Of a DNA stretch of 64,000 bases, positions 1-64,000 are shown in pieces (the stretch's first letter is position 1; every line of letters starts with the position of its first letter). Both the position numbers and the translations under genes were made by a program. The stretch spans positions 1,674,001 through 1,738,000 of the forward strand of contig NZ_CP151792.1 of assembly GCF_038446525.1 (NCBI RefSeq), in the 5' to 3' direction. The notes under the pieces were generated by a model, which was not told the origin of the DNA, did not search any database, and saw only the letters and a program-made list of their open reading frames with translations. Source of the DNA: Methanolobus sp. ZRKC5 (GTDB lineage Archaea; Halobacteriota; Methanosarcinia; Methanosarcinales; Methanosarcinaceae).

Positions 1-1214
1 ACCAGTTCCTTGAAATCATCGGTAGTAGGTTTTCGGTATTTGGCTTCTGTAAGACCCGCAAACCATCCGGCTGCTATCATTGGGTTCAGTGATGTGAGCC
101 ATGCAACCAAGAATGCAGTAAGTACTGAATAAGGATGTCCTCTTGCGATTATCGCTCCGGCGGCGCTGAGCACCCCATTGATTATGAACCACCATGCAAA
201 AGCAATAGCTAGGCTCTCAAGAGAAACTCCGGATAGAATAAGAAGAGCAAATGTTCCAAGGGCAAGTGCTACAACTGCGGCACCAAATATTTTCATTATA
301 TTGAATCGCTTCTTTGGAGCTTCTACTGCATAATTAGTCGTGGGGATGGTCTTGGGATTCTCAAGATAACGCTGGATACCTGCCCTGTGGCCCGCACCTA
401 CAACAGCAACTATCTTTTTATTACCACCAACTGCGGCTCGCACAAGATTGTTAGCCATGTATGCGTCCCTTTCATCAATAAGAACCTTGACAGCATTTGG
501 TGATGATTCCCTGAACTCTTCCACAAGCATGGAAACCATGTCCTGGTTTGTGATCGTATCTATATCAATATCCTTGGTACCACCTATGCCAAGAACTGCA
601 GCTATAAGGCCTGCAAGCATCTTCAGTTTCTCAATGAAACCCATCTTGCCCCAGAAACGCTGCAAAGTAATCTGAATATCCCTGTCAATAAGAAGAATCT
701 GTGCACCACTTGCTTCTGCAGCCTCAATAGCACTTATCATTTCAGCACCAGGTTGCACACCCATGTCATCAGCGAATTTCTTCTGGATATGAGCCAGCAG
801 CATGTGTACAAGATAGAAATAGACCTTTCCTTCTTTGAGAAGTTCTTTTACAGGTATGTCACTATTTTGAACATTGCCTTTGATGGCCTCATACCTTGGT
901 CTGCAAAGTTCCACGGCAACAATATCCGGTTTTTCCCTATCTATTGCCGCATTTACTTCCCTGACACTCTTCTCAGATACGTGGGCTGTTCCCACAAGTA
1001 TAATCTCAGTGGGCTTTTTAATATCTTCAGAATCTGAACCTGAAATTGCTTCTTCAGGCTCTATTAATTCTTTTATCACTTCGATCTCAGTTGGGCCTGA
1101 GCTTGAAAATGATGATTCTCCAGAATCCTCTCCCGAGTACAAATTACCGCCACTGGTATTGTAATTGTAGGTGGAAACATTTTCCTGTGAATCACTCAAA
1201 TTATCATTTTTCAA
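1..1214 (-). CDS. TraB/PrgY-family membrane protein, 3' end beyond window
   Basis: The reading frame runs off the left edge, so the C-terminus is missing. I chose a TTG start at 1214 because AGAGGA lies about seven bases upstream and a stop precedes it. The first ~70 residues are acidic and low in complexity. The TraB core follows with ILVGTAHVSEKSVREV and DIVAVELCRPRYEAI, and later VVGAGHRAGIQRYLENP, the conserved GTAH/ELxxxR/GxGH pattern of the family. Hydrophobic membrane segments follow (for example VVALALGTFALLILSG). Archaeal TraB proteins are thought to be membrane-bound, metalloprotease-like or chelatase-like proteins, but no reaction is established. The next gene on the same strand (M50 protease) starts upstream of it, 28 bases away, so the two are probably cotranscribed. 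Confidence 0.85.
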   Translation of the reverse strand, partial: MKNDNLSDSQENVSTYNYNTSGGNLYSGEDSGESSFSSSGPTEIEVIKELIEPEEAISGSDSEDIKKPTEIILVGTAHVSEKSVREVNAAIDREKPDIVAVELCRPRYEAIKGNVQNSDIPVKELLKEGKVYFYLVHMLLAHIQKKFADDMGVQPGAEMISAIEAAEASGAQILLIDRDIQITLQRFWGKMGFIEKLKMLAGLIAAVLGIGGTKDIDIDTITNQDMVSMLVEEFRESSPNAVKVLIDERDAYMANNLVRAAVGGNKKIVAVVGAGHRAGIQRYLENPKTIPTTNYAVEAPKKRFNIMKIFGAAVVALALGTFALLILSGVSLESLAIAFAWWFIINGVLSAAGAIIARGHPYSVLTAFLVAWLTSLNPMIAAGWFAGLTEAKYRKPTTDDFKEL

Positions 1215-1242
1215 TGTAGATCCTCTTTTAAGACTACTAAAA

Positions 1243-2334
1243 CTATTCACTCTCTAACATTAACAATCGCATAAGATCTGTTCTAGAAAGGATACCTTTT
1301 ACATCATCATCGTCTGCTATCAGAACACGCCCTATATTATTGACAGTCATTATTTTGAAAGCTTCTGCCGCATTGGCACCTGAAGATAATGAGATCACAT
1401 CCTTTGTCATGACATCGGATACAAGGGTTGCATAGCGCTCATGCGGAAGAACATTACGTATGTCTGTAAAGGTCACAATCCCTTTTAAAGAATTGCCCTT
1501 GATTACAGGATATCCCAGGTGTTTTTTCTCGAACATGAAATGTGAGAGATCCTCTACTGTCATTTCAGGGAGAACGGAGACCACTTCCTTTGACATTACA
1601 TCTTCAACCTTGTGCTTCTCAAGACCTATTGTCACAGTTGTTTGTTTGTCCTCTTCGGAGGCACCGATGTACACAAAAAAGGCTATCAAAATGAGCCATG
1701 GATTTGAGAACAAGCCAATGATACCCATAAGAAAAGCGAACATCTTACCAATGTAGGCAGCATAGTGGGTTGCTTTTACATAGCTCATTCTTTTTGCATA
1801 CCAGGCGCGAAGAAGTCTTCCCCCATCCATGGGGAAAGCCGGAAGCAAATTGAAAAGGGCCAGTACTATATTAATAGAAGCCAGGATTCCCACCATCAGA
1901 TAAATAGAAGTACCACTGTACGATGGAATGAATGAAATTGCCATTATGTGCAATGCGAGAAGACCAAAACCTATGACAAGGCTTACAAATGGTCCTGCAA
2001 ATGCCATTTTAAATTCCTGGGAAGGATTCCTGGGAATCTCTTCCATGGAAGAAACGCCACCAAATAACAACAAGGTTATATCCTTGATCTCAACACCATA
2101 ACTTTTAGCTATGTAAGAATGACCTAGCTCATGGAGCAAAATACAACTAAATAGCAATATTGTTGTTAAAAGGGATAGAGCATAAACCTCTGTAGTTGAG
2201 CCTACGTCTGCAAAACCATAGGGTTGTGGATTTGTAGCAAAAACAAGAGCAAAAACTGGAAGAATCAATAAAAAAGTAATATGAAGCTTAATAGGTATTC
2301 CCATAATGCTTCCAATCTTCAATGAAGTATTCAT
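1243..2334 (-). CDS. Site-2-type M50 zinc metalloprotease with two CBS domains
   Basis: A 363-residue membrane protein. The zinc-binding motif HELGH lies in a membrane segment (LLHELGHSYIAKSYGV, near residues 67-82) and the second motif NLLPAFPMDGGRLLRAW lies near residue 165; together they define the M50B rhomboid-like intramembrane protease fold. Several other hydrophobic segments surround them. The C-terminal ~125 residues contain two CBS domains (VEDVMSKEVVSVLPEMTVEDL and VSDVMTKDVISLSSGANAAE), which usually bind adenosyl ligands and may gate activity. The length fits archaeal S2P-CBS homologues. Substrates are unknown. It precedes the TraB gene by 28 bases on the same strand. Confidence 0.92.
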   Translation of the reverse strand: MNTSLKIGSIMGIPIKLHITFLLILPVFALVFATNPQPYGFADVGSTTEVYALSLLTTILLFSCILLHELGHSYIAKSYGVEIKDITLLLFGGVSSMEEIPRNPSQEFKMAFAGPFVSLVIGFGLLALHIMAISFIPSYSGTSIYLMVGILASINIVLALFNLLPAFPMDGGRLLRAWYAKRMSYVKATHYAAYIGKMFAFLMGIIGLFSNPWLILIAFFVYIGASEEDKQTTVTIGLEKHKVEDVMSKEVVSVLPEMTVEDLSHFMFEKKHLGYPVIKGNSLKGIVTFTDIRNVLPHERYATLVSDVMTKDVISLSSGANAAEAFKIMTVNNIGRVLIADDDDVKGILSRTDLMRLLMLESE

Positions 2335-2435
2335 GACAACATGTTAGATGGATTCATATTTATCTTTATCTAATTTTTATTTGAAGTTAAATCCATAGAA
2401 TGATATGTATAGAATACTTTCACCCTGCTTGGCTT

Positions 2436-2545
2436 AAGAGTATATATAAAAATGATCTATTTTAGCTTAAGACGGGCAAGATGAACACACGCCTTACACG
2501 TTTCAAGGCCAGGTGCCATCTAGCCTCATCCCCTCAAATTTTTAT
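2436..2545. ncRNA. Candidate small RNA or leader in a GC-rich patch
   Basis: Between two minus-strand genes, a block of about 65 bases (2471-2534) is clearly more GC-rich than its surroundings. On the plus strand a good TATA box (TATATATAAA, 2441-2450) stands about 30 bases ahead and a T-rich stretch follows (2538-2550), a layout expected of a short stable RNA. On the minus strand the same block contains GAGGGG followed by ATG and a nine-codon reading frame, so a leader peptide for the protease gene is also possible. I could not fold it as a tRNA and do not recognise an RNA family. Confidence 0.25.
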
Positions 2546-2584
2546 TTTTCAAATATCCGGTTTTTACTTTAAGTTTCAAGCAGA

Positions 2585-3730
2585 TTAAATTGTTTGAAGA
2601 ACCTGTTTTAGATCCTGCACAAAAGAATCTATCATTTCAAAAGTTACATGAGGCATTATCACAAGACGTAAACCATGAGGATTCTGGGTTATCGAAACCT
2701 GCCAGTTGAATTCATTTGCCAGCCTGCTTCTGACAATATCTGATTTTGGAACTTCCAGTGCAACTACATTCATTACAGGTTCTATTAATGGATGGACATC
2801 CATGTCTGCAAGTTTTTTCAGGAGATAATGGGTTAAGTCCATACACTCTGAAACCATTTTTCTGTAACCCTCTTTTCCCAGGAAATTCATAACCGCGTAT
2901 GTTGCTGCAACAGCAGCTCCACTTCTGGTTCCTGTAAGAGTATATTGGGTCGAAACTGTCAGGTAAGGAGTATCTGCCTTGAGACTTTCAAGAAAATCAG
3001 AACTTCTGAATAGAAGAACACCGGATGGTATTGTACTCAAACCCATTTTATGTGGGTCAATTGCTATTGATGTTACACCTGGTAATAGGAAATCAAATTT
3101 ATATACCTCCTCAAGAAATGGAAGTACAAATCCACCAAAAGCAGCATCAATATGCAGAAAAATATTATTTTTTAGTGCAATTTCAGAGAGTTTATCAATG
3201 GGATCGACCTGACCAAATTCCGTTGACCCTGCTATGCCAACAAGACCTATAGTATTCTCATCTATAAGAGAGTTAACCGAGTCAATAGATACTCTCAGAT
3301 GTTCATCAAGACTGGCTTTTCTTAATTCTACATCAAGAATATCAGATACTTTATCGAAAGAAAAATGAGCTGAATCCGGAACAACAAGATTGGGTTTATC
3401 GCATTTTGATCTTTGAAGGAAAAGGTTTCGCATGGAACGTATGGCCTGGATATTCGATTCAGTTCCACCTGTAGTTGTATAGCCTGATGCATCAGGATGA
3501 TGCAAAAGATGACTTAACATACTAAGTACTTCTTTTTCCAAATTATAAGTACCTTGAAAAAGACCAAAATCACCCATATTTGATTCTATGAACTGCATAT
3601 GAGCTTCTACTGCTATTCTATGTGGGTAAGTACACATGGAACTCAATACGTGTTCATATTTGAGGTCTTGCCTTTTTGAATCGTCTAAAATATTTCTTAT
3701 TTTCTCTTCAGATAGGCCGGTTTCTTTCAT
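2585..3730 (-). CDS. mfnA: L-tyrosine/L-aspartate decarboxylase MfnA
   Basis: A 381-residue pyridoxal-phosphate enzyme of the group II decarboxylase family. The phosphate/PLP region [16 protein letters not shown], the substrate-side segment [13 protein letters not shown] and the Schiff-base lysine motif [15 protein letters not shown] are all present in order. Length and motifs match archaeal MfnA, which makes tyramine from tyrosine for methanofuran (or beta-alanine from aspartate in some archaea). Methanofuran is the C1 carrier of the oxidative branch of methylotrophic methanogenesis, so the gene fits this organism. It stands alone between the protease gene and the replication origin. MfnA is the best reading; glutamate decarboxylase activity is less likely given the host. 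Confidence 0.9.
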
Positions 3731-3971
3731 TTGCTATATGAATAATAGAAGATGTTTAAAAGAATTGTGTTACGAAATAACCAGATAACTTTTATTGCAA
3801 TAAATTTTAAAACTTTTTTAAGTTTTTATTTTGAAATGTGATTAGCTTAGGGTCAATAAGATATGTTGTATTAGAATTGTTGAGCTATATGATATTAGAA
3901 TTCAAATAATTGATTCTACATTATTTTAACTTGATAAAGGATTAAAAATTTGTTTCTAATTTGGTAGTCTG

Positions 3972-3993
3972 ACCCCATCATTTCAAGTGGAAC
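3972..3993 (-). repeat. ORB element 1
   Basis: Read on the minus strand: GTTCCACTTGAAATGATGGG then GT. One base differs from the core of ORB 2 (ACTTG for AGTTG). Leftmost box of the inverted array. Confidence 0.8.
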
Positions 3994-4062
3994 TTTTAAA
4001 TACTAAATTTAATTAGGTTGTAATTGGGTTATACATTCTTAAAAAATGTAGTAATATGTGCT

Positions 4063-4084
4063 ACCCCATTGTTTCAACTGGAAC
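4063..4084 (-). repeat. ORB element 2
   Basis: Read on the minus strand: GTTCCAGTTGAAACAATGGG then GT. It matches the archaeal ORB consensus well (dyad core plus G-string). Confidence 0.85.
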
Positions 4085-4227
4085 ATGCATAAAAAAAGGA
4101 CTAAAATCTATTTTTATTAAAAAACTCATCTTTTTGAGAGACAATTATATATATGATTATTGAGATAGTAACACTGAAATCTTTTTTTTCTATATTTTAA
4201 AAAGATAGTTCACATCTTTTTTTTCTA

Positions 4228-4249
4228 CTCCAGTTGAAATCATAGGGTC
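4228..4249 (+). repeat. ORB element 3
   Basis: CTCCAGTTGAAATCATAGGG then TC. First box of the right-pointing set, just right of the AT-rich core. Confidence 0.8.
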
Positions 4250-4266
4250 ACAGTTCTTTATAAACT

Positions 4267-4288
4267 CTCCAGTTGAAATAAAGGGGTT
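4267..4288 (+). repeat. ORB element 4
   Basis: CTCCAGTTGAAATAAAGGGG then TT. It starts 39 bases after ORB 3, close to four helical turns, so both boxes face the same side of the DNA. Confidence 0.8.
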
Positions 4289-4391
4289 TAGTTCCATGAG
4301 AAACATAATTGTTTATATACACCTTTTATTATATTTTTTTAAATGTTTTTGTGCATACTGATTATTTAACATCATATCTTTTTTATATCTA

Positions 4392-4415
4392 GTTCCAGTT
4401 GAAACAAGGGGGTTT
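4392..4415 (+). repeat. ORB element 5
   Basis: GTTCCAGTTGAAACAAGGGG then GTTT. This is the strongest match to the ORB consensus and lies nearest to orc1/cdc6. Confidence 0.85.
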
Positions 4416-4556
4416 AAACCATAAACATTAATAACCTCTCCTTCCAATGTAGCGTTTGGAATATAGAGAATAAAACCAATCACATTATTGATTGTTATCT
4501 TCTACATAGATGCGTTATAAAATCTTTAAATTTTTAGGATAGGGTGAAATAAGCAA

Positions 4557-5792
4557 ATGGAAAATAAATCATTAGATGGTCTTTTCCAGGAACTCCTGGA
4601 AAATGAACCTATTTTTAAAAATAAAGAGGTTTTAAGACATTCATACACTCCTGATTCACTTGTTCATCGTGATGATCAGATTAATAGTCTTGCGTCAATT
4701 CTTGTTTCAGCACTTAGAGGAGATACACCTTCTAATATCCTTATTTATGGAAAGACCGGTACAGGTAAAACAGCCGTCACTAGAAACGTTGGAATCGAAC
4801 TGGAAAGAAAAGGTGAATCACTTGGTCTTTCCTGTAAAGTCGTTTACCTTAATTGTGAAGTGATTGATACTCAATATCGTCTTCTTGCAAATCTCACACG
4901 ACAGTTTGGAGAAGATGTTCCAATGACTGGTTGGCCAACAGACCAGGTCTTTTTCAAGTTCAAAGAAACAATTGATACTGAAAAACAAGTTGTCATTATA
5001 ATTTTGGATGAAATTGATAAACTGATCAAGAAAGGTGATGATGTCCTATATAATCTTTCAAGAATCAATACAGATCTTAAAAATTCAAAGGTCAGTATGA
5101 TCGGAGTTTCAAATGATCTCAAATTCACTGAATTCTTGGATCCCAGGGTTAAGAGCTCGCTTGGTGAAGAAGAAATTATTTTTCCCCCTTATGATGCTGA
5201 TCAGATAAGTGATATTCTTCATGAAAGAGCCAAAATTGCTTATAAACCTGATGCACTCGATGATATGGTCATTCCTTTGTGTGCTGCTTTTGCGGCTCAG
5301 GAGCATGGTGACGCAAGACGTGCTCTTGATCTGCTAAGGGTTTCCGGTGAAATTGCAGAAAGAGAGAGTAAATCTCGTGTTGAAGAGCAACATGTAAAAG
5401 GTGCCCAGGAAAAAATTGAGGTCGATCGTGTAGTTGAAGTCGTACGTACTCTTCCAACACAGTCAAAACTTGCACTTTACAGTGTAATGGTACTGAGAAA
5501 TAATGGTTATAAGAATGTAACAACAGGTGAAGTGTACAACGTATATCGTCAGTTATGTTTGCAGGTCGATATGGATATCCTTACACAACGCAGGGTGACA
5601 GATCTGATGTCAGAACTTGATATGCTTGGGATAGTAAATGCTGTTGTCGTAAGTAAAGGCAGATATGGAAGAACAAAAGAAATAGTATTAAGCGTTCCTA
5701 TAAACAGCACAAAAAAAGTATTGTTTGAGGATTACAGGCTCAAACCACTAGAATCCTTTAAGCCTGTTCTCACAACTCAACTGCATCTCTAA
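4557..5792 (+). CDS. cdc6: ORC1-type replication initiator Orc1/Cdc6
   Basis: A 411-residue AAA+ initiator. The Walker A motif IYGKTGTGKTAV lies near residue 63, Walker B VVIIILDEIDKLIKK near 145, and the sensor-1 region SMIGVSNDLKF near 180. A C-terminal winged-helix domain (from about residue 295, VVRTLPTQSKLALYSVMVL onward) contacts ORB DNA. Length and domain order fit archaeal Orc1/Cdc6. The five ORB boxes directly upstream show that it serves this origin. The start is the ATG at 4557, preceded by AGGATAGGGTGA. Confidence 0.96.
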   Translation: MENKSLDGLFQELLENEPIFKNKEVLRHSYTPDSLVHRDDQINSLASILVSALRGDTPSNILIYGKTGTGKTAVTRNVGIELERKGESLGLSCKVVYLNCEVIDTQYRLLANLTRQFGEDVPMTGWPTDQVFFKFKETIDTEKQVVIIILDEIDKLIKKGDDVLYNLSRINTDLKNSKVSMIGVSNDLKFTEFLDPRVKSSLGEEEIIFPPYDADQISDILHERAKIAYKPDALDDMVIPLCAAFAAQEHGDARRALDLLRVSGEIAERESKSRVEEQHVKGAQEKIEVDRVVEVVRTLPTQSKLALYSVMVLRNNGYKNVTTGEVYNVYRQLCLQVDMDILTQRRVTDLMSELDMLGIVNAVVVSKGRYGRTKEIVLSVPINSTKKVLFEDYRLKPLESFKPVLTTQLHL

Positions 5793-5801
5793 TAATTAAA
5801 T

Positions 5802-6362
5802 TTAGAAGCTTGGAATCATCAAACGGAGATATCCTATATACGGAATCTTATAACGTGCGATGCCTATAACCCATTCTTCTTTAACAGGCATCTGGTAACT
5901 TACCTGTCCCTGCTGATCATAGTACTTGTTCGTTACTTTATTGTCACCTTTTGTAATATATCCGGCGTAAGGTGCAACAGGTCCTCCTTCCCACATAGTG
6001 TCTCCCTCTTCGACATAATACATTGCTCTGTGAATAATAGGAGTCACTCCTTCCTGTCCATAGGGCTTGTATAATATTACATCTCCTGAATAGACGAATG
6101 ATGTGTAGTTATCCATTCCATCTTCATATGTTATAATTTGTGTTCGATCAATATTCTGGATAAAAATTATATCCCCGATATTCATGTGTGGTTCCATGCT
6201 TCCTGATTCTACAGCGACCATAGGAGTCCACATCCCAAAGACCACTTGAGAGAAAGATGCAAATATCAATACGGCTAACAGGACAGTTAGAATGTCCCTA
6301 GCAAGTGAAACAAAGAAGTTATCACTTTCTTTGAAATTATGAAAAGTGTCTTTTAAGTTCAT
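5802..6362 (-). CDS. Archaeal signal peptidase I (SEC11-like, S26B)
   Basis: A 186-residue membrane serine protease that removes signal peptides from secreted proteins. An N-terminal membrane anchor (DILTVLLAVLIFASFSQVVF, near residues 23-42) precedes the catalytic serine motif VESGSMEPHMNIGDIIFI. The histidine that replaces the bacterial lysine lies in TPIIHRAMYYVE, and the conserved acidic box is GYITKGDNKVTNKYYD. Serine-histidine chemistry is typical of archaeal and ER signal peptidases. The gene is convergent with orc1/cdc6: nine bases separate the two stops. Confidence 0.93.
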   Translation of the reverse strand: MNLKDTFHNFKESDNFFVSLARDILTVLLAVLIFASFSQVVFGMWTPMVAVESGSMEPHMNIGDIIFIQNIDRTQIITYEDGMDNYTSFVYSGDVILYKPYGQEGVTPIIHRAMYYVEEGDTMWEGGPVAPYAGYITKGDNKVTNKYYDQQGQVSYQMPVKEEWVIGIARYKIPYIGYLRLMIPSF

Positions 6363-6506
6363 TGTTTTTACCTATATTCTGGCCAAATGAAAGAATGTAT
6401 TTATGATTTAAGGAGTATATTTGCAAAAAATAAAATGTTTATGGTTTAAAATCATTTTGTAAGTTATTTTATTGTAATATGATCTACATTTTAACCTGTT
6501 ATTATT

Positions 6507-8075
6507 ATGAATGAAATTGATGTTTTAACTGTCTTTATTGAAGAAGGCTATCAGATAAGTCCTGAAGCAGTGGACCTTATATGCTCTCATTGTTCCCCTA
6601 AGGAACTTGTTGCATACATACTGGAGAATATCGATCTTTCCGTGCTTGTAATTGATGTTGACCATATTGACCTTGAAGGATTTAGTGATATGCCTTCTGA
6701 GGGAGAAGAAAGTTTCAAATCATCTTCGGAACTAAGTTCACAGAATGAGGTATTCAAAAATGCTTATGATCCTTCTTATCAGATACTAAGCAGCTCAACA
6801 GATGCTTCCAGTAATGTTTGCTACTCTGATAGTCCTGTTTCCGTGATTTCAGATATCACAGATAATTCAACTTGTGTCGGTGAATACATGGAATTTGTCC
6901 AGTTTTTCAGAAACCGTTACAGCAGAATTAGTGATATAATTCGAGGTAGAGTAAATGCCCGTCCTATAGAGAGTCTGAAAACAGGTAAAAGAAGCAATTT
7001 CAGGGGAAGTAAGGAAGCTGGAGAGATCTCTGTAATTGGCATGATATCTGAGATAAAGAGCACAAGCAATGGTCACAAGATACTTGAAGTTGAGGATCCG
7101 ACCGGTTCATTCTCAGTTCTTATACGTATGGCAGACAAAGATCTCTATGAACAGGCCAGCCATCTGGTGCTGGATGAGGTTGTCGGTTTTACAGGAAAAC
7201 TCACAAACGATGGCAAGCTCATGATAGTGCAAAAGATCATTCTTCCGGATCTTCCAAATACGACTATTAAGAGAAGTGGGACTACTGGAAAGGCAATTCT
7301 TACATCTGATATACATATTGGGAGCTCAACTTTTCTTGAAGAGCCCTGGGAGAGATTCCTCGATTTTTTGAATGGTGATACTGATAATGAAGCATTGGCT
7401 GCCATTTCAAAGGATGTTCGTTATCTCCTTATTGCAGGTGATCTTGTTGACGGAATTGGCATATACCCGGGACAGGAGCATGAACTTTCAATTTTGGATG
7501 TGTATGACCAGTACAAAAAAGCAGCCGAATATTTTCACAGGGTACCCAGTCATATCCATATTATTATTTCTCCTGGAAACCATGATGCTGTCCGCCAGGC
7601 TGAACCCCAGCCAAAATTGCCCGAAATAATAAGAGCGGATTTCCCTGAAAACGTGACATTCGTAGGAAACCCTTCAATTGTGGATCTGGATGGTGTAAAG
7701 GTCCTTTTATACCACGGCCGTTCAATCGACGATCTGGTTGCAGCTGTTCCTGGTGTATCATATGGTGATCCTACCAAGGCAATGGTGGAAATGATGAAAT
7801 TCAGGCATCTTTCTCCTATATATGGTAGCCGTGTTTCCATTGCACCTGAGAAGAAAGATCATTTTGTTATTGGAAATGTGCCGGATATCCTTCACTGCGG
7901 TCATGTGCATACCGTGGGTGTTGAATGGTACAAGAATGTCCTGCTGATAAATTCCGGTACCTGGCAGGACCAGACTGAGTTTCAGAAAAGGGTAAATGTG
8001 GTTCCCACTCCTGCACAGGTTCCAGTGGTTGATTTGGCAACCCTCAAAACAACAATTTTGAAATTTGATGAGTGA
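6507..8075 (+). CDS. polB: DNA polymerase D small subunit (DP1)
   Basis: A 522-residue protein with the DP1 layout. An N-terminal helical domain (residues 1-50) is followed by a poorly conserved serine-rich linker (about 60-130). An OB-fold follows (VIGMISEIKSTSNGHKILEV, near 178) and then a calcineurin-like phosphoesterase domain with AGDLVDGIGIYPG, SPGNHDAVRQAEPQ and the final GHVHTVGVEW. These metal ligands are intact, so the 3'-5' exonuclease is probably active. DP1 works with the large subunit DP2, which is not in this window. Its closeness to orc1/cdc6 and the origin fits a replication cluster. Confidence 0.95.
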   Translation: MNEIDVLTVFIEEGYQISPEAVDLICSHCSPKELVAYILENIDLSVLVIDVDHIDLEGFSDMPSEGEESFKSSSELSSQNEVFKNAYDPSYQILSSSTDASSNVCYSDSPVSVISDITDNSTCVGEYMEFVQFFRNRYSRISDIIRGRVNARPIESLKTGKRSNFRGSKEAGEISVIGMISEIKSTSNGHKILEVEDPTGSFSVLIRMADKDLYEQASHLVLDEVVGFTGKLTNDGKLMIVQKIILPDLPNTTIKRSGTTGKAILTSDIHIGSSTFLEEPWERFLDFLNGDTDNEALAAISKDVRYLLIAGDLVDGIGIYPGQEHELSILDVYDQYKKAAEYFHRVPSHIHIIISPGNHDAVRQAEPQPKLPEIIRADFPENVTFVGNPSIVDLDGVKVLLYHGRSIDDLVAAVPGVSYGDPTKAMVEMMKFRHLSPIYGSRVSIAPEKKDHFVIGNVPDILHCGHVHTVGVEWYKNVLLINSGTWQDQTEFQKRVNVVPTPAQVPVVDLATLKTTILKFDE

Positions 8076-8136
8076 TTATCTTTAGTTTCCAGTAGAACTA
8101 AATACTGAAAATAGAAAATCAGTAAACTCTCACTTT

Positions 8137-9765
8137 TTACTTCTTTTCCTGTATTTTCAGTATATTATGGTTCATGGTCTGCTCAGGACATATGGTCACA
8201 CAACGCCTGCAGCTTGTACCCAGACAATGCTGACTGTCGATATTGGCAAATCTCTTTCCTTCCTTTTCAACAATTATGACTGCATCCTCGGGACATTCCT
8301 CTTCACATTTGTGGCAAAGTATGCATTTTTCCACCGGAGCTTCAAGTATTATTCCAATATTTGCTACAATATCAAGACCAAAAGTCCCAACATCATCAAT
8401 GTCCCTGATGACCCTCTTTTCAATTTCCACATCTTCGCGGTCCTCCGGGAAAGGTGTGATATTATACATTTCAATCATCTGGCCGTACATCTCATGGGGC
8501 ATCCCATGCATCCAGGTTGAAAGTTCACAGACGTATATGTCCTTGAAAGTTTCACTGGTAGCCATCATAAGATGATCTGCCTGTATCTTCTTTGCAATAG
8601 CGATCACATCATCGAGTTTTGATCTGTCAATTGCAATTTTTCTTGCAAGACCTATGGAAGTGTTACCGAACTGAACGATGCCATGGGAGAAACCTGGAAC
8701 TGAACCGATATGTCTGGCCTTATCGGCATCAACATAAGTGCCTGTTGCCCCGGACATGTATGCATAGCGCAGATCCTCATATTTCATTCCTGCTTCTACC
8801 ATGAGGGTCATGTGGGCTGCCCTTATAGCTCCGATGGCTTTCCCTACTTCTTCAACATCCTTGTTAGTGATGACTATACTATCTCCAAGTATCAATTTAC
8901 CATTGGGTAGTTCAGGTAGCTTTGTTATGAGCCCCTCTTTCAATGCAAGTGCTATTGTTGAGATAACTCCTGTACCGGTGATCCCTTTGGGTATTATCAT
9001 GCAGCCTTCAATGGTATCTCCCACAATAGGATCTACGAGAGGTCCTTTTACAGGGTTCATGGTATCATCGAGAACAGTTAGTCGCCACAGCTTCCCTTCG
9101 CTGTTCACATCACTTATTGCTCCTGGACCAGCCAGCATTCCACATGCTATCCCCTGTCCTTCAATAGCAGGTCCTGCAGCCGCACTTGCGGTCATTATCC
9201 TGTCGCCTATCTTCAGTGCCATTTCGGCATTGGTGCCGTAATCAGTAACAAGGCACGGTTCTTTCTGGTTGATGAAATCAGTTTCCAGCATCATGGCAAG
9301 AGCATCGGCACCGATCTCGTGTTTGATGGCTGGAGGAACTATTACCTCACAGTTATCCATTTCAAAGATACCTTTGAATATCTCATTTGCAGGGAATATT
9401 CTGGCATCTCTTTTGACATCTTCCACTCCAAGGGATTTCTGTTTGTTCTCACCTGCGTATGCAAGGTCCCTTATCTCCATATTCTGGAAAAGTGAGAGTT
9501 GTATGGGATTTCCACAGACTGCTATACGCTCTATCTTTTCAGGTTCCACATCGAACTTTTCCAGAATCTCCTTTACAGTTTCAATGATCAGCCTGTGAGC
9601 TACGTCTTCTCCGGTAGCCATGGCAAAATCAAGGTGGTCCATGACATTTCCACCGGGAAGCGGGTGGCCCATTGTTATCACAGTCTTTAAAGTTTCTTTC
9701 TTTTCAAGGTCTATAAGTTGTGCCCTGAAACCGCTTGTTCCAAGGTCCAGTGAAATCACATACAT
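8137..9765 (-). CDS. ramA: Methylamine methyltransferase corrinoid activation protein RamA
   Basis: A 542-residue protein. The N-terminal part has an actin-like ATPase fold beginning SLDLGTSGFRAQLIDLEKK, with TDYGTNAEMALKIGDRI and ASAAAGPAIEGQGIACGM further on. The C-terminus carries two tetracysteine motifs for [4Fe-4S] clusters, CILCHKCEEECPEDAV and CLGTSCRRCVTICPEQ. RamA uses ATP to reduce inactive Co(II) corrinoid on MtmC, MtbC and MttC back to Co(I). It is the last gene of the pylSBCD-ramA operon, 15 bases after pylD, so synthesis of pyrrolysine and corrinoid repair are expressed together. Confidence 0.95.
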   Translation of the reverse strand: MYVISLDLGTSGFRAQLIDLEKKETLKTVITMGHPLPGGNVMDHLDFAMATGEDVAHRLIIETVKEILEKFDVEPEKIERIAVCGNPIQLSLFQNMEIRDLAYAGENKQKSLGVEDVKRDARIFPANEIFKGIFEMDNCEVIVPPAIKHEIGADALAMMLETDFINQKEPCLVTDYGTNAEMALKIGDRIMTASAAAGPAIEGQGIACGMLAGPGAISDVNSEGKLWRLTVLDDTMNPVKGPLVDPIVGDTIEGCMIIPKGITGTGVISTIALALKEGLITKLPELPNGKLILGDSIVITNKDVEEVGKAIGAIRAAHMTLMVEAGMKYEDLRYAYMSGATGTYVDADKARHIGSVPGFSHGIVQFGNTSIGLARKIAIDRSKLDDVIAIAKKIQADHLMMATSETFKDIYVCELSTWMHGMPHEMYGQMIEMYNITPFPEDREDVEIEKRVIRDIDDVGTFGLDIVANIGIILEAPVEKCILCHKCEEECPEDAVIIVEKEGKRFANIDSQHCLGTSCRRCVTICPEQTMNHNILKIQEKK

Positions 9766-9780
9766 TTTCTTGACACTCCG

Positions 9781-10566
9781 TTAGTTTTGAATTACAGAAT
9801 ACAACATTGAAGCAACTCCTATTACAAGAGGCTCCATCACAAGGTCAACACGATATTTCTTTCCAACTTCAGGTGGAAGCCCACACGGTATCCCAGGGGT
9901 TGAGACAAGGCATCTTTCTTCTATCATGCCTTCTGATATTGTATCTGCATTGGGTGTGGCTTCAAAAACCATAGAAAATTTCTTTCTGTCATCACTACAG
10001 TAAGGTTTTATTCCAAGCTCATCAACAGCCGTTTGAAGAAATTCCTTGTTAGGATCGCAGGCATAGACATTGAAACCCTTGTCTACAAGATGACATGCTC
10101 CTGCATAACCAACCCTTCCAAGTCCAATGACCAGTATATCCTTTGAACTGGCTTCCTGGAACCTTGAAGCAATGTCCGCATAGATCACACCTGTAGCCAC
10201 ATGGTTGCCGACGATCTTCTCGTTCCTCAGGTTGTGAGCAGTAAAAATATGATCATCTGCCATCATTATTATATCAGCTCCCTGGGACACGGCTTCATAG
10301 TAACCCGTAACGTCCGGGTGCTCTGCTATGAATCCTTCAAAGCCGAAGTATTCGACTATGTATAAAAGAGAAGACGTGAAATTGCCGATAACACCGTTTC
10401 CCGCGGTGATGGGTATGATACCTACTTTTTCAGAACCTGGCTTTGTTCCGTAAAGTGATTCGCATATTCCCCTGATATCAAGACCTGTGACCCTTCTTGC
10501 GATCTCATCATTTTCTTCAAGCTGCATCGAAAGGTTTTCCAGGTCTTCTGGTGTCAAAAGTGCCAT
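9781..10566 (-). CDS. pylD: Pyrrolysine biosynthesis dehydrogenase PylD
   Basis: A 261-residue NAD-dependent enzyme that oxidises the PylC product and closes the pyrroline ring, giving pyrrolysine. The Rossmann glycine motif VIGLGRVGYAGACHLVDKGF lies near residue 145, with acidic YACDPNKEFL after it to bind the NAD ribose. It lies one base downstream of pylC and 15 bases upstream of ramA. Length and sequence match Methanosarcina PylD. Confidence 0.95.
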   Translation of the reverse strand: MALLTPEDLENLSMQLEENDEIARRVTGLDIRGICESLYGTKPGSEKVGIIPITAGNGVIGNFTSSLLYIVEYFGFEGFIAEHPDVTGYYEAVSQGADIIMMADDHIFTAHNLRNEKIVGNHVATGVIYADIASRFQEASSKDILVIGLGRVGYAGACHLVDKGFNVYACDPNKEFLQTAVDELGIKPYCSDDRKKFSMVFEATPNADTISEGMIEERCLVSTPGIPCGLPPEVGKKYRVDLVMEPLVIGVASMLYSVIQN

Positions 10567-10567
10567 T

Positions 10568-11665
10568 TTATACCTCCTGTGGTTTCATCTGGAAATGTTC
10601 AACTATCATTTCCATTCCGCTCTGTTTCATTTTTTCAGTTTCTTCCCTGTCAGTTCCCCAGCTTATAAGAGTGAAAACACTGTTCTTTCCCTTTGACTCG
10701 AATATTTCAAGCCCCTCAGAAGCATGGAACTGTACGTATTCGTAGCCCTGTGAGAGCACATGTTCACCAACAGGTTTCAGGTTTCCACCATCAAGGAGCA
10801 GGTGCTCATAGATGCAGTAATTCTTCTCAGGAGTTATTTCCATCTCTTGAACTTCTTCTGAAAACGCTTGCATGAGCATCTCTACCAGATTAATTCCTGT
10901 AGAATAGTAGACAGCAGTAGGTGTCTGGCTCGGGAATCTTGCATCTATCTCAAGTACTTTCAATCCCTGAGGACTATCTATCGCTTCAACATCCATTATT
11001 CCCCGAAGGTTGAGGTTCTTTGCCAGTTCATAACTTATTTTTCTGAACTCAGGATAGTTATCGACGGGAGTCACCATTTGGCAATCGTACGTATCATCGA
11101 TATGTATCTTCGTTTCCTTTAGAACTGCGTAGTTTCTGCCGTCACCTATGACTTCAAGGGAAACAACATCACCCTCAACATATTCCTCGATGAGCATCGA
11201 AGGATCAAGGCCTTCGAGCCCCATGTCATCATATATTATAGAAGTCCCAATGCTGCTGCTCTGGCATGGAGGTTTCACAAAATATGGTGGCTTGGCGGGC
11301 TTATCTTCAGGTGTGGGTATATCAATTGACTTGAAATAATCCTTTGAACTTTTCTTATCCATGCTTACGTAGTAGGCATTAAAATCGAAGAGTATAGGGC
11401 ATGTAAGTTCATTCTCTATACTTCTTAGGAATTCTATGGTTGTCAGGTTTTCATTTACCGGAATGATAGCATCCACATTTTCTGAGAGTTCCCTCAGTTT
11501 TTCGGGTTCCTCGGTTATGTCAAAGCATTGGAAACTGTCAACAATCTTGCGTATAAGAGGTTTTGCCTTGCGGTCTACAAGCACAACACGCATACCTGCT
11601 TTATGAGCAAGGTAAGTGACCTCAAAACCTTGTAGTTTACCTCCGATAATGCATATGTTTTTCAT
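10568..11665 (-). CDS. pylC: Pyrrolysine biosynthesis ligase PylC
   Basis: A 365-residue ATP-grasp enzyme that joins (3R)-3-methyl-D-ornithine to the epsilon amine of lysine. It starts with a nucleotide-binding-like segment (ICIIGGKLQGFEVTYLAHKA) and continues with ATP-grasp elements (YFVKPPCQSSSIGTSIIYDD, GIMDVEAIDSPQGLKVLEID and DARFPSQTPTAVYYSTGINL). Its start overlaps the end of pylB by four bases and pylD follows after one base, so the three are translated as a tight unit. Confidence 0.95.
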   Translation of the reverse strand: MKNICIIGGKLQGFEVTYLAHKAGMRVVLVDRKAKPLIRKIVDSFQCFDITEEPEKLRELSENVDAIIPVNENLTTIEFLRSIENELTCPILFDFNAYYVSMDKKSSKDYFKSIDIPTPEDKPAKPPYFVKPPCQSSSIGTSIIYDDMGLEGLDPSMLIEEYVEGDVVSLEVIGDGRNYAVLKETKIHIDDTYDCQMVTPVDNYPEFRKISYELAKNLNLRGIMDVEAIDSPQGLKVLEIDARFPSQTPTAVYYSTGINLVEMLMQAFSEEVQEMEITPEKNYCIYEHLLLDGGNLKPVGEHVLSQGYEYVQFHASEGLEIFESKGKNSVFTLISWGTDREETEKMKQSGMEMIVEHFQMKPQEV

Positions 11666-12753
11666 ATTGCCACAACCGGCACTTCGACTGTCTTTGGCGT
11701 TGACTTTCCTATTATTTTATTGAACTCATCCTGACTTGCAGGTTCCATACCCATAGACTTGAGGCGTTTGACAACACTTTTTGGATCCCTGTCCCTTTCT
11801 TCAAGCTCTCTGTCATAATTGACAACACCTTCAAGTGGAGAATCGGATGGTATTATCGATGTGACCACATTGGCACCTGCATTAAGACGATGTACCATGC
11901 CATCGATTCCCTCAAGATCAAGGGATGCGGGTATAAGCCTGTCAGGGAACATCAGTCTTAGTATTGATATTATCTTAAGTTCAGAGAGACTGGATTTCTG
12001 ATCTATTTCCTCAAGAGGAGTTCCTTCCTGTGGAACAAAGGTCATGACACGTACCATATCAGGTCTGATCTTCTGCATTCCGCGTAGGGATTTTATGGTT
12101 GAATCTATATCATTTCCAACGCCTGTGAGTATGCCATCTTCCACGCAGTAGCCGATATTTTTGGCAAATTGCCTTGAATGCATTCTTTCTTCAAATGACT
12201 GGCCTACCCTCAGTTTATGGAAGAGATCAACATCATGCGTTTCCTGATACAGGGCAAGAAAATCAGCTCCGCTTTCATGAAGTCTGCTTAGTGTTCCATC
12301 ATTCATGACTCCTGGTGAGATCATAATTGGAAGACCGGTTTCTTCTTTGACTGCTTTGACAATATCAACGAATCTTTCAGGTTCATTGTGGAAATACGGG
12401 TCTTCTCCCATTGTCAGGTCAACCATGTGTATGCTTTCGTTTTTCAGTGTCCTGCAAATATTGCGTATCTCATCCATACCAAGGCGGTATCGCTGTATAT
12501 CGTTGCATCTGTTGTAGTAACAGAAAGTGCAGTTATTTTTGCAGTGGGTTGAGAAGTAAACGAAACTGTAGAGGAAAACCTTGTTCCCAAAAAAATGATC
12601 TCTCACTTTTCTTGCAACATAGTGCAATTTTAGGAGGTCTTCTTCTTCTGTAAGGGAGAGCAGTTCTCTTAGGTTAGCATCTGTGAGCTGAAGGCCATTT
12701 ACAATATCCTGTGCGAATATGTCAAGGCCATGGTAGTCAATATTTTTAATCAT
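11662..12753 (-). CDS. pylB: 3-methylornithine synthase PylB (radical SAM)
   Basis: A 363-residue radical SAM mutase that rearranges lysine to (3R)-3-methyl-D-ornithine, the first step to pyrrolysine. The cluster-binding motif CxxxCxxC is visible as CKNNCTFCYYNRC near residue 71, followed by DLTMGEDPYFH (SAM-binding GGE-like region) and a TIM-barrel body ending with the PylB segment MFPDRLIPASLDLEGIDG. It sits between pylS and pylC; nine bases separate it from pylS and it overlaps pylC by four. Confidence 0.95.
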   Translation of the reverse strand: MIKNIDYHGLDIFAQDIVNGLQLTDANLRELLSLTEEEDLLKLHYVARKVRDHFFGNKVFLYSFVYFSTHCKNNCTFCYYNRCNDIQRYRLGMDEIRNICRTLKNESIHMVDLTMGEDPYFHNEPERFVDIVKAVKEETGLPIMISPGVMNDGTLSRLHESGADFLALYQETHDVDLFHKLRVGQSFEERMHSRQFAKNIGYCVEDGILTGVGNDIDSTIKSLRGMQKIRPDMVRVMTFVPQEGTPLEEIDQKSSLSELKIISILRLMFPDRLIPASLDLEGIDGMVHRLNAGANVVTSIIPSDSPLEGVVNYDRELEERDRDPKSVVKRLKSMGMEPASQDEFNKIIGKSTPKTVEVPVVAI

Positions 12754-12762
12754 GCTACCACC

Positions 12763-14112
<1,350 letters not shown>

Positions 14113-14254
14113 TTAACCTTTTTCCGTACCAATTCCTAGAATCCTAGGTACGTAAGTATCCAATCGTGGTTTTTGTTGTTCAATCTCATATCTTCGCTTC
14201 CTTTGGTTTTGGTATATTGATAGATTCTTATGTCGCTGACTTGTATCGACTAAA

Positions 14255-14350
14255 GAAACACGTTAATGTTGGTCATCGACATATATATATATTGTCCATA
14301 ATCAGCAGTACTTATAGTTTTTGTATATGATGGTATATACCCATCATATA
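14255..14350 (-). promoter_or_regulatory. Promoter and operator-like region of the pyl operon
   Basis: The 484-base gap upstream of pylS has no gene. It contains an alternating AT TATA-like run (14279-14292) and an inverted repeat with ten-base arms, TATATGATGG (14324-14333) and CCATCATATA (14341-14350), separated by TATATAC. A dyad lying on or near a TATA box is a likely regulator site. The pylS start is more than 150 bases downstream, so the leader would be long. I see no tRNA-Pyl here, unlike the usual pylTSBCD order. Confidence 0.45.
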
Positions 14351-14578
14351 TACTTATCTCATAACCAGGAATATTTTTGGGAAGTACAGGGATACTGACC
14401 CATATCCCCGCCTATGGATTAGACCCTTATATTAAGGGATACTTTGTTCTAGAACAGAATAATATATAGCATAATTTGGTGTTATTATTTGTATGGAATG
14501 TGAATTGTCATAGGGTATGATAATTTGTAATATCTAAATGAATCCTCATAAAAGTTCCCAGATGAATTCAAATATTGC

Positions 14579-14980
14579 TCATTTTGTAGAAGAATTTTCT
14601 ACTTGATATTTATAAAGTGCTATTTCGATTGCAGTTCGCAGGTCGTCTTCTTCAAAAGGCTTTAGTATGTATCCATAAGGCTCTGTCTGTTTAGCTCTTT
14701 TAAGTGTCTCATCATCTGAGTGGGCCGTGAGATATATCACTGGTATATTAAACTTCTCCTTGATTATTTGTGCCGCCTGGATTCCATCCATATCTCCTTT
14801 TAGTCTGATATCCATGATCACAAGATTTGGAAGGAAACCTTCAACTTTATTAATGGCTTCTTTTCCGGATGATGCAACGCTAGATACCTGATAACCAAGC
14901 TTTTTGAGTCTTTTCTTCAGCTCCAAAGCAACGACATTTTCATCTTCAACAACTAGTATCTTTGGATTATCCATTTTCAC
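14579..14980 (-). CDS. Receiver-only response regulator
   Basis: A 133-residue single receiver domain. The acidic pocket is VVEDENVV, the phospho-acceptor aspartate is in NLVIMDIRLKGDMDG (near residue 55), the switch threonine in PVIYLTAHSD and the conserved lysine in GYILKPFEEDD. There is no output domain, so it must act on a partner. It follows the kinase gene by four bases and is nearly the same as the receiver at 31297-31713. The FilR1-type regulators upstream are candidate partners. Confidence 0.93.
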   Translation of the reverse strand: MKMDNPKILVVEDENVVALELKKRLKKLGYQVSSVASSGKEAINKVEGFLPNLVIMDIRLKGDMDGIQAAQIIKEKFNIPVIYLTAHSDDETLKRAKQTEPYGYILKPFEEDDLRTAIEIALYKYQVENSSTK

Positions 14981-14984
14981 ACCT

Positions 14985-17843
14985 TCATTTTCTCTCTTTA
15001 AAATTTATGGAAAATTCGGTTCCATCAATTGTATTTAGTTCAATAGTACCATCAATCTGGTCAACGAGTGTGACCACAAGCTGCAAACCTAAAGATTCAG
15101 TATTTCTGTAATCTATCTCAGAAGAAAGTCCGATTCCATTGTCTTTTATTTTTATCAGGAAGTTCCCTCTCAGGACACTGAGTTCCACATTTATCTCCCC
15201 TTCTTTTCTTTCAGGGAAAGCGTGTTTTAGTGAGTTTGAAACAAGTTCATTGATTATCATACCCAGTGGAACAGCTGTATCAACATTCAGATAAACATTC
15301 TCAATATTCGAACTCAGTTTAATGTTTTTGTTTCCAGTCCCGTAAGATTTGGATAAATAATCCATCAATTTTTCCGTGTAATCAGAAAAATCAATACTTG
15401 TTATATCCTTGGATTGGTACAACTCTTCATGTATCAGAGCCATTGAACGCACACGATTACGACTGTCCATGAATGCCTCTATTACATCCGGATCCTCGAA
15501 ATTGTCAGATGCAAGATAGAGAAGACTTGAGATCACCTGCAAATTGTTTTTAACACGGTGGTGTATTTCTTTTTTACGTATGTTCTCTCCCTGTAAAAGT
15601 GCCTCTTCCACTTTTTTACGTTCAGTTATATCAAGAATGATACCCTGTAGTGTGATTCTGCCGGAATGATCACGCCTTGAGAAAGTCCTTTCATCTACCC
15701 ATCTTATGTCGCCTGATTTTGTGATTATTCTATACTCATAGTTCAGTTCTGCATCCTTTTTCATATAATAATTGGAAATATGCAAATGCGTTCTTTCACT
15801 GTCATCCGGGTGTATGATATCGGCATATTTGATACGGTTTGATGTAAAATCTTCTACAGTATAACCAAGTTTTGCGATGTTCTCAGAAACGAATTCTACT
15901 GGCCAGTCAGGTTCTGTTTTCCATTTGAAGACCATAACAGGACTGGTATTGATTATGTGCTCCATTTCTTCTTTAAGCTCATTAGAATGTTTTAGCTTTT
16001 TAGCGTAGTTCTTGAGTTCTCTTTCCGTCTGTTTTCTTTTGCTGATATCTCTTGCAATGGTAATGACTGCTGTATCCCCGTCAAACATGATTATTCGGCT
16101 GCTTAATTCTACTGGAAAAACAGTACCATCTTTTCTCATGTGGATTGTTTCTAATAGGTTGCTTTTGATCTTACATAACTCTTTGATAAGTCTAAGGAAA
16201 TCCATTCCACGGTTGGAAGCATCAATATCCATGTGCTTCAGGGAAAGGAATTCATCGCGGGTATATCCCATTCTTGAACATGCGATCTCATTTACTTCCA
16301 GGATATTTCCTTGCATATCAGTAAGATATATTGCATCATTTTGACTTTCAAACAAAGTCCTGAACTTCCTTTCAGAATCCCTGAGAGCCTTTTCCGCTCT
16401 TCTTTGCTCGTGAATAGCCAGATTTAACGAGTTTCTTGTCTTTTCTATTCCACCCGTTAAAACCTTGAAATCATTTTCACCATTGACCTTGACACTGCGG
16501 GAGAAATCATTGTTCTGTATAGCAGTAAGTACATTGCTGGAATCTGCAATAATATTGTTCAGGGAACCTGCAAAATTATCCAATGTATCTCCAAGGTGCT
16601 TGAATTCCCCTTTAAGTTCCAGCTCGGTACGTGTTCCCAGCTCTCCGTTTGCAAGAGCATTTGTAACTCTGATAGATTCACGGATTGGTGCTATTACAGC
16701 ATTCAATATCATATTGAGTCCGATTGGAATTTCCTTGAAGTCTCTCTCTACATTGGTTTGTGCTTTTGTATCCAGGTTTCCGTCAACTACATCCTGAGCG
16801 ATGGTCCTGAAGTTATTGACTATTTCATTTATAGGTGAAGTTATTGATGTTGCTATCAGATAAGCGACTAAACCCATAAAACAGATCGATATCACAGATA
16901 TGATGATAAGTGTGTTCCTGAGCTTAGTGACCCCGGCAAACATTTCTTCCTTTGGGACTACAAGCACAAAAGAGTAGTTACCTGTTTTTACAGGTTCGTA
17001 GAACATTATGACTTCTTTGCCTGTGGCAGGATCGATGGTTTCAACACTTCCACCCTTTCCAATTTTGATATCATCTGCTGCCATTGATATTTCAGGTATG
17101 CCAAAATCGTAAAGAGTTCGTGTTCCCATTCTCTCTTTGTATTCAGGATGGGATACAAGGATACCGGTATTTCCTGTCACGAATGCATATCCGGTGTCAA
17201 AAGCTTTTATACCACTTACCACGTCATCGATGTAACTAAGGGATACATCAACACCGGCAATGCCTATGAATTCATTATCTTTAAAGATAGGTGCATCAAA
17301 GCTTACCATGAAAATACCCTGATAAAAATAAGGTTCAGTAACAACATCGTCATGTGTTGTTTTTGGAATTTGATAGTAATCCTGTGTATCATAATTTACC
17401 AGGGGTTCCACTCCTATTTGCCCCTGAATAGTGTTCCAGTAAGGTACGAATCTCCCGGTGGAATCGTGAAATGGAGCATTCACATATTCATTGTCCTTTC
17501 CATCAAAAGCATTAGGTTCGTATCCGACATAAACTCCCGTAAGAGAAGGGTATGCTTCAAGAACATTTTTTAGAATATTGTTCACTTCTTGCCTATTGGC
17601 AGTTGTGTACATTTCCATTGATCTGGCAAGGGTTTCCGCAATAGCCATATTCGCCTTCATGTCCCCGTCGAACTGGTTGGCATAATCCCTTGCCATTTCT
17701 ACGGATTGAAGATATGCAAGTTCTCTTTGTTGTATGGTCACGTTTGTAATACTGACGGCAGTTGAAACAACAAGTACCAAAAAAACACTAATCACTATGT
17801 AAATAATCAACTTGGTTTTTATTGACATCTCATTATTTTTCAT
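14985..17843 (-). CDS. Sensor histidine kinase, dCache-HAMP-PAS-PAS-HisKA_2
   Basis: A 952-residue membrane kinase. A first membrane helix (residues ~10-32) and a second (~308-330, LIIISVISICFMGLVAYLIA) bracket an extracytoplasmic dCache domain with VSFDAPIFKDNEFIGIAGVD and DTGYAFVTGNTGILVSHPE. HAMP-like linkers follow, then two PAS domains (~490-610 and ~625-745), a HisKA_2 phosphoacceptor (KKEIHHRVKNNLQVISSLL) and an ATPase domain with GMIINELVSNSLKHAF and IKDNGIGLSS. dCache domains usually bind small amines, amino acids or acids outside the cell, so sensing of methylamines is a reasonable inference. The receiver gene follows at once; the module is divergent from mtmC1. Confidence 0.93.
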   Translation of the reverse strand: MKNNEMSIKTKLIIYIVISVFLVLVVSTAVSITNVTIQQRELAYLQSVEMARDYANQFDGDMKANMAIAETLARSMEMYTTANRQEVNNILKNVLEAYPSLTGVYVGYEPNAFDGKDNEYVNAPFHDSTGRFVPYWNTIQGQIGVEPLVNYDTQDYYQIPKTTHDDVVTEPYFYQGIFMVSFDAPIFKDNEFIGIAGVDVSLSYIDDVVSGIKAFDTGYAFVTGNTGILVSHPEYKERMGTRTLYDFGIPEISMAADDIKIGKGGSVETIDPATGKEVIMFYEPVKTGNYSFVLVVPKEEMFAGVTKLRNTLIIISVISICFMGLVAYLIATSITSPINEIVNNFRTIAQDVVDGNLDTKAQTNVERDFKEIPIGLNMILNAVIAPIRESIRVTNALANGELGTRTELELKGEFKHLGDTLDNFAGSLNNIIADSSNVLTAIQNNDFSRSVKVNGENDFKVLTGGIEKTRNSLNLAIHEQRRAEKALRDSERKFRTLFESQNDAIYLTDMQGNILEVNEIACSRMGYTRDEFLSLKHMDIDASNRGMDFLRLIKELCKIKSNLLETIHMRKDGTVFPVELSSRIIMFDGDTAVITIARDISKRKQTERELKNYAKKLKHSNELKEEMEHIINTSPVMVFKWKTEPDWPVEFVSENIAKLGYTVEDFTSNRIKYADIIHPDDSERTHLHISNYYMKKDAELNYEYRIITKSGDIRWVDERTFSRRDHSGRITLQGIILDITERKKVEEALLQGENIRKKEIHHRVKNNLQVISSLLYLASDNFEDPDVIEAFMDSRNRVRSMALIHEELYQSKDITSIDFSDYTEKLMDYLSKSYGTGNKNIKLSSNIENVYLNVDTAVPLGMIINELVSNSLKHAFPERKEGEINVELSVLRGNFLIKIKDNGIGLSSEIDYRNTESLGLQLVVTLVDQIDGTIELNTIDGTEFSINFKERK

Positions 17844-17897
17844 TCATACACACCTTCTCATCAGTATCTATTTGATATTGCTGCAGAATCAATTTCA

Positions 17898-18683
17898 TCA
17901 TACTTTGTGAATCTCATTTGCCATTTTTTGGTAATATCCGAACAGTTCCTCTCCCCATTTTCGAGATTTTTGGGAAAAACTCATGATATCTCTATGGTCA
18001 TACATTCCTTTGTCATTGAAAAAACTGGCAGAAAATAAATTATCCGTAACTACAATTGGTGGAGGACACACTTCTTTTTCGTATAAGAACAAGTTTATAT
18101 TTTCGAGATGTTGCATTTTTTTCAGTTCTTCCTGGCTGTCTTCGCGCAATCTTTCAAGTACAGCCTCAGTTAGAATGATTGATATTTCAGTTCCCTTTTC
18201 TGCAAGTTTATTGTAAAGTGACGGATACAATGGATGATATATTGAAAAAATAAAATGTACATGTTTTGAATTCATAAGATGTTCAGTAAATTCCCTTGTA
18301 GGTTCAAACATATCGTTCAATTCTGGCTCGGCTATTATAGAATCCTCTATTTCTCCGATACTTTCCAGCAGATGTCCCGGGATGGCATTCATGTCTCTTT
18401 TAACCCAGTAATCTGTATCTTTCCCAAAGAGATTCAAAATACCTTCTATTGGTTTTATGTTTTCTACGATAAGTTTCCCAATGTTTGATAGTTCATAAAA
18501 TCCTTCAGGGTTACGGACCAGTCCTTCTTCTTTTAACTCCTTTAGTGGAAGTATTAAAGAACGCCAATCCACGTTAAACTCCTTCTTCATTTCATCGGGA
18601 CTCTTTGGTCCGCTTAGTAATAATAATAATACTTTTCTTCTTTTTTCAGAAAACCAAACGATTTCAGTTAGTGATGATTCCAT
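17898..18683 (-). CDS. FilR1-domain (DUF1724) winged-helix transcription regulator, Msr-like
   Basis: A 261-residue regulator. The N-terminal ~75 residues form a winged helix (WFSEKRRKVLLLLLSGPKS, then LILPLKELKEEGLVRNPEGF). The C-terminal FilR1 (DUF1724) ligand domain ends with MYDHRDIMSFSQKSRKWGEE, a signature shared by all three such proteins in this window. In Methanosarcina, related Msr proteins activate methyltransferase operons, so control of nearby methylamine genes is likely but not shown. It lies 54 bases upstream of the kinase gene on the same strand and 33 bases downstream of a paralogue. Confidence 0.88.
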   Translation of the reverse strand: MESSLTEIVWFSEKRRKVLLLLLSGPKSPDEMKKEFNVDWRSLILPLKELKEEGLVRNPEGFYELSNIGKLIVENIKPIEGILNLFGKDTDYWVKRDMNAIPGHLLESIGEIEDSIIAEPELNDMFEPTREFTEHLMNSKHVHFIFSIYHPLYPSLYNKLAEKGTEISIILTEAVLERLREDSQEELKKMQHLENINLFLYEKEVCPPPIVVTDNLFSASFFNDKGMYDHRDIMSFSQKSRKWGEELFGYYQKMANEIHKV

Positions 18684-18716
18684 TATCTGACCCCCCTACC
18701 CCAAAGAACATGTCTC

Positions 18717-19514
18717 TTATTCAACCTCTGTTATTTGACAGAGCTTTTGTGAATTTATCCTGTAATAGTCGAACAGTTCATTACACCACTTTAAGGAACT
18801 CTCGTCAAAACTGATTATATCCCTGTGGTCATATCTCTCCTCCTCATTGAAAAGGCAAATATAACAAAACCAATCAGTCACTGTTACCATTGGTATTTTC
18901 GGGTTCTCTTTGCAAAGGAAAACAGTTATATTTGTTATTTTCATCAATTCATTGAATTGTTCAAAGTACTCTTTTTTTATTTTTTCCAAAGCTTTCTCTG
19001 AAACAAAAAGTGATATATTTGCTCCTGATCGGGCTGCTTCCAAATAAAGAGAAAGGAATGTTGGATGAAGATATGAAACAAAAGTCACAATAGATTTTGA
19101 TTTAGGAATGTTATCAACAAATTCCCTGGGGAGCTCAAACATGTGGTTGATATCGGGTTCTATGAGGAAATAATGCCCAAGGTCATTTATTTTACTGAAA
19201 AGATGTGGAGGTATTGCATCAAAATTCCTGCTAGCCCAGAAATCTTTATTCTCTTCAACAATCCTTGATGTACAAAGAAATGGCAGCATACTCTTCACAA
19301 TTGTTTTTCCTATAGTGGTCAAACTGAATTGGTCTTGTTCCTGCTTTATAAGGTTGTTATTCTTCAGTGTTTTCATTTGGGGCATTATGGATCTGGTTGT
19401 TATATTAAGTGATTTTTTTATTTGTTCGATGTCCCTTTCCCCTTCATATAATAGTAGCAATACATTCTTTCTTTTTTCAGAAAACCAAACAGTATTTATC
19501 AGTGACGTTTTCAT
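18717..19514 (-). CDS. FilR1-domain (DUF1724) winged-helix transcription regulator, Msr-like
   Basis: A 265-residue paralogue of the neighbouring regulator, with the same winged helix (WFSEKRKNVLLLLYEGERD) and C-terminal RYDHRDIISFDESSLKWCNE. I chose the ATG at 19514 because MKTSLINTVW aligns with the first residues of both paralogues; in-frame ATGs at 19523 and 19520 are alternatives. It is the first gene of the regulator-regulator-kinase-receiver block and faces mtmC1 across 489 bases, so it may control both that operon and itself. Confidence 0.87.
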   Translation of the reverse strand: MKTSLINTVWFSEKRKNVLLLLYEGERDIEQIKKSLNITTRSIMPQMKTLKNNNLIKQEQDQFSLTTIGKTIVKSMLPFLCTSRIVEENKDFWASRNFDAIPPHLFSKINDLGHYFLIEPDINHMFELPREFVDNIPKSKSIVTFVSYLHPTFLSLYLEAARSGANISLFVSEKALEKIKKEYFEQFNELMKITNITVFLCKENPKIPMVTVTDWFCYICLFNEEERYDHRDIISFDESSLKWCNELFDYYRINSQKLCQITEVE

Positions 19515-19682
19515 ACCCATCATCTTCCCCGTTTCTGCTGCAATAGTCCTATTTTCAGGGACTTTTGATTGTGAGTTTCCTTAAATCCATTGGTCAAAAT
19601 CCTTGTTTAGTATGACAAATACATTTTTGCGTTCCCCTAATCACGTTTTAATCTAACCTTATATTAATTTAATTTATAGGTA

Positions 19683-19730
19683 AATTCACATTGATGTTTA
19701 CAATTCACAAGATATGTGACAATTCACAAG
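19683..19730 (+). promoter_or_regulatory. Three AATTCACA repeats at 19-base spacing upstream of mtmC1
   Basis: AATTCACA occurs at 19683-19690, 19702-19709 and 19721-19728; the last two copies extend to ACAATTCACAAG. The spacing of 19 bases places them on similar faces of the helix. A TATA-like AGCTATATAC follows at 19811-19820. The site lies between a FilR1 regulator and mtmC1 and is a candidate binding site for that regulator. Confidence 0.5.
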
Positions 19731-20003
19731 GACTATGATAATTATGCCTCCTTTTTAATAATCAGTCAGAAACTGAAATCTTCATACCTATTTTAAAGTA
19801 ATAATCGAGGAGCTATATACTGTAAATATTGAAAAATCGGGATGAATTATGCTATATGCTGTCAGTTAATTCTGTTACATGCAGTCGTTATCAATTGGAT
19901 AACTTCTCTTAAGGCAGTTGTTTCTAAGAATAGTTGTACTGGTAGATGCAACTCTGTAAAAACAACTTCAAAAATAATATGAAAAATACAAAAGGTGGAT
20001 TTA

Positions 20004-20654
20004 ATGGGAAATCAGGAAATGTTAGACAAACTTAGAGACGCAATTGTGAATCAAGACATAAATGGTTGTGCAGGGATTACACAGGAAGCTCTGGATGCAG
20101 GTATCGGTCCTGTTGAAGCGATAGAAGGCGGCCTTTCAGTAGGCATGAAGATTATAGGAGATAAATTTGAAGCAGCCGAGATCTACCTTCCACAGATCAT
20201 GATGTCTGCAAAGGCAATGAACGCTGCAATGGAGATTCTTACTCCTTTACTTGCAGATGCAAAGGCTGGAGAAGGAGTGGGAACAGCCATCACTTTTGTA
20301 CAGGAAGGAGATATTCATGATATCGGTCACCGCCTTGTAACAACAATGCTCGGTGCAAATGGTTTCAAGATAGTTGACCTTGGTGTGGACGTACCAAATG
20401 ATGACATCATGGATGAGATCAAAAAGCTCGAGGGTAGCAAAGTACTCCTTGTAGGTTCTGCACTCATGACTACATCTATGCTGGGTCAGAAAGACACCGT
20501 TGAAGCTCTTGTAGAAGAAAATCTCAGGAATTCTGTAAAGATCATGTTCGGTGGTGCACCAGTTTCAGATGGCTGGATCGCAGAGATCGGTGCAGATGCA
20601 ACAGCAGAGAATGCAGCAGATGCAGCTCGTGTAGCATTAGATATTATGAAATAA
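20004..20654 (+). CDS. mtmC1: Monomethylamine corrinoid protein MtmC (copy 1)
   Basis: A 216-residue corrinoid protein that accepts the methyl group from MtmB and passes it to MtbA. The N-terminal helical cap (residues 1-90) contains IIGDKFEAAEIYLPQIMMSA. The Rossmann-like B12 domain carries the lower-ligand motif GDIHDIGHRLVTTML and later VGSALMTTSML and FGGAPVSDGW. I chose the ATG at 20004 because AGGTGG lies just upstream and the product aligns with the other two MtmC copies; a GTG nine bases earlier is possible. mtmB1 starts 12 bases downstream. Confidence 0.95.
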   Translation: MGNQEMLDKLRDAIVNQDINGCAGITQEALDAGIGPVEAIEGGLSVGMKIIGDKFEAAEIYLPQIMMSAKAMNAAMEILTPLLADAKAGEGVGTAITFVQEGDIHDIGHRLVTTMLGANGFKIVDLGVDVPNDDIMDEIKKLEGSKVLLVGSALMTTSMLGQKDTVEALVEENLRNSVKIMFGGAPVSDGWIAEIGADATAENAADAARVALDIMK

Positions 20655-20666
20655 GGGGGATATAAT

Positions 20667-22043
20667 ATGACATTTTCAAGATCATTAGATTGTTATGAAT
20701 TCTACGAGCGTGCAAAGAAAGGTACAAAGATGACCCAGGATGACTGGGACCTCATGACCATTCCTATGAAGTCAATGGAGCTCAAGCAGAAATATAACCT
20801 TGATTTCAAAGGAGAATTCATTCCAACAGACAAGGACATGATGGAAAACCTGTTCAAAGCAGGTTTTGAAATGCTTCTTGACTGTGGTATATACTGTACC
20901 GATACAAGTCGTGTAGTAAAATATACTGAGGATGAGATATGGGACGCTATCAACAACGTCCAGAAAGAATTTGTTCTCGGAACTGGCAGAGACGCAGTAA
21001 ATGTCAGAAAAAGAAGTGTCGGTGACAAGAGAAAACCAATAATACAGGGTGGTCCAACAGGTTCCCCAATTTCTGAAGACGTTTTCATGCCTGTTCACAT
21101 GAGTTACGCTCTTGAGAAAGAAGTCGACACTATTGTTGATGGTGTTATTATGTCTGTTCGTGGAAAGCCAACAATTCCAAAGAGCCCTTACGAGATCCTG
21201 GCTGCCAAGACAGAGACAAGACTTATCAAGGCTGCAACTGCAATGGCCGGAAGGCCAGGCATGGGCATATAGGGACCAGAGACTTCCCTGTCCGCTCAGG
21301 GAAATATCGCTTCAGACTGTGCCGGTGGCCAGACATGCAGCGACAGTCACGAAGTATCTCAGCTCAATGAGCTTAAGATCGACCTTGATGCTATCAGTGT
21401 AATTGCACATTATCAAGCTAACAGTGACATCATCATGGATGAACAGATGCCTATCTTTGGTGGATATGCCGGTGGCATAGAAGAAACCACAATTGTCGAC
21501 ATCGCAACCCACATCAATGCATTTGTAATGAGCAATGCAAGCTGGCATCTTGACGGTCCGGTCCACATCCGCTGGGGATCCACAAACACTCGTGAGACCC
21601 TCCAGATCGCAGGATGGGCATGTGCAACGATCTCAGAATTCACTGACATGCTCTCCGGTAACCAGTACTATCCATGTGCAGGTCCATGTACCGAGATGTG
21701 TCTGCTTGAAGCATCCGCACAGTCTATGACCGACACAGCATCTGGCCGTGAGATCCTCTCCGGTGTTGCATCTGCAAAGGGTGTTGTCCAGGACAAGACC
21801 ACAGGTATGGAAGCAAGGATGATGGGAGAAGTCGCAAGAGCAACTGCAGGCATGGACATTGGAGAGGTCAACAAGATCCTTGACAACCTTGTAAAGCTCT
21901 ACGAGAACGACTATGCAAATGCACCAGCTGGTAAGACATTCCAGGAATGTTACGATGTTGCTACCGTAACACCAACCGATGAATATGTGAAGGTCTACGA
22001 CGGCGCACGCAAGAAGCTCGAAGAGCTTGGACTTGTATTCTAA
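20667..22043 (+). CDS. mtmB1: Monomethylamine methyltransferase MtmB with pyrrolysine (copy 1)
   Basis: A 458-residue protein if the in-frame TAG at 21270-21272 is read as pyrrolysine (residue 202), the position known in Methanosarcina barkeri MtmB. The flanking AGRPGMGI and GPETSLSAQGN match the active-site loop of the TIM-barrel enzyme. The C-terminal half continues in the same frame to TAA at 22041-22043. Pyrrolysine binds monomethylamine and positions the methyl group for attack by Co(I) on MtmC. An automatic caller would split this into a 201-residue piece and a later fragment. It forms an operon with mtmC1. Confidence 0.96.
21270..21303 (+). promoter_or_regulatory. Amber codon and PYLIS-type hairpin in mtmB1
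   Basis: The TAG (21270-21272) is followed eleven bases later by a hairpin with seven-base arms, TTCCCTG (21284-21290) and CAGGGAA (21297-21303). This corresponds to the PYLIS element proposed in methanogen mtmB messages. It also encodes protein, so part of its conservation reflects coding. Confidence 0.7.
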
Positions 22044-22060
22044 GCTACTTGGAACAGTTT

Positions 22061-22092
22061 GCCAGCGAAAGCTATCGCTGGCATTTTTTTTA
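22061..22092 (+). terminator. Terminator after mtmB1
   Basis: GCCAGCG and CGCTGGC form a seven-base stem with an eight-base loop (22061-22082), followed by a run of eight T. Confidence 0.75.
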
Positions 22093-22145
22093 TCTAAATA
22101 AGTAATGAATAATCATGTAGAATATACTAAAAAGGAGGTTTTCCA

Positions 22146-22256
22146 ATGGACACTTATTGGACGATCATTAACGGAGTAATATACTTACTAGCCTTCGCAT
22201 TGATTGCATGGGTATTGCTTGATGCGAGCAAAACATCCAAAAAATTAAAGAGGTGA
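22146..22256 (+). CDS. Small single-span membrane protein in permease operon
   Basis: A 36-residue peptide starting MDTYWTIINGVIYLLAFALI, with one hydrophobic span (residues ~7-26) and a basic tail (SKTSKKLKR). A strong ribosome site AAAGGAGGT lies eight bases upstream, and the stop is four bases before the permease start, so coupled translation is very likely. It resembles no family I know. Its position suggests a small subunit or stabiliser of the permease. Similar tiny membrane proteins occur after the permease and in the mttP operon. Confidence 0.75.
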   Translation: MDTYWTIINGVIYLLAFALIAWVLLDASKTSKKLKR

Positions 22257-22260
22257 TGAT

Positions 22261-23652
22261 TTGACCGACGAAGTAACAGAATCACCTGGACTTGTCAAGA
22301 CTCTAAAACCTTATCACGTATGGGCTTTGGGAGTGGGGATAGTTCTTGTAGGTGAATTTATGGGGTGGAATTTCACTGTGGCAAAGGGAGGTATCCTGGG
22401 TTCATTGCTTGCAATGCTTGTTGCAGGAACAATGTACGTGATAATTGCTTTGTGTGCAAGTGAACTGGGATCCGCTACAAAATTGGCGGGAGGTCCTTAT
22501 GATTGGGCACGTTTGTTTATCGGACCTGGTGCAGCAGCGAGTGTAGGTCTTGCTGTATACATGGAATATATAGCCCTGGAAGCTGCGGATGCTATTGTTG
22601 TTGCATTCATAGCGCAGGAGGTATTCCCCGAATTGCAAGTATTCCCTGTGACATTATTAGTAATAGCGACACTTACATTTATCAATTATAGAGGTGTGGT
22701 GGCTGCGCTCACGCTTAACTTCTTCATGACAGCTATAGCTTTCCTTGCTATTATAGCGTTCTTCTTCTCAGGAACATTCGGTGTATTTGAGCTTCATCCG
22801 GAATACCTTTTCCAGGGAGCTATGCCAAATGGCCTTATAGGTCTGTTTGCAGCTTTGCAGTTCGGTCCATGGTTCTTCCTGGGTATAGAAGGAGCAGCGA
22901 TGTGTGCAGAAGAATGTAAACATCCTTCAAGAGCAGTACCTCTTGGACAACAGGCAGGAATGATCACACTACTTGTCGGAGCTGCGATGACACTCTTTAT
23001 ATGTGCAAGTCTGCTCCCTTCCAGTATACCTGCAGAAGGTCTTGGAGTTTCAGTCTATCCATTGTTTGAGGCTGCACAGTCAAGTGGTGTGTATGTACTG
23101 ATAGCTCTGTTGGCGCTTGGAACTTTGCTTACTTGTGTTTCCAGTGCAAACGGATGTGTTTGTGATTCCTCAAGATCATGGTTTGCTCTTTCAAGGGATC
23201 ATTTTGTGTCAAATTGGTTCTCTTCCGTACATCCAAAATATCAGACACCTTACAAAGCAGTAATTTTCACAATGCCTATCGCAATAGCCTTTGCATTCAG
23301 TGGTTATCTGGACCAGGTCATTACCTTCTCCATTGTATCCGGATTGCTTTGCTATGTATTGATACCATTTGCTCTGCTACGTTTCAGAAAGATGTTCCCG
23401 ACACATATTAACAAGGTACGTCCTTTCGTGAGTCCCCTACAACCATGGATATCTTACTTTGCAATGGCAATAGCTATTGTTATCATGTCCACACTATTCT
23501 GGGGATACAGATACAACCTCATCTTTGCTCTGGCTTTCTATCTGATAGCATACTTCTACTTCCACAACAGGCACAAGAACTTCCAGAAAACTTTGGATTG
23601 GGGCGAGGAAATGGGTTGGCCAAACCCAAGTCATCATGCTGAAAAGGAGTGA
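22261..23652 (+). CDS. mtmP: APC-family permease, probable monomethylamine transporter
   Basis: A 463-residue membrane protein of the amino acid/polyamine/organocation family with about twelve hydrophobic helices. The first-helix motif GVGIVLVGEFMGWNFTVAKG contains the unwound glycine-rich stretch typical of APC substrate sites. It starts with TTG at 22261 after AGAGGTGA. Its place downstream of mtmC1-mtmB1 suggests import of monomethylamine, matching genes called mtmP in Methanosarcina; the substrate is an inference. Three very small membrane-protein genes surround it. Confidence 0.85.
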   Translation: MTDEVTESPGLVKTLKPYHVWALGVGIVLVGEFMGWNFTVAKGGILGSLLAMLVAGTMYVIIALCASELGSATKLAGGPYDWARLFIGPGAAASVGLAVYMEYIALEAADAIVVAFIAQEVFPELQVFPVTLLVIATLTFINYRGVVAALTLNFFMTAIAFLAIIAFFFSGTFGVFELHPEYLFQGAMPNGLIGLFAALQFGPWFFLGIEGAAMCAEECKHPSRAVPLGQQAGMITLLVGAAMTLFICASLLPSSIPAEGLGVSVYPLFEAAQSSGVYVLIALLALGTLLTCVSSANGCVCDSSRSWFALSRDHFVSNWFSSVHPKYQTPYKAVIFTMPIAIAFAFSGYLDQVITFSIVSGLLCYVLIPFALLRFRKMFPTHINKVRPFVSPLQPWISYFAMAIAIVIMSTLFWGYRYNLIFALAFYLIAYFYFHNRHKNFQKTLDWGEEMGWPNPSHHAEKE

Positions 23653-23657
23653 TATGA

Positions 23658-23921
23658 ATGGTTGGAGTTAGCGAAACAAAATATAATGCAGCATTCGCAA
23701 AGGACACATATTTGATAGTAGGTGCAATAGCACTGTTGATAGTTGTGCAGGGTTATGTAGTCTTTACTATACTATCCGCAGCAGGTTCAGCGGTCTCTCC
23801 TGCAATCAGAGGAATCTATGTTGTGTTCTTTGTACTGGTAGTGGGAATTGAAACAATGGGTTACTGGCAGGTACGTCACTCAATTAAGCAACACATGTTC
23901 GATTTCAAATACTATGACTGA
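23658..23921 (+). CDS. Small membrane protein, two predicted spans
   Basis: An 87-residue protein with hydrophobic segments LIVGAIALLIVVQGYVVFTI (residues ~20-40) and GIYVVFFVLVVGIETMGYWQ (~52-72), ending in a charged tail. It starts five bases after the permease stop, with AAGGAGTGA as ribosome site. I do not recognise the family. The tight spacing suggests that it works with the permease. Confidence 0.75.
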   Translation: MVGVSETKYNAAFAKDTYLIVGAIALLIVVQGYVVFTILSAAGSAVSPAIRGIYVVFFVLVVGIETMGYWQVRHSIKQHMFDFKYYD

Positions 23922-23931
23922 GGTGGGCAAT

Positions 23932-24177
23932 ATGGATGAAAACACACAGAAACAGAGTGCACTGAGGGAGGCATTTGATATTGTATTTATATTCATACTT
24001 GCCTTTGTCTGTCTTGTGGTACCAACACAAATTCAGGGTTCAGTGCTTGTTGGATGGACAGAGACAGGTGCTATCCAATTCCTATGGGATCCGATAGGCT
24101 ATTTCAGCTTGCTGGGAGGGATAATTCTATTCTTCGTAGTTATGCTGTACCACTCGGTAAGCCACTATAAGTTTTAG
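23932..24177 (+). CDS. Small membrane protein, two predicted spans
   Basis: An 81-residue protein. I chose the ATG at 23932 because GAGGTGG lies nine bases upstream. Two hydrophobic stretches are visible: AFDIVFIFILAFVCLVVPTQ and PIGYFSLLGGIILFFVVMLY. It ends in TAG (24175-24177), but a terminator hairpin starts only six bases later, so this TAG is a real stop rather than pyrrolysine. It lies ten bases after the preceding small gene and closes the permease operon. Confidence 0.75.
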   Translation: MDENTQKQSALREAFDIVFIFILAFVCLVVPTQIQGSVLVGWTETGAIQFLWDPIGYFSLLGGIILFFVVMLYHSVSHYKF

Positions 24178-24183
24178 AGGGGT

Positions 24184-24217
24184 ATGTCAGTGGGAGCACT
24201 GACATTTACTTTTTTTA
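24184..24217 (+). terminator. Terminator of the mtmP operon
   Basis: ATGTCAGTG (24184-24192) and CACTGACAT (24197-24205) form a nine-base stem with a four-base loop, then a T-rich run to 24217. Confidence 0.75.
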
Positions 24218-24270
24218 AACGGAGAAGCCTATTTGTAAAACAGATAAATATCAGATGACAGGTGAAATTT

Positions 24271-24753
24271 ATGAAATCAGATATCAATGTTCAACGAGCA
24301 AAAGATAATGAAAATCTCACTGACATGGAAAAAAAGCATATTCCAGTCATTGAAGCTCCTGCAGAGGTAATAGCAGGTGAGCCTTTTGAGGTGAAAGTTA
24401 CGATTGGTAGTATTCCTCATGTGATGGAAGAAGACCATTACATACAATGGATAGAGTTACATATAAATGGTGATTTTGTCGAGAAAAAAGAATTGAAAGT
24501 AACAGACGGAAAAGCTGAGGCAACTTTTACGGTGGTTGGAACTGAAGAGATGATCTCCGCACGTGAGATAATGAACTGCAGAATTCATGGATTTGGTGTA
24601 TGTGGTACATGTGGTGTACGATCAGCAATTGTAATCCTAAGGGCGATCGAAGGTTGTAATGTACATGGTCTATGGGAAGGTTCAACGGGAATTGAAATAA
24701 CTTCTGCGACTTCAAAACCTGGAAAAAAGTGTGGATGGGGTCCAGAATTGTAA
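24271..24753 (+). CDS. Methanoferrodoxin-type superoxide reductase
   Basis: A 160-residue protein with the mononuclear-iron superoxide reductase site: histidines in KKHIPVIE and IPHVMEEDHYIQWIEL, and the Cys-His pair in CNVHGLWEGS. Between these, MNCRIHGFGVCGTCG and a final KKCGWG add four cysteines absent from plain neelaredoxins. This fits methanoferrodoxin, the SOR class described from Methanosarcina mazei with an extra [4Fe-4S] cluster. It reduces superoxide to peroxide and would protect oxygen-sensitive corrinoids. I chose the ATG at 24271, preceded by AGGTGA; a GTG nine bases earlier is less likely. It stands alone before mtbA1. Confidence 0.85.
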   Translation: MKSDINVQRAKDNENLTDMEKKHIPVIEAPAEVIAGEPFEVKVTIGSIPHVMEEDHYIQWIELHINGDFVEKKELKVTDGKAEATFTVVGTEEMISAREIMNCRIHGFGVCGTCGVRSAIVILRAIEGCNVHGLWEGSTGIEITSATSKPGKKCGWGPEL

Positions 24754-24790
24754 TTCTGGATTTCAATTTTATTTTTAGGAGTTTAATATA

Positions 24791-25810
24791 ATGGCAGAAT
24801 ATACACCAAAAAAAAGATTAGCACGTGCATTAACCGGTCAGCCTGTTGACAGGATGCCTGCTGTTTCCGTAACACAAACAGGAACAGTAGAACAGATGGA
24901 AGCCTGTGGCGCTTTCTGGCCCGAAGCAAACAGTGATGCGCAAAAGATGGCAACCCTTGCCGAAGCAGGGCATACAGTCGTAGGATTTGAAGCAGTACGT
25001 GTTCCTTTTGACATCACCGCAGAAGCTGAGTTCTTCGGCTGTGAGATCAAGGATGGTACTCAGGAACAGCAACCATCAGTTGTCGGTCATGTTGTAAGTA
25101 ATATAGAGGACATTGCAAAACTCGAAGGCTATAACCTTGACCACGGAAGAATTGGTGTTGTATGTGATGCGATCAAGATTCTCGCAGACAAATATGGTGA
25201 TGAACTTCCTATAATGGGCAGTATGATCGGTCCTTTCTCTCTTGCTCAGCATATCAATGGTGACGATTGGTTCATGGCTATCTTCACAAACGAGGAATTC
25301 GGTCTTGCACTTATGGAGTTCACAACCGAGTTCAATGTTGCATATGCAAAGAAGATGGTAGAGAACGGTGCAGACACCATGGTCATCATTGACCCTACGG
25401 CAAGTGCCCAGCTTATTGGTGCTGAGTTCTACGAGAAGTTTGTAGTGCCTTATCACAAGAAGATCTGTGATGCTATGCGCGAGCTTAACGTTGCTACGGT
25501 ACTGCACATCTGTGGTGACACGACCCAGGGTCTTGTACTTATGGAATCATCCGGTGTGGATGGTATCAGTATTGACCAGAATGTAGATGTTGCAACTGCT
25601 GTGGGTCTGGTTGGAAAGTCAGTCATAGTTGGAAACCTTGACCCGGTGAACATGCTCTGGAACAAGACACTTGAGGAGATCAAGAAAGAGTCAGAGAAGG
25701 TTCTGGACGCAGAAGTAGGATTGCTGGCTCCAGGATGCGGTATAGTAAGTAAGACTCCAACCGAGAATCTCCAGGCAATGGTGGAGATGGCAAAGAGTCA
25801 TAATTATTGA
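24791..25810 (+). CDS. mtbA1: Methylcobamide:coenzyme M methyltransferase MtbA (copy 1)
   Basis: A 339-residue zinc enzyme of the uroporphyrinogen decarboxylase-like family. It transfers the methyl group from MtmC, MtbC or MttC to coenzyme M. The zinc ligands are in [12 protein letters not shown] (HxC near residues 239-241) and [11 protein letters not shown] (Cys316). The ribosome site TAGGAGTTTAAT is shared with the other two mtbA copies. This copy is the most different of the three (for example AFWPEANSD and NTKTLEE-like changes near the end). A terminator follows. Confidence 0.95.
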
Positions 25811-25821
25811 TATTGATTTGC

Positions 25822-25885
25822 TTCTCCGGGTCAAATCCTTCATGTGACTAGTCATCATCTTTCCACCCGGAGAAATTATTTTTTG
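25822..25885 (+). terminator. Terminator after mtbA1
   Basis: TTCTCCGGGT (25822-25831) pairs with ACCCGGAGAA (25865-25874), followed by ATTATTTTTTG. Its sequence is related to the hairpins after mtbA2 and after the M18 aminopeptidase gene. Confidence 0.75.
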
Positions 25886-25938
25886 TTATTTACAATATTT
25901 TTATTATTCTTAGTTTAATTGTTTTAATGATGACCTAA

Positions 25939-26040
25939 GATTACAACGCCGTTGTAATACTATCAAAGCAATAGATTATTTTCGTGAGGGTAGTGAATTC
26001 AAACACAGTAAGCACATTTGATTGAGTTTATGATATATAC
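25939..26040 (+). promoter_or_regulatory. Operator palindrome and TATA box upstream of mtbC1
   Basis: TTACAACG (25941-25948), one base, then CGTTGTAA (25950-25957) is a perfect 17-base palindrome. The TATA region TTTATGATATATAC lies at 26027-26040. The region upstream of mtmC2 has related half-sites and an almost identical GAGTTTATGAT-TATAT promoter, so both operons may answer to one regulator. Confidence 0.55.
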
Positions 26041-26129
26041 ATTTTCTTCTTATGCTTTACTATAACTGATTGCTCTTCAAGTTTCATGTTCTATACCAAC
26101 TGAAGGCAAAAAGTGATGGAGGTATTATT

Positions 26130-26774
26130 ATTAGTAAAGAAGAAATGTTCAAAGAATTATCAGATGCAGTTATCACATGCAAGAATGATGTTGTAACAGC
26201 AGCTGTAGAGAAAGCAAGAAATGAAGGTATTTCAGCTCCTGAAATTATCGAAAAAGGTCTTGCAGCAGGAATGAATGAAGTTGGTATCCGTTTTGAGAGA
26301 GGTAAGATGTTCCTTCCTCACGTAATGATGGCTGCAGGCGCAATGGAAGCAGGTGTCGCTCTCCTTGAAGCAGATATGCCAGCAGATGCTGCAAGCAAGA
26401 AGCTCGGTGTTATAGTAAACGGTACTGTCGAAGGCGACGTCCATGACATTGGCAAGTCCATTGTCTCAACCATGCTTCAATCAGCAGGTTTTGAAGTCCA
26501 CGATATCGGCAGAGATGTTCCTCTTCAGAATTTCATTGACAAGATCAAAGAAACCAACGCAAACATGGTAGGAATGTCTGCGCTTATGACAACCACTCTC
26601 GGTGCCCAGAAAGAAGTCATTGAGATGCTCAAGGAGAATGGTCTTAGAGATGGTATCAAGGTAATGGTCGGCGGTGCTCCAGCAACAGAAGCATGGGCTG
26701 AAAAGATCGGTGCAGACTGCTATGCAGAGAATGCCAGTGAAGCTGTTATAAAAGCTAAGGAACTCCTGCTTTAA
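26130..26774 (+). CDS. mtbC1: Dimethylamine corrinoid protein MtbC (copy 1), ATT at expected start
   Basis: A 214-residue corrinoid protein for dimethylamine, almost identical to mtbC2. The B12 motif is [15 protein letters not shown], followed by [11 protein letters not shown] and [10 protein letters not shown]. The codon aligned with the ATG of mtbC2 is ATT here (26130-26132), six bases after GGAGGT, so translation may start at ATT. The first in-frame ATG, at 26145, would remove five residues and sits too far from the ribosome site; an extension to TTG at 26070 has no homology. mtbB1 follows after 14 bases. Confidence 0.88.
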
Positions 26775-26788
26775 ATGAGGTGATTTTT

Positions 26789-28192
26789 ATGGCAACAGAA
26801 TATAAACTTAGAATGGGAGACGGAAAGCGTATTTTCATGACAAAGGAGCAGATCATTGCTGACCTTAAAGCAGGTATGGCAGATGCTGCAGACCTTGGTG
26901 AGATCCCTAACCTTAGTGAAGATGAGATCGACAAGCTCGTAGATATCATCACAATGCCTTCCAGAATGGTTGGTGTCGAACAAGGTATGGAAGTCCCAGT
27001 GACCCACGATATCGGAACCATCAGAATTGACGGTGACCAGGGTAACAGTGGTGTAGGTATTCCATCCAGCAGACTCGTTGGTGCAATGATGCACGAGAGA
27101 GCATTCGGTGCTGACACAATGGAATTAGGTCACATCGACTACAGTTACAAACCTGTAAAACCTGTAATCTCACAGGAAATGCAGACAATGGAAGTTTGCC
27201 AGCAGAACATGGTAGTTCCTTTGCTTTACGGTGCAATGCCAAATCTTGGTCTTTACTACACACCTGACGGTCCTTTCGAGAACCCAGGCGACCTTATGAA
27301 GGCTTTCAAGATCAAGGAAGCACAGGGATCCATGGAACATGCTGCTGAGCATGGTACAAGGGACATGATCTGGATCATGCAGAAACTCATGGCATCCGGT
27401 GCAGATGGTGTTAACTTCGATACTATCGGTGCTGCAGGAGATGGTGACATGTTCGCATCCCTCAACGCTATTGAGGCATTGAGAAAACAGTATCCTGACA
27501 TCTATATTGAAGCAGGTATGGCAGGAGAGCTTTTGCTCGGTCTTCACGGTGAACTGGAATATGACGGTACTGTACTCGCAGGTCTGTGGCCACACCAGCA
27601 GGCACCACTTGCAGCAAAGGCTGGTGCAAATGTCTTTGGTCCTGTATGTAACACAAATACCAGCAAATCATCTGCATGGAACCTTGGAAGAGCTGTTAAC
27701 TTCATGAAGGCAGCTGTTAAAGCTTCCCCTATCCCTTGCCATGTGAACATGGGAATGGGTGTAGGCAGTATTCCAATGTTCGAGACTCCAACAATTGATG
27801 CAGTTTCAAGAGCAAGCAAGGCGATGGTCGAAGTCGCCGGCGTGGATGGAATATAGATAGGGGTCGGCGACCCGATGGGTATGCCGATCTCCCACATAAT
27901 GACTTCCGGAATGAGCGGAATCAGAGCTGCTGGTGACCTTGTTGCAAGGATGCAGCTTTCAAAGAGCATGAGAATTGGAGAAGCAAAGGACTTCGTTGCC
28001 AAGAAGCTGGACGTTACTACAGATGATCTCAGTGACGAATATGTAATGAGAGAACTGAGAGAAGAACTTGGTATTGGTGTAATCACTTCAGTTGCAGGTG
28101 CTCCAAAAGGAATCGCAGCAAAGATGAACATCGAGAAACTTCTTGGAATTGACATCAACTGCTGTGACAAATTCAGAGGACAGTTGAAGTAA
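26789..28192 (+). CDS. mtbB1: Dimethylamine methyltransferase MtbB with pyrrolysine (copy 1)
   Basis: A 467-residue protein if the TAG at 27854-27856 is read as pyrrolysine (residue 356, as in M. barkeri MtbB). The flanking VEVAGVDGI and [15 protein letters not shown] are the MtbB active-site surroundings, and the frame stays open to TAA at 28192. It moves a methyl group from dimethylamine to MtbC, releasing monomethylamine. The ATG at 26789 follows GAGGTGA. The middle part (about residues 150-335) differs from mtbB2 more than the rest; for example [10 protein letters not shown] here is [10 protein letters not shown] in mtbB2 and in M. barkeri. Confidence 0.96.
27854..27873 (+). promoter_or_regulatory. 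Amber codon and adjacent hairpin in mtbB1
   Basis: TAG (27854-27856) is followed after four bases by GGGTC-GGC-GACCC (27861-27873), a short strong hairpin. Its position resembles the PYLIS element of mtmB but the sequence is unrelated. The stem also encodes GVGDP, so it may be incidental. Confidence 0.5.
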
Positions 28193-28199
28193 ATGGGGT

Positions 28200-28240
28200 T
28201 TATGCTGCCTTATCAACCAGTGGTTGATAAGGCAGCATAA
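28200..28240 (+). terminator. Perfect 41-base palindrome between mtbB1 and permease gene
   Basis: TTATGCTGCCTTATCAACCA (28200-28219) is repeated in inverted form at 28221-28240 around one central G. A T-rich stretch follows (28253-28265). It probably ends or weakens transcription after mtbB1, limiting expression of the permease gene downstream. Confidence 0.7.
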
Positions 28241-28312
28241 ATGGCATCTGCAATTTTCTTTTTTTGGGAGTTGCAGGTGTCACATTTTACCTAAAAAAAG
28301 GGGTGATAATAA

Positions 28313-29797
28313 ATGGAGAAAAAAGAAGGAATAGACTGGCATCATGCAGAGCAGTGTTCTAAAGTGGTCTGTGACACCGGGGACGACAGTGGGCTTGAGA
28401 GGTCTATCGATTGGAAACAGGGTCTTGCAATTGCTGTAGGTGTACCTCTGTTGATCTTGCCATCAATTGGATACTTTGCTGGTTATCTGTGGTCAGCTGC
28501 TATTATTGTCTGGGGTCTTTCCGTATTCCAGGGATTCATGCAGAATCTGGCTTATGGTGAACTTGCAACAACTTTCCCGAAGGCATCTGGTCTTCCTGGA
28601 TTTGCACAGAATGTTTTCAAAACACCTAATTTCAAAGGAAAATATGACAAAAGCAAGCTTGTAGGTGGATTCAGTGCATGGAGTTACTGGTTTGCCTGGA
28701 ATCCCGTACTTGCTATCTTTGCTATCCTTGTAGGTTTTTACTTGCACAGCCTTTTCCCTGTACTTGCCAGCACTTTCAGTGAATATCAGCTTTCATTAGT
28801 TGCAGGTATTATTATATTCGGAGGTCTTATACTTATTAATTATCGTGGTGTTTCAAGTGGTGCAGTGGTAGGTTATATTCTCGCAGCACTTGCATTTATT
28901 CCACTGATTATAATTGCAGTGGTACCTTATATTACAGGTGATTTTGTAATGGCAAATATCACAAGCACCTGGTTGCCAACTGACTGGGTATGGGACCTTC
29001 ATCATATTCTTATCTTGCTAGGTATTTTTGCAATGGCACAGTGGAGTGCATGTGCATGGGAAACAGCAGCTATCTATGGTCCTGAATACAAAAACCCAGG
29101 TAAAGATGTACCAAAAGCACTTTTCACCTGTGGTGCAATCTGTCTTCTGGCATTTGTAATCGTACAGATGACAGTTACCGGTGTACTCGGTATCGATGGT
29201 ATTGCCAATGCACCAATCGATCCTATGCTTCCTGTTGCACAGGCAGCTCTCGGTGACATGGGTTCAACGGTTGCTATTGTAATGCTTATTGCAGCAATGG
29301 TCCTTATCATCCAGACCGCTTACCTTGGTTCTGCAAGAGCAATGCACTCAATGGCAGTTGAAGGAAATCTTCCAAGAGTATTCGGTAAAGTGAATGCCCA
29401 TGGTACTCCTATACTGGCAATGGTCGTTATCGGTGTCTTTAACCTGGGACTTATTTCAATGGGTACTCCAACAGCTATCCTTGCAGCATCCGCTATAGGA
29501 TATGTTTGTGCAAACGGTATCAGTCTCTTTGCATATGTAAAGGCAAAATCAGACCCGCATCTTGCAGGTCTTGACAGGCCTTTCAAGGCACCAGGTGGCT
29601 GGAAGAATGTTTCACTAATGTTTGGTCTATTCAACCTTCCTCTCTGTCTGATCGGTATCATTTATCTTAACAGTGTCGAAGGAAGCTGGTTCTCTACTGG
29701 TGTTGGAATTCTTGTACTGGCTTTGTATGTACCTATGTGGTATTATTCACAACATGAAAATCATGTTGCGAAGCAGGTGGAACCGCAGAGTGTATAA
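28313..29797 (+). CDS. APC-family permease, probable dimethylamine transporter
   Basis: A 494-residue membrane protein with about twelve hydrophobic helices. The first-helix substrate region reads AIAVGVPLLILPSIGYFAG, and SAWSYWFAWNPVLAIFAILV and WSACAWETAAIYGPEYKNPG are further APC-like features. It starts at ATG 28313 after AAAGGGGTGA. It follows mtbC1-mtbB1, so dimethylamine uptake (MtbP-like) is the best inference. It is not closely similar to the permease at 22261-23652 and has no tiny partner genes. Confidence 0.82.
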   Translation: MEKKEGIDWHHAEQCSKVVCDTGDDSGLERSIDWKQGLAIAVGVPLLILPSIGYFAGYLWSAAIIVWGLSVFQGFMQNLAYGELATTFPKASGLPGFAQNVFKTPNFKGKYDKSKLVGGFSAWSYWFAWNPVLAIFAILVGFYLHSLFPVLASTFSEYQLSLVAGIIIFGGLILINYRGVSSGAVVGYILAALAFIPLIIIAVVPYITGDFVMANITSTWLPTDWVWDLHHILILLGIFAMAQWSACAWETAAIYGPEYKNPGKDVPKALFTCGAICLLAFVIVQMTVTGVLGIDGIANAPIDPMLPVAQAALGDMGSTVAIVMLIAAMVLIIQTAYLGSARAMHSMAVEGNLPRVFGKVNAHGTPILAMVVIGVFNLGLISMGTPTAILAASAIGYVCANGISLFAYVKAKSDPHLAGLDRPFKAPGGWKNVSLMFGLFNLPLCLIGIIYLNSVEGSWFSTGVGILVLALYVPMWYYSQHENHVAKQVEPQSV

Positions 29798-29808
29798 AAT
29801 CAGAAAAT

Positions 29809-29848
29809 CGTGGCAGTGGCATTGAAAAGTTCACTGCAATATTTTTTT
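29809..29848 (+). terminator. Terminator after the mtbB1-linked permease
   Basis: GCAGTG and CACTGC form a stem, followed by AATATTTTTTTAA. A second strong inverted repeat, GGCAGTTGCTA and TAGCAAGCTGCC, follows at about 29890-29921. Confidence 0.6.
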
Positions 29849-29889
29849 AATTCGCATAACCTCCAATTATGCAAAGTAGTTAATTTGGC

Positions 29890-29922
29890 AGTTGCTAAGA
29901 AACAGTAGCAAGCTGCCAGATA
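29890..29922. repeat. Inverted repeat in the 29.8-30.4 kb spacer
   Basis: TTGGCAGTTGCTA and TAGCAAGCTGCCA pair around AGAAACAG with one bulge. It may be a second terminator or the edge of a decayed insertion sequence. Confidence 0.4.
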
Positions 29923-30254
29923 CTTTTTAGTTATTATGGAACTCATTTTAAAACTTAAAATACTATTTCTTAAATGATTGTGCTAAGGGTTTGCCTGGAG
30001 TTCAGATAACTCTCTGATGAACAATGGAAATATATTATACGTTTTTTGCCACCATAACCAATAACTGGAAGAAAGAGAACTGATGGCCGTAAGTTAATCA
30101 CTGGTTTCCTCTTTGTTCTGATAACTGGCTGTAGATAAAGCCATGCCGGATCATTATGCTTCAAACTTAGCGTATGAGATGATTAAAGAGGCGGTATAAG
30201 GAAGGTATTTAGAATCCGATCATAGAATAGTGTGATTCCACGATATCAAAAAGG

Positions 30255-30380
30255 CGAAATTTTAATGGACACTGTGCATGTTGATATCAGTTCCATCGAA
30301 ACTAAAAAGAGGAGAGGACACGGCTTATAGCGGCCACAAGAAATGAAAAGGAATAAAGATCCATGCGTGTGAAATCCATG
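30255..30380 (+). pseudogene. Decayed DDE transposase fragment
   Basis: The frame containing GACACGGCTTATAGC reads DTAYSGHKK, stop, KGIKIHACE, which resembles the conserved GYSGHKKxKGxKIHAC stretch of IS5/IS1182-like DDE transposases. A second frame just upstream gives MDTVHVDISSIETKKRR, which matches the preceding DST-like part. Frameshifts and stops show that it is dead. The rest of the 650-base spacer (29798-30449) shows no intact gene. Confidence 0.5.
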
Positions 30381-30449
30381 AAGTTTTTCCTTTGAGGATT
30401 CAATAGCTTCTGGAAAAAGTACAATCCATTTTTTTAATTATATTCGTTT

Positions 30450-31229
30450 TTAAGAGATATTTTCCGCTTTATCTTTGAAATAAGAGAATAGTTCCTTGCT
30501 CCATTGCAGTGCATTGCTGTCAAAGCTCATCAGGATGGTATGATCATATTGTCCCTGTTTATTAAAGAAACAGAGAAACAGGAATCTATCAGTACTAACT
30601 AACGTTGCCAGACCAGTGTTCTCATTTGACACAAGCATCTCAGTATTTTCAAAGCTCATGAATTTCCTGACGTCTTCTGAATAATCTTTTTCCATTCTTT
30701 CATGGACAGAGTTTGTTGTTACCAGGGAAAAATCGATTCCCTTTTCAGCAAGACTTGAATAAAGGGCTGGGTACTCAGGATGGAAATAAGCGTTAAAAGC
30801 CATAACATAAGTAGATTTACTTATGTTTTCAGTAAATTCTTTAGGAAATTCAAAAAGGTAGTTAAGGTCAGGCTCAATGATAACACAGTTTCCAAGTTCA
30901 CCGAATCTCTTAAGCATAGATTCAGGAATGCCGTTGAGATCACGATTCAACCAATAGTTACTGTTCTCTTCAAAAACATCTACTGCACTTAAAAGAGGCA
31001 GCATGTTTGCTACCAGAACTTTCCCCATATTGGTTAAGATATAATAATCTACATTCTGAATGACAAGACCATGTTCCTTGAGTTTCTTGATCTGGGGAAT
31101 AAGGGCTGTGGAAGTAACGTTAAGACTTGTTTTTATCTCTTCGCGGCTTTTTTCTCCTTCCATCAAGAGAAGCAGAACATTTTTCCGTTTTTCCGAATTG
31201 AGGATTATGTCTATTAGTGAACCATTCAT
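30450..31229 (-). CDS. FilR1-domain (DUF1724) winged-helix transcription regulator, Msr-like
   Basis: A 259-residue regulator like those at 17898 and 18717: winged helix (LNSEKRKNVLLLLMEGEKS, LIPQIKKLKEHGLVIQNVDY) and C-terminal FilR1 domain ending QYDHTILMSFDSNALQWSKE. The signature HRDI is HTIL here. It is the last gene of a kinase-receiver-regulator block whose kinase faces mtmC2, and lies 67 bases after the receiver gene. Confidence 0.88.
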   Translation of the reverse strand: MNGSLIDIILNSEKRKNVLLLLMEGEKSREEIKTSLNVTSTALIPQIKKLKEHGLVIQNVDYYILTNMGKVLVANMLPLLSAVDVFEENSNYWLNRDLNGIPESMLKRFGELGNCVIIEPDLNYLFEFPKEFTENISKSTYVMAFNAYFHPEYPALYSSLAEKGIDFSLVTTNSVHERMEKDYSEDVRKFMSFENTEMLVSNENTGLATLVSTDRFLFLCFFNKQGQYDHTILMSFDSNALQWSKELFSYFKDKAENIS

Positions 31230-31296
31230 TCATACCAACTGTTCTGATTTTATTGCAATAGTGTCTGAATTTTATGAATATCGTTATTCAAAGATT

Positions 31297-31713
31297 TCAT
31301 ATGCTGTTACTACATACTTTTTCTTGCGCACTCTTTTCTGTTTTATGTCTGTAAAGTGCAATTTCGATGTTACTGCGTAAATCATCTGCTTTGAATGGTT
31401 TCACGATGTATCCGTAAGGCTCAGTTTTTTTTGCTTTTTCAAGAACTTCATCATCCGAATATGCAGTAAGATATATCACCGGAATATCGAAATTCTTACG
31501 GATCTTCTCAGCAGTTTCTACCCCATCCATGTCCCCCTTAAGTCTTACATCCATTAATATGAGGTCAGGAAATGTTATCTCTGCCATCTTTATAGCTTCT
31601 TCCCCTGTTGCAACTATAGCCGGTACAGTATATCCAAAACTTTTCAGCTTCTTTTTTATATTAAGACCAATGATTCCTTCGTCTTCTACCACAAGAATTT
31701 TCACATCTTCCAT
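31297..31713 (-). CDS. Receiver-only response regulator
   Basis: A 138-residue single receiver domain: VVEDEGII acidic pocket, phospho-acceptor aspartate in DLILMDVRLKGDMDG, PVIYLTAYSD and GYIVKPFKADD. Very similar to the receiver at 14579-14980. It follows its kinase by 19 bases. With no output domain, its target is probably a protein such as the FilR1 regulator encoded next to it. Confidence 0.93.
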   Translation of the reverse strand: MEDVKILVVEDEGIIGLNIKKKLKSFGYTVPAIVATGEEAIKMAEITFPDLILMDVRLKGDMDGVETAEKIRKNFDIPVIYLTAYSDDEVLEKAKKTEPYGYIVKPFKADDLRSNIEIALYRHKTEKSAQEKVCSNSI

Positions 31714-31732
31714 GATTTCACCTGAATTTTTA

Positions 31733-33817
31733 TCATTTTAAAATTATCCTGAATTCCGTGCCTTTGCTTCGATCAAGTTCAATTATGCCATCTATCTGGG
31801 ATGTCAGGGTGGTGACCAGTTGCAATCCCAGAGAATCTGTCTCTTTGAAATTGATGTTTTCCGGGAAGCCGGTTCCATTGTCCCCTACGATCAAGGTCAA
31901 CTTTCTGTCTTCAAGGCTCAGATTAACATATATTTCCCTTTCTTTTTCCTGCTTGAAAGCATGCTTGAATGAATTCGAAACAAGTTCATTTACTATCATA
32001 CCAAGGGGAATGGCAGTATCCATATCAAGGAAAGTGGGGTCAACATTCATTTTAATTTTAATGTATTCTTTATTGACCGCGTATGAATATGACAGCTCAT
32101 TAACAAGTTTCATAAGATAATCGGAAAAGTCTATGCTTTCCATGTCCTGCGATCTGTAAAGTTCCTCATGCACCAAAGCCATTGATACCACACGGTTCTG
32201 GCTTTCCTTGAAAGCCTCGATAACCTCTTCATCTTTGAATTTATCGGATTCAAGGTCAAGCAAACTTGAAATGACCTGAAGGTTATTCTTTATACGATGA
32301 TGGATCTCTTTTTTCCTTATTTCCTCTATCTTTCCGCGTTCATCTATCATCTCTGATAGAGTTGCCCTTGTTTTTTCGATTCCCTCTGTCAGGATAAGGA
32401 AATCACCTTCTCCATATACCCTTACAGTTCTCGAAAAATCATTTTGTTGTATTTTAGTAAGCACCTGGTTGGAGTCTTTTATTATTGTTTCAAGTAATAA
32501 GGCAAAGTTATCCAGTGTATTTGCAAGTTGCCTGAATTCCCCATGGACATTTAAGTGAGATCTTTCACCAAGTTCCCCCTTAGCAAGTGCATTTGTAAGT
32601 CTTACAGTATCACGAATAGGTGTTATTACTGCATCCAGGATTTCATTGAGGCCTATAGGAATCTCTTTGAAATCACTTTCAACATCTGTTTCAGCCCTTG
32701 AGTCGAGATTTCCCCTGACTGCATCTTTTGATATATTCTTAAAATCATTAACTATGTTTTTTATGGGTCTTGTAAAGGACAATGCTATCAAATAAGAGAT
32801 AGCGGCCATGAAAATTACGGCTGCAAAGGATATTTGTAAAAGCTTGTTACTAAGGGTGTTCACACCTGCAAACATCTCATCCTTTGGAATAACCAGAACA
32901 AATGAAAAATTGCCTGTTCTTATTGGCTCGTAAAACATTACTACATTTTTCCCGGTAATGGGGTCAACAGTTTCAACGTGGCCGTTCATCCCCTTTCCGA
33001 TGTCATATCCAATTTTTGAAAAGTCCTCATTTCCAAAATCATAAAGCGTTTTTTTCCCAATCCACTCTTTATTCGTAGGGTGTGAGACCAGGATACCAGT
33101 ATTACCTGTCATGAAAGCATATCCTGTATCAAATGCTTTTACTTCGCTGATTGCTTCATCCAGATAATTCAGGGAAACATCCACCCCCCCTATCCCAATG
33201 AATTCATTATCTTTCATTATCGGCGAAACATAACTCACAATGAAGACACCTTCGTAATAATAGGGTTCTGTTAATATTTCTGTCTCTGTCTTTTTTGGCA
33301 GTTGATAGTAATCCAGTGTTTCATAATTCAGAAGGGGATCAAGTGTTATAGGTCCGTTTATTTTGTTCCAGTAAGGAATGAACCTTCCAGTGGAATCATG
33401 TCCCTGGGAATTCATATATAATATATCATTACCATCAAAGGCATCTGGTTCATAAGCAACATATGTACCAAGTAATTGAGGATGTTCTACCAGAAGATTG
33501 TAAAGCATATTATTTGCTTCTTCCCTGTTCATGGAATCATAGCTACTCATGCTCACAGCTATGGTTTCCGCAATGGCACGGTTAGTTTCCATATCACCAT
33601 TGAAGTCATTAGCGTAGTTCCTGGCCATCTCGATAGATTGCTTGTAGGCAAGTTCTTCTTCCTGATCAGTTACAGTAGAAATGGTCATTGCAGTACTTGC
33701 TGCAAGTACAAGCAAGGTACCTGTGACTATATACAGAATAAGTTTGAATTTCAGTGACATATTTTTCAATTTGTTTTGTAAAATCTGTAATTTATTTGGC
33801 ATTGCATTTATCCGCAA
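31733..33817 (-). CDS. Sensor histidine kinase, dCache-HAMP-HisKA_2
   Basis: A 694-residue paralogue of the kinase at 14985-17843. The membrane helices, dCache domain (VSYVSPIMKDNEFIGIGGVD, DTGYAFMTGNTGILVSHPT), HAMP-like linkers, phosphoacceptor (KKEIHHRIKNNLQVISSLL) and ATPase (GMIVNELVSNSFKHAF, VGDNGTGFP) all match. The two PAS domains of the longer kinase are absent; the linker passes straight to HisKA_2. In-frame ATGs at residues 6 and 20 are alternative starts, the last agreeing best with the paralogue. It faces mtmC2 across 262 bases. Confidence 0.92.
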   Translation of the reverse strand: MRINAMPNKLQILQNKLKNMSLKFKLILYIVTGTLLVLAASTAMTISTVTDQEEELAYKQSIEMARNYANDFNGDMETNRAIAETIAVSMSSYDSMNREEANNMLYNLLVEHPQLLGTYVAYEPDAFDGNDILYMNSQGHDSTGRFIPYWNKINGPITLDPLLNYETLDYYQLPKKTETEILTEPYYYEGVFIVSYVSPIMKDNEFIGIGGVDVSLNYLDEAISEVKAFDTGYAFMTGNTGILVSHPTNKEWIGKKTLYDFGNEDFSKIGYDIGKGMNGHVETVDPITGKNVVMFYEPIRTGNFSFVLVIPKDEMFAGVNTLSNKLLQISFAAVIFMAAISYLIALSFTRPIKNIVNDFKNISKDAVRGNLDSRAETDVESDFKEIPIGLNEILDAVITPIRDTVRLTNALAKGELGERSHLNVHGEFRQLANTLDNFALLLETIIKDSNQVLTKIQQNDFSRTVRVYGEGDFLILTEGIEKTRATLSEMIDERGKIEEIRKKEIHHRIKNNLQVISSLLDLESDKFKDEEVIEAFKESQNRVVSMALVHEELYRSQDMESIDFSDYLMKLVNELSYSYAVNKEYIKIKMNVDPTFLDMDTAIPLGMIVNELVSNSFKHAFKQEKEREIYVNLSLEDRKLTLIVGDNGTGFPENINFKETDSLGLQLVTTLTSQIDGIIELDRSKGTEFRIILK

Positions 33818-33876
33818 TGTTTTATTGTGTTAACAATAGGTTAGACGCATTATACTTTAAAATATGCGCTTGTTAA

Positions 33877-33998
33877 GATTACAATAGCTTTGAAGTAATA
33901 CAATAACGTTGTAATCGTTTTCATTGAAGCTAATGTTTTTTCTGTTTAACAAGTTCAGAATCAATAGCAGTATTTTGCTGAGTTTATGATTTATATCG
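33877..33998 (+). promoter_or_regulatory. Operator half-sites and promoter upstream of mtmC2
   Basis: GATTACAA (33877-33884) and TTGTAATC (33909-33916) form an inverted pair related to the palindrome before mtbC1. The TATA region GAGTTTATGATTTATATCG follows at 33980-33998 and is nearly the same as at mtbC1. Confidence 0.5.
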
Positions 33999-34079
33999 CT
34001 TTTTCTTATTGACTATATTCTTTGTTCATCTCTGTACTTTCAAAAAAGAGGAATAAAGAAACGTTGGAGGAGGCAAAAT

Positions 34080-34736
34080 ATGTCAAACCAGGAAATGTTA
34101 GACAAACTCAGAGATATAATCGTTACCCAGAACATCAGCGGCTGTGCAGCAGCTACCCAGGAAGCTCTCGACGGCGGACTCACTGCAGTTGAGATCATCA
34201 ATGGCGGTCTTTCAGTAGGTATGAAGATCATAGGAGATAAATTTGAAGCAGCAGAAGTATACCTTCCACAGATCATGATGTCTGCAAAGGCAATGAATGC
34301 TGCAATGGAAATTTTAGTTCCTATACTTGCAGAAGAAAAGGGAGCAGATGATGAAGGTGTAGGTCTTGCTATCACTTACGTACAGGAAGGCGACATTCAT
34401 GATATCGGTCACCGCCTTGTAACAACAATGCTTGGTGCAAACGGCTTTAGGATCCTTGATATGGGAGTAGATGTTCCAAATGACAAGATTGTCGAAGAAG
34501 TTGCAAAGAACAAGGGCAAGAAGGTCATCCTCGTAGGCTCAGCACTTATGACAACATCCATGCTTGGTCAGAAGGACACAGTAGAGATGCTCACTGAAGA
34601 AGGCCTCAGAGACTCTGTAAAGATCATGTTCGGTGGTGCACCAGTTTCAGATGGCTGGATCGCAGAGATCGGAGCAGATGCAACAGCAGAAAATGCAGCA
34701 GATGCAGCTCGTGTAGCTCTTGACATAATGAAATAA
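34080..34736 (+). CDS. mtmC2: Monomethylamine corrinoid protein MtmC (copy 2)
   Basis: A 218-residue corrinoid protein with GDIHDIGHRLVTTML, VGSALMTTSML and FGGAPVSDGW. It starts at ATG 34080 after GGAGGAGGC. It is much closer to mtmC3 than to mtmC1. mtmB2 begins 13 bases downstream. Confidence 0.96.
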   Translation: MSNQEMLDKLRDIIVTQNISGCAAATQEALDGGLTAVEIINGGLSVGMKIIGDKFEAAEVYLPQIMMSAKAMNAAMEILVPILAEEKGADDEGVGLAITYVQEGDIHDIGHRLVTTMLGANGFRILDMGVDVPNDKIVEEVAKNKGKKVILVGSALMTTSMLGQKDTVEMLTEEGLRDSVKIMFGGAPVSDGWIAEIGADATAENAADAARVALDIMK

Positions 34737-34749
34737 GGAGGCATATATT

Positions 34750-36126
34750 ATGACATTTTCAAGATCAATGGATTGTTTTGAATTCTACGAGCGTGCAAAG
34801 AAAGGTACCAAGATGTCCCAAGACGACTGGGACCTTATGACCATTCCTATGAAGTCAATGGAGCTCAAGCAAAAATATAACCTTGACTTCAAGAACGAAT
34901 TCGTCCCAACCGACAAGGACATGATGGAAAACCTGTTCAAAGCAGGTTTTGAAATGCTTCTTGACTGTGGTATATTCTGTACCGACACAAGTCGTGTAGT
35001 AAAATATACTGAGGATGAGATCTGGGACGCTATCAACAATGTCCAGAAGGAATTCACACTCGGAACCGGCAGAGACGCAGTAAACGTCAGAAAAAGAAGT
35101 GTTGGTGACAAGAGAAAGCCAATAATACAGGGTGGTCCAACTGGTTCCCCTATTTCTGAAGACGTTTTCATGCCTGTTCACATGAGTTACGCTCTTGAGA
35201 AAGAAGTCGACACTATTGTTGATGGTGTCATTATGTCTGTTCGTGGAAGGCCAACAATTCCAAAGAGTCCTTATGAGATCCTGGCTGCCAAGACCGAGAC
35301 AAGGCTTATCAAGGCTGCAGCTGCAATGGCCGGAAGGCCAGGCATGGGCATATAGGGACCAGAGACTTCCCTGTCCGCTCAGGGAAATATCGCTTCAGAC
35401 TGTGCCGGTGGCCAGGTCTGCAGTGACAGTCACGAAGTATCACAGCTCAATGAGCTTAAGATCGACCTTGACGCTATCAGTGTGATGGCACACTATCAGG
35501 GTAACAGTGACATTATCATGGATGAACAGATGCCTATCTTTGGTGGATATGCCGGTGGCATAGAAGAAACCACAATTGTCGACATCGCAACCCACATCAA
35601 TGCATTTGTAATGAGCAATGCAAGCTGGCATCTTGACGGTCCGGTCCACATCCGCTGGGGATCCACAAACACTCGTGAGACCCTCCAGATCGCAGGATGG
35701 GCATGTGCAACGATCTCAGAATTCACTGACATGCTCTCCGGTAACCAGTACTATCCATGTGCAGGTCCATGTACCGAGATGTGTCTGCTTGAAGCATCCG
35801 CACAGTCTATGACCGACACAGCATCTGGCCGTGAGATCCTCTCCGGTGTTGCATCTGCAAAGGGTGTTGTCCAGGACAAGACCACGGGTATGGAAGCAAG
35901 GATGATGGGAGAAGTCGCAAGAGCAACTTCAGGCATGGATATTGGAGAGGTCAACAAGATTCTCGACAATCTTGTAAAACTCTACGAGAACGACTATGCA
36001 ACTGCACCAGGTGGCAAGACATTCCAGGAATGTTACGATGTTGCAACCGTAACACCAACCGATGAGTATGTCAAAGTCTACGACGGCGCACGTAAAAAGC
36101 TCGAAGAGCTTGGACTTGTATTCTAA
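34750..36126 (+). CDS. mtmB2: Monomethylamine methyltransferase MtmB with pyrrolysine (copy 2)
   Basis: A 458-residue protein with pyrrolysine encoded by TAG at 35353-35355 (residue 202). The context AGRPGMGI-O-GPETSLSAQGN is the same as in the other two copies. The frame continues to TAA at 36126. A long part of the 3' half (about 35519-35885) is the same as in mtmB1 at DNA level, including silent positions, which points to gene conversion. It forms an operon with mtmC2; mtbA2 follows after two terminator-like hairpins. Confidence 0.96.
35353..35386 (+). promoter_or_regulatory. Amber codon and PYLIS-type hairpin in mtmB2
   Basis: TAG at 35353-35355, then TTCCCTG (35367-35373) pairing with CAGGGAA (35380-35386), the same bases as in mtmB1 and mtmB3. 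Confidence 0.7.
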
Positions 36127-36139
36127 GTCCAAGATCCAC

Positions 36140-36206
36140 GTGATAAATTAGTTTATCACTTCCCTAGTAGCCAGTGATTTATCACCGCTGGCTCCCCTTT
36201 TTTATT
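36140..36206 (+). terminator. Double hairpin after mtmB2
   Basis: GTGATAAA-TTAG-TTTATCAC (36140-36159) is followed by AGCCAGTG and CGCTGGCT (36069+100 to 36193, i.e. 36169-36193) and then a T-rich run. The same pair of hairpins follows mtmB3. Confidence 0.7.
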
Positions 36207-36235
36207 TTTAATTTTATTTTTAGGAGTTTAATACA

Positions 36236-37255
36236 ATGGTAGAATATACACCAAAAGAAAGATTAGCACGTGCATTGACCGGTCAGCCAGTTGACAGGAT
36301 GCCCGCAGTATCCGTAACCCAGACCGGAACAGTAGATCAGATGGAAGCCTGTGGCGCTGCCTGGCCTGAAGCAAACTATGACGCTCAAAAGATGGCAACA
36401 CTTGCCGAAGCAGGTCACACCGTAGTAGGCTTTGAAGCTGTACGCGTGCCTTTCGATATCACCGCAGAAGCTGAGTTCTTTGGCTGTGAGATCAAAGATG
36501 GTACAGAGGTACAGCAGCCATCCGTGATTGGTCACGTTGTAAGTAGTATGGAAGACATCGAAAAGCTCAAAGGCTACACACTTGACAACGGCAGGATTAA
36601 TGTCGTATGTGATGCTATCAAGATCCTTGCAGACAAATATGGAGACGAACTCCCTATTATGGGTAGTATGATCGGTCCTTTCTCCCTTGCTCAGCACATC
36701 AATGGTGACGAGTGGTTCATGGCTATTATGACAAAGGAAGAATTTGGTCTTGCGCTCATGGAATTCACAACTGAGTTCAGTGTTGCGTATGCAAAGAAGA
36801 TGGTAGAGAGCGGTGCAGACACAATGGTCATCATTGACCCAACTGCAAGTCCACAGCTTATCGGTAACGAGTTCTACGAGAAGTTCGTGGTACCTTTCCA
36901 CAAGAAGGTCTGTGATGCTATGCGTGAGCTTAATGTTCCAACAGTACTGCACGTATGTGGTGACACAACCCAGGGTCTTGGAGTCATGGAAACATGTGGT
37001 GTGGATGGTATAAGTGTTGACCAGAACGTAGATGCTGCAACAGCTGTCGGAAATGTGAAAAATGCTGTCATCGTTGGTAACCTCGATCCTGTTAACATGC
37101 TCTGGAACAGGACACCTGAGGAGATCAAGGAAGAGTCACAGAAGGTTCTGGATGCAGGAATTGGTCTGCTGGCTCCTGGATGCGGTATTGTGAGCAAGAC
37201 TCCAACCGAGAACCTCCAGGCAATGGTGGAGATGGCAAAGAGCCACAAATATTGA
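36236..37255 (+). CDS. mtbA2: Methylcobamide:coenzyme M methyltransferase MtbA (copy 2)
   Basis: A 339-residue protein with zinc ligands in [12 protein letters not shown] and [11 protein letters not shown]. It is almost the same as mtbA3 at DNA level: differences are limited to about ten in the first ~120 bases and two near the end. The start is ATG 36236 after TTAGGAGTTTAAT. It lies 109 bases after mtmB2 and probably has its own promoter or reads through from that operon. A terminator follows. Confidence 0.95.
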
Positions 37256-37275
37256 TATCGATATTAATTTTTTAC

Positions 37276-37340
37276 CTCCGGGTCAAATCATTCACGTGAG
37301 TAGTCATCACTTTTCCCGGGATTCTTTCTCTTTTTATTAT
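37276..37340 (+). terminator. Terminator after mtbA2
   Basis: CTCCGGG and CCCGGGA bracket a 30-base loop, then TTCTTTCTCTTTTTATT. Related in sequence to the hairpin after mtbA1 (TCAAATC-TTCA-GTGA-TAGTCATCA in the loop). Confidence 0.65.
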
Positions 37341-37402
37341 AAAGTTACAACATTAAGTATCCTGAGAATCTCTTATCTACTATGGTGCTAAAAACAAAAG
37401 AT

Positions 37403-37440
37403 AAAAGATCTTGTCATTACGTGATATCTCACACAATGAA
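37403..37440 (-). repeat. Diverged copy of the tRNA-Pyl terminator hairpin
   Basis: TCATTACGTG (37414-37423) and CACACAATGA (37430-37439) form an imperfect stem, with AAAAGAT to the left. It aligns with the perfect hairpin at 39035-39060 just beyond tRNA-Pyl. On the minus strand both are followed by a T-rich run. The two copies bracket the M18 aminopeptidase gene. Confidence 0.5.
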
Positions 37441-37489
37441 ACGCTATGTAGAAAACTAGGTTCAAAGCCCGTTGCAAAAATGAATTCGC

Positions 37490-38818
37490 ATGGGCATCAT
37501 GAGAAAGATGGTAAATATGGTAAATATGGATTATATCAGTGATTTTTTTGGATTTATGAAAAAAGCGACGACAGCAGTTCAGACAGTAGATGCCATAAGG
37601 GAGCGTCTGGATGCTGAAGGTTTTTTGGAATTGAATATGAATGAGCCGTGGACATTGAATGCTTCAGGGAAATACTATCTGACACCTTATCCTTCCATGT
37701 TGCTGGGCTTTACTATTGGAAGCGGTCAATATCTGACAACAGGTGTGAAGATGATTGTTGCGCATACGGATAATCCCGGGTTCAGGATAAAACCCAGTCC
37801 TGAGATGAACAGTGAAGGAATGTTGACATTGAATGTGGAACGCTACGGCGGACCTATTCTGAATACATGGTTTGACCGTCCTTTATCTATCGCCGGAAGG
37901 ATAGCGGTGAAGTCCGATGAGGTGTTGAAGCCTAAAGTCATTCATCTGGATTTTCAAAAACCGATACTTACCATTCCTAATCTGGCCATCCACATGAACC
38001 GCGAGGTCAATAAAGGTGTGGAAATTAAAGTGCAAAAAGAAATGCAACCTCTCTTAACCCAGTTGATCGAAGATGAGATCAAGGACAATTATCTGTTGGA
38101 TCTGGTCGCGGAGGAAGTTGGAGTCGATCGTGAGAATATTCTGGACATGGACCTGAGTATCTATTGCAGTGAAGAAGGTATGTTGGTGGGAGTCAGAGAG
38201 GAATTCATCTCTTGTCCGAGAATCGATGATCTGTCCATGGTGTATGCTGCTATGGAAGCTCTTGTAGGATCAAAGCATAAAAATGGAATCAATATGGTGG
38301 CATTCATGGACAATGAAGAGATAGGTTCCATGACCAAACAAGGTGCTGACTCCTTGATGCTGAGAACTATTTTGGAAAGAATCCATATATCAACGGCGAA
38401 AACGGAACAGCAGTTCACCCGTCAATTGATGGACACCTTTGTGATCTCAGCTGATGGCGCTCATGGATTGCATCCCAATTACGGTGAAATGAATGATATT
38501 ACCAACAAGCCTGTAATGAACAAAGGGATGACCATCAAGATTAGTGGCAATCGTTCCTATGCATCGGAAGTTGAAACTATTGCAGCTTTTCAGCAACTGT
38601 GTGACAAGGCCGGTGTGAAATATCAAAAATTTGTAAATCATTCGGATCAACCGGGAGGAACGACCTTGGGTCCATTGCTCAGCAAATATATACCTGTTCA
38701 CGTGGTGGATGCGGGATTGCCGATGTTGGCAATGCATTCAACCAGGGAGCTGATGGGCAAAAAGGACTTCCTGGATTCCATCGAGATATTCAAGACATTT
38801 TTCCAATTGGAGGAATGA
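37490..38818 (+). CDS. M18-family zinc aminopeptidase
   Basis: A 442-residue metalloaminopeptidase. Metal and catalytic motifs are in order: MIVAHTDNPGFRIKPSPEM, RIDDLSMVYAAMEAL, FMDNEEIGSMTKQGADS, ISADGAHGLHPNY and NHSDQPGGTTLGP. It releases N-terminal residues from peptides in the cytoplasm. The start is uncertain: ATGs lie at 37490, 37499, 37508, 37517 and 37526, and MDYISDFFGF (37526) aligns best with the family. The gene has no link to methylamine metabolism, and lies between two copies of a tRNA-Pyl-linked hairpin, which suggests a later insertion; a bacterial source is possible but unproven. Confidence 0.92.
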   Translation: MGIMRKMVNMVNMDYISDFFGFMKKATTAVQTVDAIRERLDAEGFLELNMNEPWTLNASGKYYLTPYPSMLLGFTIGSGQYLTTGVKMIVAHTDNPGFRIKPSPEMNSEGMLTLNVERYGGPILNTWFDRPLSIAGRIAVKSDEVLKPKVIHLDFQKPILTIPNLAIHMNREVNKGVEIKVQKEMQPLLTQLIEDEIKDNYLLDLVAEEVGVDRENILDMDLSIYCSEEGMLVGVREEFISCPRIDDLSMVYAAMEALVGSKHKNGINMVAFMDNEEIGSMTKQGADSLMLRTILERIHISTAKTEQQFTRQLMDTFVISADGAHGLHPNYGEMNDITNKPVMNKGMTIKISGNRSYASEVETIAAFQQLCDKAGVKYQKFVNHSDQPGGTTLGPLLSKYIPVHVVDAGLPMLAMHSTRELMGKKDFLDSIEIFKTFFQLEE

Positions 38819-38836
38819 TACAAAAAAGCCGTTTAT

Positions 38837-38898
38837 TTCTCCGGGCTGAATCCTTCTGATGAATTGTAGCTTTTCCCGGAGAATGTTTTTATTTTTCC
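38837..38898 (+). terminator. Terminator after the M18 aminopeptidase gene
   Basis: TTCTCCGGG (38837-38845) pairs with CCCGGAGAA (38875-38883), followed by TGTTTTTATTTTTC. It resembles the hairpins after mtbA1 and mtbA2. Confidence 0.75.
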
Positions 38899-39034
38899 TG
38901 TCACTCATTTTTTCTGTGGAGAACTGAATATGAGAAAGTTCAATGGAATATCATGTACACTAAAAGGGTGTAAGGTTTAGTAAATCCAATTAAAATCTGA
39001 GATAAGACATTAAAAGAAAACAAAAAAGATTTCG

Positions 39035-39060
39035 TCATTATGTGACTTTGCACATAATGA
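39035..39060 (-). terminator. Terminator of tRNA-Pyl
   Basis: On the minus strand, ten bases after the tRNA, TCATTATGTG and CACATAATGA form a perfect ten-base stem with a six-base loop. A T-rich run (complement of 39012-39028) follows. Confidence 0.7.
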
Positions 39061-39069
39061 AACACAGAT

Positions 39070-39141
39070 TGGCGGAAACCCCGGGAATTTAACCCGACTG
39101 AACGGATTTAGAGTCCATTCGATCAACCTGATCTGATTTCC
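39070..39141 (-). tRNA. pylT: tRNA-Pyl (CUA anticodon)
   Basis: Read on the minus strand it starts GGAAATCAGATCAGG and ends GGGGTTTCCGCCA, with the anticodon loop GGACTCTAAATCC containing CTA. The acceptor stem pairs GGAAATC with GGTTTCC. The small D-loop, the short variable region and the encoded CCA match tRNA-Pyl of Methanosarcina; the anticodon arm is the same. A TATA-like CTATTTATATTTTA (39186-39199, minus strand AT box) stands about 50 bases upstream. PylS charges it with pyrrolysine to read UAG. It is 25 kb from pylSBCD rather than next to it. Confidence 0.97.
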
Positions 39142-39185
39142 ATGATGATTGGAGTTTTGTATCCACTTCTAAGTGTGAATTAATA

Positions 39186-39199
39186 CTATTTATATTTTA
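39186..39199 (-). promoter_or_regulatory. TATA box of tRNA-Pyl
   Basis: On the minus strand it reads TAAAATATAAATAG, about 45-58 bases ahead of the mature 5' end, leaving a short leader of about 25 bases to be trimmed by RNase P. Confidence 0.55.
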
Positions 39200-39315
39200 C
39201 GTACAATGGTATATGCAAAATATGATAATTGTTGCTTGTTGCCGCTTAATAACATTTTATCATCCAGTTAAACGCAAATTATATAGTAAAGGAAAAATGA
39301 AGGCTGATGCCTTTT

Positions 39316-41241
39316 TCATTTTTCCGCTTGTGGAATTCCTGTTCCAAGGAACATGAGTTTTGTTTCAACAGGAGCTCCGCCTTTTTCCATCATTGTGATG
39401 TCTTCTCTCTTGATTTCGATACTTACATCTTCTGCTTTGATACCCGAGTTTTCCATATAATCAAGTATTAGCTTATTCCCACGCTCCGTAGCGTATTCGA
39501 TAGCTTCTGAGTAAAGTGAGAACTCCTTTCTTTCCATTGGAGAGAACACCAGAATAGTCCTCTTCGTTTTCTGGTAGAATGACTTGATAAGTATCTCTAC
39601 GGTCTTGACACCTTTTCCAACAAGTGCTCCCACTGCATTTCCCACATCTGCATGTTCGGGAACTATAATAGTTGCATCTATCAGCTTGTTAAGTTCTTCC
39701 ACATAGGCATGCACAGGTCCTCCAAGTAAGACCACCGGTACATTCACTTTGAATTGCGAGAAGAACTCGCCGCGGATTATTTTTTCTATCTCTGATTTTT
39801 CAACACCTTTGAACATGAAACTCATAAGGTCCAGTGCCATGTTGATGGCCACTTCTTTTTTGATGTGGATGCAAAGCTCATTTTCGTCCATGGTTGTAAG
39901 CCTTGCAAGTATCTTTGCACCTGTAAGTGAGGCTTCCCGGCTCCATATTGTGTACTCTCCAAGCACATGCAGTACATCTGTAGGGGTAAATCCGATGGCC
40001 TGGACAAGCCTTTTTTGTATCAATGCATCTATCTGGTCTGCAGATATCGGAGTTTTCATATTCCAGAAGATATCATTAATTGAAACAGGTTCCGTCCCTA
40101 TTGTTCCAAGAAGCTTTTTTTCAAATTCACTAAGGTTTGGTGCTTCTTTTCCTGTTCTTACAAAGAATTTTGTGGGCTGGATATTCTCTGCAAGAGGAAC
40201 CCTTGAAGGTGTTCTGCCTGATTTGAGTTGTTCCATGAACCCGGGATATTTTACAGCAGCAAGGCAGAGTGGTATCACCCTGCGAGGTCCGATATTGATA
40301 TTGCGGTTCTTTATCCATATATGGCTATCTCCACCCATTGCGGAAGTTTCCATACGTATGGCTTTGACTTTTGTGTGCCATCCACCTACCACGGCTCCTG
40401 TATCAACAAGTTCGGGTAGACCGTTGTGATTTAGCGAAACATCGGTGCTTGTCCCGCCTACATCAATAACAGCACATGTATCGTTTTTAGAGAGGAAGGA
40501 TGCTCCCATCAGGCTGGCAGCAGGTCCAGAAAATATTGATTCTATTGGTCTTTCCATGGCTTCATGGATTCCGATGACCGAGCCGTCACATTTGAGCATC
40601 ATTAATTTTGCATCGATTCCTCTTTTTTCAATATCGGTAATAATAGCATTTATGAATTGGTCCGCTATGGGGAGAAGTTGAGCATTAAGGTATGCAGTAA
40701 CACCCCTTTCATAGGCTCCAAGATCCTGCGACAGTTCATGACCGCAGACTACCGGAAGGCCTGTAAGTTCGGTTATTAGTTTCTTTACTTTTAGTTCATG
40801 GTCAGGGTTTCGAATACTGAAATATGAGGAAATAGCAAATGCGGACACTCTGTCTTTCATTTTCAGGGCATATTCTTTGACAGCTTCAATATCAAGCACT
40901 TCGTCTTCGGTTCCTACTACATTGTGTCCTCCATTCACTACAACATAGTCAGTGATAGGCATATTTGCAGGCAGGGTGTGTTTTCCTATAAGGATAAGAG
41001 CTACAGGATACCCTGTTTTCTCAAGTATTGTATTGGTGGCAAGAGTTGTGGATACTGATACAAGTTTAATGTCATTCAGGTATTTGCTGTTCAGTCCGTC
41101 CATTGCATTCTCTATACCGGTCAGCAGATCAGGATAGGTTGTGAGTGCCTTGTTCGAGTCGATAACTGTTCTGTCCTCATTCCTGATTATCACTGCATCA
41201 GTGTAAGTTCCACCGGCATCGATTCCCAGACTATATTGCAT
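39316..41241 (-). CDS. HyuA-like hydantoinase/oxoprolinase family protein (copy A)
   Basis: A 641-residue protein with the ASKHA ATPase fold. It begins SLGIDAGGTYTDAVIIRNED (phosphate 1), followed by VSVSTTLATNTILEKTGYPV, CDGSVIGIHEAMERPIES, VIDVGGTSTDVSLNHNG (phosphate 2) and RMETSAMGGDSHIWIKN. A winged-helix-like segment lies around residues 375-430 and an adenosine-like motif VVLLGGPVHAYVEELN near 515. No HyuB-type partner is encoded nearby. In Methanosarcinaceae such genes cluster with methylamine genes, but the reaction is unknown: hydrolysis of N-methyl hydantoins or ATP-driven corrinoid service are both possible. Copy B ends directly before its start. Confidence 0.85.
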   Translation of the reverse strand: MQYSLGIDAGGTYTDAVIIRNEDRTVIDSNKALTTYPDLLTGIENAMDGLNSKYLNDIKLVSVSTTLATNTILEKTGYPVALILIGKHTLPANMPITDYVVVNGGHNVVGTEDEVLDIEAVKEYALKMKDRVSAFAISSYFSIRNPDHELKVKKLITELTGLPVVCGHELSQDLGAYERGVTAYLNAQLLPIADQFINAIITDIEKRGIDAKLMMLKCDGSVIGIHEAMERPIESIFSGPAASLMGASFLSKNDTCAVIDVGGTSTDVSLNHNGLPELVDTGAVVGGWHTKVKAIRMETSAMGGDSHIWIKNRNINIGPRRVIPLCLAAVKYPGFMEQLKSGRTPSRVPLAENIQPTKFFVRTGKEAPNLSEFEKKLLGTIGTEPVSINDIFWNMKTPISADQIDALIQKRLVQAIGFTPTDVLHVLGEYTIWSREASLTGAKILARLTTMDENELCIHIKKEVAINMALDLMSFMFKGVEKSEIEKIIRGEFFSQFKVNVPVVLLGGPVHAYVEELNKLIDATIIVPEHADVGNAVGALVGKGVKTVEILIKSFYQKTKRTILVFSPMERKEFSLYSEAIEYATERGNKLILDYMENSGIKAEDVSIEIKREDITMMEKGGAPVETKLMFLGTGIPQAEK

Positions 41242-43197
41242 TTAATCTACCTCCATTGTTGCCCTATTCTTCCTTGCCTGACCTGTACCCGAAAAAGCGA
41301 GTCTTGTTTCCACAGGAAGTCCTCCTTCGTGTGTAATAATATCATTTCGATGCATATCAATGTTTACTCCATCGTTGTCCATTCCTGAATTGATCATATA
41401 CTTCATGATGAGTTTGGTTCCCATCTCTTCTCCAAATTCCAGAGCTTCGTGGTATGATGAGACCTCTTCCCTTCCTCCAGGGAAAAAAACCACAAAAGAT
41501 GATGTTTTCAGATTATATTTTGACTCTGTGTAATTTGCTTTTATCAGCACTTCAAGTTTTTTGGAGCCTTTTCCTGCAACCGCACCGACAGCATTTCCAA
41601 CACTACAATTATCTGGTACAATTATCTGTGCATCTATGAATCTGGCAAGCTCTTTTGAATAGGCACCGACAGGCCCCCCAAGCAGAACAACAGGCAGTTC
41701 TACCTTAAATCTTGCAAAGAATTTACCCATAAGGACTTTTTCGATCTCTTCTTTACTGATGCCCTCAAGTAGAAAAGAAATTAGATTCAATGCCATGTTC
41801 CTGGCTACATCCTCTTTTATTTGCAGACAAAGCTCGTCCTCATCAATTCCGGCAAGTGTAGCCAGTATACTTGCTCCAAGTAAAGATGCATCTTTGTTCC
41901 ACTGCGTATATTCTTGAAGAACATGCAGGGCGTCGGTGGGAGTAAATCCAATGGTTTTGATAAGCCTCTTTTGTATCAACAGGTCAAGTGTTCCTGGATT
42001 TGGAAGCCTGTTCTCATTCCAGTATATTTCACTGACAGTCAGTGGCCTATCTCCAATCCTTGATAGTAGCTCTTTTTCTGCAGAACTGATATCTGAAGCT
42101 TCAAGTCCTGACCTGATGAAGAACTTAGTAGGCTGCAGGTTCTCACCGATCTGGTTACGTAAGATTACCTGGTTTTGTTTGAGCTTTTCAACGATCTCAG
42201 GATATTCCACAGCAGCTAAGCAGAGTGGTATAACCCTTCTTGGGCCAATACTGATGACATGGTTCCTCACCCACACATGACTGTCTCCACCCATTGCAGA
42301 TGTTTCCATACGTATTGCTTTGACTTTTGTCTGCCAGCCCCCGACAACAGCACCTGCTTCGCTAAGTTGTGGTATTCCACGATATATCAGTGAAACGTCT
42401 GTACTTGTTCCTCCTACATCTATGACGGCGCAATCTTCATTTCCTGAAAGATATGCTGCTCCCACAAGACTTGCTGCAGGCCCCGAAAACACTGATTCGA
42501 TCGGTTTTTTCAAAGCTTCATTGATAGCTACCACAGATCCATCACATTTGAGCATCATTATTTTTGCGTCTATATTTCTTCTTTTAATCTCAGAAGTGAC
42601 TGATTCCATGAACTGACTGGCTATGGGGATCAATTGCGCATTCAAATAGGCTGTGATACCTCTTTCGTATGCTCCAAGGTCCTGTGACAATTCATGTCCG
42701 CAAACTACCGGAAGGCCTGTAAGTTCGGTTATTAGTTTCTTGATCTTCAATTCATGTTCAGGATTGCGTACGCTGAAATATGATGAGATTGCAAAAGCAG
42801 AGACTTTGTTTTTGATGCTGAGAACAAAGTTTCGTGCAGAATCCAGGTCAAGGGGGCATACTTCATTTCCTGCACTGTTATGCCCTCCTTTTACAAGAAC
42901 AAAATTTTCTATCTTTGCTCTGTTTGGAATGTCTGCATCATTAACAAGGATTAGTCCTACTGGATAACCAGTCTTCTCCAGAACGCTGTTAGTTGCCAGA
43001 GTAGTTGATACTGATACATAGTGAACGTTTTCAAGATAGTGTGGGTCCAGTTGATCCAAAGTGTTCCTGATACCTATTAACAGGTCGGGATAAGTTGTAA
43101 GAGATTTGTTGGATTTTACTATGCTCCCATCGGAATCCCTGATTATCGCAACATCAGTGTAGGTGCCTCCGGCATCTATTCCAAGACTGTAATGCAT
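41242..43197 (-). CDS. HyuA-like hydantoinase/oxoprolinase family protein (copy B)
   Basis: A 651-residue paralogue of copy A with the same motif order: SLGIDAGGTYTDVAIIRDSD, VSVSTTLATNSVLEKTGYPV, VIDVGGTSTDVSLIYRG, RMETSAMGGDSHVWVRN and VVLLGGPVGAYSKELARF. Its stop codon directly adjoins the ATG of copy A, with no spacer, so the two are cotranscribed and translationally coupled. The C-terminus has an extra basic tail (GQARKNRATMEVD). Function as for copy A: family known, substrate unknown. Confidence 0.85.
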   Translation of the reverse strand: MHYSLGIDAGGTYTDVAIIRDSDGSIVKSNKSLTTYPDLLIGIRNTLDQLDPHYLENVHYVSVSTTLATNSVLEKTGYPVGLILVNDADIPNRAKIENFVLVKGGHNSAGNEVCPLDLDSARNFVLSIKNKVSAFAISSYFSVRNPEHELKIKKLITELTGLPVVCGHELSQDLGAYERGITAYLNAQLIPIASQFMESVTSEIKRRNIDAKIMMLKCDGSVVAINEALKKPIESVFSGPAASLVGAAYLSGNEDCAVIDVGGTSTDVSLIYRGIPQLSEAGAVVGGWQTKVKAIRMETSAMGGDSHVWVRNHVISIGPRRVIPLCLAAVEYPEIVEKLKQNQVILRNQIGENLQPTKFFIRSGLEASDISSAEKELLSRIGDRPLTVSEIYWNENRLPNPGTLDLLIQKRLIKTIGFTPTDALHVLQEYTQWNKDASLLGASILATLAGIDEDELCLQIKEDVARNMALNLISFLLEGISKEEIEKVLMGKFFARFKVELPVVLLGGPVGAYSKELARFIDAQIIVPDNCSVGNAVGAVAGKGSKKLEVLIKANYTESKYNLKTSSFVVFFPGGREEVSSYHEALEFGEEMGTKLIMKYMINSGMDNDGVNIDMHRNDIITHEGGLPVETRLAFSGTGQARKNRATMEVD

Positions 43198-43446
43198 CAG
43201 AAGTCCTCCAGGGAACTTTCAGCATTTAGGATATTATTCTTGAAAACAGTAGATGTGGTCTTTAAGGGTAGGGTACCCATAAAACTAAAAATTTCAATAT
43301 ATGTTGTTTTTGATAAAGTCATTTATAACCCTCAAAAAACGGATTGGTTTGTAGAAATATTTGCTCCTTTCTGTTTTAGTGGAGGTAAAACAAAGGAGCA
43401 ATTGAAAGAGGTAGAATTTCTACAGAGATCATCTGCCAGGATATAG

Positions 43447-43960
43447 ACCCAATTTAAATCAAGGCAACTTGTTTAATCTCCATTTCCTATTATAGCATAT
43501 CTCCTATTTATATTTTTGCATTAAGCTGAATCTGTATAGCAACTTATGCATGACATGAATACATCTTCTGATATTGTTTATGCTTATGCTCCTCTGGCAC
43601 ATTGTTTTTAAAATTAAGAAGAAAGATATATATGCATAAAAAACAACATGATAAATTGGGTGTGACTTTGTTCAGGATTGAAACTAAAACAGTATGCATA
43701 TATATATTTTGTGAGTAGGTGCATGAACTTTCATTTGAAAATAAGCATTATATGCCTTTTTTTAGTGAATGATTGCATTTTTTGTCTTAAATCACAACTT
43801 TTATGTAACATTGATTAAAACACTCACCGTTATTACTATATGGCAGCACAAGACTCCCATGATAAAACTTAAATAATGGCTAACATTAGGCAAGTTTCAC
43901 GAGATTATGAGTTTCATTCCATTAAAAAAGTTATTTAAATCAATTGATTTTATTTAGGAA
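43447..43960. other. Spacer without a recognisable gene
   Basis: The 763-base gap 43198-43960 separates divergent genes. It is AT-rich with TATA-like runs at 43628-43636 and 43695-43707 that could serve either side. I see no repeat, RNA or convincing reading frame. Confidence 0.5.
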
Positions 43961-46531
43961 GTGATTGATATTTCAGTTGTTAAAGATTCGGGTAAAAATA
44001 AAATGCATGGGGCAACGTCGTCTGCTCTTGATCCTGTTGACAAAAAACTGGAAGCTGTTTACAATAGTAGCCCGGTTATATCTTTTCTGTGGAATGCAGA
44101 AGGTAAATGGCCTGTTGAATCTATATCCGCAAACATTACCCGGTTAGGGTATACACCTGAAGACTTTACCACAGGGAAGTTGGTTTACGGTGATATTGTC
44201 CATCCTGATGATATTGACAGAATCCTTCTAGAGGTGAAGAAACATTCTGAGAAAAAGAATACCTCTTATTTTTCTCTTAATTATCGCATACTGACAAAAT
44301 CAGGTGAAGTGCGCTGGGTGACCGAGAGGTCATTTATAAACAGGGATATAAAAGGCAATATCACTCATTTCCAGGGTATACTTATTGATAATACCGAGCT
44401 TGAGAAAACTGAGAGAGAACTGCTGGAAACCGGACAAAAATATCAGATAATAATTGAAAGGTCTCCTGTGGGTCTCCTCTATTTTGACGAAAATGGCCTT
44501 ATTACCCACTGTAATAAGAGCTGTTCGGATGTTATTGGTGCACCTGCGGAGAAGATAATTGGTTTCAATGTTCTTTCATCGTTAAATGATGAAAAATTAA
44601 GGAGTGCTATTGATGTTGTTTTCCTGGGAAATCCTGGTTATTATGAAGGTGAGTATGTTTCCAGCATAAGTGGGAAAACAATGATGATCAAGGCAAGTTT
44701 TTCTCCTGTGATGGATGATGACGGATCTTTGATGGGGGGCATCGGAATAATGGAAGACGTTGCATCCAGAAAGAAAGCCCAGGAAACTATCCATCTGAAT
44801 GAGATGCGTCTTGAAGCTCTCCTGAAATTATATCAGATGCAGGATTCCCCGTTGCACGAGATTGCTGAGTATGCCATCCAGAATGCTGCAGAGCTTACCA
44901 ATAGCAAAATAGGTTATCTTGAATTTTTGAATGAAGAAAAGAATATGCTTGAAACATATCAGTGGCCTAGCGATCTTAATGATTATTTTGGTGAAGAACC
45001 TTTTATGCATCCTGTAAAATCTACAGGTTTTTGGGGTGAAGCTATACGTGAACGCAAAGCTGTTATTGTCAATAAGGATTATGATTCTGAACGTGTTGAT
45101 GATATATATCCTGGAACAAATGATGAAATATTGCGACACATAACGATTCCTGTATTTGAAAATGACCAGGTAGTTGCAGTTGCCGGGGTGGCGAACAAAG
45201 TATTGGATTATAATGAATCCGATGCCCTCCAGTTAACCCTCCTAATGGAAGGTATGTGGAAACTTGTGCAGTACAAGAAAACAAAAGATGTTCTTTCTGA
45301 AGCACTCAGGATGCGTCGGATGCTTGAATCCATCATGAGTTCAAGTCCTGCAATAGTATTTCTTTGGAAGCCTGAGCAAGACTGGCCTGTGGAATTTGTT
45401 TCTGAGAACATTGAGCAGTTTGGCTACACTGTTTCAGATTTTATTTCAGGCAAGATCATTTATGGTGATATTATTCACCCCTCTGACCTGCAAAGAGTAC
45501 GAGATGAAGTAGAAAGAGCTTCAAGGGAAGGTTTTTCGGATTTCAGCCAGGAATACAGGATACTGACAAAATCAGATGAAATAAGATGGATCGATGAAAG
45601 AACCCTGCTTCATTATGATGAGAACGGTATGGTAGATTACCTGCAGGGTATTATTGTCGATATAACTGAACGCAAGCATGCTAATAATTTCATGCGTATT
45701 GAGTGTGACCTTGACAATGTTCTGGGGGAGACTGCAGGTCTTGAGGAAACATTTGAGAAGCTGCTTGATTTTACACTTGAGGCCAAAGCAATAGATTCCG
45801 GTATCATCTACATGATCGACCAGATAACTGGTGATTTTAATGCAGTTGCTCATCAGAATCTTTCAGAAAAATTCGTGGCTTCATTATCTCATTTTGGTTC
45901 GAACACACTAATAGCACGTCTTTTCACCACAGGTTATCCGGTATACAAATATTTCGCTGAGATCAACACGATGGTGCATGGCGAGGACCATGATTCTGAA
46001 GGGTTGCAGGCAATGGCGTTCATACCTGTCAAATTTAATGATAAAATGGTTGCAGCTATTGTTCTTGGTTCGCATACAGAACTTGAGATACCGGCAAATT
46101 CAAGGAATCTTATAGAAACAGTTGCAAATCAGGTAGGCATCATAATATCCAGAATAAAAATGGATTCAGGTTCCCAGAAAAGTAAAAACAATCTAAATTC
46201 CCTGCTTGACGCCCTTGATGAGATTGTATTTATTATGGATATCGAGGGGAGTATCCTTCATGTAAATGAAGCTTTGATCAGAAACCTGAACTATTCTGAA
46301 AAAGACCTTGAAATGAAAGATTTCCTAATGCTTTATCCTGAAGACTGGGAGGATGATGTTCTCTCAAATCTTGATGAGATAATGTCAGGTAAATCATCCA
46401 CTTGTGAGATTCCTCTGGTGAGTAAGGAAGGAATCCTTGTTCCAGTCAAGTCAAAGTTTAAAATTAGTGATTGGGGAGGACAGGATGTCCTCATAGCCAT
46501 TTCTTCCATTACAAAGGAGCTAGGTTCTTAA
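43961..46531 (+). CDS. Multi-PAS/GAF sensor protein without kinase or output domain
   Basis: An 856-residue soluble protein. I see PAS domains near residues 30-145, 150-265, 445-565 and 745-856, and GAF domains near 285-435 (AIQNAAELTNSKIGYLEFLN) and 575-735. The PAS domains at 30-145 and 445-565 (IVFLWKPEQDWPVEFVSENI) closely resemble the second PAS of the kinase at 14985-17843. No histidine phosphoacceptor, ATPase, GGDEF or DNA-binding domain follows; the frame ends in the last PAS. The GTG start at 43961 is uncertain, and ATG 44003 is an alternative. Its stop overlaps the stop of the convergent HyuA-like gene by four bases. Confidence 0.85.
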   Translation: MIDISVVKDSGKNKMHGATSSALDPVDKKLEAVYNSSPVISFLWNAEGKWPVESISANITRLGYTPEDFTTGKLVYGDIVHPDDIDRILLEVKKHSEKKNTSYFSLNYRILTKSGEVRWVTERSFINRDIKGNITHFQGILIDNTELEKTERELLETGQKYQIIIERSPVGLLYFDENGLITHCNKSCSDVIGAPAEKIIGFNVLSSLNDEKLRSAIDVVFLGNPGYYEGEYVSSISGKTMMIKASFSPVMDDDGSLMGGIGIMEDVASRKKAQETIHLNEMRLEALLKLYQMQDSPLHEIAEYAIQNAAELTNSKIGYLEFLNEEKNMLETYQWPSDLNDYFGEEPFMHPVKSTGFWGEAIRERKAVIVNKDYDSERVDDIYPGTNDEILRHITIPVFENDQVVAVAGVANKVLDYNESDALQLTLLMEGMWKLVQYKKTKDVLSEALRMRRMLESIMSSSPAIVFLWKPEQDWPVEFVSENIEQFGYTVSDFISGKIIYGDIIHPSDLQRVRDEVERASREGFSDFSQEYRILTKSDEIRWIDERTLLHYDENGMVDYLQGIIVDITERKHANNFMRIECDLDNVLGETAGLEETFEKLLDFTLEAKAIDSGIIYMIDQITGDFNAVAHQNLSEKFVASLSHFGSNTLIARLFTTGYPVYKYFAEINTMVHGEDHDSEGLQAMAFIPVKFNDKMVAAIVLGSHTELEIPANSRNLIETVANQVGIIISRIKMDSGSQKSKNNLNSLLDALDEIVFIMDIEGSILHVNEALIRNLNYSEKDLEMKDFLMLYPEDWEDDVLSNLDEIMSGKSSTCEIPLVSKEGILVPVKSKFKISDWGGQDVLIAISSITKELGS

Positions 46532-48462
46532 CAACAATCCTGTTCGGTGTTCCTGTTACCAACTCCAAGCACTACAAGCTTTGTTTCCATTGGTGTTTTC
46601 CATCCCAATGGAATGATTTCCTCTTTTTTAACATCTATTTTTATGTGATTAGAATCAAGCCCGGCATCTTTCATGTAGTTGAGAACTGTGTTCTCCCCCA
46701 TGGTAACTGCAAAGTCAAGAGCCTCCTGGTATTCATAGAAATTATCTTTTCCATGTTCAGAGAACACAAGGAATTCCCAGTCAGGAGCTGCCATTGAAGC
46801 AGGTCTAATAAGCACTTCAAATCTTCTGATACCTTTTGCAGCTAGTGCGCCGGCAGCGTTTCCTACACTGGAATATTCAGGAAGGATGATTTCTGCATCC
46901 AGTATTTCTTGTATGTCTTCTACAAAAGCAGCTACAGGCCCTCCAATTAATACAACAGGAACATCTACTTTGAACTTTGCGGGTGATTGGATATCAAATA
47001 TCTTCCTTATTTCTTTTTTCTCCACTCCTTCAAGGAAGAACGATATGAGGTCACATGCCATGTTTTTTGCAAACTCTTTTTTGATATGTCTGGCAAATTC
47101 ATATCTGTCCATATCTACAATTGAAGAAAGCAGATCAGCACCTGTATTTGCGGCTTCGACATTTCTTTCCGTGTACTCGCCAAGTACATGTAGTGCATCA
47201 GTGAGTGTGAAACCTATAGGCTGCAATAGTCTTTTTTGTATGAGGCTATCCAATATGGCGCTGGAAGGGTATTTTTTTATCCGGTTGAATATCTCCGTGG
47301 TCGATGTAGGATTCTTTTTTATGGCGTTAAGTATTTCTTTTTCCTCTTCGCTGGCCTCCAGTTCCTCATAATCTGTTCTCAGGTAGAATTTTGTCGGCTG
47401 ATAATTGATGCCCATGCGTATCTTTGAAGGGATGGGATTTGTTTTGAGTTGTTCAAGGAAATCCGGGTAGAGCACAGCAGCTCTGCACAGAGGGATGACC
47501 CTTCTGGGACCGATGTTGATATCTTTACCTTTTACCCATACGTGGCTATCTCCTCCCATTGCTGATGTTTCCATACGTATGGCTTTGACCCTGGTTTTCC
47601 ATCCGCCAACAACAGCACCAGAATCGCTCATATCAGGAACTCCATTGTGTATCACTGAAATGTCTGTGCTGGTGCCTCCTACATCTATGACGGCACATGT
47701 TTCTCTTTTTGCAAGGAATGAAGCCCCTACAAGACTTCCGGCAGGTCCTGAAAAAATGGATTCAATTGGTTTTTTGAGGGCACTTTGGATACCAATGACA
47801 GATCCGTCACACTTAAGCATGAATATCTTTGCATCAATTCCCCTTGACTTTATTTCCGCTTCAACGGTTGTCATGAATCTCTCAGTTACAGGTATCAATT
47901 GTGCATTCAGGAATGCTGTTACAGCTCTTTCAAAAGCTCCGAGATCTTGGGAGAGCTCATAGCTGCAGACTACAGGACGGCCTGTAAGTTCTATTATCAT
48001 TTCTTTTGCTTTCAGTTCATGATCATGGTTCCTCACACTAAAGTATGAAGATATTGCAAAAGCTGAAACCTTGTCCTTGACCTTTAATGTAAAGTCTTTG
48101 ATAGATTCGATGTCCAGATCATCGGTTTCAATACCATTATGGTCATGACCTCCGCTAACCTGTAAAAAATGTTTTGTTGGAAGTTCTTGTTTGATATCAT
48201 AATTTCCAATAAGTATCATGGCAACAGGGGAGCCGGTACCTTCAAGTATACTGTTTGTGGAAAGCGTAGTTGAAACAGACACAACTTTCACATCTTGGAG
48301 GCGTATGGGGTCTAATCCGTCAATAGATTGTTTTATTCCTTCCAGTGGATTAGGATAGGTTGTCAATGCTTTGCTGGATTGAAGTATGGTTTCATCATCA
48401 TCTCTTAGGAGGACTGCATCTGTGTACGTTCCTCCCGCATCTATGCCAAGGCTATAATTCAT
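46528..48462 (-). CDS. HyuA-like hydantoinase/oxoprolinase family protein (copy C)
   Basis: A 644-residue paralogue of copies A and B: SLGIDAGGTYTDAVLLRDDD, VSVSTTLSTNSILEGTGSPV, VIDVGGTSTDISVIHNG, RMETSAMGGDSHVWVKG and VVLIGGPVAAFVEDIQE. It is divergent from mttB across 607 bases, unlike A and B which are paired upstream of tRNA-Pyl. As with those, no HyuB subunit is present. Location next to the trimethylamine operon suggests a role in methylamine metabolism; the reaction is not known. Confidence 0.85.
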   Translation of the reverse strand: MNYSLGIDAGGTYTDAVLLRDDDETILQSSKALTTYPNPLEGIKQSIDGLDPIRLQDVKVVSVSTTLSTNSILEGTGSPVAMILIGNYDIKQELPTKHFLQVSGGHDHNGIETDDLDIESIKDFTLKVKDKVSAFAISSYFSVRNHDHELKAKEMIIELTGRPVVCSYELSQDLGAFERAVTAFLNAQLIPVTERFMTTVEAEIKSRGIDAKIFMLKCDGSVIGIQSALKKPIESIFSGPAGSLVGASFLAKRETCAVIDVGGTSTDISVIHNGVPDMSDSGAVVGGWKTRVKAIRMETSAMGGDSHVWVKGKDINIGPRRVIPLCRAAVLYPDFLEQLKTNPIPSKIRMGINYQPTKFYLRTDYEELEASEEEKEILNAIKKNPTSTTEIFNRIKKYPSSAILDSLIQKRLLQPIGFTLTDALHVLGEYTERNVEAANTGADLLSSIVDMDRYEFARHIKKEFAKNMACDLISFFLEGVEKKEIRKIFDIQSPAKFKVDVPVVLIGGPVAAFVEDIQEILDAEIILPEYSSVGNAAGALAAKGIRRFEVLIRPASMAAPDWEFLVFSEHGKDNFYEYQEALDFAVTMGENTVLNYMKDAGLDSNHIKIDVKKEEIIPLGWKTPMETKLVVLGVGNRNTEQDCC

Positions 48463-48925
48463 TTTTTGTAAACTCCTTTTTTATTGTATTATTTGTTTGT
48501 TGAATTGTTGCAAAAACAAGCTACATATATTTATTGGTTGATTTTTAACACTGTGAACTCAAAAAACACCATCAATCGATGGCATACATAATTTAATGTA
48601 TATGTGTTCATAATACAAATTAACAGGATTTATGTACGATTATTAAATTTTATTTCCTAAAGTTGTCATCAAAAACCCTAATTCTTGTATATGTTGTTTA
48701 TTTGTATGCTAATCACAATTTTATAGGAATCATTATATTATATTGTTCTCAACTAACTACTCGTAAAATTTATATACTACAGGACGGTCATTGGGGGTGT
48801 ACTTAGTAATATTTTTTAAATACAATTTAGCAAAAACGATTTCAATCTCGTTTTAATGTTTATTTTATCCTTGTGTGGGGTGGGATATCTTTATATCTTA
48901 TGGCTGATTTGCAGCAAATGCCAAA

Positions 48926-48966
48926 ATATATATACTAGTTCCATAAGCAACGTTTATATACTACTT
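48926..48966 (+). promoter_or_regulatory. TATA boxes upstream of mttB
   Basis: Two AT boxes, AAATATATATACTA (about 48924-48937) and GTTTATATACTAC (about 48951-48963), lie ahead of mttB. The second implies a leader of about 80 bases. The 607-base gap to the divergent HyuA-like gene also holds CCATCAATCGATGG (about 48569-48582), a small dyad, and no gene. Confidence 0.45.
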
Positions 48967-49069
48967 CATTCTACACTTTAGCAGGAACATATTGCTACAA
49001 TGCATGTTCACTTATCCAAGATTATCTTTAAGATGTCTTGAAATTGAATTATATTTGGAGGTTAAGAAA

Positions 49070-50560
49070 ATGGTAAAACAATATTACCCAGGTAGAAGCC
49101 CATTAGATGGTGTTAGTCTGGAGCTTTTCTCTGAGGATGATCTCAGGGCTCTTCACTACGCTACAATGGATGTTTTCATGGACACCGGTATTCAGGTATC
49201 TGATGCTGAGGCAAGAGCTTTCTTCAAAGAAGGTGGCTGTTTAGTCGATGAGAAAACACAGGTTGTCAAGATCCCTGAATTTGTAGTTAACAGGGCATTG
49301 CGTGACTGTCCTTCCAAGTTCGTCCTCTGGGGACGTGACAAGAAGAACAACGTCAAGCAGGAACACAAAGGAAAAGTACACTGGACCTGTTTCGGTACCG
49401 GTGTTAAGATGTGCAACTATCAGGCACCTGGTAAATATTCAACTGTTGACTCAACAGACCAGGATCTCGCAGACACAGCAAAGATCTGTGACTGGGCAGA
49501 GAACATCAACTACTTCTCACTCGCAGTTTCCGCAAGGGACTGGGCAGGTAAGGGTGCACAGGATGTCCACGAGACACTGACACCATTGATGAACACAACA
49601 AAGCACTTCCACCACATCGATCCTGTAGGCGAAAATGTGGAATACTATCAGGAAATCGCTACCGCATACTTCGGTGGAGATGATGAGGAAGCACGTAAGA
49701 AGCCTATATTCTCAACACTGCTCTGTCCTACAAGCCCACTTGAGCTCGGTGACAATGCATGTCAGGTTATCATAAAGGGCGCAAGGTTCGGTACACCTGT
49801 TAACGTACTTAGTATGGCAATGGCTGGCGGATCATCTCCAGTTCACCTTGCAGGTACACTTGTAACACACAACGCTGAGGTTCTTTCCGGTATTGTACTC
49901 GCACAGCTTGTCAAGCCAGGTGCACCAGTATGGTACGGTAGTTCCACCACAACATTCGATCTGAAGAAAGGTACTGCTCCGGTAGGTTCACCTGAACTCG
50001 GTCTTATCAGTGCAGCTGTCGCAAAACTCGGTCAGTATTATGGTCTTCCTACATTTGTAGCAGGCTCGTAGGCTGATGCCAAGATACCTGATGGCCAGGC
50101 TGGCCATGAGAAAACAATGACTACACTTTTCCCCGCATTGGCTGGTGCAAACACCCTTTACGGAGCAGGTATGCTTGAACTCGGTATGACATTCTCACTT
50201 GAACAGCTTGTTCTTGATAATGACATGATCACAATGGCTAAGAAGGCAATGCAGGGAATCCCTGTATCCGACGAAACACTTGCAGTTGAATCCATTGCCG
50301 AGGTAGGTATAGGAAACAACTTCCTTGCACACAAGTCTACAAGGAAGAACATTGACCTTCCATCCAACCCAATGCTCATTGACAGATTGATGTTCGGTGA
50401 CTGGGAAATGGCAGGTGCAAAAGAAATTGCAACGGTTGCTCATGAAAAAGTCGTTGACATCATGAAGAACCACGAAGTAGAAGCAATAGATGCTGACTTG
50501 CTCAAGGACATGCAGGCAGTTGTAGAGAAAGCTGACAAGGCATTTAGAGCCAGCATGTAA
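49070..50560 (+). CDS. mttB: Trimethylamine methyltransferase MttB with pyrrolysine
   Basis: A 496-residue protein if the TAG at 50069-50071 is read as pyrrolysine (residue 334, as in M. barkeri MttB). The frame goes through [25 protein letters not shown] to TAA at 50560. It moves a methyl group from trimethylamine to MttC, leaving dimethylamine. I chose the ATG at 49070 because TTTGGAGGT lies upstream and the product begins [13 protein letters not shown] as in the family. This is the only mttB in the window. mttC follows after 19 bases. Confidence 0.97.
50069..50107 (+). promoter_or_regulatory. Amber codon and downstream hairpin in mttB
   Basis: TAG (50069-50071) is followed 19 bases later by ATGGCCA-GGC-TGGCCAT (50091-50107), a perfect seven-base stem. 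It lies further from the codon than in mtmB and its role is unproven. Confidence 0.45.
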
Positions 50561-50579
50561 TTGAACGGAGGTACAAAAA

Positions 50580-51227
50580 ATGGCAACTAATGAAGAGATT
50601 ATCGCAAAAGCAAAAGCAGCGATTTTAGATTTTGACAATGATGCATGTGTAGCAGTCGCACAGGAATCTTTGGATGCAGGAATGGATCCTGCTGATCTTA
50701 TCAATAATGGATTCACCGCTGCAATGAACGAAGTAGGAGACCAGTTCGAAGCAGGAACACTTTTCCTTCCTCACGTAATAGCAGCATCTGAAGCAATGAG
50801 CGCAGGTGTAGCTATCCTTACCCCTGAACTTGAAAGACTTGGTTCAGAAACTGCAAGCAAGGGAAAGGTCGTAATCGGTACAATTGAGGGAGATATCCAC
50901 TCAATCGGAAAAGATATCGTCGCAACAATGCTCAAGATCGCAGGATTCCAGGTCACTGACCTTGGAAGAGATGTCGCTATCAAAAACTACGTAGAGAAAG
51001 CAAAAGAAATCGGTGCAGATGTAGTAGCTTCTTCAGCTCTGATGACCACCACAATGGTCAGCCAGATACAGATAGAAGAACAGCTTAAGGAAGCAGGCAT
51101 TCGTGACTCTCTTAAGACAATGGTTGGCGGTGCTCCTGTTACACAGGACTGGGCAACCAAAATCGGTGCAGATCTCTACGGAGAGAATGCAACTGATGTA
51201 GTAGCAAAAATGAACGCACTCTTCTGA
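50580..51227 (+). CDS. mttC: Trimethylamine corrinoid protein MttC
   Basis: A 215-residue corrinoid protein. The helical cap carries EVGDQFEAGTLFLPHVIAAS and the B12 motif is GDIHSIGKDIVATML (DxHxIG intact), followed by SSALMTTTMVS and VGGAPVTQDW. It accepts the methyl group from MttB and passes it to MtbA. It starts at ATG 50580 after GGAGGTAC. Confidence 0.96.
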   Translation: MATNEEIIAKAKAAILDFDNDACVAVAQESLDAGMDPADLINNGFTAAMNEVGDQFEAGTLFLPHVIAASEAMSAGVAILTPELERLGSETASKGKVVIGTIEGDIHSIGKDIVATMLKIAGFQVTDLGRDVAIKNYVEKAKEIGADVVASSALMTTTMVSQIQIEEQLKEAGIRDSLKTMVGGAPVTQDWATKIGADLYGENATDVVAKMNALF

Positions 51228-51247
51228 AATCAGTATAGTTAGTTGTG

Positions 51248-51271
51248 AGGATGTACCTTTTAGTACATCCT
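51248..51271 (+). terminator. Hairpin after mttC
   Basis: AGGATGTAC and GTACATCCT form a nine-base stem with a six-base loop. No strong T-run follows, so it may stabilise the mttBC message or weaken read-through to mttP. Confidence 0.55.
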
Positions 51272-51314
51272 TCGGCTACAATACAATGTTCAGAAGTTTT
51301 ATCTTTCTTTTATG

Positions 51315-51440
51315 GGTGCTTTGGGAATATCCTTTATTTCCCGTTTTTAATGCACCCCGGAAGAAGATGATTATTTATCGGTTGGAGGACTGGTGCTGTA
51401 TCATCTTTTTTGCGTATCCCCTTCCCAATTCCGGTTTTTC
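51315..51440 (+). promoter_or_regulatory. Structured leader of mttP
   Basis: The 284-base gap before mttP holds three more hairpins: GGGTGC and GCACCC with an inner GGGAATA/TATTTCCC-like stem (about 51315-51356), AAGATGAT and ATCATCTT followed by T's (51364-51410), and TTCCGG/CCGGAA (about 51428-51448). The second has the look of a terminator, so mttP may be attenuated relative to mttBC. Confidence 0.45.
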
Positions 51441-51511
51441 CGGAAAGACATAGGACTGTCATCTATTGGCAGATCATATTTATGAAGGTTTAAAAAGTTG
51501 GAGGTAGTAAA

Positions 51512-52558
51512 GTGGATTTGAAATTATTAAAAACGCAGGAGCATAAGCGCCGAGTAAAATTCGGTTACATGTGGGCTTTGTTTTGTGCGGTTCTTTGGGG
51601 TCTGTGGTATATCCCTGGTACTGTAATATGGGTGCTTAATCCTTTTGATGAAATGTATGGTGAAATAGCCGCTACAAGCGGTGACGGAATAGCACTGGTA
51701 ATAGTGGCCGTACTCATCACTGCATTCAATGCGTTAACTGTTATGCTAGCCCTTTTGGTTTGGAATGGTGCTCTTGGTAAGTTCGGAGAAATGAAGAGGA
51801 CCTTGAAAGAATTCCATCCTTGTTCTAAGTGGTTCTTCCTTGCATCTATTTTCGGTGGTCCTATGGCTATACTGGGATCATTTATTGCTATGGGCTTTGT
51901 CGGTGGTGCTTTCGCAGCAGTTGCAGCACTTATGTATCCTGTAGTAGGTTCTATACTTGCTTCTAAATGGTATGGCGAAAAGATTTCCAAGCGTGCTTTC
52001 CTTGGTATTGGTTTCATCATTCTCGGTGGTTTCACCATATTTGGTGGAGGTGTGCTTTCAGAACTTGGTAGTGGTAATGTTGCATGGATCGGTTACCTTG
52101 GTGGACTTATGGCAGCTGCAGGCTGGGGTATTGAAGGTGCTATCGCAGGTAAGGGTCTTGATATCGCAGAACCTGACGTTGGTCTTACACTGAGATTCGT
52201 TGGTGAAAATATCATTTGGTGGATCATTGCTGTTCCTCTGCTTGCTATCGCAGGATTCCCAATGTTCAAGTATGCACTTCTTGCATTCGAACCAATGACA
52301 CTTCTCGTACTGATATTCGCAGGTATTACATTTGGTTTCTGTTACGTTACCTGGTACAAGTCTTTCCCACTGATCGGTGTAGGAAGAGGTCAGGGTATTG
52401 GAAACCTCTACGGTCTGTTCGCTGTTATATTCATATTCCTCTTCTTCGGAGATGTTCCTGGATGGACTATCCTGCTTGGAGGTGCCCTGTGTCTTGCTGG
52501 TAGTACTATAATGTTCTCTGAAGACACTGGTGAAATGGAATCATTGAGAGGTGATTAA
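51512..52558 (+). CDS. mttP: Probable trimethylamine permease MttP (DMT/EamA-like)
   Basis: A 348-residue membrane protein with about ten hydrophobic helices in two similar halves (YMWALFCAVLWGLWYIPGTV and WIGYLGGLMAAAGWGIEGAI), as in the drug/metabolite transporter superfamily. In Methanosarcina the equivalent gene beside mttBC is mttP, proposed to import trimethylamine. It starts with GTG at 51512 after GGAGGTAG. A small wHTH-like gene follows after one base and a tiny membrane protein after that. Confidence 0.88.
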   Translation: MDLKLLKTQEHKRRVKFGYMWALFCAVLWGLWYIPGTVIWVLNPFDEMYGEIAATSGDGIALVIVAVLITAFNALTVMLALLVWNGALGKFGEMKRTLKEFHPCSKWFFLASIFGGPMAILGSFIAMGFVGGAFAAVAALMYPVVGSILASKWYGEKISKRAFLGIGFIILGGFTIFGGGVLSELGSGNVAWIGYLGGLMAAAGWGIEGAIAGKGLDIAEPDVGLTLRFVGENIIWWIIAVPLLAIAGFPMFKYALLAFEPMTLLVLIFAGITFGFCYVTWYKSFPLIGVGRGQGIGNLYGLFAVIFIFLFFGDVPGWTILLGGALCLAGSTIMFSEDTGEMESLRGD

Positions 52559-52559
52559 A

Positions 52560-52856
52560 ATGGCAACCAATCGTCCAATTAAATTCCGTATTCTTGAGCT
52601 ATGTCACAATGGTGACGGTAAATGGAATTACGAGATCGTTCAGCAGATCCAGAAAGAGTACAATCTCAAAGGAAATTTCCAGAGAGATTCTATCAATTTC
52701 GATATTATAGAACTTGCATCAGGTGGAATGCTGAAAGATGTTGAGGTCAAGGTCGATGAAGATGGTATCTACAAGAAAGGTTTCCTTCTTCACAAATATG
52801 TAATTACCGACTTTGGAAAAGTAAGGTCTGCAGATGCCTGTTTGATGTATGTCTGA
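52560..52856 (+). CDS. Small winged-helix-like protein in the mttP operon
   Basis: A 98-residue soluble protein starting MATNRPIKFRILELCHNGDG. The pattern of helices and a C-terminal strand pair (GIYKKGFLLHKYVITDFGKV) resembles a single winged helix. The ATG at 52560 lies one base after the mttP stop, with GAGAGGTGAT inside mttP as ribosome site. I do not know the family by name. Its place between a permease and a tiny membrane protein suggests local control of amine uptake, which is an inference. Confidence 0.75.
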   Translation: MATNRPIKFRILELCHNGDGKWNYEIVQQIQKEYNLKGNFQRDSINFDIIELASGGMLKDVEVKVDEDGIYKKGFLLHKYVITDFGKVRSADACLMYV

Positions 52857-52869
52857 TGGAGGATTTAAA

Positions 52870-53019
52870 ATGGTACAAACACAAGCCGCAATGGATGCTT
52901 ACAATGCTTACTGGGTGAGCTCACCTTTGCCAGCAGCTGATGTTCTGTGGATGGTTGTCATCCTTGTCGTAGCAGTAGTTGCACTCTGGCAGGCAAGAAC
53001 TTTTGTTTCACAGTTCTAA
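52870..53019 (+). CDS. Tiny single-span membrane protein in the mttP operon
   Basis: A 49-residue peptide. Residues 1-20 are polar (MVQTQAAMDAYNAYWVSSPL) and about 24-42 form one hydrophobic span (VLWMVVILVVAVVALW), with a short QARTFVSQF tail. GGAGG lies nine bases before the ATG and the preceding gene ends 13 bases upstream. It is comparable in size and place with the 36-residue peptide next to the permease at 22261. Confidence 0.75.
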   Translation: MVQTQAAMDAYNAYWVSSPLPAADVLWMVVILVVAVVALWQARTFVSQF

Positions 53020-53062
53020 GGGGGTCTAAAAAGAGTATCGACAAATTAGTTGAGTAGTCCAT

Positions 53063-53140
53063 AAGGCACAGAGATGTGCAAGTCATTATCCTATTTGTGG
53101 ATTAGTGATCTTGCAATTGCTCTGTGCCTTTTAGTCTTTA
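53063..53140 (+). terminator. Long hairpin ending the mttP operon
   Basis: AAGGCACAGAG (53063-53073) pairs with CTCTGTGCCTT (53120-53130), with further pairing inside (GCAAG/CTTGC), then TTAGTCTTTATTT. The rest of the gap to mtbC2 holds only the promoter. Confidence 0.7.
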
Positions 53141-53215
53141 TTTAGTCATCTGTGTCCGAAGCTTCAATAAGAAAATATAATGGAAAAATATAAATACTAG
53201 ATATAGAGGACGCAT

Positions 53216-53270
53216 AAGGGTAATGTTTAAATACCCTTCTCAAAGGGAACATATATATCTATCCATTATG
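53216..53270 (+). promoter_or_regulatory. Operator-like dyad and TATA box upstream of mtbC2
   Basis: AAGGGTA (53216-53222) and TACCCTT (53232-53238) form an inverted pair. ACATATATATCT follows at about 53259-53270. This does not resemble the TTACAACG site of mtbC1, so the two nearly identical operons are probably controlled differently. Confidence 0.5.
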
Positions 53271-53358
53271 TATCTTATTTTGCTACGGGTTACATTCCCT
53301 ACAAGCAAAGCATAATATCAAAATTGTTTAAATTATCAAAAATTAATGAGGTGTACAA

Positions 53359-54003
53359 ATGAGCAAAGAAGAAATGTTCAAAGAATTATCAGATGCAGTT
53401 ATCACATGCAAGAATGATGTTGTAACAGCAGCTGTAGAGAAAGCAAGAAGTGAAGGTATTTCAGCTCCCGAGATCATCGAGAAAGGTCTTGCAGCAGGAA
53501 TGAATGAAGTTGGTATCCGTTTTGAGAGAGGTAAGTTATTCCTTCCTCATGTAATGATGGCTGCAGGCGCAATGGAAGCAGGTGTCGCTCTCCTTGAAGC
53601 AGATATGCCAGCAGATGCTGCAAGCAAGAAGCTCGGTGTTATAGTAAACGGTACTGTCGAAGGCGACGTCCATGACATTGGCAAGTCCATTGTCTCAACC
53701 ATGCTTCAATCAGCAGGTTTTGAAGTCCACGATATCGGCAGAGATGTTCCTCTTCAGAATTTCATTGACAAGATCAAAGAAACCAACGCAAACATGGTAG
53801 GAATGTCTGCGCTTATGACAACCACTCTCGGTGCCCAGAAAGAAGTCATTGAGATGCTCAAGGAGAATGGTCTTAGAGATGGTATCAAGGTAATGGTCGG
53901 CGGTGCTCCAGCAACAGAAGCATGGGCTGAAAAGATCGGTGCAGACTGCTATGCAGAGAATGCCAGTGAAGCTGTTATAAAAGCTAAGGAACTCCTGCTT
54001 TAA
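53359..54003 (+). CDS. mtbC2: Dimethylamine corrinoid protein MtbC (copy 2)
   Basis: A 214-residue corrinoid protein with [26 protein letters not shown] and [10 protein letters not shown]. It starts at ATG 53359 after TGAGGTG. From about 53555 to the end of the gene its DNA is the same as mtbC1, and the identity runs on across the spacer into mtbB2. Confidence 0.96.
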
Positions 54004-54017
54004 ATGAGGTGATTTTT

Positions 54018-55421
54018 ATGGCAACAGAATATAAACTTAGAATGGGAGACGGAAAGCGTATTTTCATGACAAAGGAGCAGATCATTGCTGACCTTAAAGC
54101 AGGTATGGCAGATGCTGCAGACCTTGGTGAGATCCCTAACCTTAGTGAAGATGAGATCGACAAGCTCGTAGATATCATCACAATGCCTTCCAGAATGGTT
54201 GGTGTCGAACAAGGTATGGAAGTCCCAGTGACCCACGATATCGGAACCATCAGAATTGACGGTGACCAGGGTAACAGTGGTGTAGGTATTCCATCCAGCA
54301 GACTCGTTGGTGCAATGATGCACGAGAGAGCATTCGGTGCTGACACAATGGAATTAGGTCACATCGACTACAGTTACAAACCTGTAAAACCTGTAATCTC
54401 ACAGGAAATGCAGACAATGGAAGTTTGCCAGCAGAACATGGTAGTTCCTCTTCTTTACGGTGCAATGCCAAACATGGGATTGTACTACACACCTGACGGT
54501 CCTTTCGAGAACCCAGGTGACCTTATGAAAGCTTTCAAGATCAAGGAAGCACAGGAATCCATGGAACATTCAGCTGAACACCTTACAAGAGACACTGTAT
54601 GGATCATGCAGAAACTCATGGCATCCGGTGCAGATGGTGTTAACTTCGATACTATCGGTGCTGCAGGAGACGGTGACATGTTTGCCTCCCTCCATGCAAT
54701 AGAAGCATTGAGAAAGCAATTCCCTGGTATCTATATCGAAGCAGGTATGGCTGGAGAACTTTTGCTCGGTCTTCACGGTGAGATGGAATATGACGGTACT
54801 GTACTCGCAGGTCTGTGGCCACACCAGCAGGCACCACTTGCAGCAAAGGCCGGTGCAAACGTATTCGGACCTGTTGTTAACACAAACACCAGCAAATCAT
54901 CTGCATGGAACCTTGGAAGAGCTGTTACCTTCATTAAGTCAGCTGTTAAAGCTTCCCCTATCCCCTGTCATGTGAACATGGGAATGGGTGTAGGCAGTAT
55001 CCCAATGTTCGAGACCCCAACAATTGATGCTGTTTCAAGAGCAAGCAAGGCGATGGTCGAAGTCGCCGGCGTGGATGGAATATAGATAGGGGTCGGCGAC
55101 CCGATGGGTATGCCGATCTCCCACATAATGACTTCCGGAATGAGCGGAATCAGAGCTGCTGGTGACCTTGTTGCAAGGATGCAGCTTTCAAAGAGCATGA
55201 GAATTGGAGAAGCAAAGGACTTCGTTGCCAAGAAGCTGGACGTTACTACAGATGATCTCAGTGACGAATATGTAATGAGAGAACTGAGAGAAGAACTTGG
55301 TATTGGTGTAATCACTTCAGTTGCAGGTGCTCCAAAAGGAATCGCAGCAAAGATGAACATCGAGAAACTTCTTGGAATTGACATCAACTGCTGTGACAAA
55401 TTCAGAGGACAGTTGAAGTAA
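54018..55421 (+). CDS. mtbB2: Dimethylamine methyltransferase MtbB with pyrrolysine (copy 2)
   Basis: A 467-residue protein with pyrrolysine encoded by TAG at 55083-55085 (residue 356), flanked by VEVAGVDGI and IGVGDPMGM. It starts at ATG 54018 after GAGGTGA. The first ~430 bases and the last ~390 bases are the same as in mtbB1, but the middle differs; here [10 protein letters not shown] follows the M. barkeri sequence. It forms an operon with mtbC2. There is no permease after it; mtmC3 follows with its own promoter. Confidence 0.96.
55083..55102 (+). promoter_or_regulatory. Amber codon and adjacent hairpin in mtbB2
   Basis: TAG at 55083-55085 followed by GGGTC-GGC-GACCC at 55090-55102, the same as in mtbB1. 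Confidence 0.5.
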
Positions 55422-55506
55422 ATCAATTATTTGGTATTGCCTGATAAGTTCCATTATTAATGGGGCTTACGGCATTTTTCTTTTATACCAATATCGTATT
55501 AAACAT

Positions 55507-55545
55507 AAAATATATATAGTAGTGATACGGTACATGGTTACCGTA
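55507..55545 (+). promoter_or_regulatory. TATA box and dyad upstream of mtmC3
   Basis: AAAATATATATAG (55507-55519) is followed by TACGGTA (55526-55532) and TACCGTA (55539-55545) around CATGGT. The dyad lies near the likely transcription start, where a repressor would block initiation. Confidence 0.55.
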
Positions 55546-55640
55546 CACCTATAATTAAGGTGGGATGCAGGCAACACTCAGAAAGTCAAAACGTTGCTTT
55601 CTACCTTAATCAAAACTACTATCACATAAGGAGGCAAAAT

Positions 55641-56297
55641 ATGTCAAACCAGGAAATGTTAGACAAACTCAGAGATATAATCGTTACCCAGAACATCAAC
55701 GGCAGTGCAGCAGCTACCCAGGAAGCTCTTGACAGCGGACTCACTGCAGTTGAGATCATCAATGGCGGTCTTTCAGTAGGTATGAAGATCATAGGAGATA
55801 AATTTGAAGCAGCAGAAGTATACCTTCCACAGATCATGATGTCTGCAAAGGCAATGAATGCTGCAATGGAAATTTTAGTTCCTATACTTGCAGAAGAAAA
55901 GGGAGCAGATGATGAAGGTGTAGGTCTTGCTATCACTTACGTACAGGAAGGCGACATTCATGATATCGGTCACCGCCTTGTAACAACAATGCTTGGTGCA
56001 AACGGCTTTAGGATCCTTGATATGGGAGTAGATGTTCCAAACGATGATATCGTTACAGAAGTTGCAAAGAACAAGGGCAAGAAGGTCATCCTCGTAGGCT
56101 CAGCACTTATGACAACATCCATGCTTGGTCAGAAGGACACAGTAGAGATGCTTACGGAAGAAGGTCTCAGAGATGATGTCAAGATCATGTTCGGTGGAGC
56201 ACCAGTTTCAGATGGCTGGATCGCAGAGATCGGAGCAGATGCAACAGCAGAAAATGCAGCAGATGCAGCTCGTGTAGCTCTTGAGATAATGAAATAA
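55641..56297 (+). CDS. mtmC3: Monomethylamine corrinoid protein MtmC (copy 3)
   Basis: A 218-residue corrinoid protein, nearly the same as mtmC2, with GDIHDIGHRLVTTML, VGSALMTTSML and FGGAPVSDGW. I chose the ATG at 55641 because AAGGAGGC precedes it and the product aligns with mtmC2; the frame is open further upstream without homology. mtmB3 begins 13 bases downstream. Confidence 0.95.
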   Translation: MSNQEMLDKLRDIIVTQNINGSAAATQEALDSGLTAVEIINGGLSVGMKIIGDKFEAAEVYLPQIMMSAKAMNAAMEILVPILAEEKGADDEGVGLAITYVQEGDIHDIGHRLVTTMLGANGFRILDMGVDVPNDDIVTEVAKNKGKKVILVGSALMTTSMLGQKDTVEMLTEEGLRDDVKIMFGGAPVSDGWIAEIGADATAENAADAARVALEIMK

Positions 56298-56310
56298 GGA
56301 GGCACATAAT

Positions 56311-57687
56311 ATGACATTTTCAAGATCAATGGATTGTTTTGAATTCTACGAGCGTGCAAAGAAAGGTACCAAGATGTCCCAGGACGACTGGGACCTTATG
56401 ACCATTCCTATGAAGTCAATGGAGCTCAAGCAAAAATATAACCTTGACTTCAAGAACGAATTTATCCCAACCGACAAGGACATGATGGAAAACCTGTTCA
56501 AAGCAGGTTTTGAAATGCTTCTTGACTGTGGTATATTCTGTACCGACACAAGTCGTGTAGTAAAATATACTGAAGATGAGATATGGGATGCTCTTAACAA
56601 CGTCCAGAAAGGATTCACACTTGGAACTGGCAGAGATGCAGTAAACGTTAAGAAAAGAAATGTTGGCGACAAGAGAAAGCCAATAGTTCAGGGTGGTCCA
56701 ACAGGTTCCCCTATTTCCGAGAACATGTTCATGCCTGTTCACATGAGCTACGCTCTTGAGAAGGAAGTCGACACAATCGTTAACGGTGTCATGATGACCG
56801 TTCGCGGGAAACCACCAATTCCAAAGAGCCCTTATGAGATTCTTGCAGCCAAGACCGAGACAAGGCTCATCAAGAATGCAGCTGCAATGGCCGGAAGGCC
56901 AGGCATGGGCATATAGGGACCAGAGACTTCCCTGTCCGCTCAGGGAAATATCGCTTCAGACTGTGCCGGTGGCCAGGTCTGCAGTGACAGTCACGAAGTA
57001 TCACAGCTCAATGAGCTTAAGATCGACCTTGACGCTATCAGTGTGATGGCACATTATCAGGGTAACAGTGACATCATTATGGATGAACAGATGCCTATCT
57101 TTGGTGGATATGCCGGTGGCATAGAAGAAACCACAATTGTCGACATCGCAACCCACATCAATGCATTTGTGATGAGCAATGCAAGCTGGCATCTTGATGG
57201 TCCAGTCCACATCCGCTGGGGATCCACAAACACTCGTGAAACCCTTCAGATCGCTGGATGGGCATGTGCAACAATCTCAGAATTCACAGACATAATCTCC
57301 GGTAACCAGTACTATCCATGTGCAGGTCCATGTACCGAGATGTGTCTGCTTGAAGCATCCGCACAATCTATGACCGACACAGCATCCGGCCGTGAGATCC
57401 TCTCCGGTGTTGCAGCTGCAAAGGGTGTTGTCCAGGACAAGACCACAGGTATGGAAGCAAGGATGATGGGAGAAGTCGCAAGAGCAACTTCAGGTATGGA
57501 CATTGCAGAGGTCAACGGTATCATTGACAACCTTGTCAAACTCTACGAGAAAGACTATGCAACAGCACCAGAAGGAAAGACATTCCAGGAATGTTACGAC
57601 ATCGCTACCGTCACACCAACCGACGAGTATGTGAAGGTCTACGATGGTGCACGCAGGAAGCTTGAAGAGCTCGGACTTGTATTCTAA
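56311..57687 (+). CDS. mtmB3: Monomethylamine methyltransferase MtmB with pyrrolysine (copy 3)
   Basis: A 458-residue protein with pyrrolysine from TAG at 56914-56916 (residue 202). It is the most different of the three copies at protein level (for example KGFTLGTGRDAVNVKKRNVG and TVRGKPPIPKSP), although the stretch just after the amber codon is the same as in mtmB2. It forms an operon with mtmC3 and ends with the same double hairpin as mtmB2. Confidence 0.96.
56914..56947 (+). promoter_or_regulatory. Amber codon and PYLIS-type hairpin in mtmB3
   Basis: TAG at 56914-56916, then TTCCCTG (56928-56934) and CAGGGAA (56941-56947). The hairpin is unchanged although the surrounding gene has diverged. 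Confidence 0.7.
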
Positions 57688-57700
57688 GTCCAGAATCCAC

Positions 57701-57768
57701 GTGATAAATTAGTTTATCACTTCCCTAGCAGCCAGCGACTTATCACCGCTGGCTCAACCTATTTTTTG
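57701..57768 (+). terminator. Double hairpin after mtmB3
   Basis: GTGATAAA-TTAG-TTTATCAC (57701-57720), then AGCCAGCG (57730-57737) and CGCTGGCT (57747-57754), then ATTTTTTG. Homologous to the pair after mtmB2. Confidence 0.7.
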
Positions 57769-57851
57769 AATTCATATTCATTTGTTGTCCAAAAGACATT
57801 ATCCTATCAGTACTGTTTATTTAGATAGTAAATATCTAAGGATAGAGTGGA

Positions 57852-58064
57852 ATGGTTAGTGAAGATTTAGAATTGTTCAACGATAATTTATCCGCAGACC
57901 GAATTTTACCTTTTGTTAATATTCTTAAAATAGTATCGAAAACAGATGATTTTCAGGAATGGATGAATACTTATCATCATATTGAAGTTGATGAGGATAT
58001 TTTTCTAGGCTATAAATTTTTCATGTCGGTATGTAGAAATCCTCTATTTTTTGGTGATAATTAA
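57852..58064 (+). CDS. Small hypothetical protein
   Basis: A 70-residue acidic protein starting MVSEDLELFNDNLSADRILP, probably helical, with no motif I recognise. A weak ribosome site (AAGGATAGAGTGG) precedes the ATG. It lies between the mtmB3 terminator and a MITE-split gene. It could be a real small gene or chance. Confidence 0.4.
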   Translation: MVSEDLELFNDNLSADRILPFVNILKIVSKTDDFQEWMNTYHHIEVDEDIFLGYKFFMSVCRNPLFFGDN

Positions 58065-58176
58065 AGTCAACAATTATTCGGAATGTGCTGCATGACACTG
58101 ATTAAATTTGTGAATTTAATTCTATTGATGTTGATTTCAATAGGTTTTCTACAGAGCCCCGAATTTGGTGATTTAT

Positions 58177-58555
58177 ATGCAACGCCCTCGTAGAGACAAA
58201 AATGAGCTGTAACTATTCAGCCTACCACAATTAGCCTATTGATACTGATTTAATCAAAACGGAGATGTTTGCTCACTAACAACCTAAGAATCAAAAAAGC
58301 AATCAATGGCAACAATCAAAATTAATGATCCTAATAAAATGTAGGTCTCAACTTTTTGTCAAGATTGCTATTGATAGTGTTTTTATCAGGCTGAATAGTT
58401 ACAATGAGCTTAAAAAAGCAGAGATACGTGTTTATGACGATTTTAAAGTGAATATCTTTGAGAGGCTAAATCAGGAAAGTAAGAAAAAGTTATCTTCTGT
58501 ACTTGAATTTAAAGTAAATCAAATAACAGAAAAGAAATTTCATAATCGTTTTTGA
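58177..58555 (+). pseudogene. Small gene split by a MITE
   Basis: Removing the 194-base MITE (58209-58402) and one 8-base target copy (58403-58410) joins 58177-58208 to 58411-58555. This gives an unbroken 58-residue frame, MQRPRRDKNELKKAEIRVYD and onward to FHNRF and TGA, with GGTGA upstream of the ATG. The product would be highly basic, like a small nucleic-acid-binding protein; I do not recognise the family. With the MITE in place it cannot be made in full. Confidence 0.65.
58209..58402. mobile_element. 194-base MITE with IS66-type ends, copy 1
   Basis: Ends are GTAACTATTCAGCCT (58209-58223) and its inverse AGGCTGAATAGTTAC (58388-58402), the same as the ends of the IS66 element at 62136-63757. 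It is flanked by perfect 8-base repeats AATGAGCT (58201-58208 and 58403-58410). It has no gene. An inner inverted repeat (AATCAATAGCAACAATC-like against GATTGTTATTGATAGC-like) would let it fold. This copy is the most diverged of three. Confidence 0.92.
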
Positions 58556-58581
58556 AAAGAATTCATGGTATTACTTTTTTC

Positions 58582-59955
58582 TCAAACTGGCTCCCCGGGG
58601 AAGTCTCCCAATATATCGTAAGATATCTTCCTGTAAAGTGCCAGATACTCCTCGGTAGGTTCCATATCGTATTCAGAACGGATGTTGTAACATTTCTCGA
58701 AGGGTTTCCCTTGTGGTGGGGATTTGAGGCGATCAGCATATTTTGCATATATCTTTGCCACGAGCTTATTAGCTTCAGAGAGGGTCAGGTGGGTTGCCAT
58801 TTGGGCCATCTCACCCATGAATCGAGATTCGAGGCCGGATGAGTGGTCAGGGACGCTTCCAAGTCTGCCAGTGGGTCCAAGCAGTATGTTCCTGCCACAT
58901 ACAGTGTCGCCAATAGTCTGTGCAGCAGTCTCATAGAACATCATGTCCGTACAGATACCAGCAGCGTTCCAGTAGTATCTTGCAGTATAATAGTTCATAT
59001 TTCTGGAAATTGCAAGGGATGACATATTTGATGCCCACAGTATCTCCTTGGCAGATGATGAGCCGGTTTCAGCATGTACTGCACCGGATGCGTGTATGCT
59101 GGAGTGAGCCAGAACTTTTGATTGTAGAGTTTCAGCCACATCTATGATGGCAAGTCCCTCAGGGGAACCAATGCATGGTCCTCCGAAAACAGGTACCTGG
59201 CCTGATATATAGTGATTACCATGTTCCTGATGATAAATGCATTTTGACAGGGTCTCATAGTCCACTTTCAGATCATCCATGTAAACTTCCTGGGGGTCAG
59301 CACTTGAATAAAGCTCATCTGATGATACAAGCAAAGATGATGTTGTAAGTGTTGAGGTGCTCGGACCCATAAGTGCAAGCCCTTCTCTCCCGGCTATTTT
59401 GGAAGCCAGTCTCTCATTTCTGGATGCCTTCAGAACTGCAAGCATCTCCAACGGGCTTTTTGGTTGTATATATTCTCCCCCAAATTGTTTCATGGCTCCG
59501 CTGTAGATTCCTTGCACAACGTTCTCCTGTGCAGAGCTTAAGTTAACGTAAAGGAAATTTTCCTCTGATATGCTTCCTCCCATCGGACCGCCTATGATCA
59601 CAGGTGGGAATGAAGCCATAGGGTAACGATTTGCTACTATTACTTTTTCTTTGAGTCTTCCAATCTCAAGAGGGTTTGTGGTATTCAAAGCCTTCAAAAT
59701 ATCTTCTTCGTCAATATTAATAACTCTCTGGGTGCTTCTACAGAATATCCCTACAGAATGGAGAAGTTCAATACCGGCTTCAAATACAGAATCTGCAGCT
59801 TCAAGATCATCAGGCACAAAAATTCTAGGATCATACTCTATCCCATATTTAAGAGCTAATTCTTCTGATTTTTTGAAAACTTTTATGTCATGCTCCCTTT
59901 CGGTTCTTTTTTCTCCTCCAATTGCATATTTGAGGTATTTGTAGATATTTTGCAT
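58582..59955 (-). CDS. MtmB-family methyltransferase homologue lacking pyrrolysine
   Basis: A 457-residue protein that aligns over its whole length with MtmB. Shared stretches include IIGGPMGGSISEENF (MtmB: VQGGPTGSPISEDVF), QPKSPLEMLAVLKASRNERL, QVPVFGGPCIGSPEG, AAQTIGDTVCGRNIL and GLESRFMGEMAQMA. At the pyrrolysine site MtmB has AGRPGMGI-O-GPETS; here it reads AGREGLALMGPSTS, with methionine in place of pyrrolysine and no amber codon. By analogy with non-pyrrolysine MttB homologues such as MtgB, it may demethylate another substrate, or have another role. No corrinoid protein gene adjoins it. It is transcribed away from mtbA3 from a 260-base leader region containing a MITE upstream. Confidence 0.88.
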   Translation of the reverse strand: MQNIYKYLKYAIGGEKRTEREHDIKVFKKSEELALKYGIEYDPRIFVPDDLEAADSVFEAGIELLHSVGIFCRSTQRVINIDEEDILKALNTTNPLEIGRLKEKVIVANRYPMASFPPVIIGGPMGGSISEENFLYVNLSSAQENVVQGIYSGAMKQFGGEYIQPKSPLEMLAVLKASRNERLASKIAGREGLALMGPSTSTLTTSSLLVSSDELYSSADPQEVYMDDLKVDYETLSKCIYHQEHGNHYISGQVPVFGGPCIGSPEGLAIIDVAETLQSKVLAHSSIHASGAVHAETGSSSAKEILWASNMSSLAISRNMNYYTARYYWNAAGICTDMMFYETAAQTIGDTVCGRNILLGPTGRLGSVPDHSSGLESRFMGEMAQMATHLTLSEANKLVAKIYAKYADRLKSPPQGKPFEKCYNIRSEYDMEPTEEYLALYRKISYDILGDFPGEPV

Positions 59956-60214
59956 GATAATTCTCCTATTTAGACAAAATAGCCCTATCAGAAGTGAAAG
60001 GGGGTATACATTACAGTTTTTTAATTAAGACAGATTTGTTTCTTGTATTTATATATTTCTGTTAAACCCATGATGTATGCTTGATTTTGTATTGTATATT
60101 AGCATACTATTATTATTGTAGACATTTATTATAGACATTTGGATTTAGTATCCAGTCCAATTATTTTGCAGTAATTCTTAATACAGATTTCTTTTCAAAA
60201 GGAATATAATGAAT

Positions 60215-60408
60215 GTAACTATTCAGCCTGGCACGATTTGCCTATTGGTACTGATTTCATCGAAATAGAGATGTCTACTCACTAATAATCTAACAATCAA
60301 AAAAGCAATCAATAGCAACAATCAAAATAAATGATCCTAATGAAATTTACGTTTCAACTTTTTGTCAAGATTGTTATTGATAGCGTTTTTATCAGGCTGA
60401 ATAGTTAC
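60215..60408. mobile_element. 194-base MITE with IS66-type ends, copy 2
   Basis: Same 15-base terminal inverted repeats (60215-60229 and 60394-60408), flanked by perfect 8-base repeats TAATGAAT (60207-60214 and 60409-60416). It differs from copy 3 at only a few bases. It lies 260 bases upstream of the MtmB-like gene and about 450 upstream of mtbA3. The rest of the spacer 59956-60855 shows only AT-rich DNA and a TATA-like AAAAATATATATCT (about 60797-60810) ahead of mtbA3. Confidence 0.93.
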
Positions 60409-60796
60409 TAATGAATAATCAATTATGTTTTGCTTAATTTTCGATATGTGCATTATATTGGATTATTCTGGAATTCTAACGAAAGTGTCTTTTTTTTGTC
60501 TCATCGAGATATTAAATCACACATGTGCAAAATATCATATTTATATTTTATGTATCTTTGCGTTTTGATATTAGCGTCTGTATTTTTGATTATTCTAAAA
60601 TATATTGTGTAAGTATTTGTTTATGCAAAGCTGTTTTCTTTTGCCTTCATGGTTCAAAAACAGGTGCATAAGCAGTCATTATTTTTTTCATTGTTTTTGA
60701 AAATCAGCTTTTGTAAGAATGATCTCATCTCGTATTTATGTCTTTCCAGACACATTCTTTTTCTTTATGTATTTAAACTTATCGAGTGCTTAATCG

Positions 60797-60810
60797 AAAA
60801 ATATATATCT
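60797..60810 (+). promoter_or_regulatory. TATA box of mtbA3
   Basis: AAAAATATATATCT lies about 50 bases ahead of the ATG at 60856, leaving a short leader with TAGGAGTTTAAT as ribosome site. Confidence 0.55.
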
Positions 60811-60855
60811 AAGTGAACACCATTTGACAATATTACACTATAGGAGTTTAATACA

Positions 60856-61875
60856 ATGGCAGAATATACACCAAAAGAAAGATTAGCACGTGCATTAACC
60901 GGTCAGTCAGTTGACAGGATGCCTGCAGTATCCGTAACTCAGACCGGAACTGTAGATCAGATGGAAGCCTGTGGCGCTGCCTGGCCTGAAGCAAACTATG
61001 ACGCTCAAAAGATGGCAACACTTGCCGAAGCAGGTCACACCGTAGTAGGCTTTGAAGCTGTACGCGTGCCTTTCGATATCACCGCAGAAGCTGAGTTCTT
61101 TGGCTGTGAGATCAAAGATGGTACAGAGGTACAGCAGCCATCCGTGATTGGTCACGTTGTAAGTAGTATGGAAGACATCGAAAAGCTCAAAGGCTACACA
61201 CTTGACAACGGCAGGATTAATGTCGTATGTGATGCTATCAAGATCCTTGCAGACAAATATGGAGACGAACTCCCTATTATGGGTAGTATGATCGGTCCTT
61301 TCTCCCTTGCTCAGCACATCAATGGTGACGAGTGGTTCATGGCTATTATGACAAAGGAAGAATTTGGTCTTGCGCTCATGGAATTCACAACTGAGTTCAG
61401 TGTTGCGTATGCAAAGAAGATGGTAGAGAGCGGTGCAGACACAATGGTCATCATTGACCCAACTGCAAGTCCACAGCTTATCGGTAACGAGTTCTACGAG
61501 AAGTTCGTGGTACCTTTCCACAAGAAGGTCTGTGATGCTATGCGTGAGCTTAATGTTCCAACAGTACTGCACGTATGTGGTGACACAACCCAGGGTCTTG
61601 GAGTCATGGAAACATGTGGTGTGGATGGTATAAGTGTTGACCAGAACGTAGATGCTGCAACAGCTGTCGGAAATGTGAAAAATGCTGTCATCGTTGGTAA
61701 CCTCGATCCTGTTAACATGCTCTGGAACAGGACACCTGAGGAGATCAAGGAAGAGTCACAGAAGGTTCTGGATGCAGGAATTGGTCTGCTGGCACCTGGA
61801 TGCGGTATTGTGAGCAAGACTCCAACCGAGAACCTCCAGGCAATGGTGGAGATGGCAAAGACCCACAAATATTGA
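60856..61875 (+). CDS. mtbA3: Methylcobamide:coenzyme M methyltransferase MtbA (copy 3)
   Basis: A 339-residue protein, nearly the same as mtbA2 ([12 protein letters not shown] and [11 protein letters not shown] zinc ligands). DNA identity with mtbA2 starts just before the ribosome site and ends at GATATC after the stop codon, so only the gene was copied. It has its own promoter and no methyltransferase gene beside it on the same strand; MITEs lie on both sides. Confidence 0.95.
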
Positions 61876-61934
61876 TATCATAGATAGAAAAATAATGGAA
61901 AGGGAATAAAGCTGATTTTCCCTTTCATTTTTTA

Positions 61935-62128
61935 GTAACTATTCAGCCTGGCACGATTTGCCTATTGGTACTGATTTCATCGAAATAGAGATGTCTGCTC
62001 ACTAACAATCTAACAATCAAAAAAGCAATCAATAGCAACAATCAAAATAAATGATTCTAATGAAATTTACGTTTCAACTTTTTGTCAAGATTGTTATTGA
62101 TAGCGTTTTTATCAGGCTGAATAGTTAC
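61935..62128. mobile_element. 194-base MITE with IS66-type ends, copy 3
   Basis: Terminal repeats at 61935-61949 and 62114-62128. The left target copy is ATTTTTTA (61927-61934). Its right partner was displaced by the IS66 insertion and is now found at 63759-63766, after the IS. Without the IS the MITE has perfect 8-base repeats. Confidence 0.93.
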
Positions 62129-62135
62129 ATTTTTT

Positions 62136-63757
62136 GTAACTATTCAGCCTAACTGTTTTAATGATGCAAAAAACAATATACTATGGCTTCATTCTATGTG
62201 TTAAAAAATATTCAGTAAAATATCATAAAAAACGTCTATCAATCTGAGGGGATTTGTATAGACCGCGAAGAAATACTTGCAGTTTATGAAGCTGGTCCAG
62301 AAGCAGTAGTAGAACTTGTAACTCGATTACTTGGGATAATTGAACATCAATCTCTCCAAATTGCACAACTTGAAGAGCGTGTCAGGCATTTGGAAGAAAT
62401 GCTTGAAAAGAATAGTCGCAACAGTAGCAAACCACCTTCTACTGATTCTTATGCACGGAATAAACCAACCGTTAAAAGTCAAAGAAAAAAGACCAATAAG
62501 CATGTAGGTGGTCAAAACGGTCATCCTGGTACTACATTAAGAATAAATGATGATCCGGATGAAGTTATTGTTCATCCTGTTAATCAATGCGTCAATTGTG
62601 GGAGATCGTTAGCTTCTGTTCCCTCTAACTATGAAAGAAGACAGGTCTTTGACATTCCTCCTATAACTATCAATTGCATTGAACATCGTTGCGAGATTAA
62701 AACATGTCCCAAATGTTCTCATGTAAACAAAGCTCTTTTTCCAGATGGTGTAACTCAGCCGACTCAATACGGTCATCGAGTTAAGTCATTTGCAGTTTAT
62801 TTGCACACTTACCAATTACTTCCTTATCAGCGTGTTACCAAGTTGTTCTCTGATATTTTGGGATGCAAGATAAGTCCTGCTACTTTGGTGAACACGGAAC
62901 GTAGTTGTTTTGAGAAGCTTGGAGCTTTTGAAAATACAGTGAAACATCTCCTGAAAGAATCTCCTGTCATCAATCTGGATGAAACAGGAATGAGAATAAA
63001 TGCAGTTCGTAATTGGCTTCATGTGGCAGGTACAGACAAACTGACCTATTATTTTGCACATCGCAAAAGGGGCTCAGAAGCAATGGATGCTATGGGCATA
63101 TTACCAGGTTACACTGGTGTTGCAACACATGATTTTTGGAAACCGTACAACAAATATGAATGTCAACATTCATTATGTAATGCACATTTATTACGAGAGT
63201 TAACTGGAGCTTCCGAAAACAGTGATCAACAGTGGCCAAAGATAATGAGTGATCTCTTGATATGCATTAAACATCATGTTGATAATGATCTTTTAGATAC
63301 TGAGCTAATTCAAAGGTTCAGTGAGGATTATGATCACATAACTTGTTTAGGAGTGAATGAAAATCCTCCTGATCCGGAATCAAATGTGCGGTCTAAAAAA
63401 CGAGGACGTAAGAAGCAGACCACGGTAAAGAATTTGCTGGATAGGTTTATTGGCCATAAAGAGGATATCTTGCGATTTATGTACGACCAAAACGTTCCGT
63501 TTGATAACAATCAGGCTGAAAGAGATATCAGAATGACGAAAGTACAGCAGAAGATATCAGGTACTTTCCGCAGTAAACAGGGTGCAAAAAATTTCTGCCG
63601 TATAAGAGGATACGTGTCTACTGTTAATAAGAATTCTGAATCTGTTATCGATGCAATTAGTGCAATATTTTATGGCAATTCATTTGTTCCAAAGTTGCAG
63701 AATTAATCGTGGATGAAGAAATCAGCTTGGTGGAAGTGAGCTAGGCTGAATAGTTAC
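62136..63757 (+). mobile_element. IS66-family insertion sequence
   Basis: A 1622-base element with ends GTAACTATTCAGCCT (62136-62150) and AGGCTGAATAGTTAC (63743-63757). Perfect 8-base target repeats CATTTTTT flank it (62128-62135 and 63758-63765); 8 bases is the usual target length of IS66. The left target copy includes the last base of MITE copy 3, so the IS jumped into the very edge of that MITE. It carries one transposase gene and no accessory TnpA/TnpB genes. Confidence 0.92.
62258..63706 (+). CDS. IS66-family transposase
   Basis: A DDE transposase of up to 482 residues. N-terminal helical/leucine-zipper-like part (LEERVRHLEEMLEKNSRNSS) with the KPPSTDSY motif, then a zinc-finger-like region (CVNCGRSL, KTCPKCSHVN), and the catalytic core with VINLDETGMRINAVRNWLHV, SLCNAHLLRELTGAS and FDNNQAERDIRMTKVQQKIS. 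The coding frame is open from 62219. The expected N-terminus DREEILAVYEAGPEAVVELV lies after ATA at 62258, six bases after GAGGGG; no ATG, GTG or TTG stands there. The first ATG is at 62390, inside the conserved part. Start codon therefore uncertain. Confidence 0.9.
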   Translation: MDREEILAVYEAGPEAVVELVTRLLGIIEHQSLQIAQLEERVRHLEEMLEKNSRNSSKPPSTDSYARNKPTVKSQRKKTNKHVGGQNGHPGTTLRINDDPDEVIVHPVNQCVNCGRSLASVPSNYERRQVFDIPPITINCIEHRCEIKTCPKCSHVNKALFPDGVTQPTQYGHRVKSFAVYLHTYQLLPYQRVTKLFSDILGCKISPATLVNTERSCFEKLGAFENTVKHLLKESPVINLDETGMRINAVRNWLHVAGTDKLTYYFAHRKRGSEAMDAMGILPGYTGVATHDFWKPYNKYECQHSLCNAHLLRELTGASENSDQQWPKIMSDLLICIKHHVDNDLLDTELIQRFSEDYDHITCLGVNENPPDPESNVRSKKRGRKKQTTVKNLLDRFIGHKEDILRFMYDQNVPFDNNQAERDIRMTKVQQKISGTFRSKQGAKNFCRIRGYVSTVNKNSESVIDAISAIFYGNSFVPKLQN

Positions 63758-63769
63758 CATTTTTTATTA

Positions 63770-64000
63770 CTATTTTTTATTTTGATCCGATTCTATTTTT
63801 GATTTTTTGGAACAAAGTTTCCTGAGTTCTATTGCATTCTCAAACTCCGGTTCTATTTCTAGCAGATTTCCAAGTGCTTTTTTGGCTTCATCATATCTTT
63901 TAAGTTCGAAAAGGGCGACACCCTTACAATACCATGCCTGTGCAGAATCTGGCAGAATCTGTGAGGAGGAACTCCTTGATATCCAGGCAAAACGGGGGAA
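63770..64000 (-). CDS. TPR-repeat protein, C-terminal end only
   Basis: A frame entering from the right edge and ending at TAG (complement of 63770-63772). The last ~77 residues include a TPR-like unit, AQAWYCKGVALFELKRYDEA then KKALGNLLEIEPEFENAIEL, and a basic tail ending in KIESDQNKK. The N-terminus lies outside the window. The stop is TAG and a TAA follows directly, so read-through would add only a single residue. The IS66 target site lies just past the stop and does not damage the gene. Confidence 0.75.
   Translation of the reverse strand, partial: FPRFAWISRSSSSQILPDSAQAWYCKGVALFELKRYDEAKKALGNLLEIEPEFENAIELRKLCSKKSKIESDQNKK

Follow-up and report, generated by a model that had tools for sequence, protein, structure and literature searches.

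A close described counterpart of the locus reported here is the FilI/FilR1/FilR2 system of Methanosaeta (Methanothrix) harundinacea, in which a kinase, a receiver-only protein and a wHTH-DUF1724 (FilR1_middle) regulator are encoded together and which, according to the available parts of the sources, controls methanogenesis genes (PMC3991700, PMC5847659). The FilR1 of this organism possesses the same domains as the regulator studied here plus a fused receiver (PMC3991700, PMC5847659). It receives phosphate from its kinase, binds both its own promoter and that of the kinase, and acts as an activator; autoregulation is a known FilR1 pattern (PMC3991700, available text).

The Msr regulators of Methanosarcina acetivorans (MsrA-E and others), which likewise combine an HTH with DUF1724, act on corrinoid methyltransferase operons, those described in the accessible texts being methanol and methylsulfide genes. 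MsmS and RdmS, the kinases neighbouring Msr regulators of M. acetivorans, are redox sensors. In the portions of the literature at hand, both kinases are named in PMC11619418, the HTH and DUF1724 are stated for MsrC and MsrX (PMC11784639), and Methanosarcina Msr proteins are described as controlling mta operons (PMC11218639). Preliminary data from M. acetivorans, as given in the available part of PMC11784639, excluded a role for the Msr (FilR1-family) regulators in the phosphorelay of kinase MA4377, so that signalling from receiver to FilR1 may hold for some systems only. By what route stand-alone archaeal receivers act on transcription is regarded as an open question in the accessible text of PMC11784639 and PMC5847659.

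On the sensory side, the nearest measured protein is 3LIB, the amine receptor R1 of M. mazei (WP_011034866.1), for which the accessible part of PMC10104139 gives dimethylamine at 0.53, trimethylamine at 10 and methylamine at 35.1 uM, a 66-fold preference for dimethylamine over monomethylamine. The literature within reach, from which subscription papers were mostly missing, contained no account of a FilR1 operator or regulon that responds to methylamines.

The window, which is the whole stretch of 64,000 nt analysed here, originates from Methanolobus sp. ZRKC5 (NZ_CP151792.1, positions 1,674,001-1,738,000; genome 3.05 Mb) and harbors two modules of this kind. The second of them, module 2, is most likely a sensor of di- and monomethylamine that controls mtbCB, a permease gene, mtmCB2 and itself.

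Architecture of module 2 and its neighbourhood

The module and its flanks are composed of the following features.

31733-33817, minus strand: sensor histidine kinase P0003 (class B, see below), with TM, extracellular dCache_1AM, TM, HAMP, HisKA_2 and HATPase_c (Pfam)
31297-31713, minus strand: stand-alone receiver (REC) P0002, Response_reg being its sole Pfam match
30450-31229, minus strand: FilR1/Msr-family regulator P0001, with an N-terminal wHTH, FilR1_middle and a predicted TrmB-like (phospholipase-D-like) effector fold
34080-34736, plus strand: mtmC2, corrinoid protein, divergent from module 2 (Pfam)
34750-36126, plus strand: mtmB2, monomethylamine methyltransferase, pyrrolysine amber-coded (in-frame TAG at residue 202)
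26070-28192, plus strand: dimethylamine operon of mtbC (26070-26774) and Pyl-coding mtbB (26780-28192), putative target
28313-29797, plus strand: permease (TMAO/amine permease-like) 3' of mtbB, converging on module 2, putative target
14579-19523, minus strand: module 1 (class A2), comprising a receiver (14579-14980), a two-PAS kinase (14985-17843) and two FilR1 genes (17898-18683 and 18717-19523)

The initial annotation had placed a kinase, a receiver and a FilR1 at 30450-33817 (minus strand), facing mtmCB2, and the Pfam search bears this out with exact coordinates; its remark that the module 2 kinase lacks the two PAS domains of the module 1 kinase also holds in Pfam. The second flank of the module, the convergent mtbC-mtbB-permease, had been left unweighed. 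In P0003, the Pfam domains dCache_1 (53-307) and HisKA_2 (504-579) are accompanied by HAMP and HATPase_c, and the TM segments were judged by eye. P0002 carries the phospho-acceptor Asp55 together with Asp11, Thr83 and Lys105, which are invariant in 13 of 13 aligned receivers. P0001 is an Msr/FilR1_middle regulator (PF08350, E 3.9e-36, 124.3 bits against a curated cut-off of 27), in which Pfam gave no match to Response_reg.

Kinase, receiver-only protein and FilR1 are thus encoded together as in FilI/FilR. In contrast with M. harundinacea, whose FilR1 bears a C-terminal receiver and whose sensor is CHASE4, the receiver of module 2 is separate and its sensor is a dCache_1AM; since P0001 has no C-terminal receiver of its own, module 2 is treated as a split variant of FilI/FilR and is not filed as a member. 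The structure model of P0001 (pLDDT 91) joins the wHTH to a phospholipase-D-like domain and resembles 2f5t_X (Z 13.9, rmsd 2.5, 127 aligned) and TrmBL2 5box_A (Z 15.0, rmsd 21.7, 208 aligned). The likeness is one of predicted fold, as no sequence match of FilR1 to TrmB and no significant match in a PDB sequence search was obtained. Such a TrmB-like effector fold implies that FilR1 may itself sense an internal ligand, besides contact with the receiver.

The sensor of P0003 matches 3lib_A of M. mazei over the full domain length (residues 47-328, E 3.3e-125). The AM motif, given for PctD as R103, D133, W155, F188, Y189, M215, S217 and D235 in the accessible part of PMC10104139, was mapped by spacing onto the 3LIB sequence from these residue numbers, PctD itself being left unaligned; in P0008 it reads R52, D82, W104, Y124, Y125, I147, S149 and D167. 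P0003 keeps the full motif, as do 18/18 class B and 21/21 class A2 kinases and 10/21 of class A1. Given the strong homology to 3LIB and the kept AM motif, the outer domain of P0003 very probably senses small methylamines outside the cell. Compared with the M. mazei 3LIB kinase, P0003 has no PAS, is followed by a receiver and then a FilR1 of its own, and sits between mtmCB2 and mtbCB; the ligands were measured for the M. mazei 3LIB, and those of P0003 are assigned by homology. Column 143 (E/Q) alone separates the sensors of classes A1, A2 and B, so that no specificity rule can be drawn. At the Trp155 position, Cys occurs in 11 of 21 class A1 kinases (L029, L036, L037, L040, L043, L044 and others), and Trp is kept by 10/10 unclassed kinases.

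Several further elements were recorded in the window. The stretch between permease and FilR1 (29980-30440) resembles, by eye, a decayed insertion-sequence remnant, and an IS66 family transposase lies at 62390-63706 (plus strand). An MtmB-family protein at 58582-59955 (minus strand) has Met at the pyrrolysine position of MtmB, and MtmB matches without an in-frame stop are present in many of the 32 near-complete genomes surveyed below.

Distribution and classes of the module

The dCache_1AM sensor is present in 89 of 111 Methanosarcinaceae genomes. Within a near-complete set of 32 genomes (<=10 contigs and >=95% complete), 90 sensor genes were counted, 53 with HisKA_2 and 37 without; four of the latter were examined, two being chemoreceptors and two HisKA kinases. 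A chemoreceptor of the dCache_1AM kind (L097, G000:C1:1058914-1059753, minus strand) keeps the amine motif, which makes methylamine chemotaxis likely too.

Neighbourhoods of about 9 kb either side of every sensor gene were inspected, 9 kb being also the reach of the search for mtm and mtb. A receiver follows directly 3' of 47 of the 53 HisKA_2 kinases, and the pairing of kinase, receiver and FilR1 is not due to chance, since both partners stand beside 45 of the 53. Of the HisKA_2 kinases, 46/53 have mtm or mtb genes at a distance of 9 kb or less (the exceptions being L037, L043, L046, L049, L052, L055 and L062) versus 0/37 dCache proteins without HisKA_2, a difference whose significance is nominal because the 32 genomes are related. 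The 45 triads are distributed as 23 at mtm, 18 at mtb only and 4 at neither. The synteny search proposed in the initial annotation thus ties the triad to methylamine genes in other Methanosarcinaceae, and the opposite outcome, a module located mostly away from them, did not occur.

The kinases were classified by the position and number of FilR1 (70 kinases, 10 in no class). Unlike the 53/37 census, this classification pools the 32 near-complete genomes, chosen drafts (L101-L115) and L014. Both trees and class counts leave out the ten named loci L005-L013 and L015, seven of which duplicate unnamed loci while L010, L011 and L012 do not. Class A1, with one FilR1 before the kinase, includes 21 loci (17 at mtb, 4 at neither, 0 at mtm). 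Class A2, with two FilR1, also includes 21, of which 19 are at mtm and 2 on cut contigs. The 18 loci of class B, in kinase-receiver-FilR1 order, are found at mtm only (5), at mtm and mtb (6), at mtb only (6) and at neither (1). Class B occurs in the Methanolobus group (g1) and in one sister genus (g11), and class A1 in g5, g7, g10 and g13; no genome among the 32 near-complete ones has both. In the FilR1 tree, A1, the second FilR1 of A2 and B each fall on one side of a branch. In the kinase tree, class B joins the A1 kinases of g7 and g10 with an unstarred support of 92; by the AU test, neither B with A2 (p 0.22) nor B with all A1 (p 0.30) is rejected.

Modules 1 and 2 had been described as the same three-part module, which is correct as to kinase, receiver and FilR1; module 1, however, contains two tandem FilR1 genes, both 5' of the kinase, and ends with the receiver. 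The identity between the modules amounts to 62% for dCache, 56% for the receiver and 39% for FilR1, and the module 1 sensor matches both 3LI8 and 3LIB. Module 1 fits a dedicated mtm switch, class A2 being never mtb-only in 21 loci. The PAS count is independent of class (one in the A2 kinase of g7, two in module 1, one in A1 examples, none in module 2), and kinases with one, two or no PAS all occur in the same kind of module. The internal, perhaps redox, signal that the initial annotation ascribed to PAS is accordingly a hypothetical input.

Candidate operators and composite promoters

Alignment of upstream regions revealed a palindrome of 19 bp, ATTACAA-N5-TTGTAAT, that immediately precedes the presumed TATA box of class B kinases and is regarded as the candidate operator. 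The DNA signals of the window are listed below.

33878-33915: two abutting 19-bp palindromes with 2 and 1 mismatches, candidate operator common to the kinase operon and mtmC2
33855-33862, minus strand: presumed TATA box for the kinase operon, immediately past the palindromes (19 aligned kinase upstream regions)
25940-25958: perfect ATTACAA-N5-TTGTAAT upstream of mtbC, the sole perfect copy in the 3.05-Mb genome
33979-33995, plus strand: mtmC2 promoter element TGAGTTTATGATTTATA, 82 bp from the palindrome
26023-26039, plus strand: mtbC promoter element TGAGTTTATGATATATA, 83 bp from the palindrome
19681-19728, plus strand: class A2 candidate operator of direct repeats AATTCACA with a 19-bp period

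A palindrome with up to 2 mismatches is found no more than about 110 bp before the kinase in 18/18 class B modules, a co-occurrence that represents one lineage and not many tests, as class B and the palindrome both stay within the Methanolobus group and a single sister genus; at the operon starts of A1 and A2 it was found in 0/42. The window holds four copies (25940, perfect; 33878; 33897; 48839), where 0.53 were expected. The copy at 48839-48857, with two mismatches, is upstream of mttB and may mark the trimethylamine genes as weak targets or be due to chance. Among 55 genomes, perfect copies occur in 17/27 of g1 versus 3/28 others, and the reversed control pattern has no copy. The 22 perfect g1 copies are located beside mtbC (9), kinase or mtmC (7), permease/pylS (4), a ramA-like pair (1) and a corrinoid gene (1), and the 3 outside g1 are one shared AT-rich sequence with no labelable gene beside it. 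The one-mismatch pattern is unspecific, being found in 31/32 genomes, with 30 copies from a repeated sequence in G017. One-mismatch copies of the present genome at 955624 (before an unlabelled ORF), 1351282 (before a corrinoid gene) and 1393085 (ORF 5' end) are unproven as sites.

At mtbC and mtmC2, the palindrome and the promoter element form a composite, whose distances of 82-83 bp are measured start to start. The TGAGTTTATGATATATA element (<=1 mismatch) exists only at these two genes in this genome. A degenerate composite search of 111 genomes returned 18 sites in 17 genomes, namely 17/27 of the Methanolobus group and 0/84 others, with a length of 98 in 16 sites and 97 in 2. They precede mtbC in 12 cases, mtmC in 5 (one 555 bp away) and a permease in 1, the last, in L175, being of the TMAO/amine permease-like kind. 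The mtbC and mtmC2 spacers in the window are 40% identical versus 31% when shuffled (4.9% of shuffles as high), so that a recently copied promoter is not likely, although the two may still go back to a shared origin; among Methanolobus species the composite promoters share descent. The mtmC2 of four Methanolobus loci (L019, L020, L103 and L106) has no near composite promoter, and another palindrome, ACGGTANNAGANTACCGTAT, lies just upstream of it (L019:10431, L020:10458, L103:10201, L106:8347), which makes mtmCB2 a variable member of the regulon. The AATTCACA repeats occur once in this genome, at module 1. Taken from the DNA signals before its target genes, module 2 is suggested to control the use of dimethylamine as well as that of monomethylamine.

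Proposed mechanism and alternatives

With a probability of about 0.6, module 2 is a methylamine two-component switch of the FilI/FilR kind for di- and monomethylamine, acting on itself, mtbCB with the permease, and mtmCB2, while module 1 is the switch of mtmCB1. Small methylamines outside the cell would bind the dCache_1AM domain of the kinase, as the strong homology indicates. The HisKA_2 core is then expected, from its intact catalytic motifs and the gene order, to autophosphorylate and to phosphorylate the adjacent receiver P0002. The phosphorylated receiver may alter the wHTH/TrmB-like FilR1, which is without its own receiver, by contact, a step favoured here because the FilR1 of M. harundinacea carries a fused receiver and binds the promoters of its own gene and of its kinase. 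FilR1 would bind the 19-bp palindromes and presumably turn on its own operon, mtmCB2 divergently, and mtbCB and the permease at a distance. At the mtbC and mtmC2 promoters, the palindrome 82-83 bp upstream of the fixed TGAGTTTATGATATATA element would serve this activation.

The initial annotation had argued for a dedicated monomethylamine switch. Its methylamine link stands, as the 46/53 kinases near mtm or mtb attest, but the restriction to monomethylamine is not supported for module 2, given the dimethylamine-preferring 3LIB homologue, the many triads at mtb and the perfect palindrome at mtbC. That module 2 regulates only the divergent mtmCB2 would agree with the direct divergence of kinase and mtmC2, 262 bp apart, with the 11/18 class B modules near mtm, and with L051, L064, L066 and L069, which have the composite at mtmC and no mtb gene in the stretch examined. 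It is nevertheless very improbable, since mtbC of this genome has both the perfect palindrome and a composite promoter, 12/18 composite sites stand before mtbC, 6/18 class B modules are at mtb only, mtbC itself is the divergent neighbour of the g11 module L024, and the homologous sensor prefers dimethylamine.

Two other explanations concern the output protein. FilR1 might be a one-component sensor of an internal ligand, like TrmB for sugars, and the real switch, with the kinase and receiver merely co-located and feeding a general network. The predicted TrmB-like effector fold points in this direction, as do, in the available texts, the proposal that receiver-only proteins are network hubs, the exclusion of Msr from one phosphorelay (PMC11784639) and the control of mta operons by Msr proteins (PMC11218639); the tight, class-specific linkage of kinase, receiver and FilR1 (45/53) and the receiver fused to FilR1 in M. 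harundinacea (PMC5847659, accessible part) render it rather unlikely. Alternatively, the palindrome could belong to another regulator and the class B FilR1 act elsewhere; FilR1_middle matches number 19 in the genome, which also encodes other regulators. This is judged slightly less plausible again, the palindromes being placed directly upstream of 18/18 class B operons and absent from the operon starts of A1 and A2, and autoregulation being described for FilR1 (PMC3991700, available text).

Returning to the two-component switch, a more specific version holds that the free phosphorylated receiver switches the receiver-less FilR1 by contact, whereupon FilR1 protomers assemble from the palindrome toward the element 83 bp away, with a register of 19 bp. 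This reading derives from the conserved ATT triplets near composite columns 0, 38, 57 and 75 and from the 19-bp period shared by the class A2 operator, and it is put forward as a quite improbable but concrete proposal; if true, such assembly would constitute an archaeal activation mode without description for the FilR1 family in the parts of the literature examined.

In module 2, an amine sensor whose homologue has measured ligands is combined with a regulator, a candidate operator and a small regulon, all within one methylotrophic methanogen, and a full archaeal two-component pathway thereby becomes testable from ligand to promoter. Being compact, it offers a clean test of the output of a stand-alone receiver. 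Meanwhile, the proposed switch predicts which methylamine operons would respond together.

Follow-up and report, generated by a model that had tools for sequence, protein, structure and literature searches.

A conserved pyrrolysine-free MtmB homologue of Methanolobus as a candidate corrinoid methyltransferase

An MtmB-family gene with methionine at the pyrrolysine position

What does an MtmB homologue without pyrrolysine do among the methylamine genes of an archaeon whose other MtmBs contain this residue? The question is raised by a gene in a 64,000-nucleotide stretch (the window) of the genome of Methanolobus sp. ZRKC5 (3.05 Mb, one contig). An earlier sequence-only reading gave the correct location of the gene but left out its strand, which is minus: the forward frame is riddled with stops, while translation of the reverse frame yields a single 457-residue ORF (Table 1). 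In a profile search against Pfam MtmB (PF05369, curated cut-off 25 bits) it scored 490 bits over 441 of the 450 positions, bearing out the claim of a full-length MtmB paralogue. The loop sequences and the missing amber codon had also been read exactly, as translation and alignment with the three resident MtmBs revealed: the latter carry AGRPGMGI-O-GPETS with an amber-encoded residue 202, whereas the window protein has AGREGLALMGPSTS (A188-S201), with Met196 (codon 59368-59370, ATG) in the column of pyrrolysine 202. MtmB-family genes number exactly four in the host genome, three with one TAG each and the window gene with none. That the host has pyrrolysine and that the gene stands among methylamine genes was likewise correctly seen, as the window encodes PylD as well as PylC-, PylB- and PylS-like proteins (and also a RamA-type protein), three MtmBs bear a TAG, and the gene has mttBC, mtbCB and mtmCB on one side and mtbA on the other.

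Table 1. Coordinates of features in the window (positions are those of the whole stretch)
Feature	Position	Strand	Remarks
mtbA	24731-25810	+	within the cluster
mtbA	36236-37255	+	within the cluster
Hydantoinase/oxoprolinase-like ASKHA protein	39316-41241	-	about 640-650 aa
Hydantoinase/oxoprolinase-like ASKHA protein	41242-43197	-	about 640-650 aa
Hydantoinase/oxoprolinase-like ASKHA protein	46528-48462	-	about 640-650 aa
Corrinoid protein gene, mtmC by position	55560-56297	+	Pfam B12-binding_2 and B12-binding
Pyrrolysine mtmB	56311-57687	+	convergent neighbour; one in-frame TAG
MITE-like repeat, first copy	58209-58402	+	194 bp; termini GTAACTATTCAGCCT / GTAACTATTCAGCC; flanks window gene
Non-pyrrolysine MtmB-family gene (clade A)	58582-59955	-	457 aa, ATG to stop, no amber
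Loop A188-S201	59353-59394	-	from the alignment
AGGAGA, ribosome-binding-site-like	59962-59967	-	6 nt 5' of the ATG; by eye
TATA-like AAATATATAAATA	60046-60058	-	about 90 bases upstream of window gene; by eye
MITE-like repeat, second copy	60215-60408	+	between window gene and mtbA; 89% to first copy
mtbA, methylcobamide:CoM methyltransferase	60856-61875	+	divergent neighbour; NCBIfam NF041608, 660.6 bits (cut-off 600)
MITE-like repeat, third copy	61935-62128
IS66-type transposase	62390-63706		neighbour of MITE-like copies

Phylogeny, distribution and selection of clade A

Relatives were gathered by searching 112 genomes belonging to the family, 393 belonging to the phylum and a set of named contigs, with genera assigned from the named contigs and from sequence-identical matches to them in the genome set. 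An unrooted tree of 53 proteins (IQ-TREE, LG+C20+F+G4) separated four groups, each lying on one side of a fully or near-fully supported branch: the pyrrolysine MtmBs and clades A, B and C, with bootstrap values of 100 for both A and B. Clade A includes the window gene and is set off with 100/98 support, and a 74-protein tree agrees. On the sequences compared, the window gene thus belongs to an old, separate and well-supported clade present in many genomes, an outcome that the sequence-only reading had proposed to look for. Its talk of a loss of the residue, by contrast, does not hold for this genome. A deep split parts clade A from the three pyrrolysine MtmBs of the host, to which it is only about 31% identical, so the window gene cannot be read as an mtmB with its amber codon turned into a methionine codon, and a recent conversion of this kind in a resident mtmB is ruled out.

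Of the 27 Methanolobus genomes, 24 have a clade A copy at 79-94% identity, and none of the 22 genomes with a completeness of 99% or more is without one; the remaining three are fragmented, and one of these (G049) has a 55% relative. Outside Methanolobus, clade A occurs in other salt-loving Methanosarcinaceae. Nine of 11 Methanococcoides genomes carry it (about 62-65% identity), and further copies come from Methanohalophilus, Methanosalsum, a Methanohalobium bin and two uncultured Methanosarcinales/Methanomicrobia bins; the survey turned up none in Methanosarcina. Methanolobus bombayensis DSM 7082 has three copies (L115:7300-9359, L119:5922-9368 and L097). Deep-branching members occur in the uncultured archaeal bins JdFR-19 (L121) and B74_G9 (L118), both of which also encode PylS, and JdFR-19 has a TAG-containing MtmB besides; methylamine use in these two lineages looks unexplored. 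Clade C (L078-L084) is pyrrolysine-free like clade A and often adjoins mtb or mtt genes, but forms a separate clade with about 30-35% identity to the window protein and a LEGRPGICCFTPPF-like loop. It is uncharacterised, is hosted by Methanosarcina, Methanococcoides and others, and repeatedly lies near mtbBC and mttBC.

All of the approximately 50 full-length clade A copies are intact and, like the window gene, free of in-frame TAG codons; one short copy (L106/L032) stops at a contig edge. The median dN/dS within Methanolobus is 0.031 for clade A versus 0.075 for the pyrrolysine mtmB, values that are rough because dS exceeds 1. The comparison of coding sequences nevertheless points to clear purifying selection on clade A in Methanolobus. 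Neither the frameshifts nor the relaxed selection that the sequence-only reading had named as evidence against its proposal were seen in the relatives, and the intact copies together with the low dN/dS (about 0.03) rule out a pseudogene.

Fold, pocket and gene neighbourhood

An AlphaFold model of the window protein has a mean pLDDT of 94.3, and Foldseek matched it to the MtmB crystal structures 1tv2, 1nth and 1l2q with a TM score of 0.94, an rmsd of 1.4-1.5 Å and 32% identity in the structural alignment. The structural model that had been suggested as a check is therefore an excellent match, and the modelled protein has an MtmB-type TIM barrel, sharing full-length family (PF05369) and fold with MtmB. 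MtgB and other pyrrolysine-free MttB proteins (COG5598) represent a like idea, being quaternary-amine methyltransferases that lack pyrrolysine, but they constitute another family with only weak fold likeness to the window protein (TM about 0.5, 12-13% identity).

Differences from MtmB are concentrated in the pocket. Glu259, Gln333 and Tyr335, which on the basis of the MtmB crystal papers we take to be the catalytic residues of MtmB, are invariant across the pyrrolysine set of the alignment, as is Asn332. Clade A instead has Gly (30 of 36) or Ser (4 of 36) at position 259, Arg at 332 (34 of 36), Tyr at 333 (34 of 36) and Trp at 335 (33 of 36), represented in the window protein by Gly252, Arg326, Tyr327 and Trp329. 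The pocket residues are placed by the model on barrel strands 194-197, 249-253 and 323-329. As judged from the alignment, the polar set around pyrrolysine has been replaced in clade A by a mostly aromatic one. The residue aligned with position 202 itself varies among the 36 clade A sequences (28 Met, 3 Leu, 3 Phe, 1 Val and 1 Ile), which makes it unlikely that the methionine is catalytic.

The arrangement in the window, with a divergent mtbA, the clade A gene and a convergent mtmB-mtmC pair, is the usual order at most Methanolobus loci with enough flank, many of which have mtbB-mtbC and mttC-mttB beyond mtmB-mtmC; exceptions include L096 and L098, with the convergent mtmB several kb further off. 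The window gene differs from mtmB in having no amber codon, in its separate clade and in standing outside an operon with mtmC. Its nearest corrinoid gene lies within the convergent mtmCB operon (Table 1), and the product of this gene may serve as its corrinoid partner. No dedicated corrinoid gene was found in an operon with clade A at the Methanolobus and Methanococcoides loci, apart from one M. bombayensis copy (L115), preceded at a distance of 38 bp by a corrinoid gene of its own. In Methanococcoides an orc1/cdc6-type gene and then a hydantoinase-like gene come after the clade A gene, and mtmB is not near clade A in Methanococcoides, Methanosalsum and Methanohalophilus. One sub-branch of clade A (Methanohalophilus L087/L150/L151, M. 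bombayensis L119, M17C L117 and T3Sed10 L091) has the gene of a betaine/choline-type (BCCT) transporter as divergent neighbour at all loci, with scores of 604-607 bits, just below the 650 cut-off of the NCBIfam glycine betaine equivalog. The host genome has neither a BCCT gene nor a non-pyrrolysine MttB, so the transporter clue is not directly applicable to the window organism.

Several other features of the region deserve mention. Among the three mtbA genes of the cluster, the last two encode 99% identical proteins, which suggests a recent duplication or gene conversion. The hydantoinase-like ASKHA proteins lie inside the methylamine cluster, where a role in corrinoid activation is only a guess; we considered them as dedicated partners of clade A, near which a homologue also lies in Methanococcoides, but no functional link could be made. 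The MITE-like repeat that flanks the window gene plays no part in its function. Three copies lie within 56-64 kb, and 33 of the 46 matches genome-wide are identical to the query, which suggests a very recent burst; the IS66-type transposase might drive this element. A composite transposon formed by the gene and the two surrounding copies was ruled out by the synteny across Methanolobus and by the 46 genome-wide matches, and searches of plasmid, phage and PHROG collections gave no match. A MITE copy also lies about 480 bp from a second, shorter MttB homologue (L164, G000:C1:1353961-1354971; profile positions 160-495, one in-frame TAG), possibly a truncated mttB.

The candidate methyl donor and rival explanations

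The sequence-only reading had called non-pyrrolysine homologues of MtmB much less known than those of MttB; a premise that no functional one is known is out of date. MtqB of Methanococcoides methylutens Q3c, reported in March 2026, uses tetramethylammonium and choline as donors for the methylation of cob(I)alamin and is weakly active on monomethylamine (11 versus 37-42 nmol/min/mg on the main substrates); it groups with the pyrrolysine MtmBs, and its pocket Met and Cys are fully conserved (PMC13044021). Pyrrolysine-free MtmBs are thus a kind already known, one of them with a function, and clade A is a distinct and widespread variant. By gene order, pocket and distribution, rather than by comparison with the Q3c sequence itself, clade B fits an MtqB-like group. 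An MtbC-like corrinoid gene immediately precedes its genes (L075-L077). Met205 and Cys259, taken as the pocket Met and Cys of MtqB, are found in all seven members, and the clade also has Met260. Its distribution in Methanococcoides is patchy, and a genome from genus group g13, taken as Methanosarcina, also carries it. Two of its copies are 77% identical, resembling the 78-87% quoted for MtqB (PMC13044021).

The window protein could itself be imagined as an orthologue of MtqB, as both are pyrrolysine-free MtmB homologues from methylamine-using methanogens with an aromatic residue at MtmB position 333 (Tyr in six of the seven clade B proteins, as in clade A, sometimes with Phe at 335). Moreover, choline is a substrate of M. 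vulcani SLH33 (PMC7374477), a strain with a clade A gene (L107), and the genome taken as SLH33 (G026) yielded no MtqB-like copy. However, clade B is a separate group beside the pyrrolysine MtmBs (100/99 support), is only about 28% identical to the window protein and has an adjacent corrinoid gene as well as Met205 and Cys259, neither of which is a feature of clade A; the window locus has no such gene, and the window protein has Ser199 and Gly252 at these positions. M. vulcani B1d likewise carries a 93% orthologue of the window gene (L095), but betaine is the only quaternary-amine growth substrate listed for it in a review (PMC7374477), its growth on betaine is reported to rely on a different enzyme, MtgB, and choline is not used by extracts of TMA-grown cells (PMC6855144, PMC7374477). 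We rejected orthology with MtqB on clade, pocket and gene order and regard it as highly improbable; the B1d data also indicate that choline or tetramethylammonium is probably not the substrate of clade A in Methanolobus. A pyrrolysine-independent monomethylamine methyltransferase, acting as a backup when pyrrolysine is scarce or in nitrogen scavenging, would suit the conserved position facing mtmCB and has a precedent in the weak pyrrolysine-independent monomethylamine activity of MtqB (PMC13044021). Yet the polar residues invariant in pyrrolysine MtmBs are replaced, the amine of monomethylamine leaves poorly unless an adduct is formed, and pyrrolysine MtmBs are encoded in all carrier genomes that were checked, so that we deem such a role quite unlikely.

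Loss of catalysis altogether, with clade A partnering MtmB in a regulatory or structural capacity or sensing methylamines, would be in keeping with the fact that most genomes have no corrinoid gene dedicated to it, with the loss of the polar residues at MtmB 259, 333 and 335 and with the constant proximity to methyl-transfer genes in Methanolobus. However, the residues that replace the polar ones are kept in 30-34 of 36 sequences and show no drift, the L115 copy has a corrinoid gene of its own, and the location of clade A away from mtmB in three genera shows that the two are not obligate partners. Whereas the sequence-only reading had placed a new methyl donor and a non-catalytic role side by side, we find the former reasonable and the latter conceivable but unlikely. 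A donor other than an amine, such as a methyl sulfide or a halomethane, is hinted at by a distant pyrrolysine-free MtmB-superfamily protein that showed the strongest induction of all proteins in dichloromethane-grown Formimonas (PMC9768040). The amine-specific company of clade A, namely mtbA, mtmCB, mtbCB and mttBC in Methanolobus and BCCT in one sub-branch, speaks against this and makes such a donor very unlikely.

Conservation, pocket and gene company together favour an active corrinoid methyltransferase that feeds MtbA and has an N-methyl cation as donor, and the documented quaternary-amine activity of another pyrrolysine-free MtmB (PMC13044021) supports a role in methyl transfer. On balance we think it probable, though far from assured, that the window protein is an active pyrrolysine-independent enzyme of this type for an N-methyl donor, perhaps a quaternary amine. 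The donor, an N-methyl compound with a positive charge (quaternary, or an amine that is protonated or otherwise activated), would be bound in the mouth of the barrel, the site where MtmB holds the pyrrolysine-amine adduct, by an aromatic/arginine pocket of Tyr327, Trp329 and Arg326, with room left by Met196 and Gly252. The methyl group would then pass directly to a corrinoid protein in the Co(I) state, either MtmC or some other MtxC of the host, from which MtbA would transfer it to coenzyme M. Since the amine departs readily from a quaternary ammonium as it stands, we propose that a pyrrolysine adduct would not be needed.

Other observations count against this methyltransferase or narrow its substrate. 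Known MtxB/MtxC pairs have a dedicated corrinoid gene in the operon, whereas clade A of Methanolobus and Methanococcoides does not. Several Methanohalophilus genomes carry a clade A copy despite narrow reported growth substrates, which comprise only methanol and mono-, di- and trimethylamine, with glycine betaine negative in the single strain tried (PMC4928046, PMC6491703). N,N-dimethylethanolamine is weakened as a candidate and unlikely as the substrate, since M. burtonii uses it (PMC4239356) and the Methanococcoides genome taken to be M. burtonii (G017; 2,575,032 bp) has no clade A or clade B gene. No report on activity, expression or substrate of clade A was found in the literature that was searched.

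Much methane production in saline sediments is fed by methylated amines. The near-universal presence of clade A in Methanolobus and the strong selection on it beside amine genes imply an enzymatic step that is not accounted for. More tentatively, and with somewhat less than even chances in our estimate, clade A could be the first enzyme for an unrecognised methanogenic donor, other than the simple methylamines and tetramethylammonium or choline, that is used by nearly all Methanolobus and most Methanococcoides; if so, marine methylotrophic methanogens would have a hidden core substrate. Clade A and the pyrrolysine MtmBs also present one fold in one cell with and without pyrrolysine, a natural contrast that bears on the purpose of this residue. 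M. bombayensis, in which one copy is accompanied by its own corrinoid gene and another by BCCT, appears a good organism for a substrate hunt.
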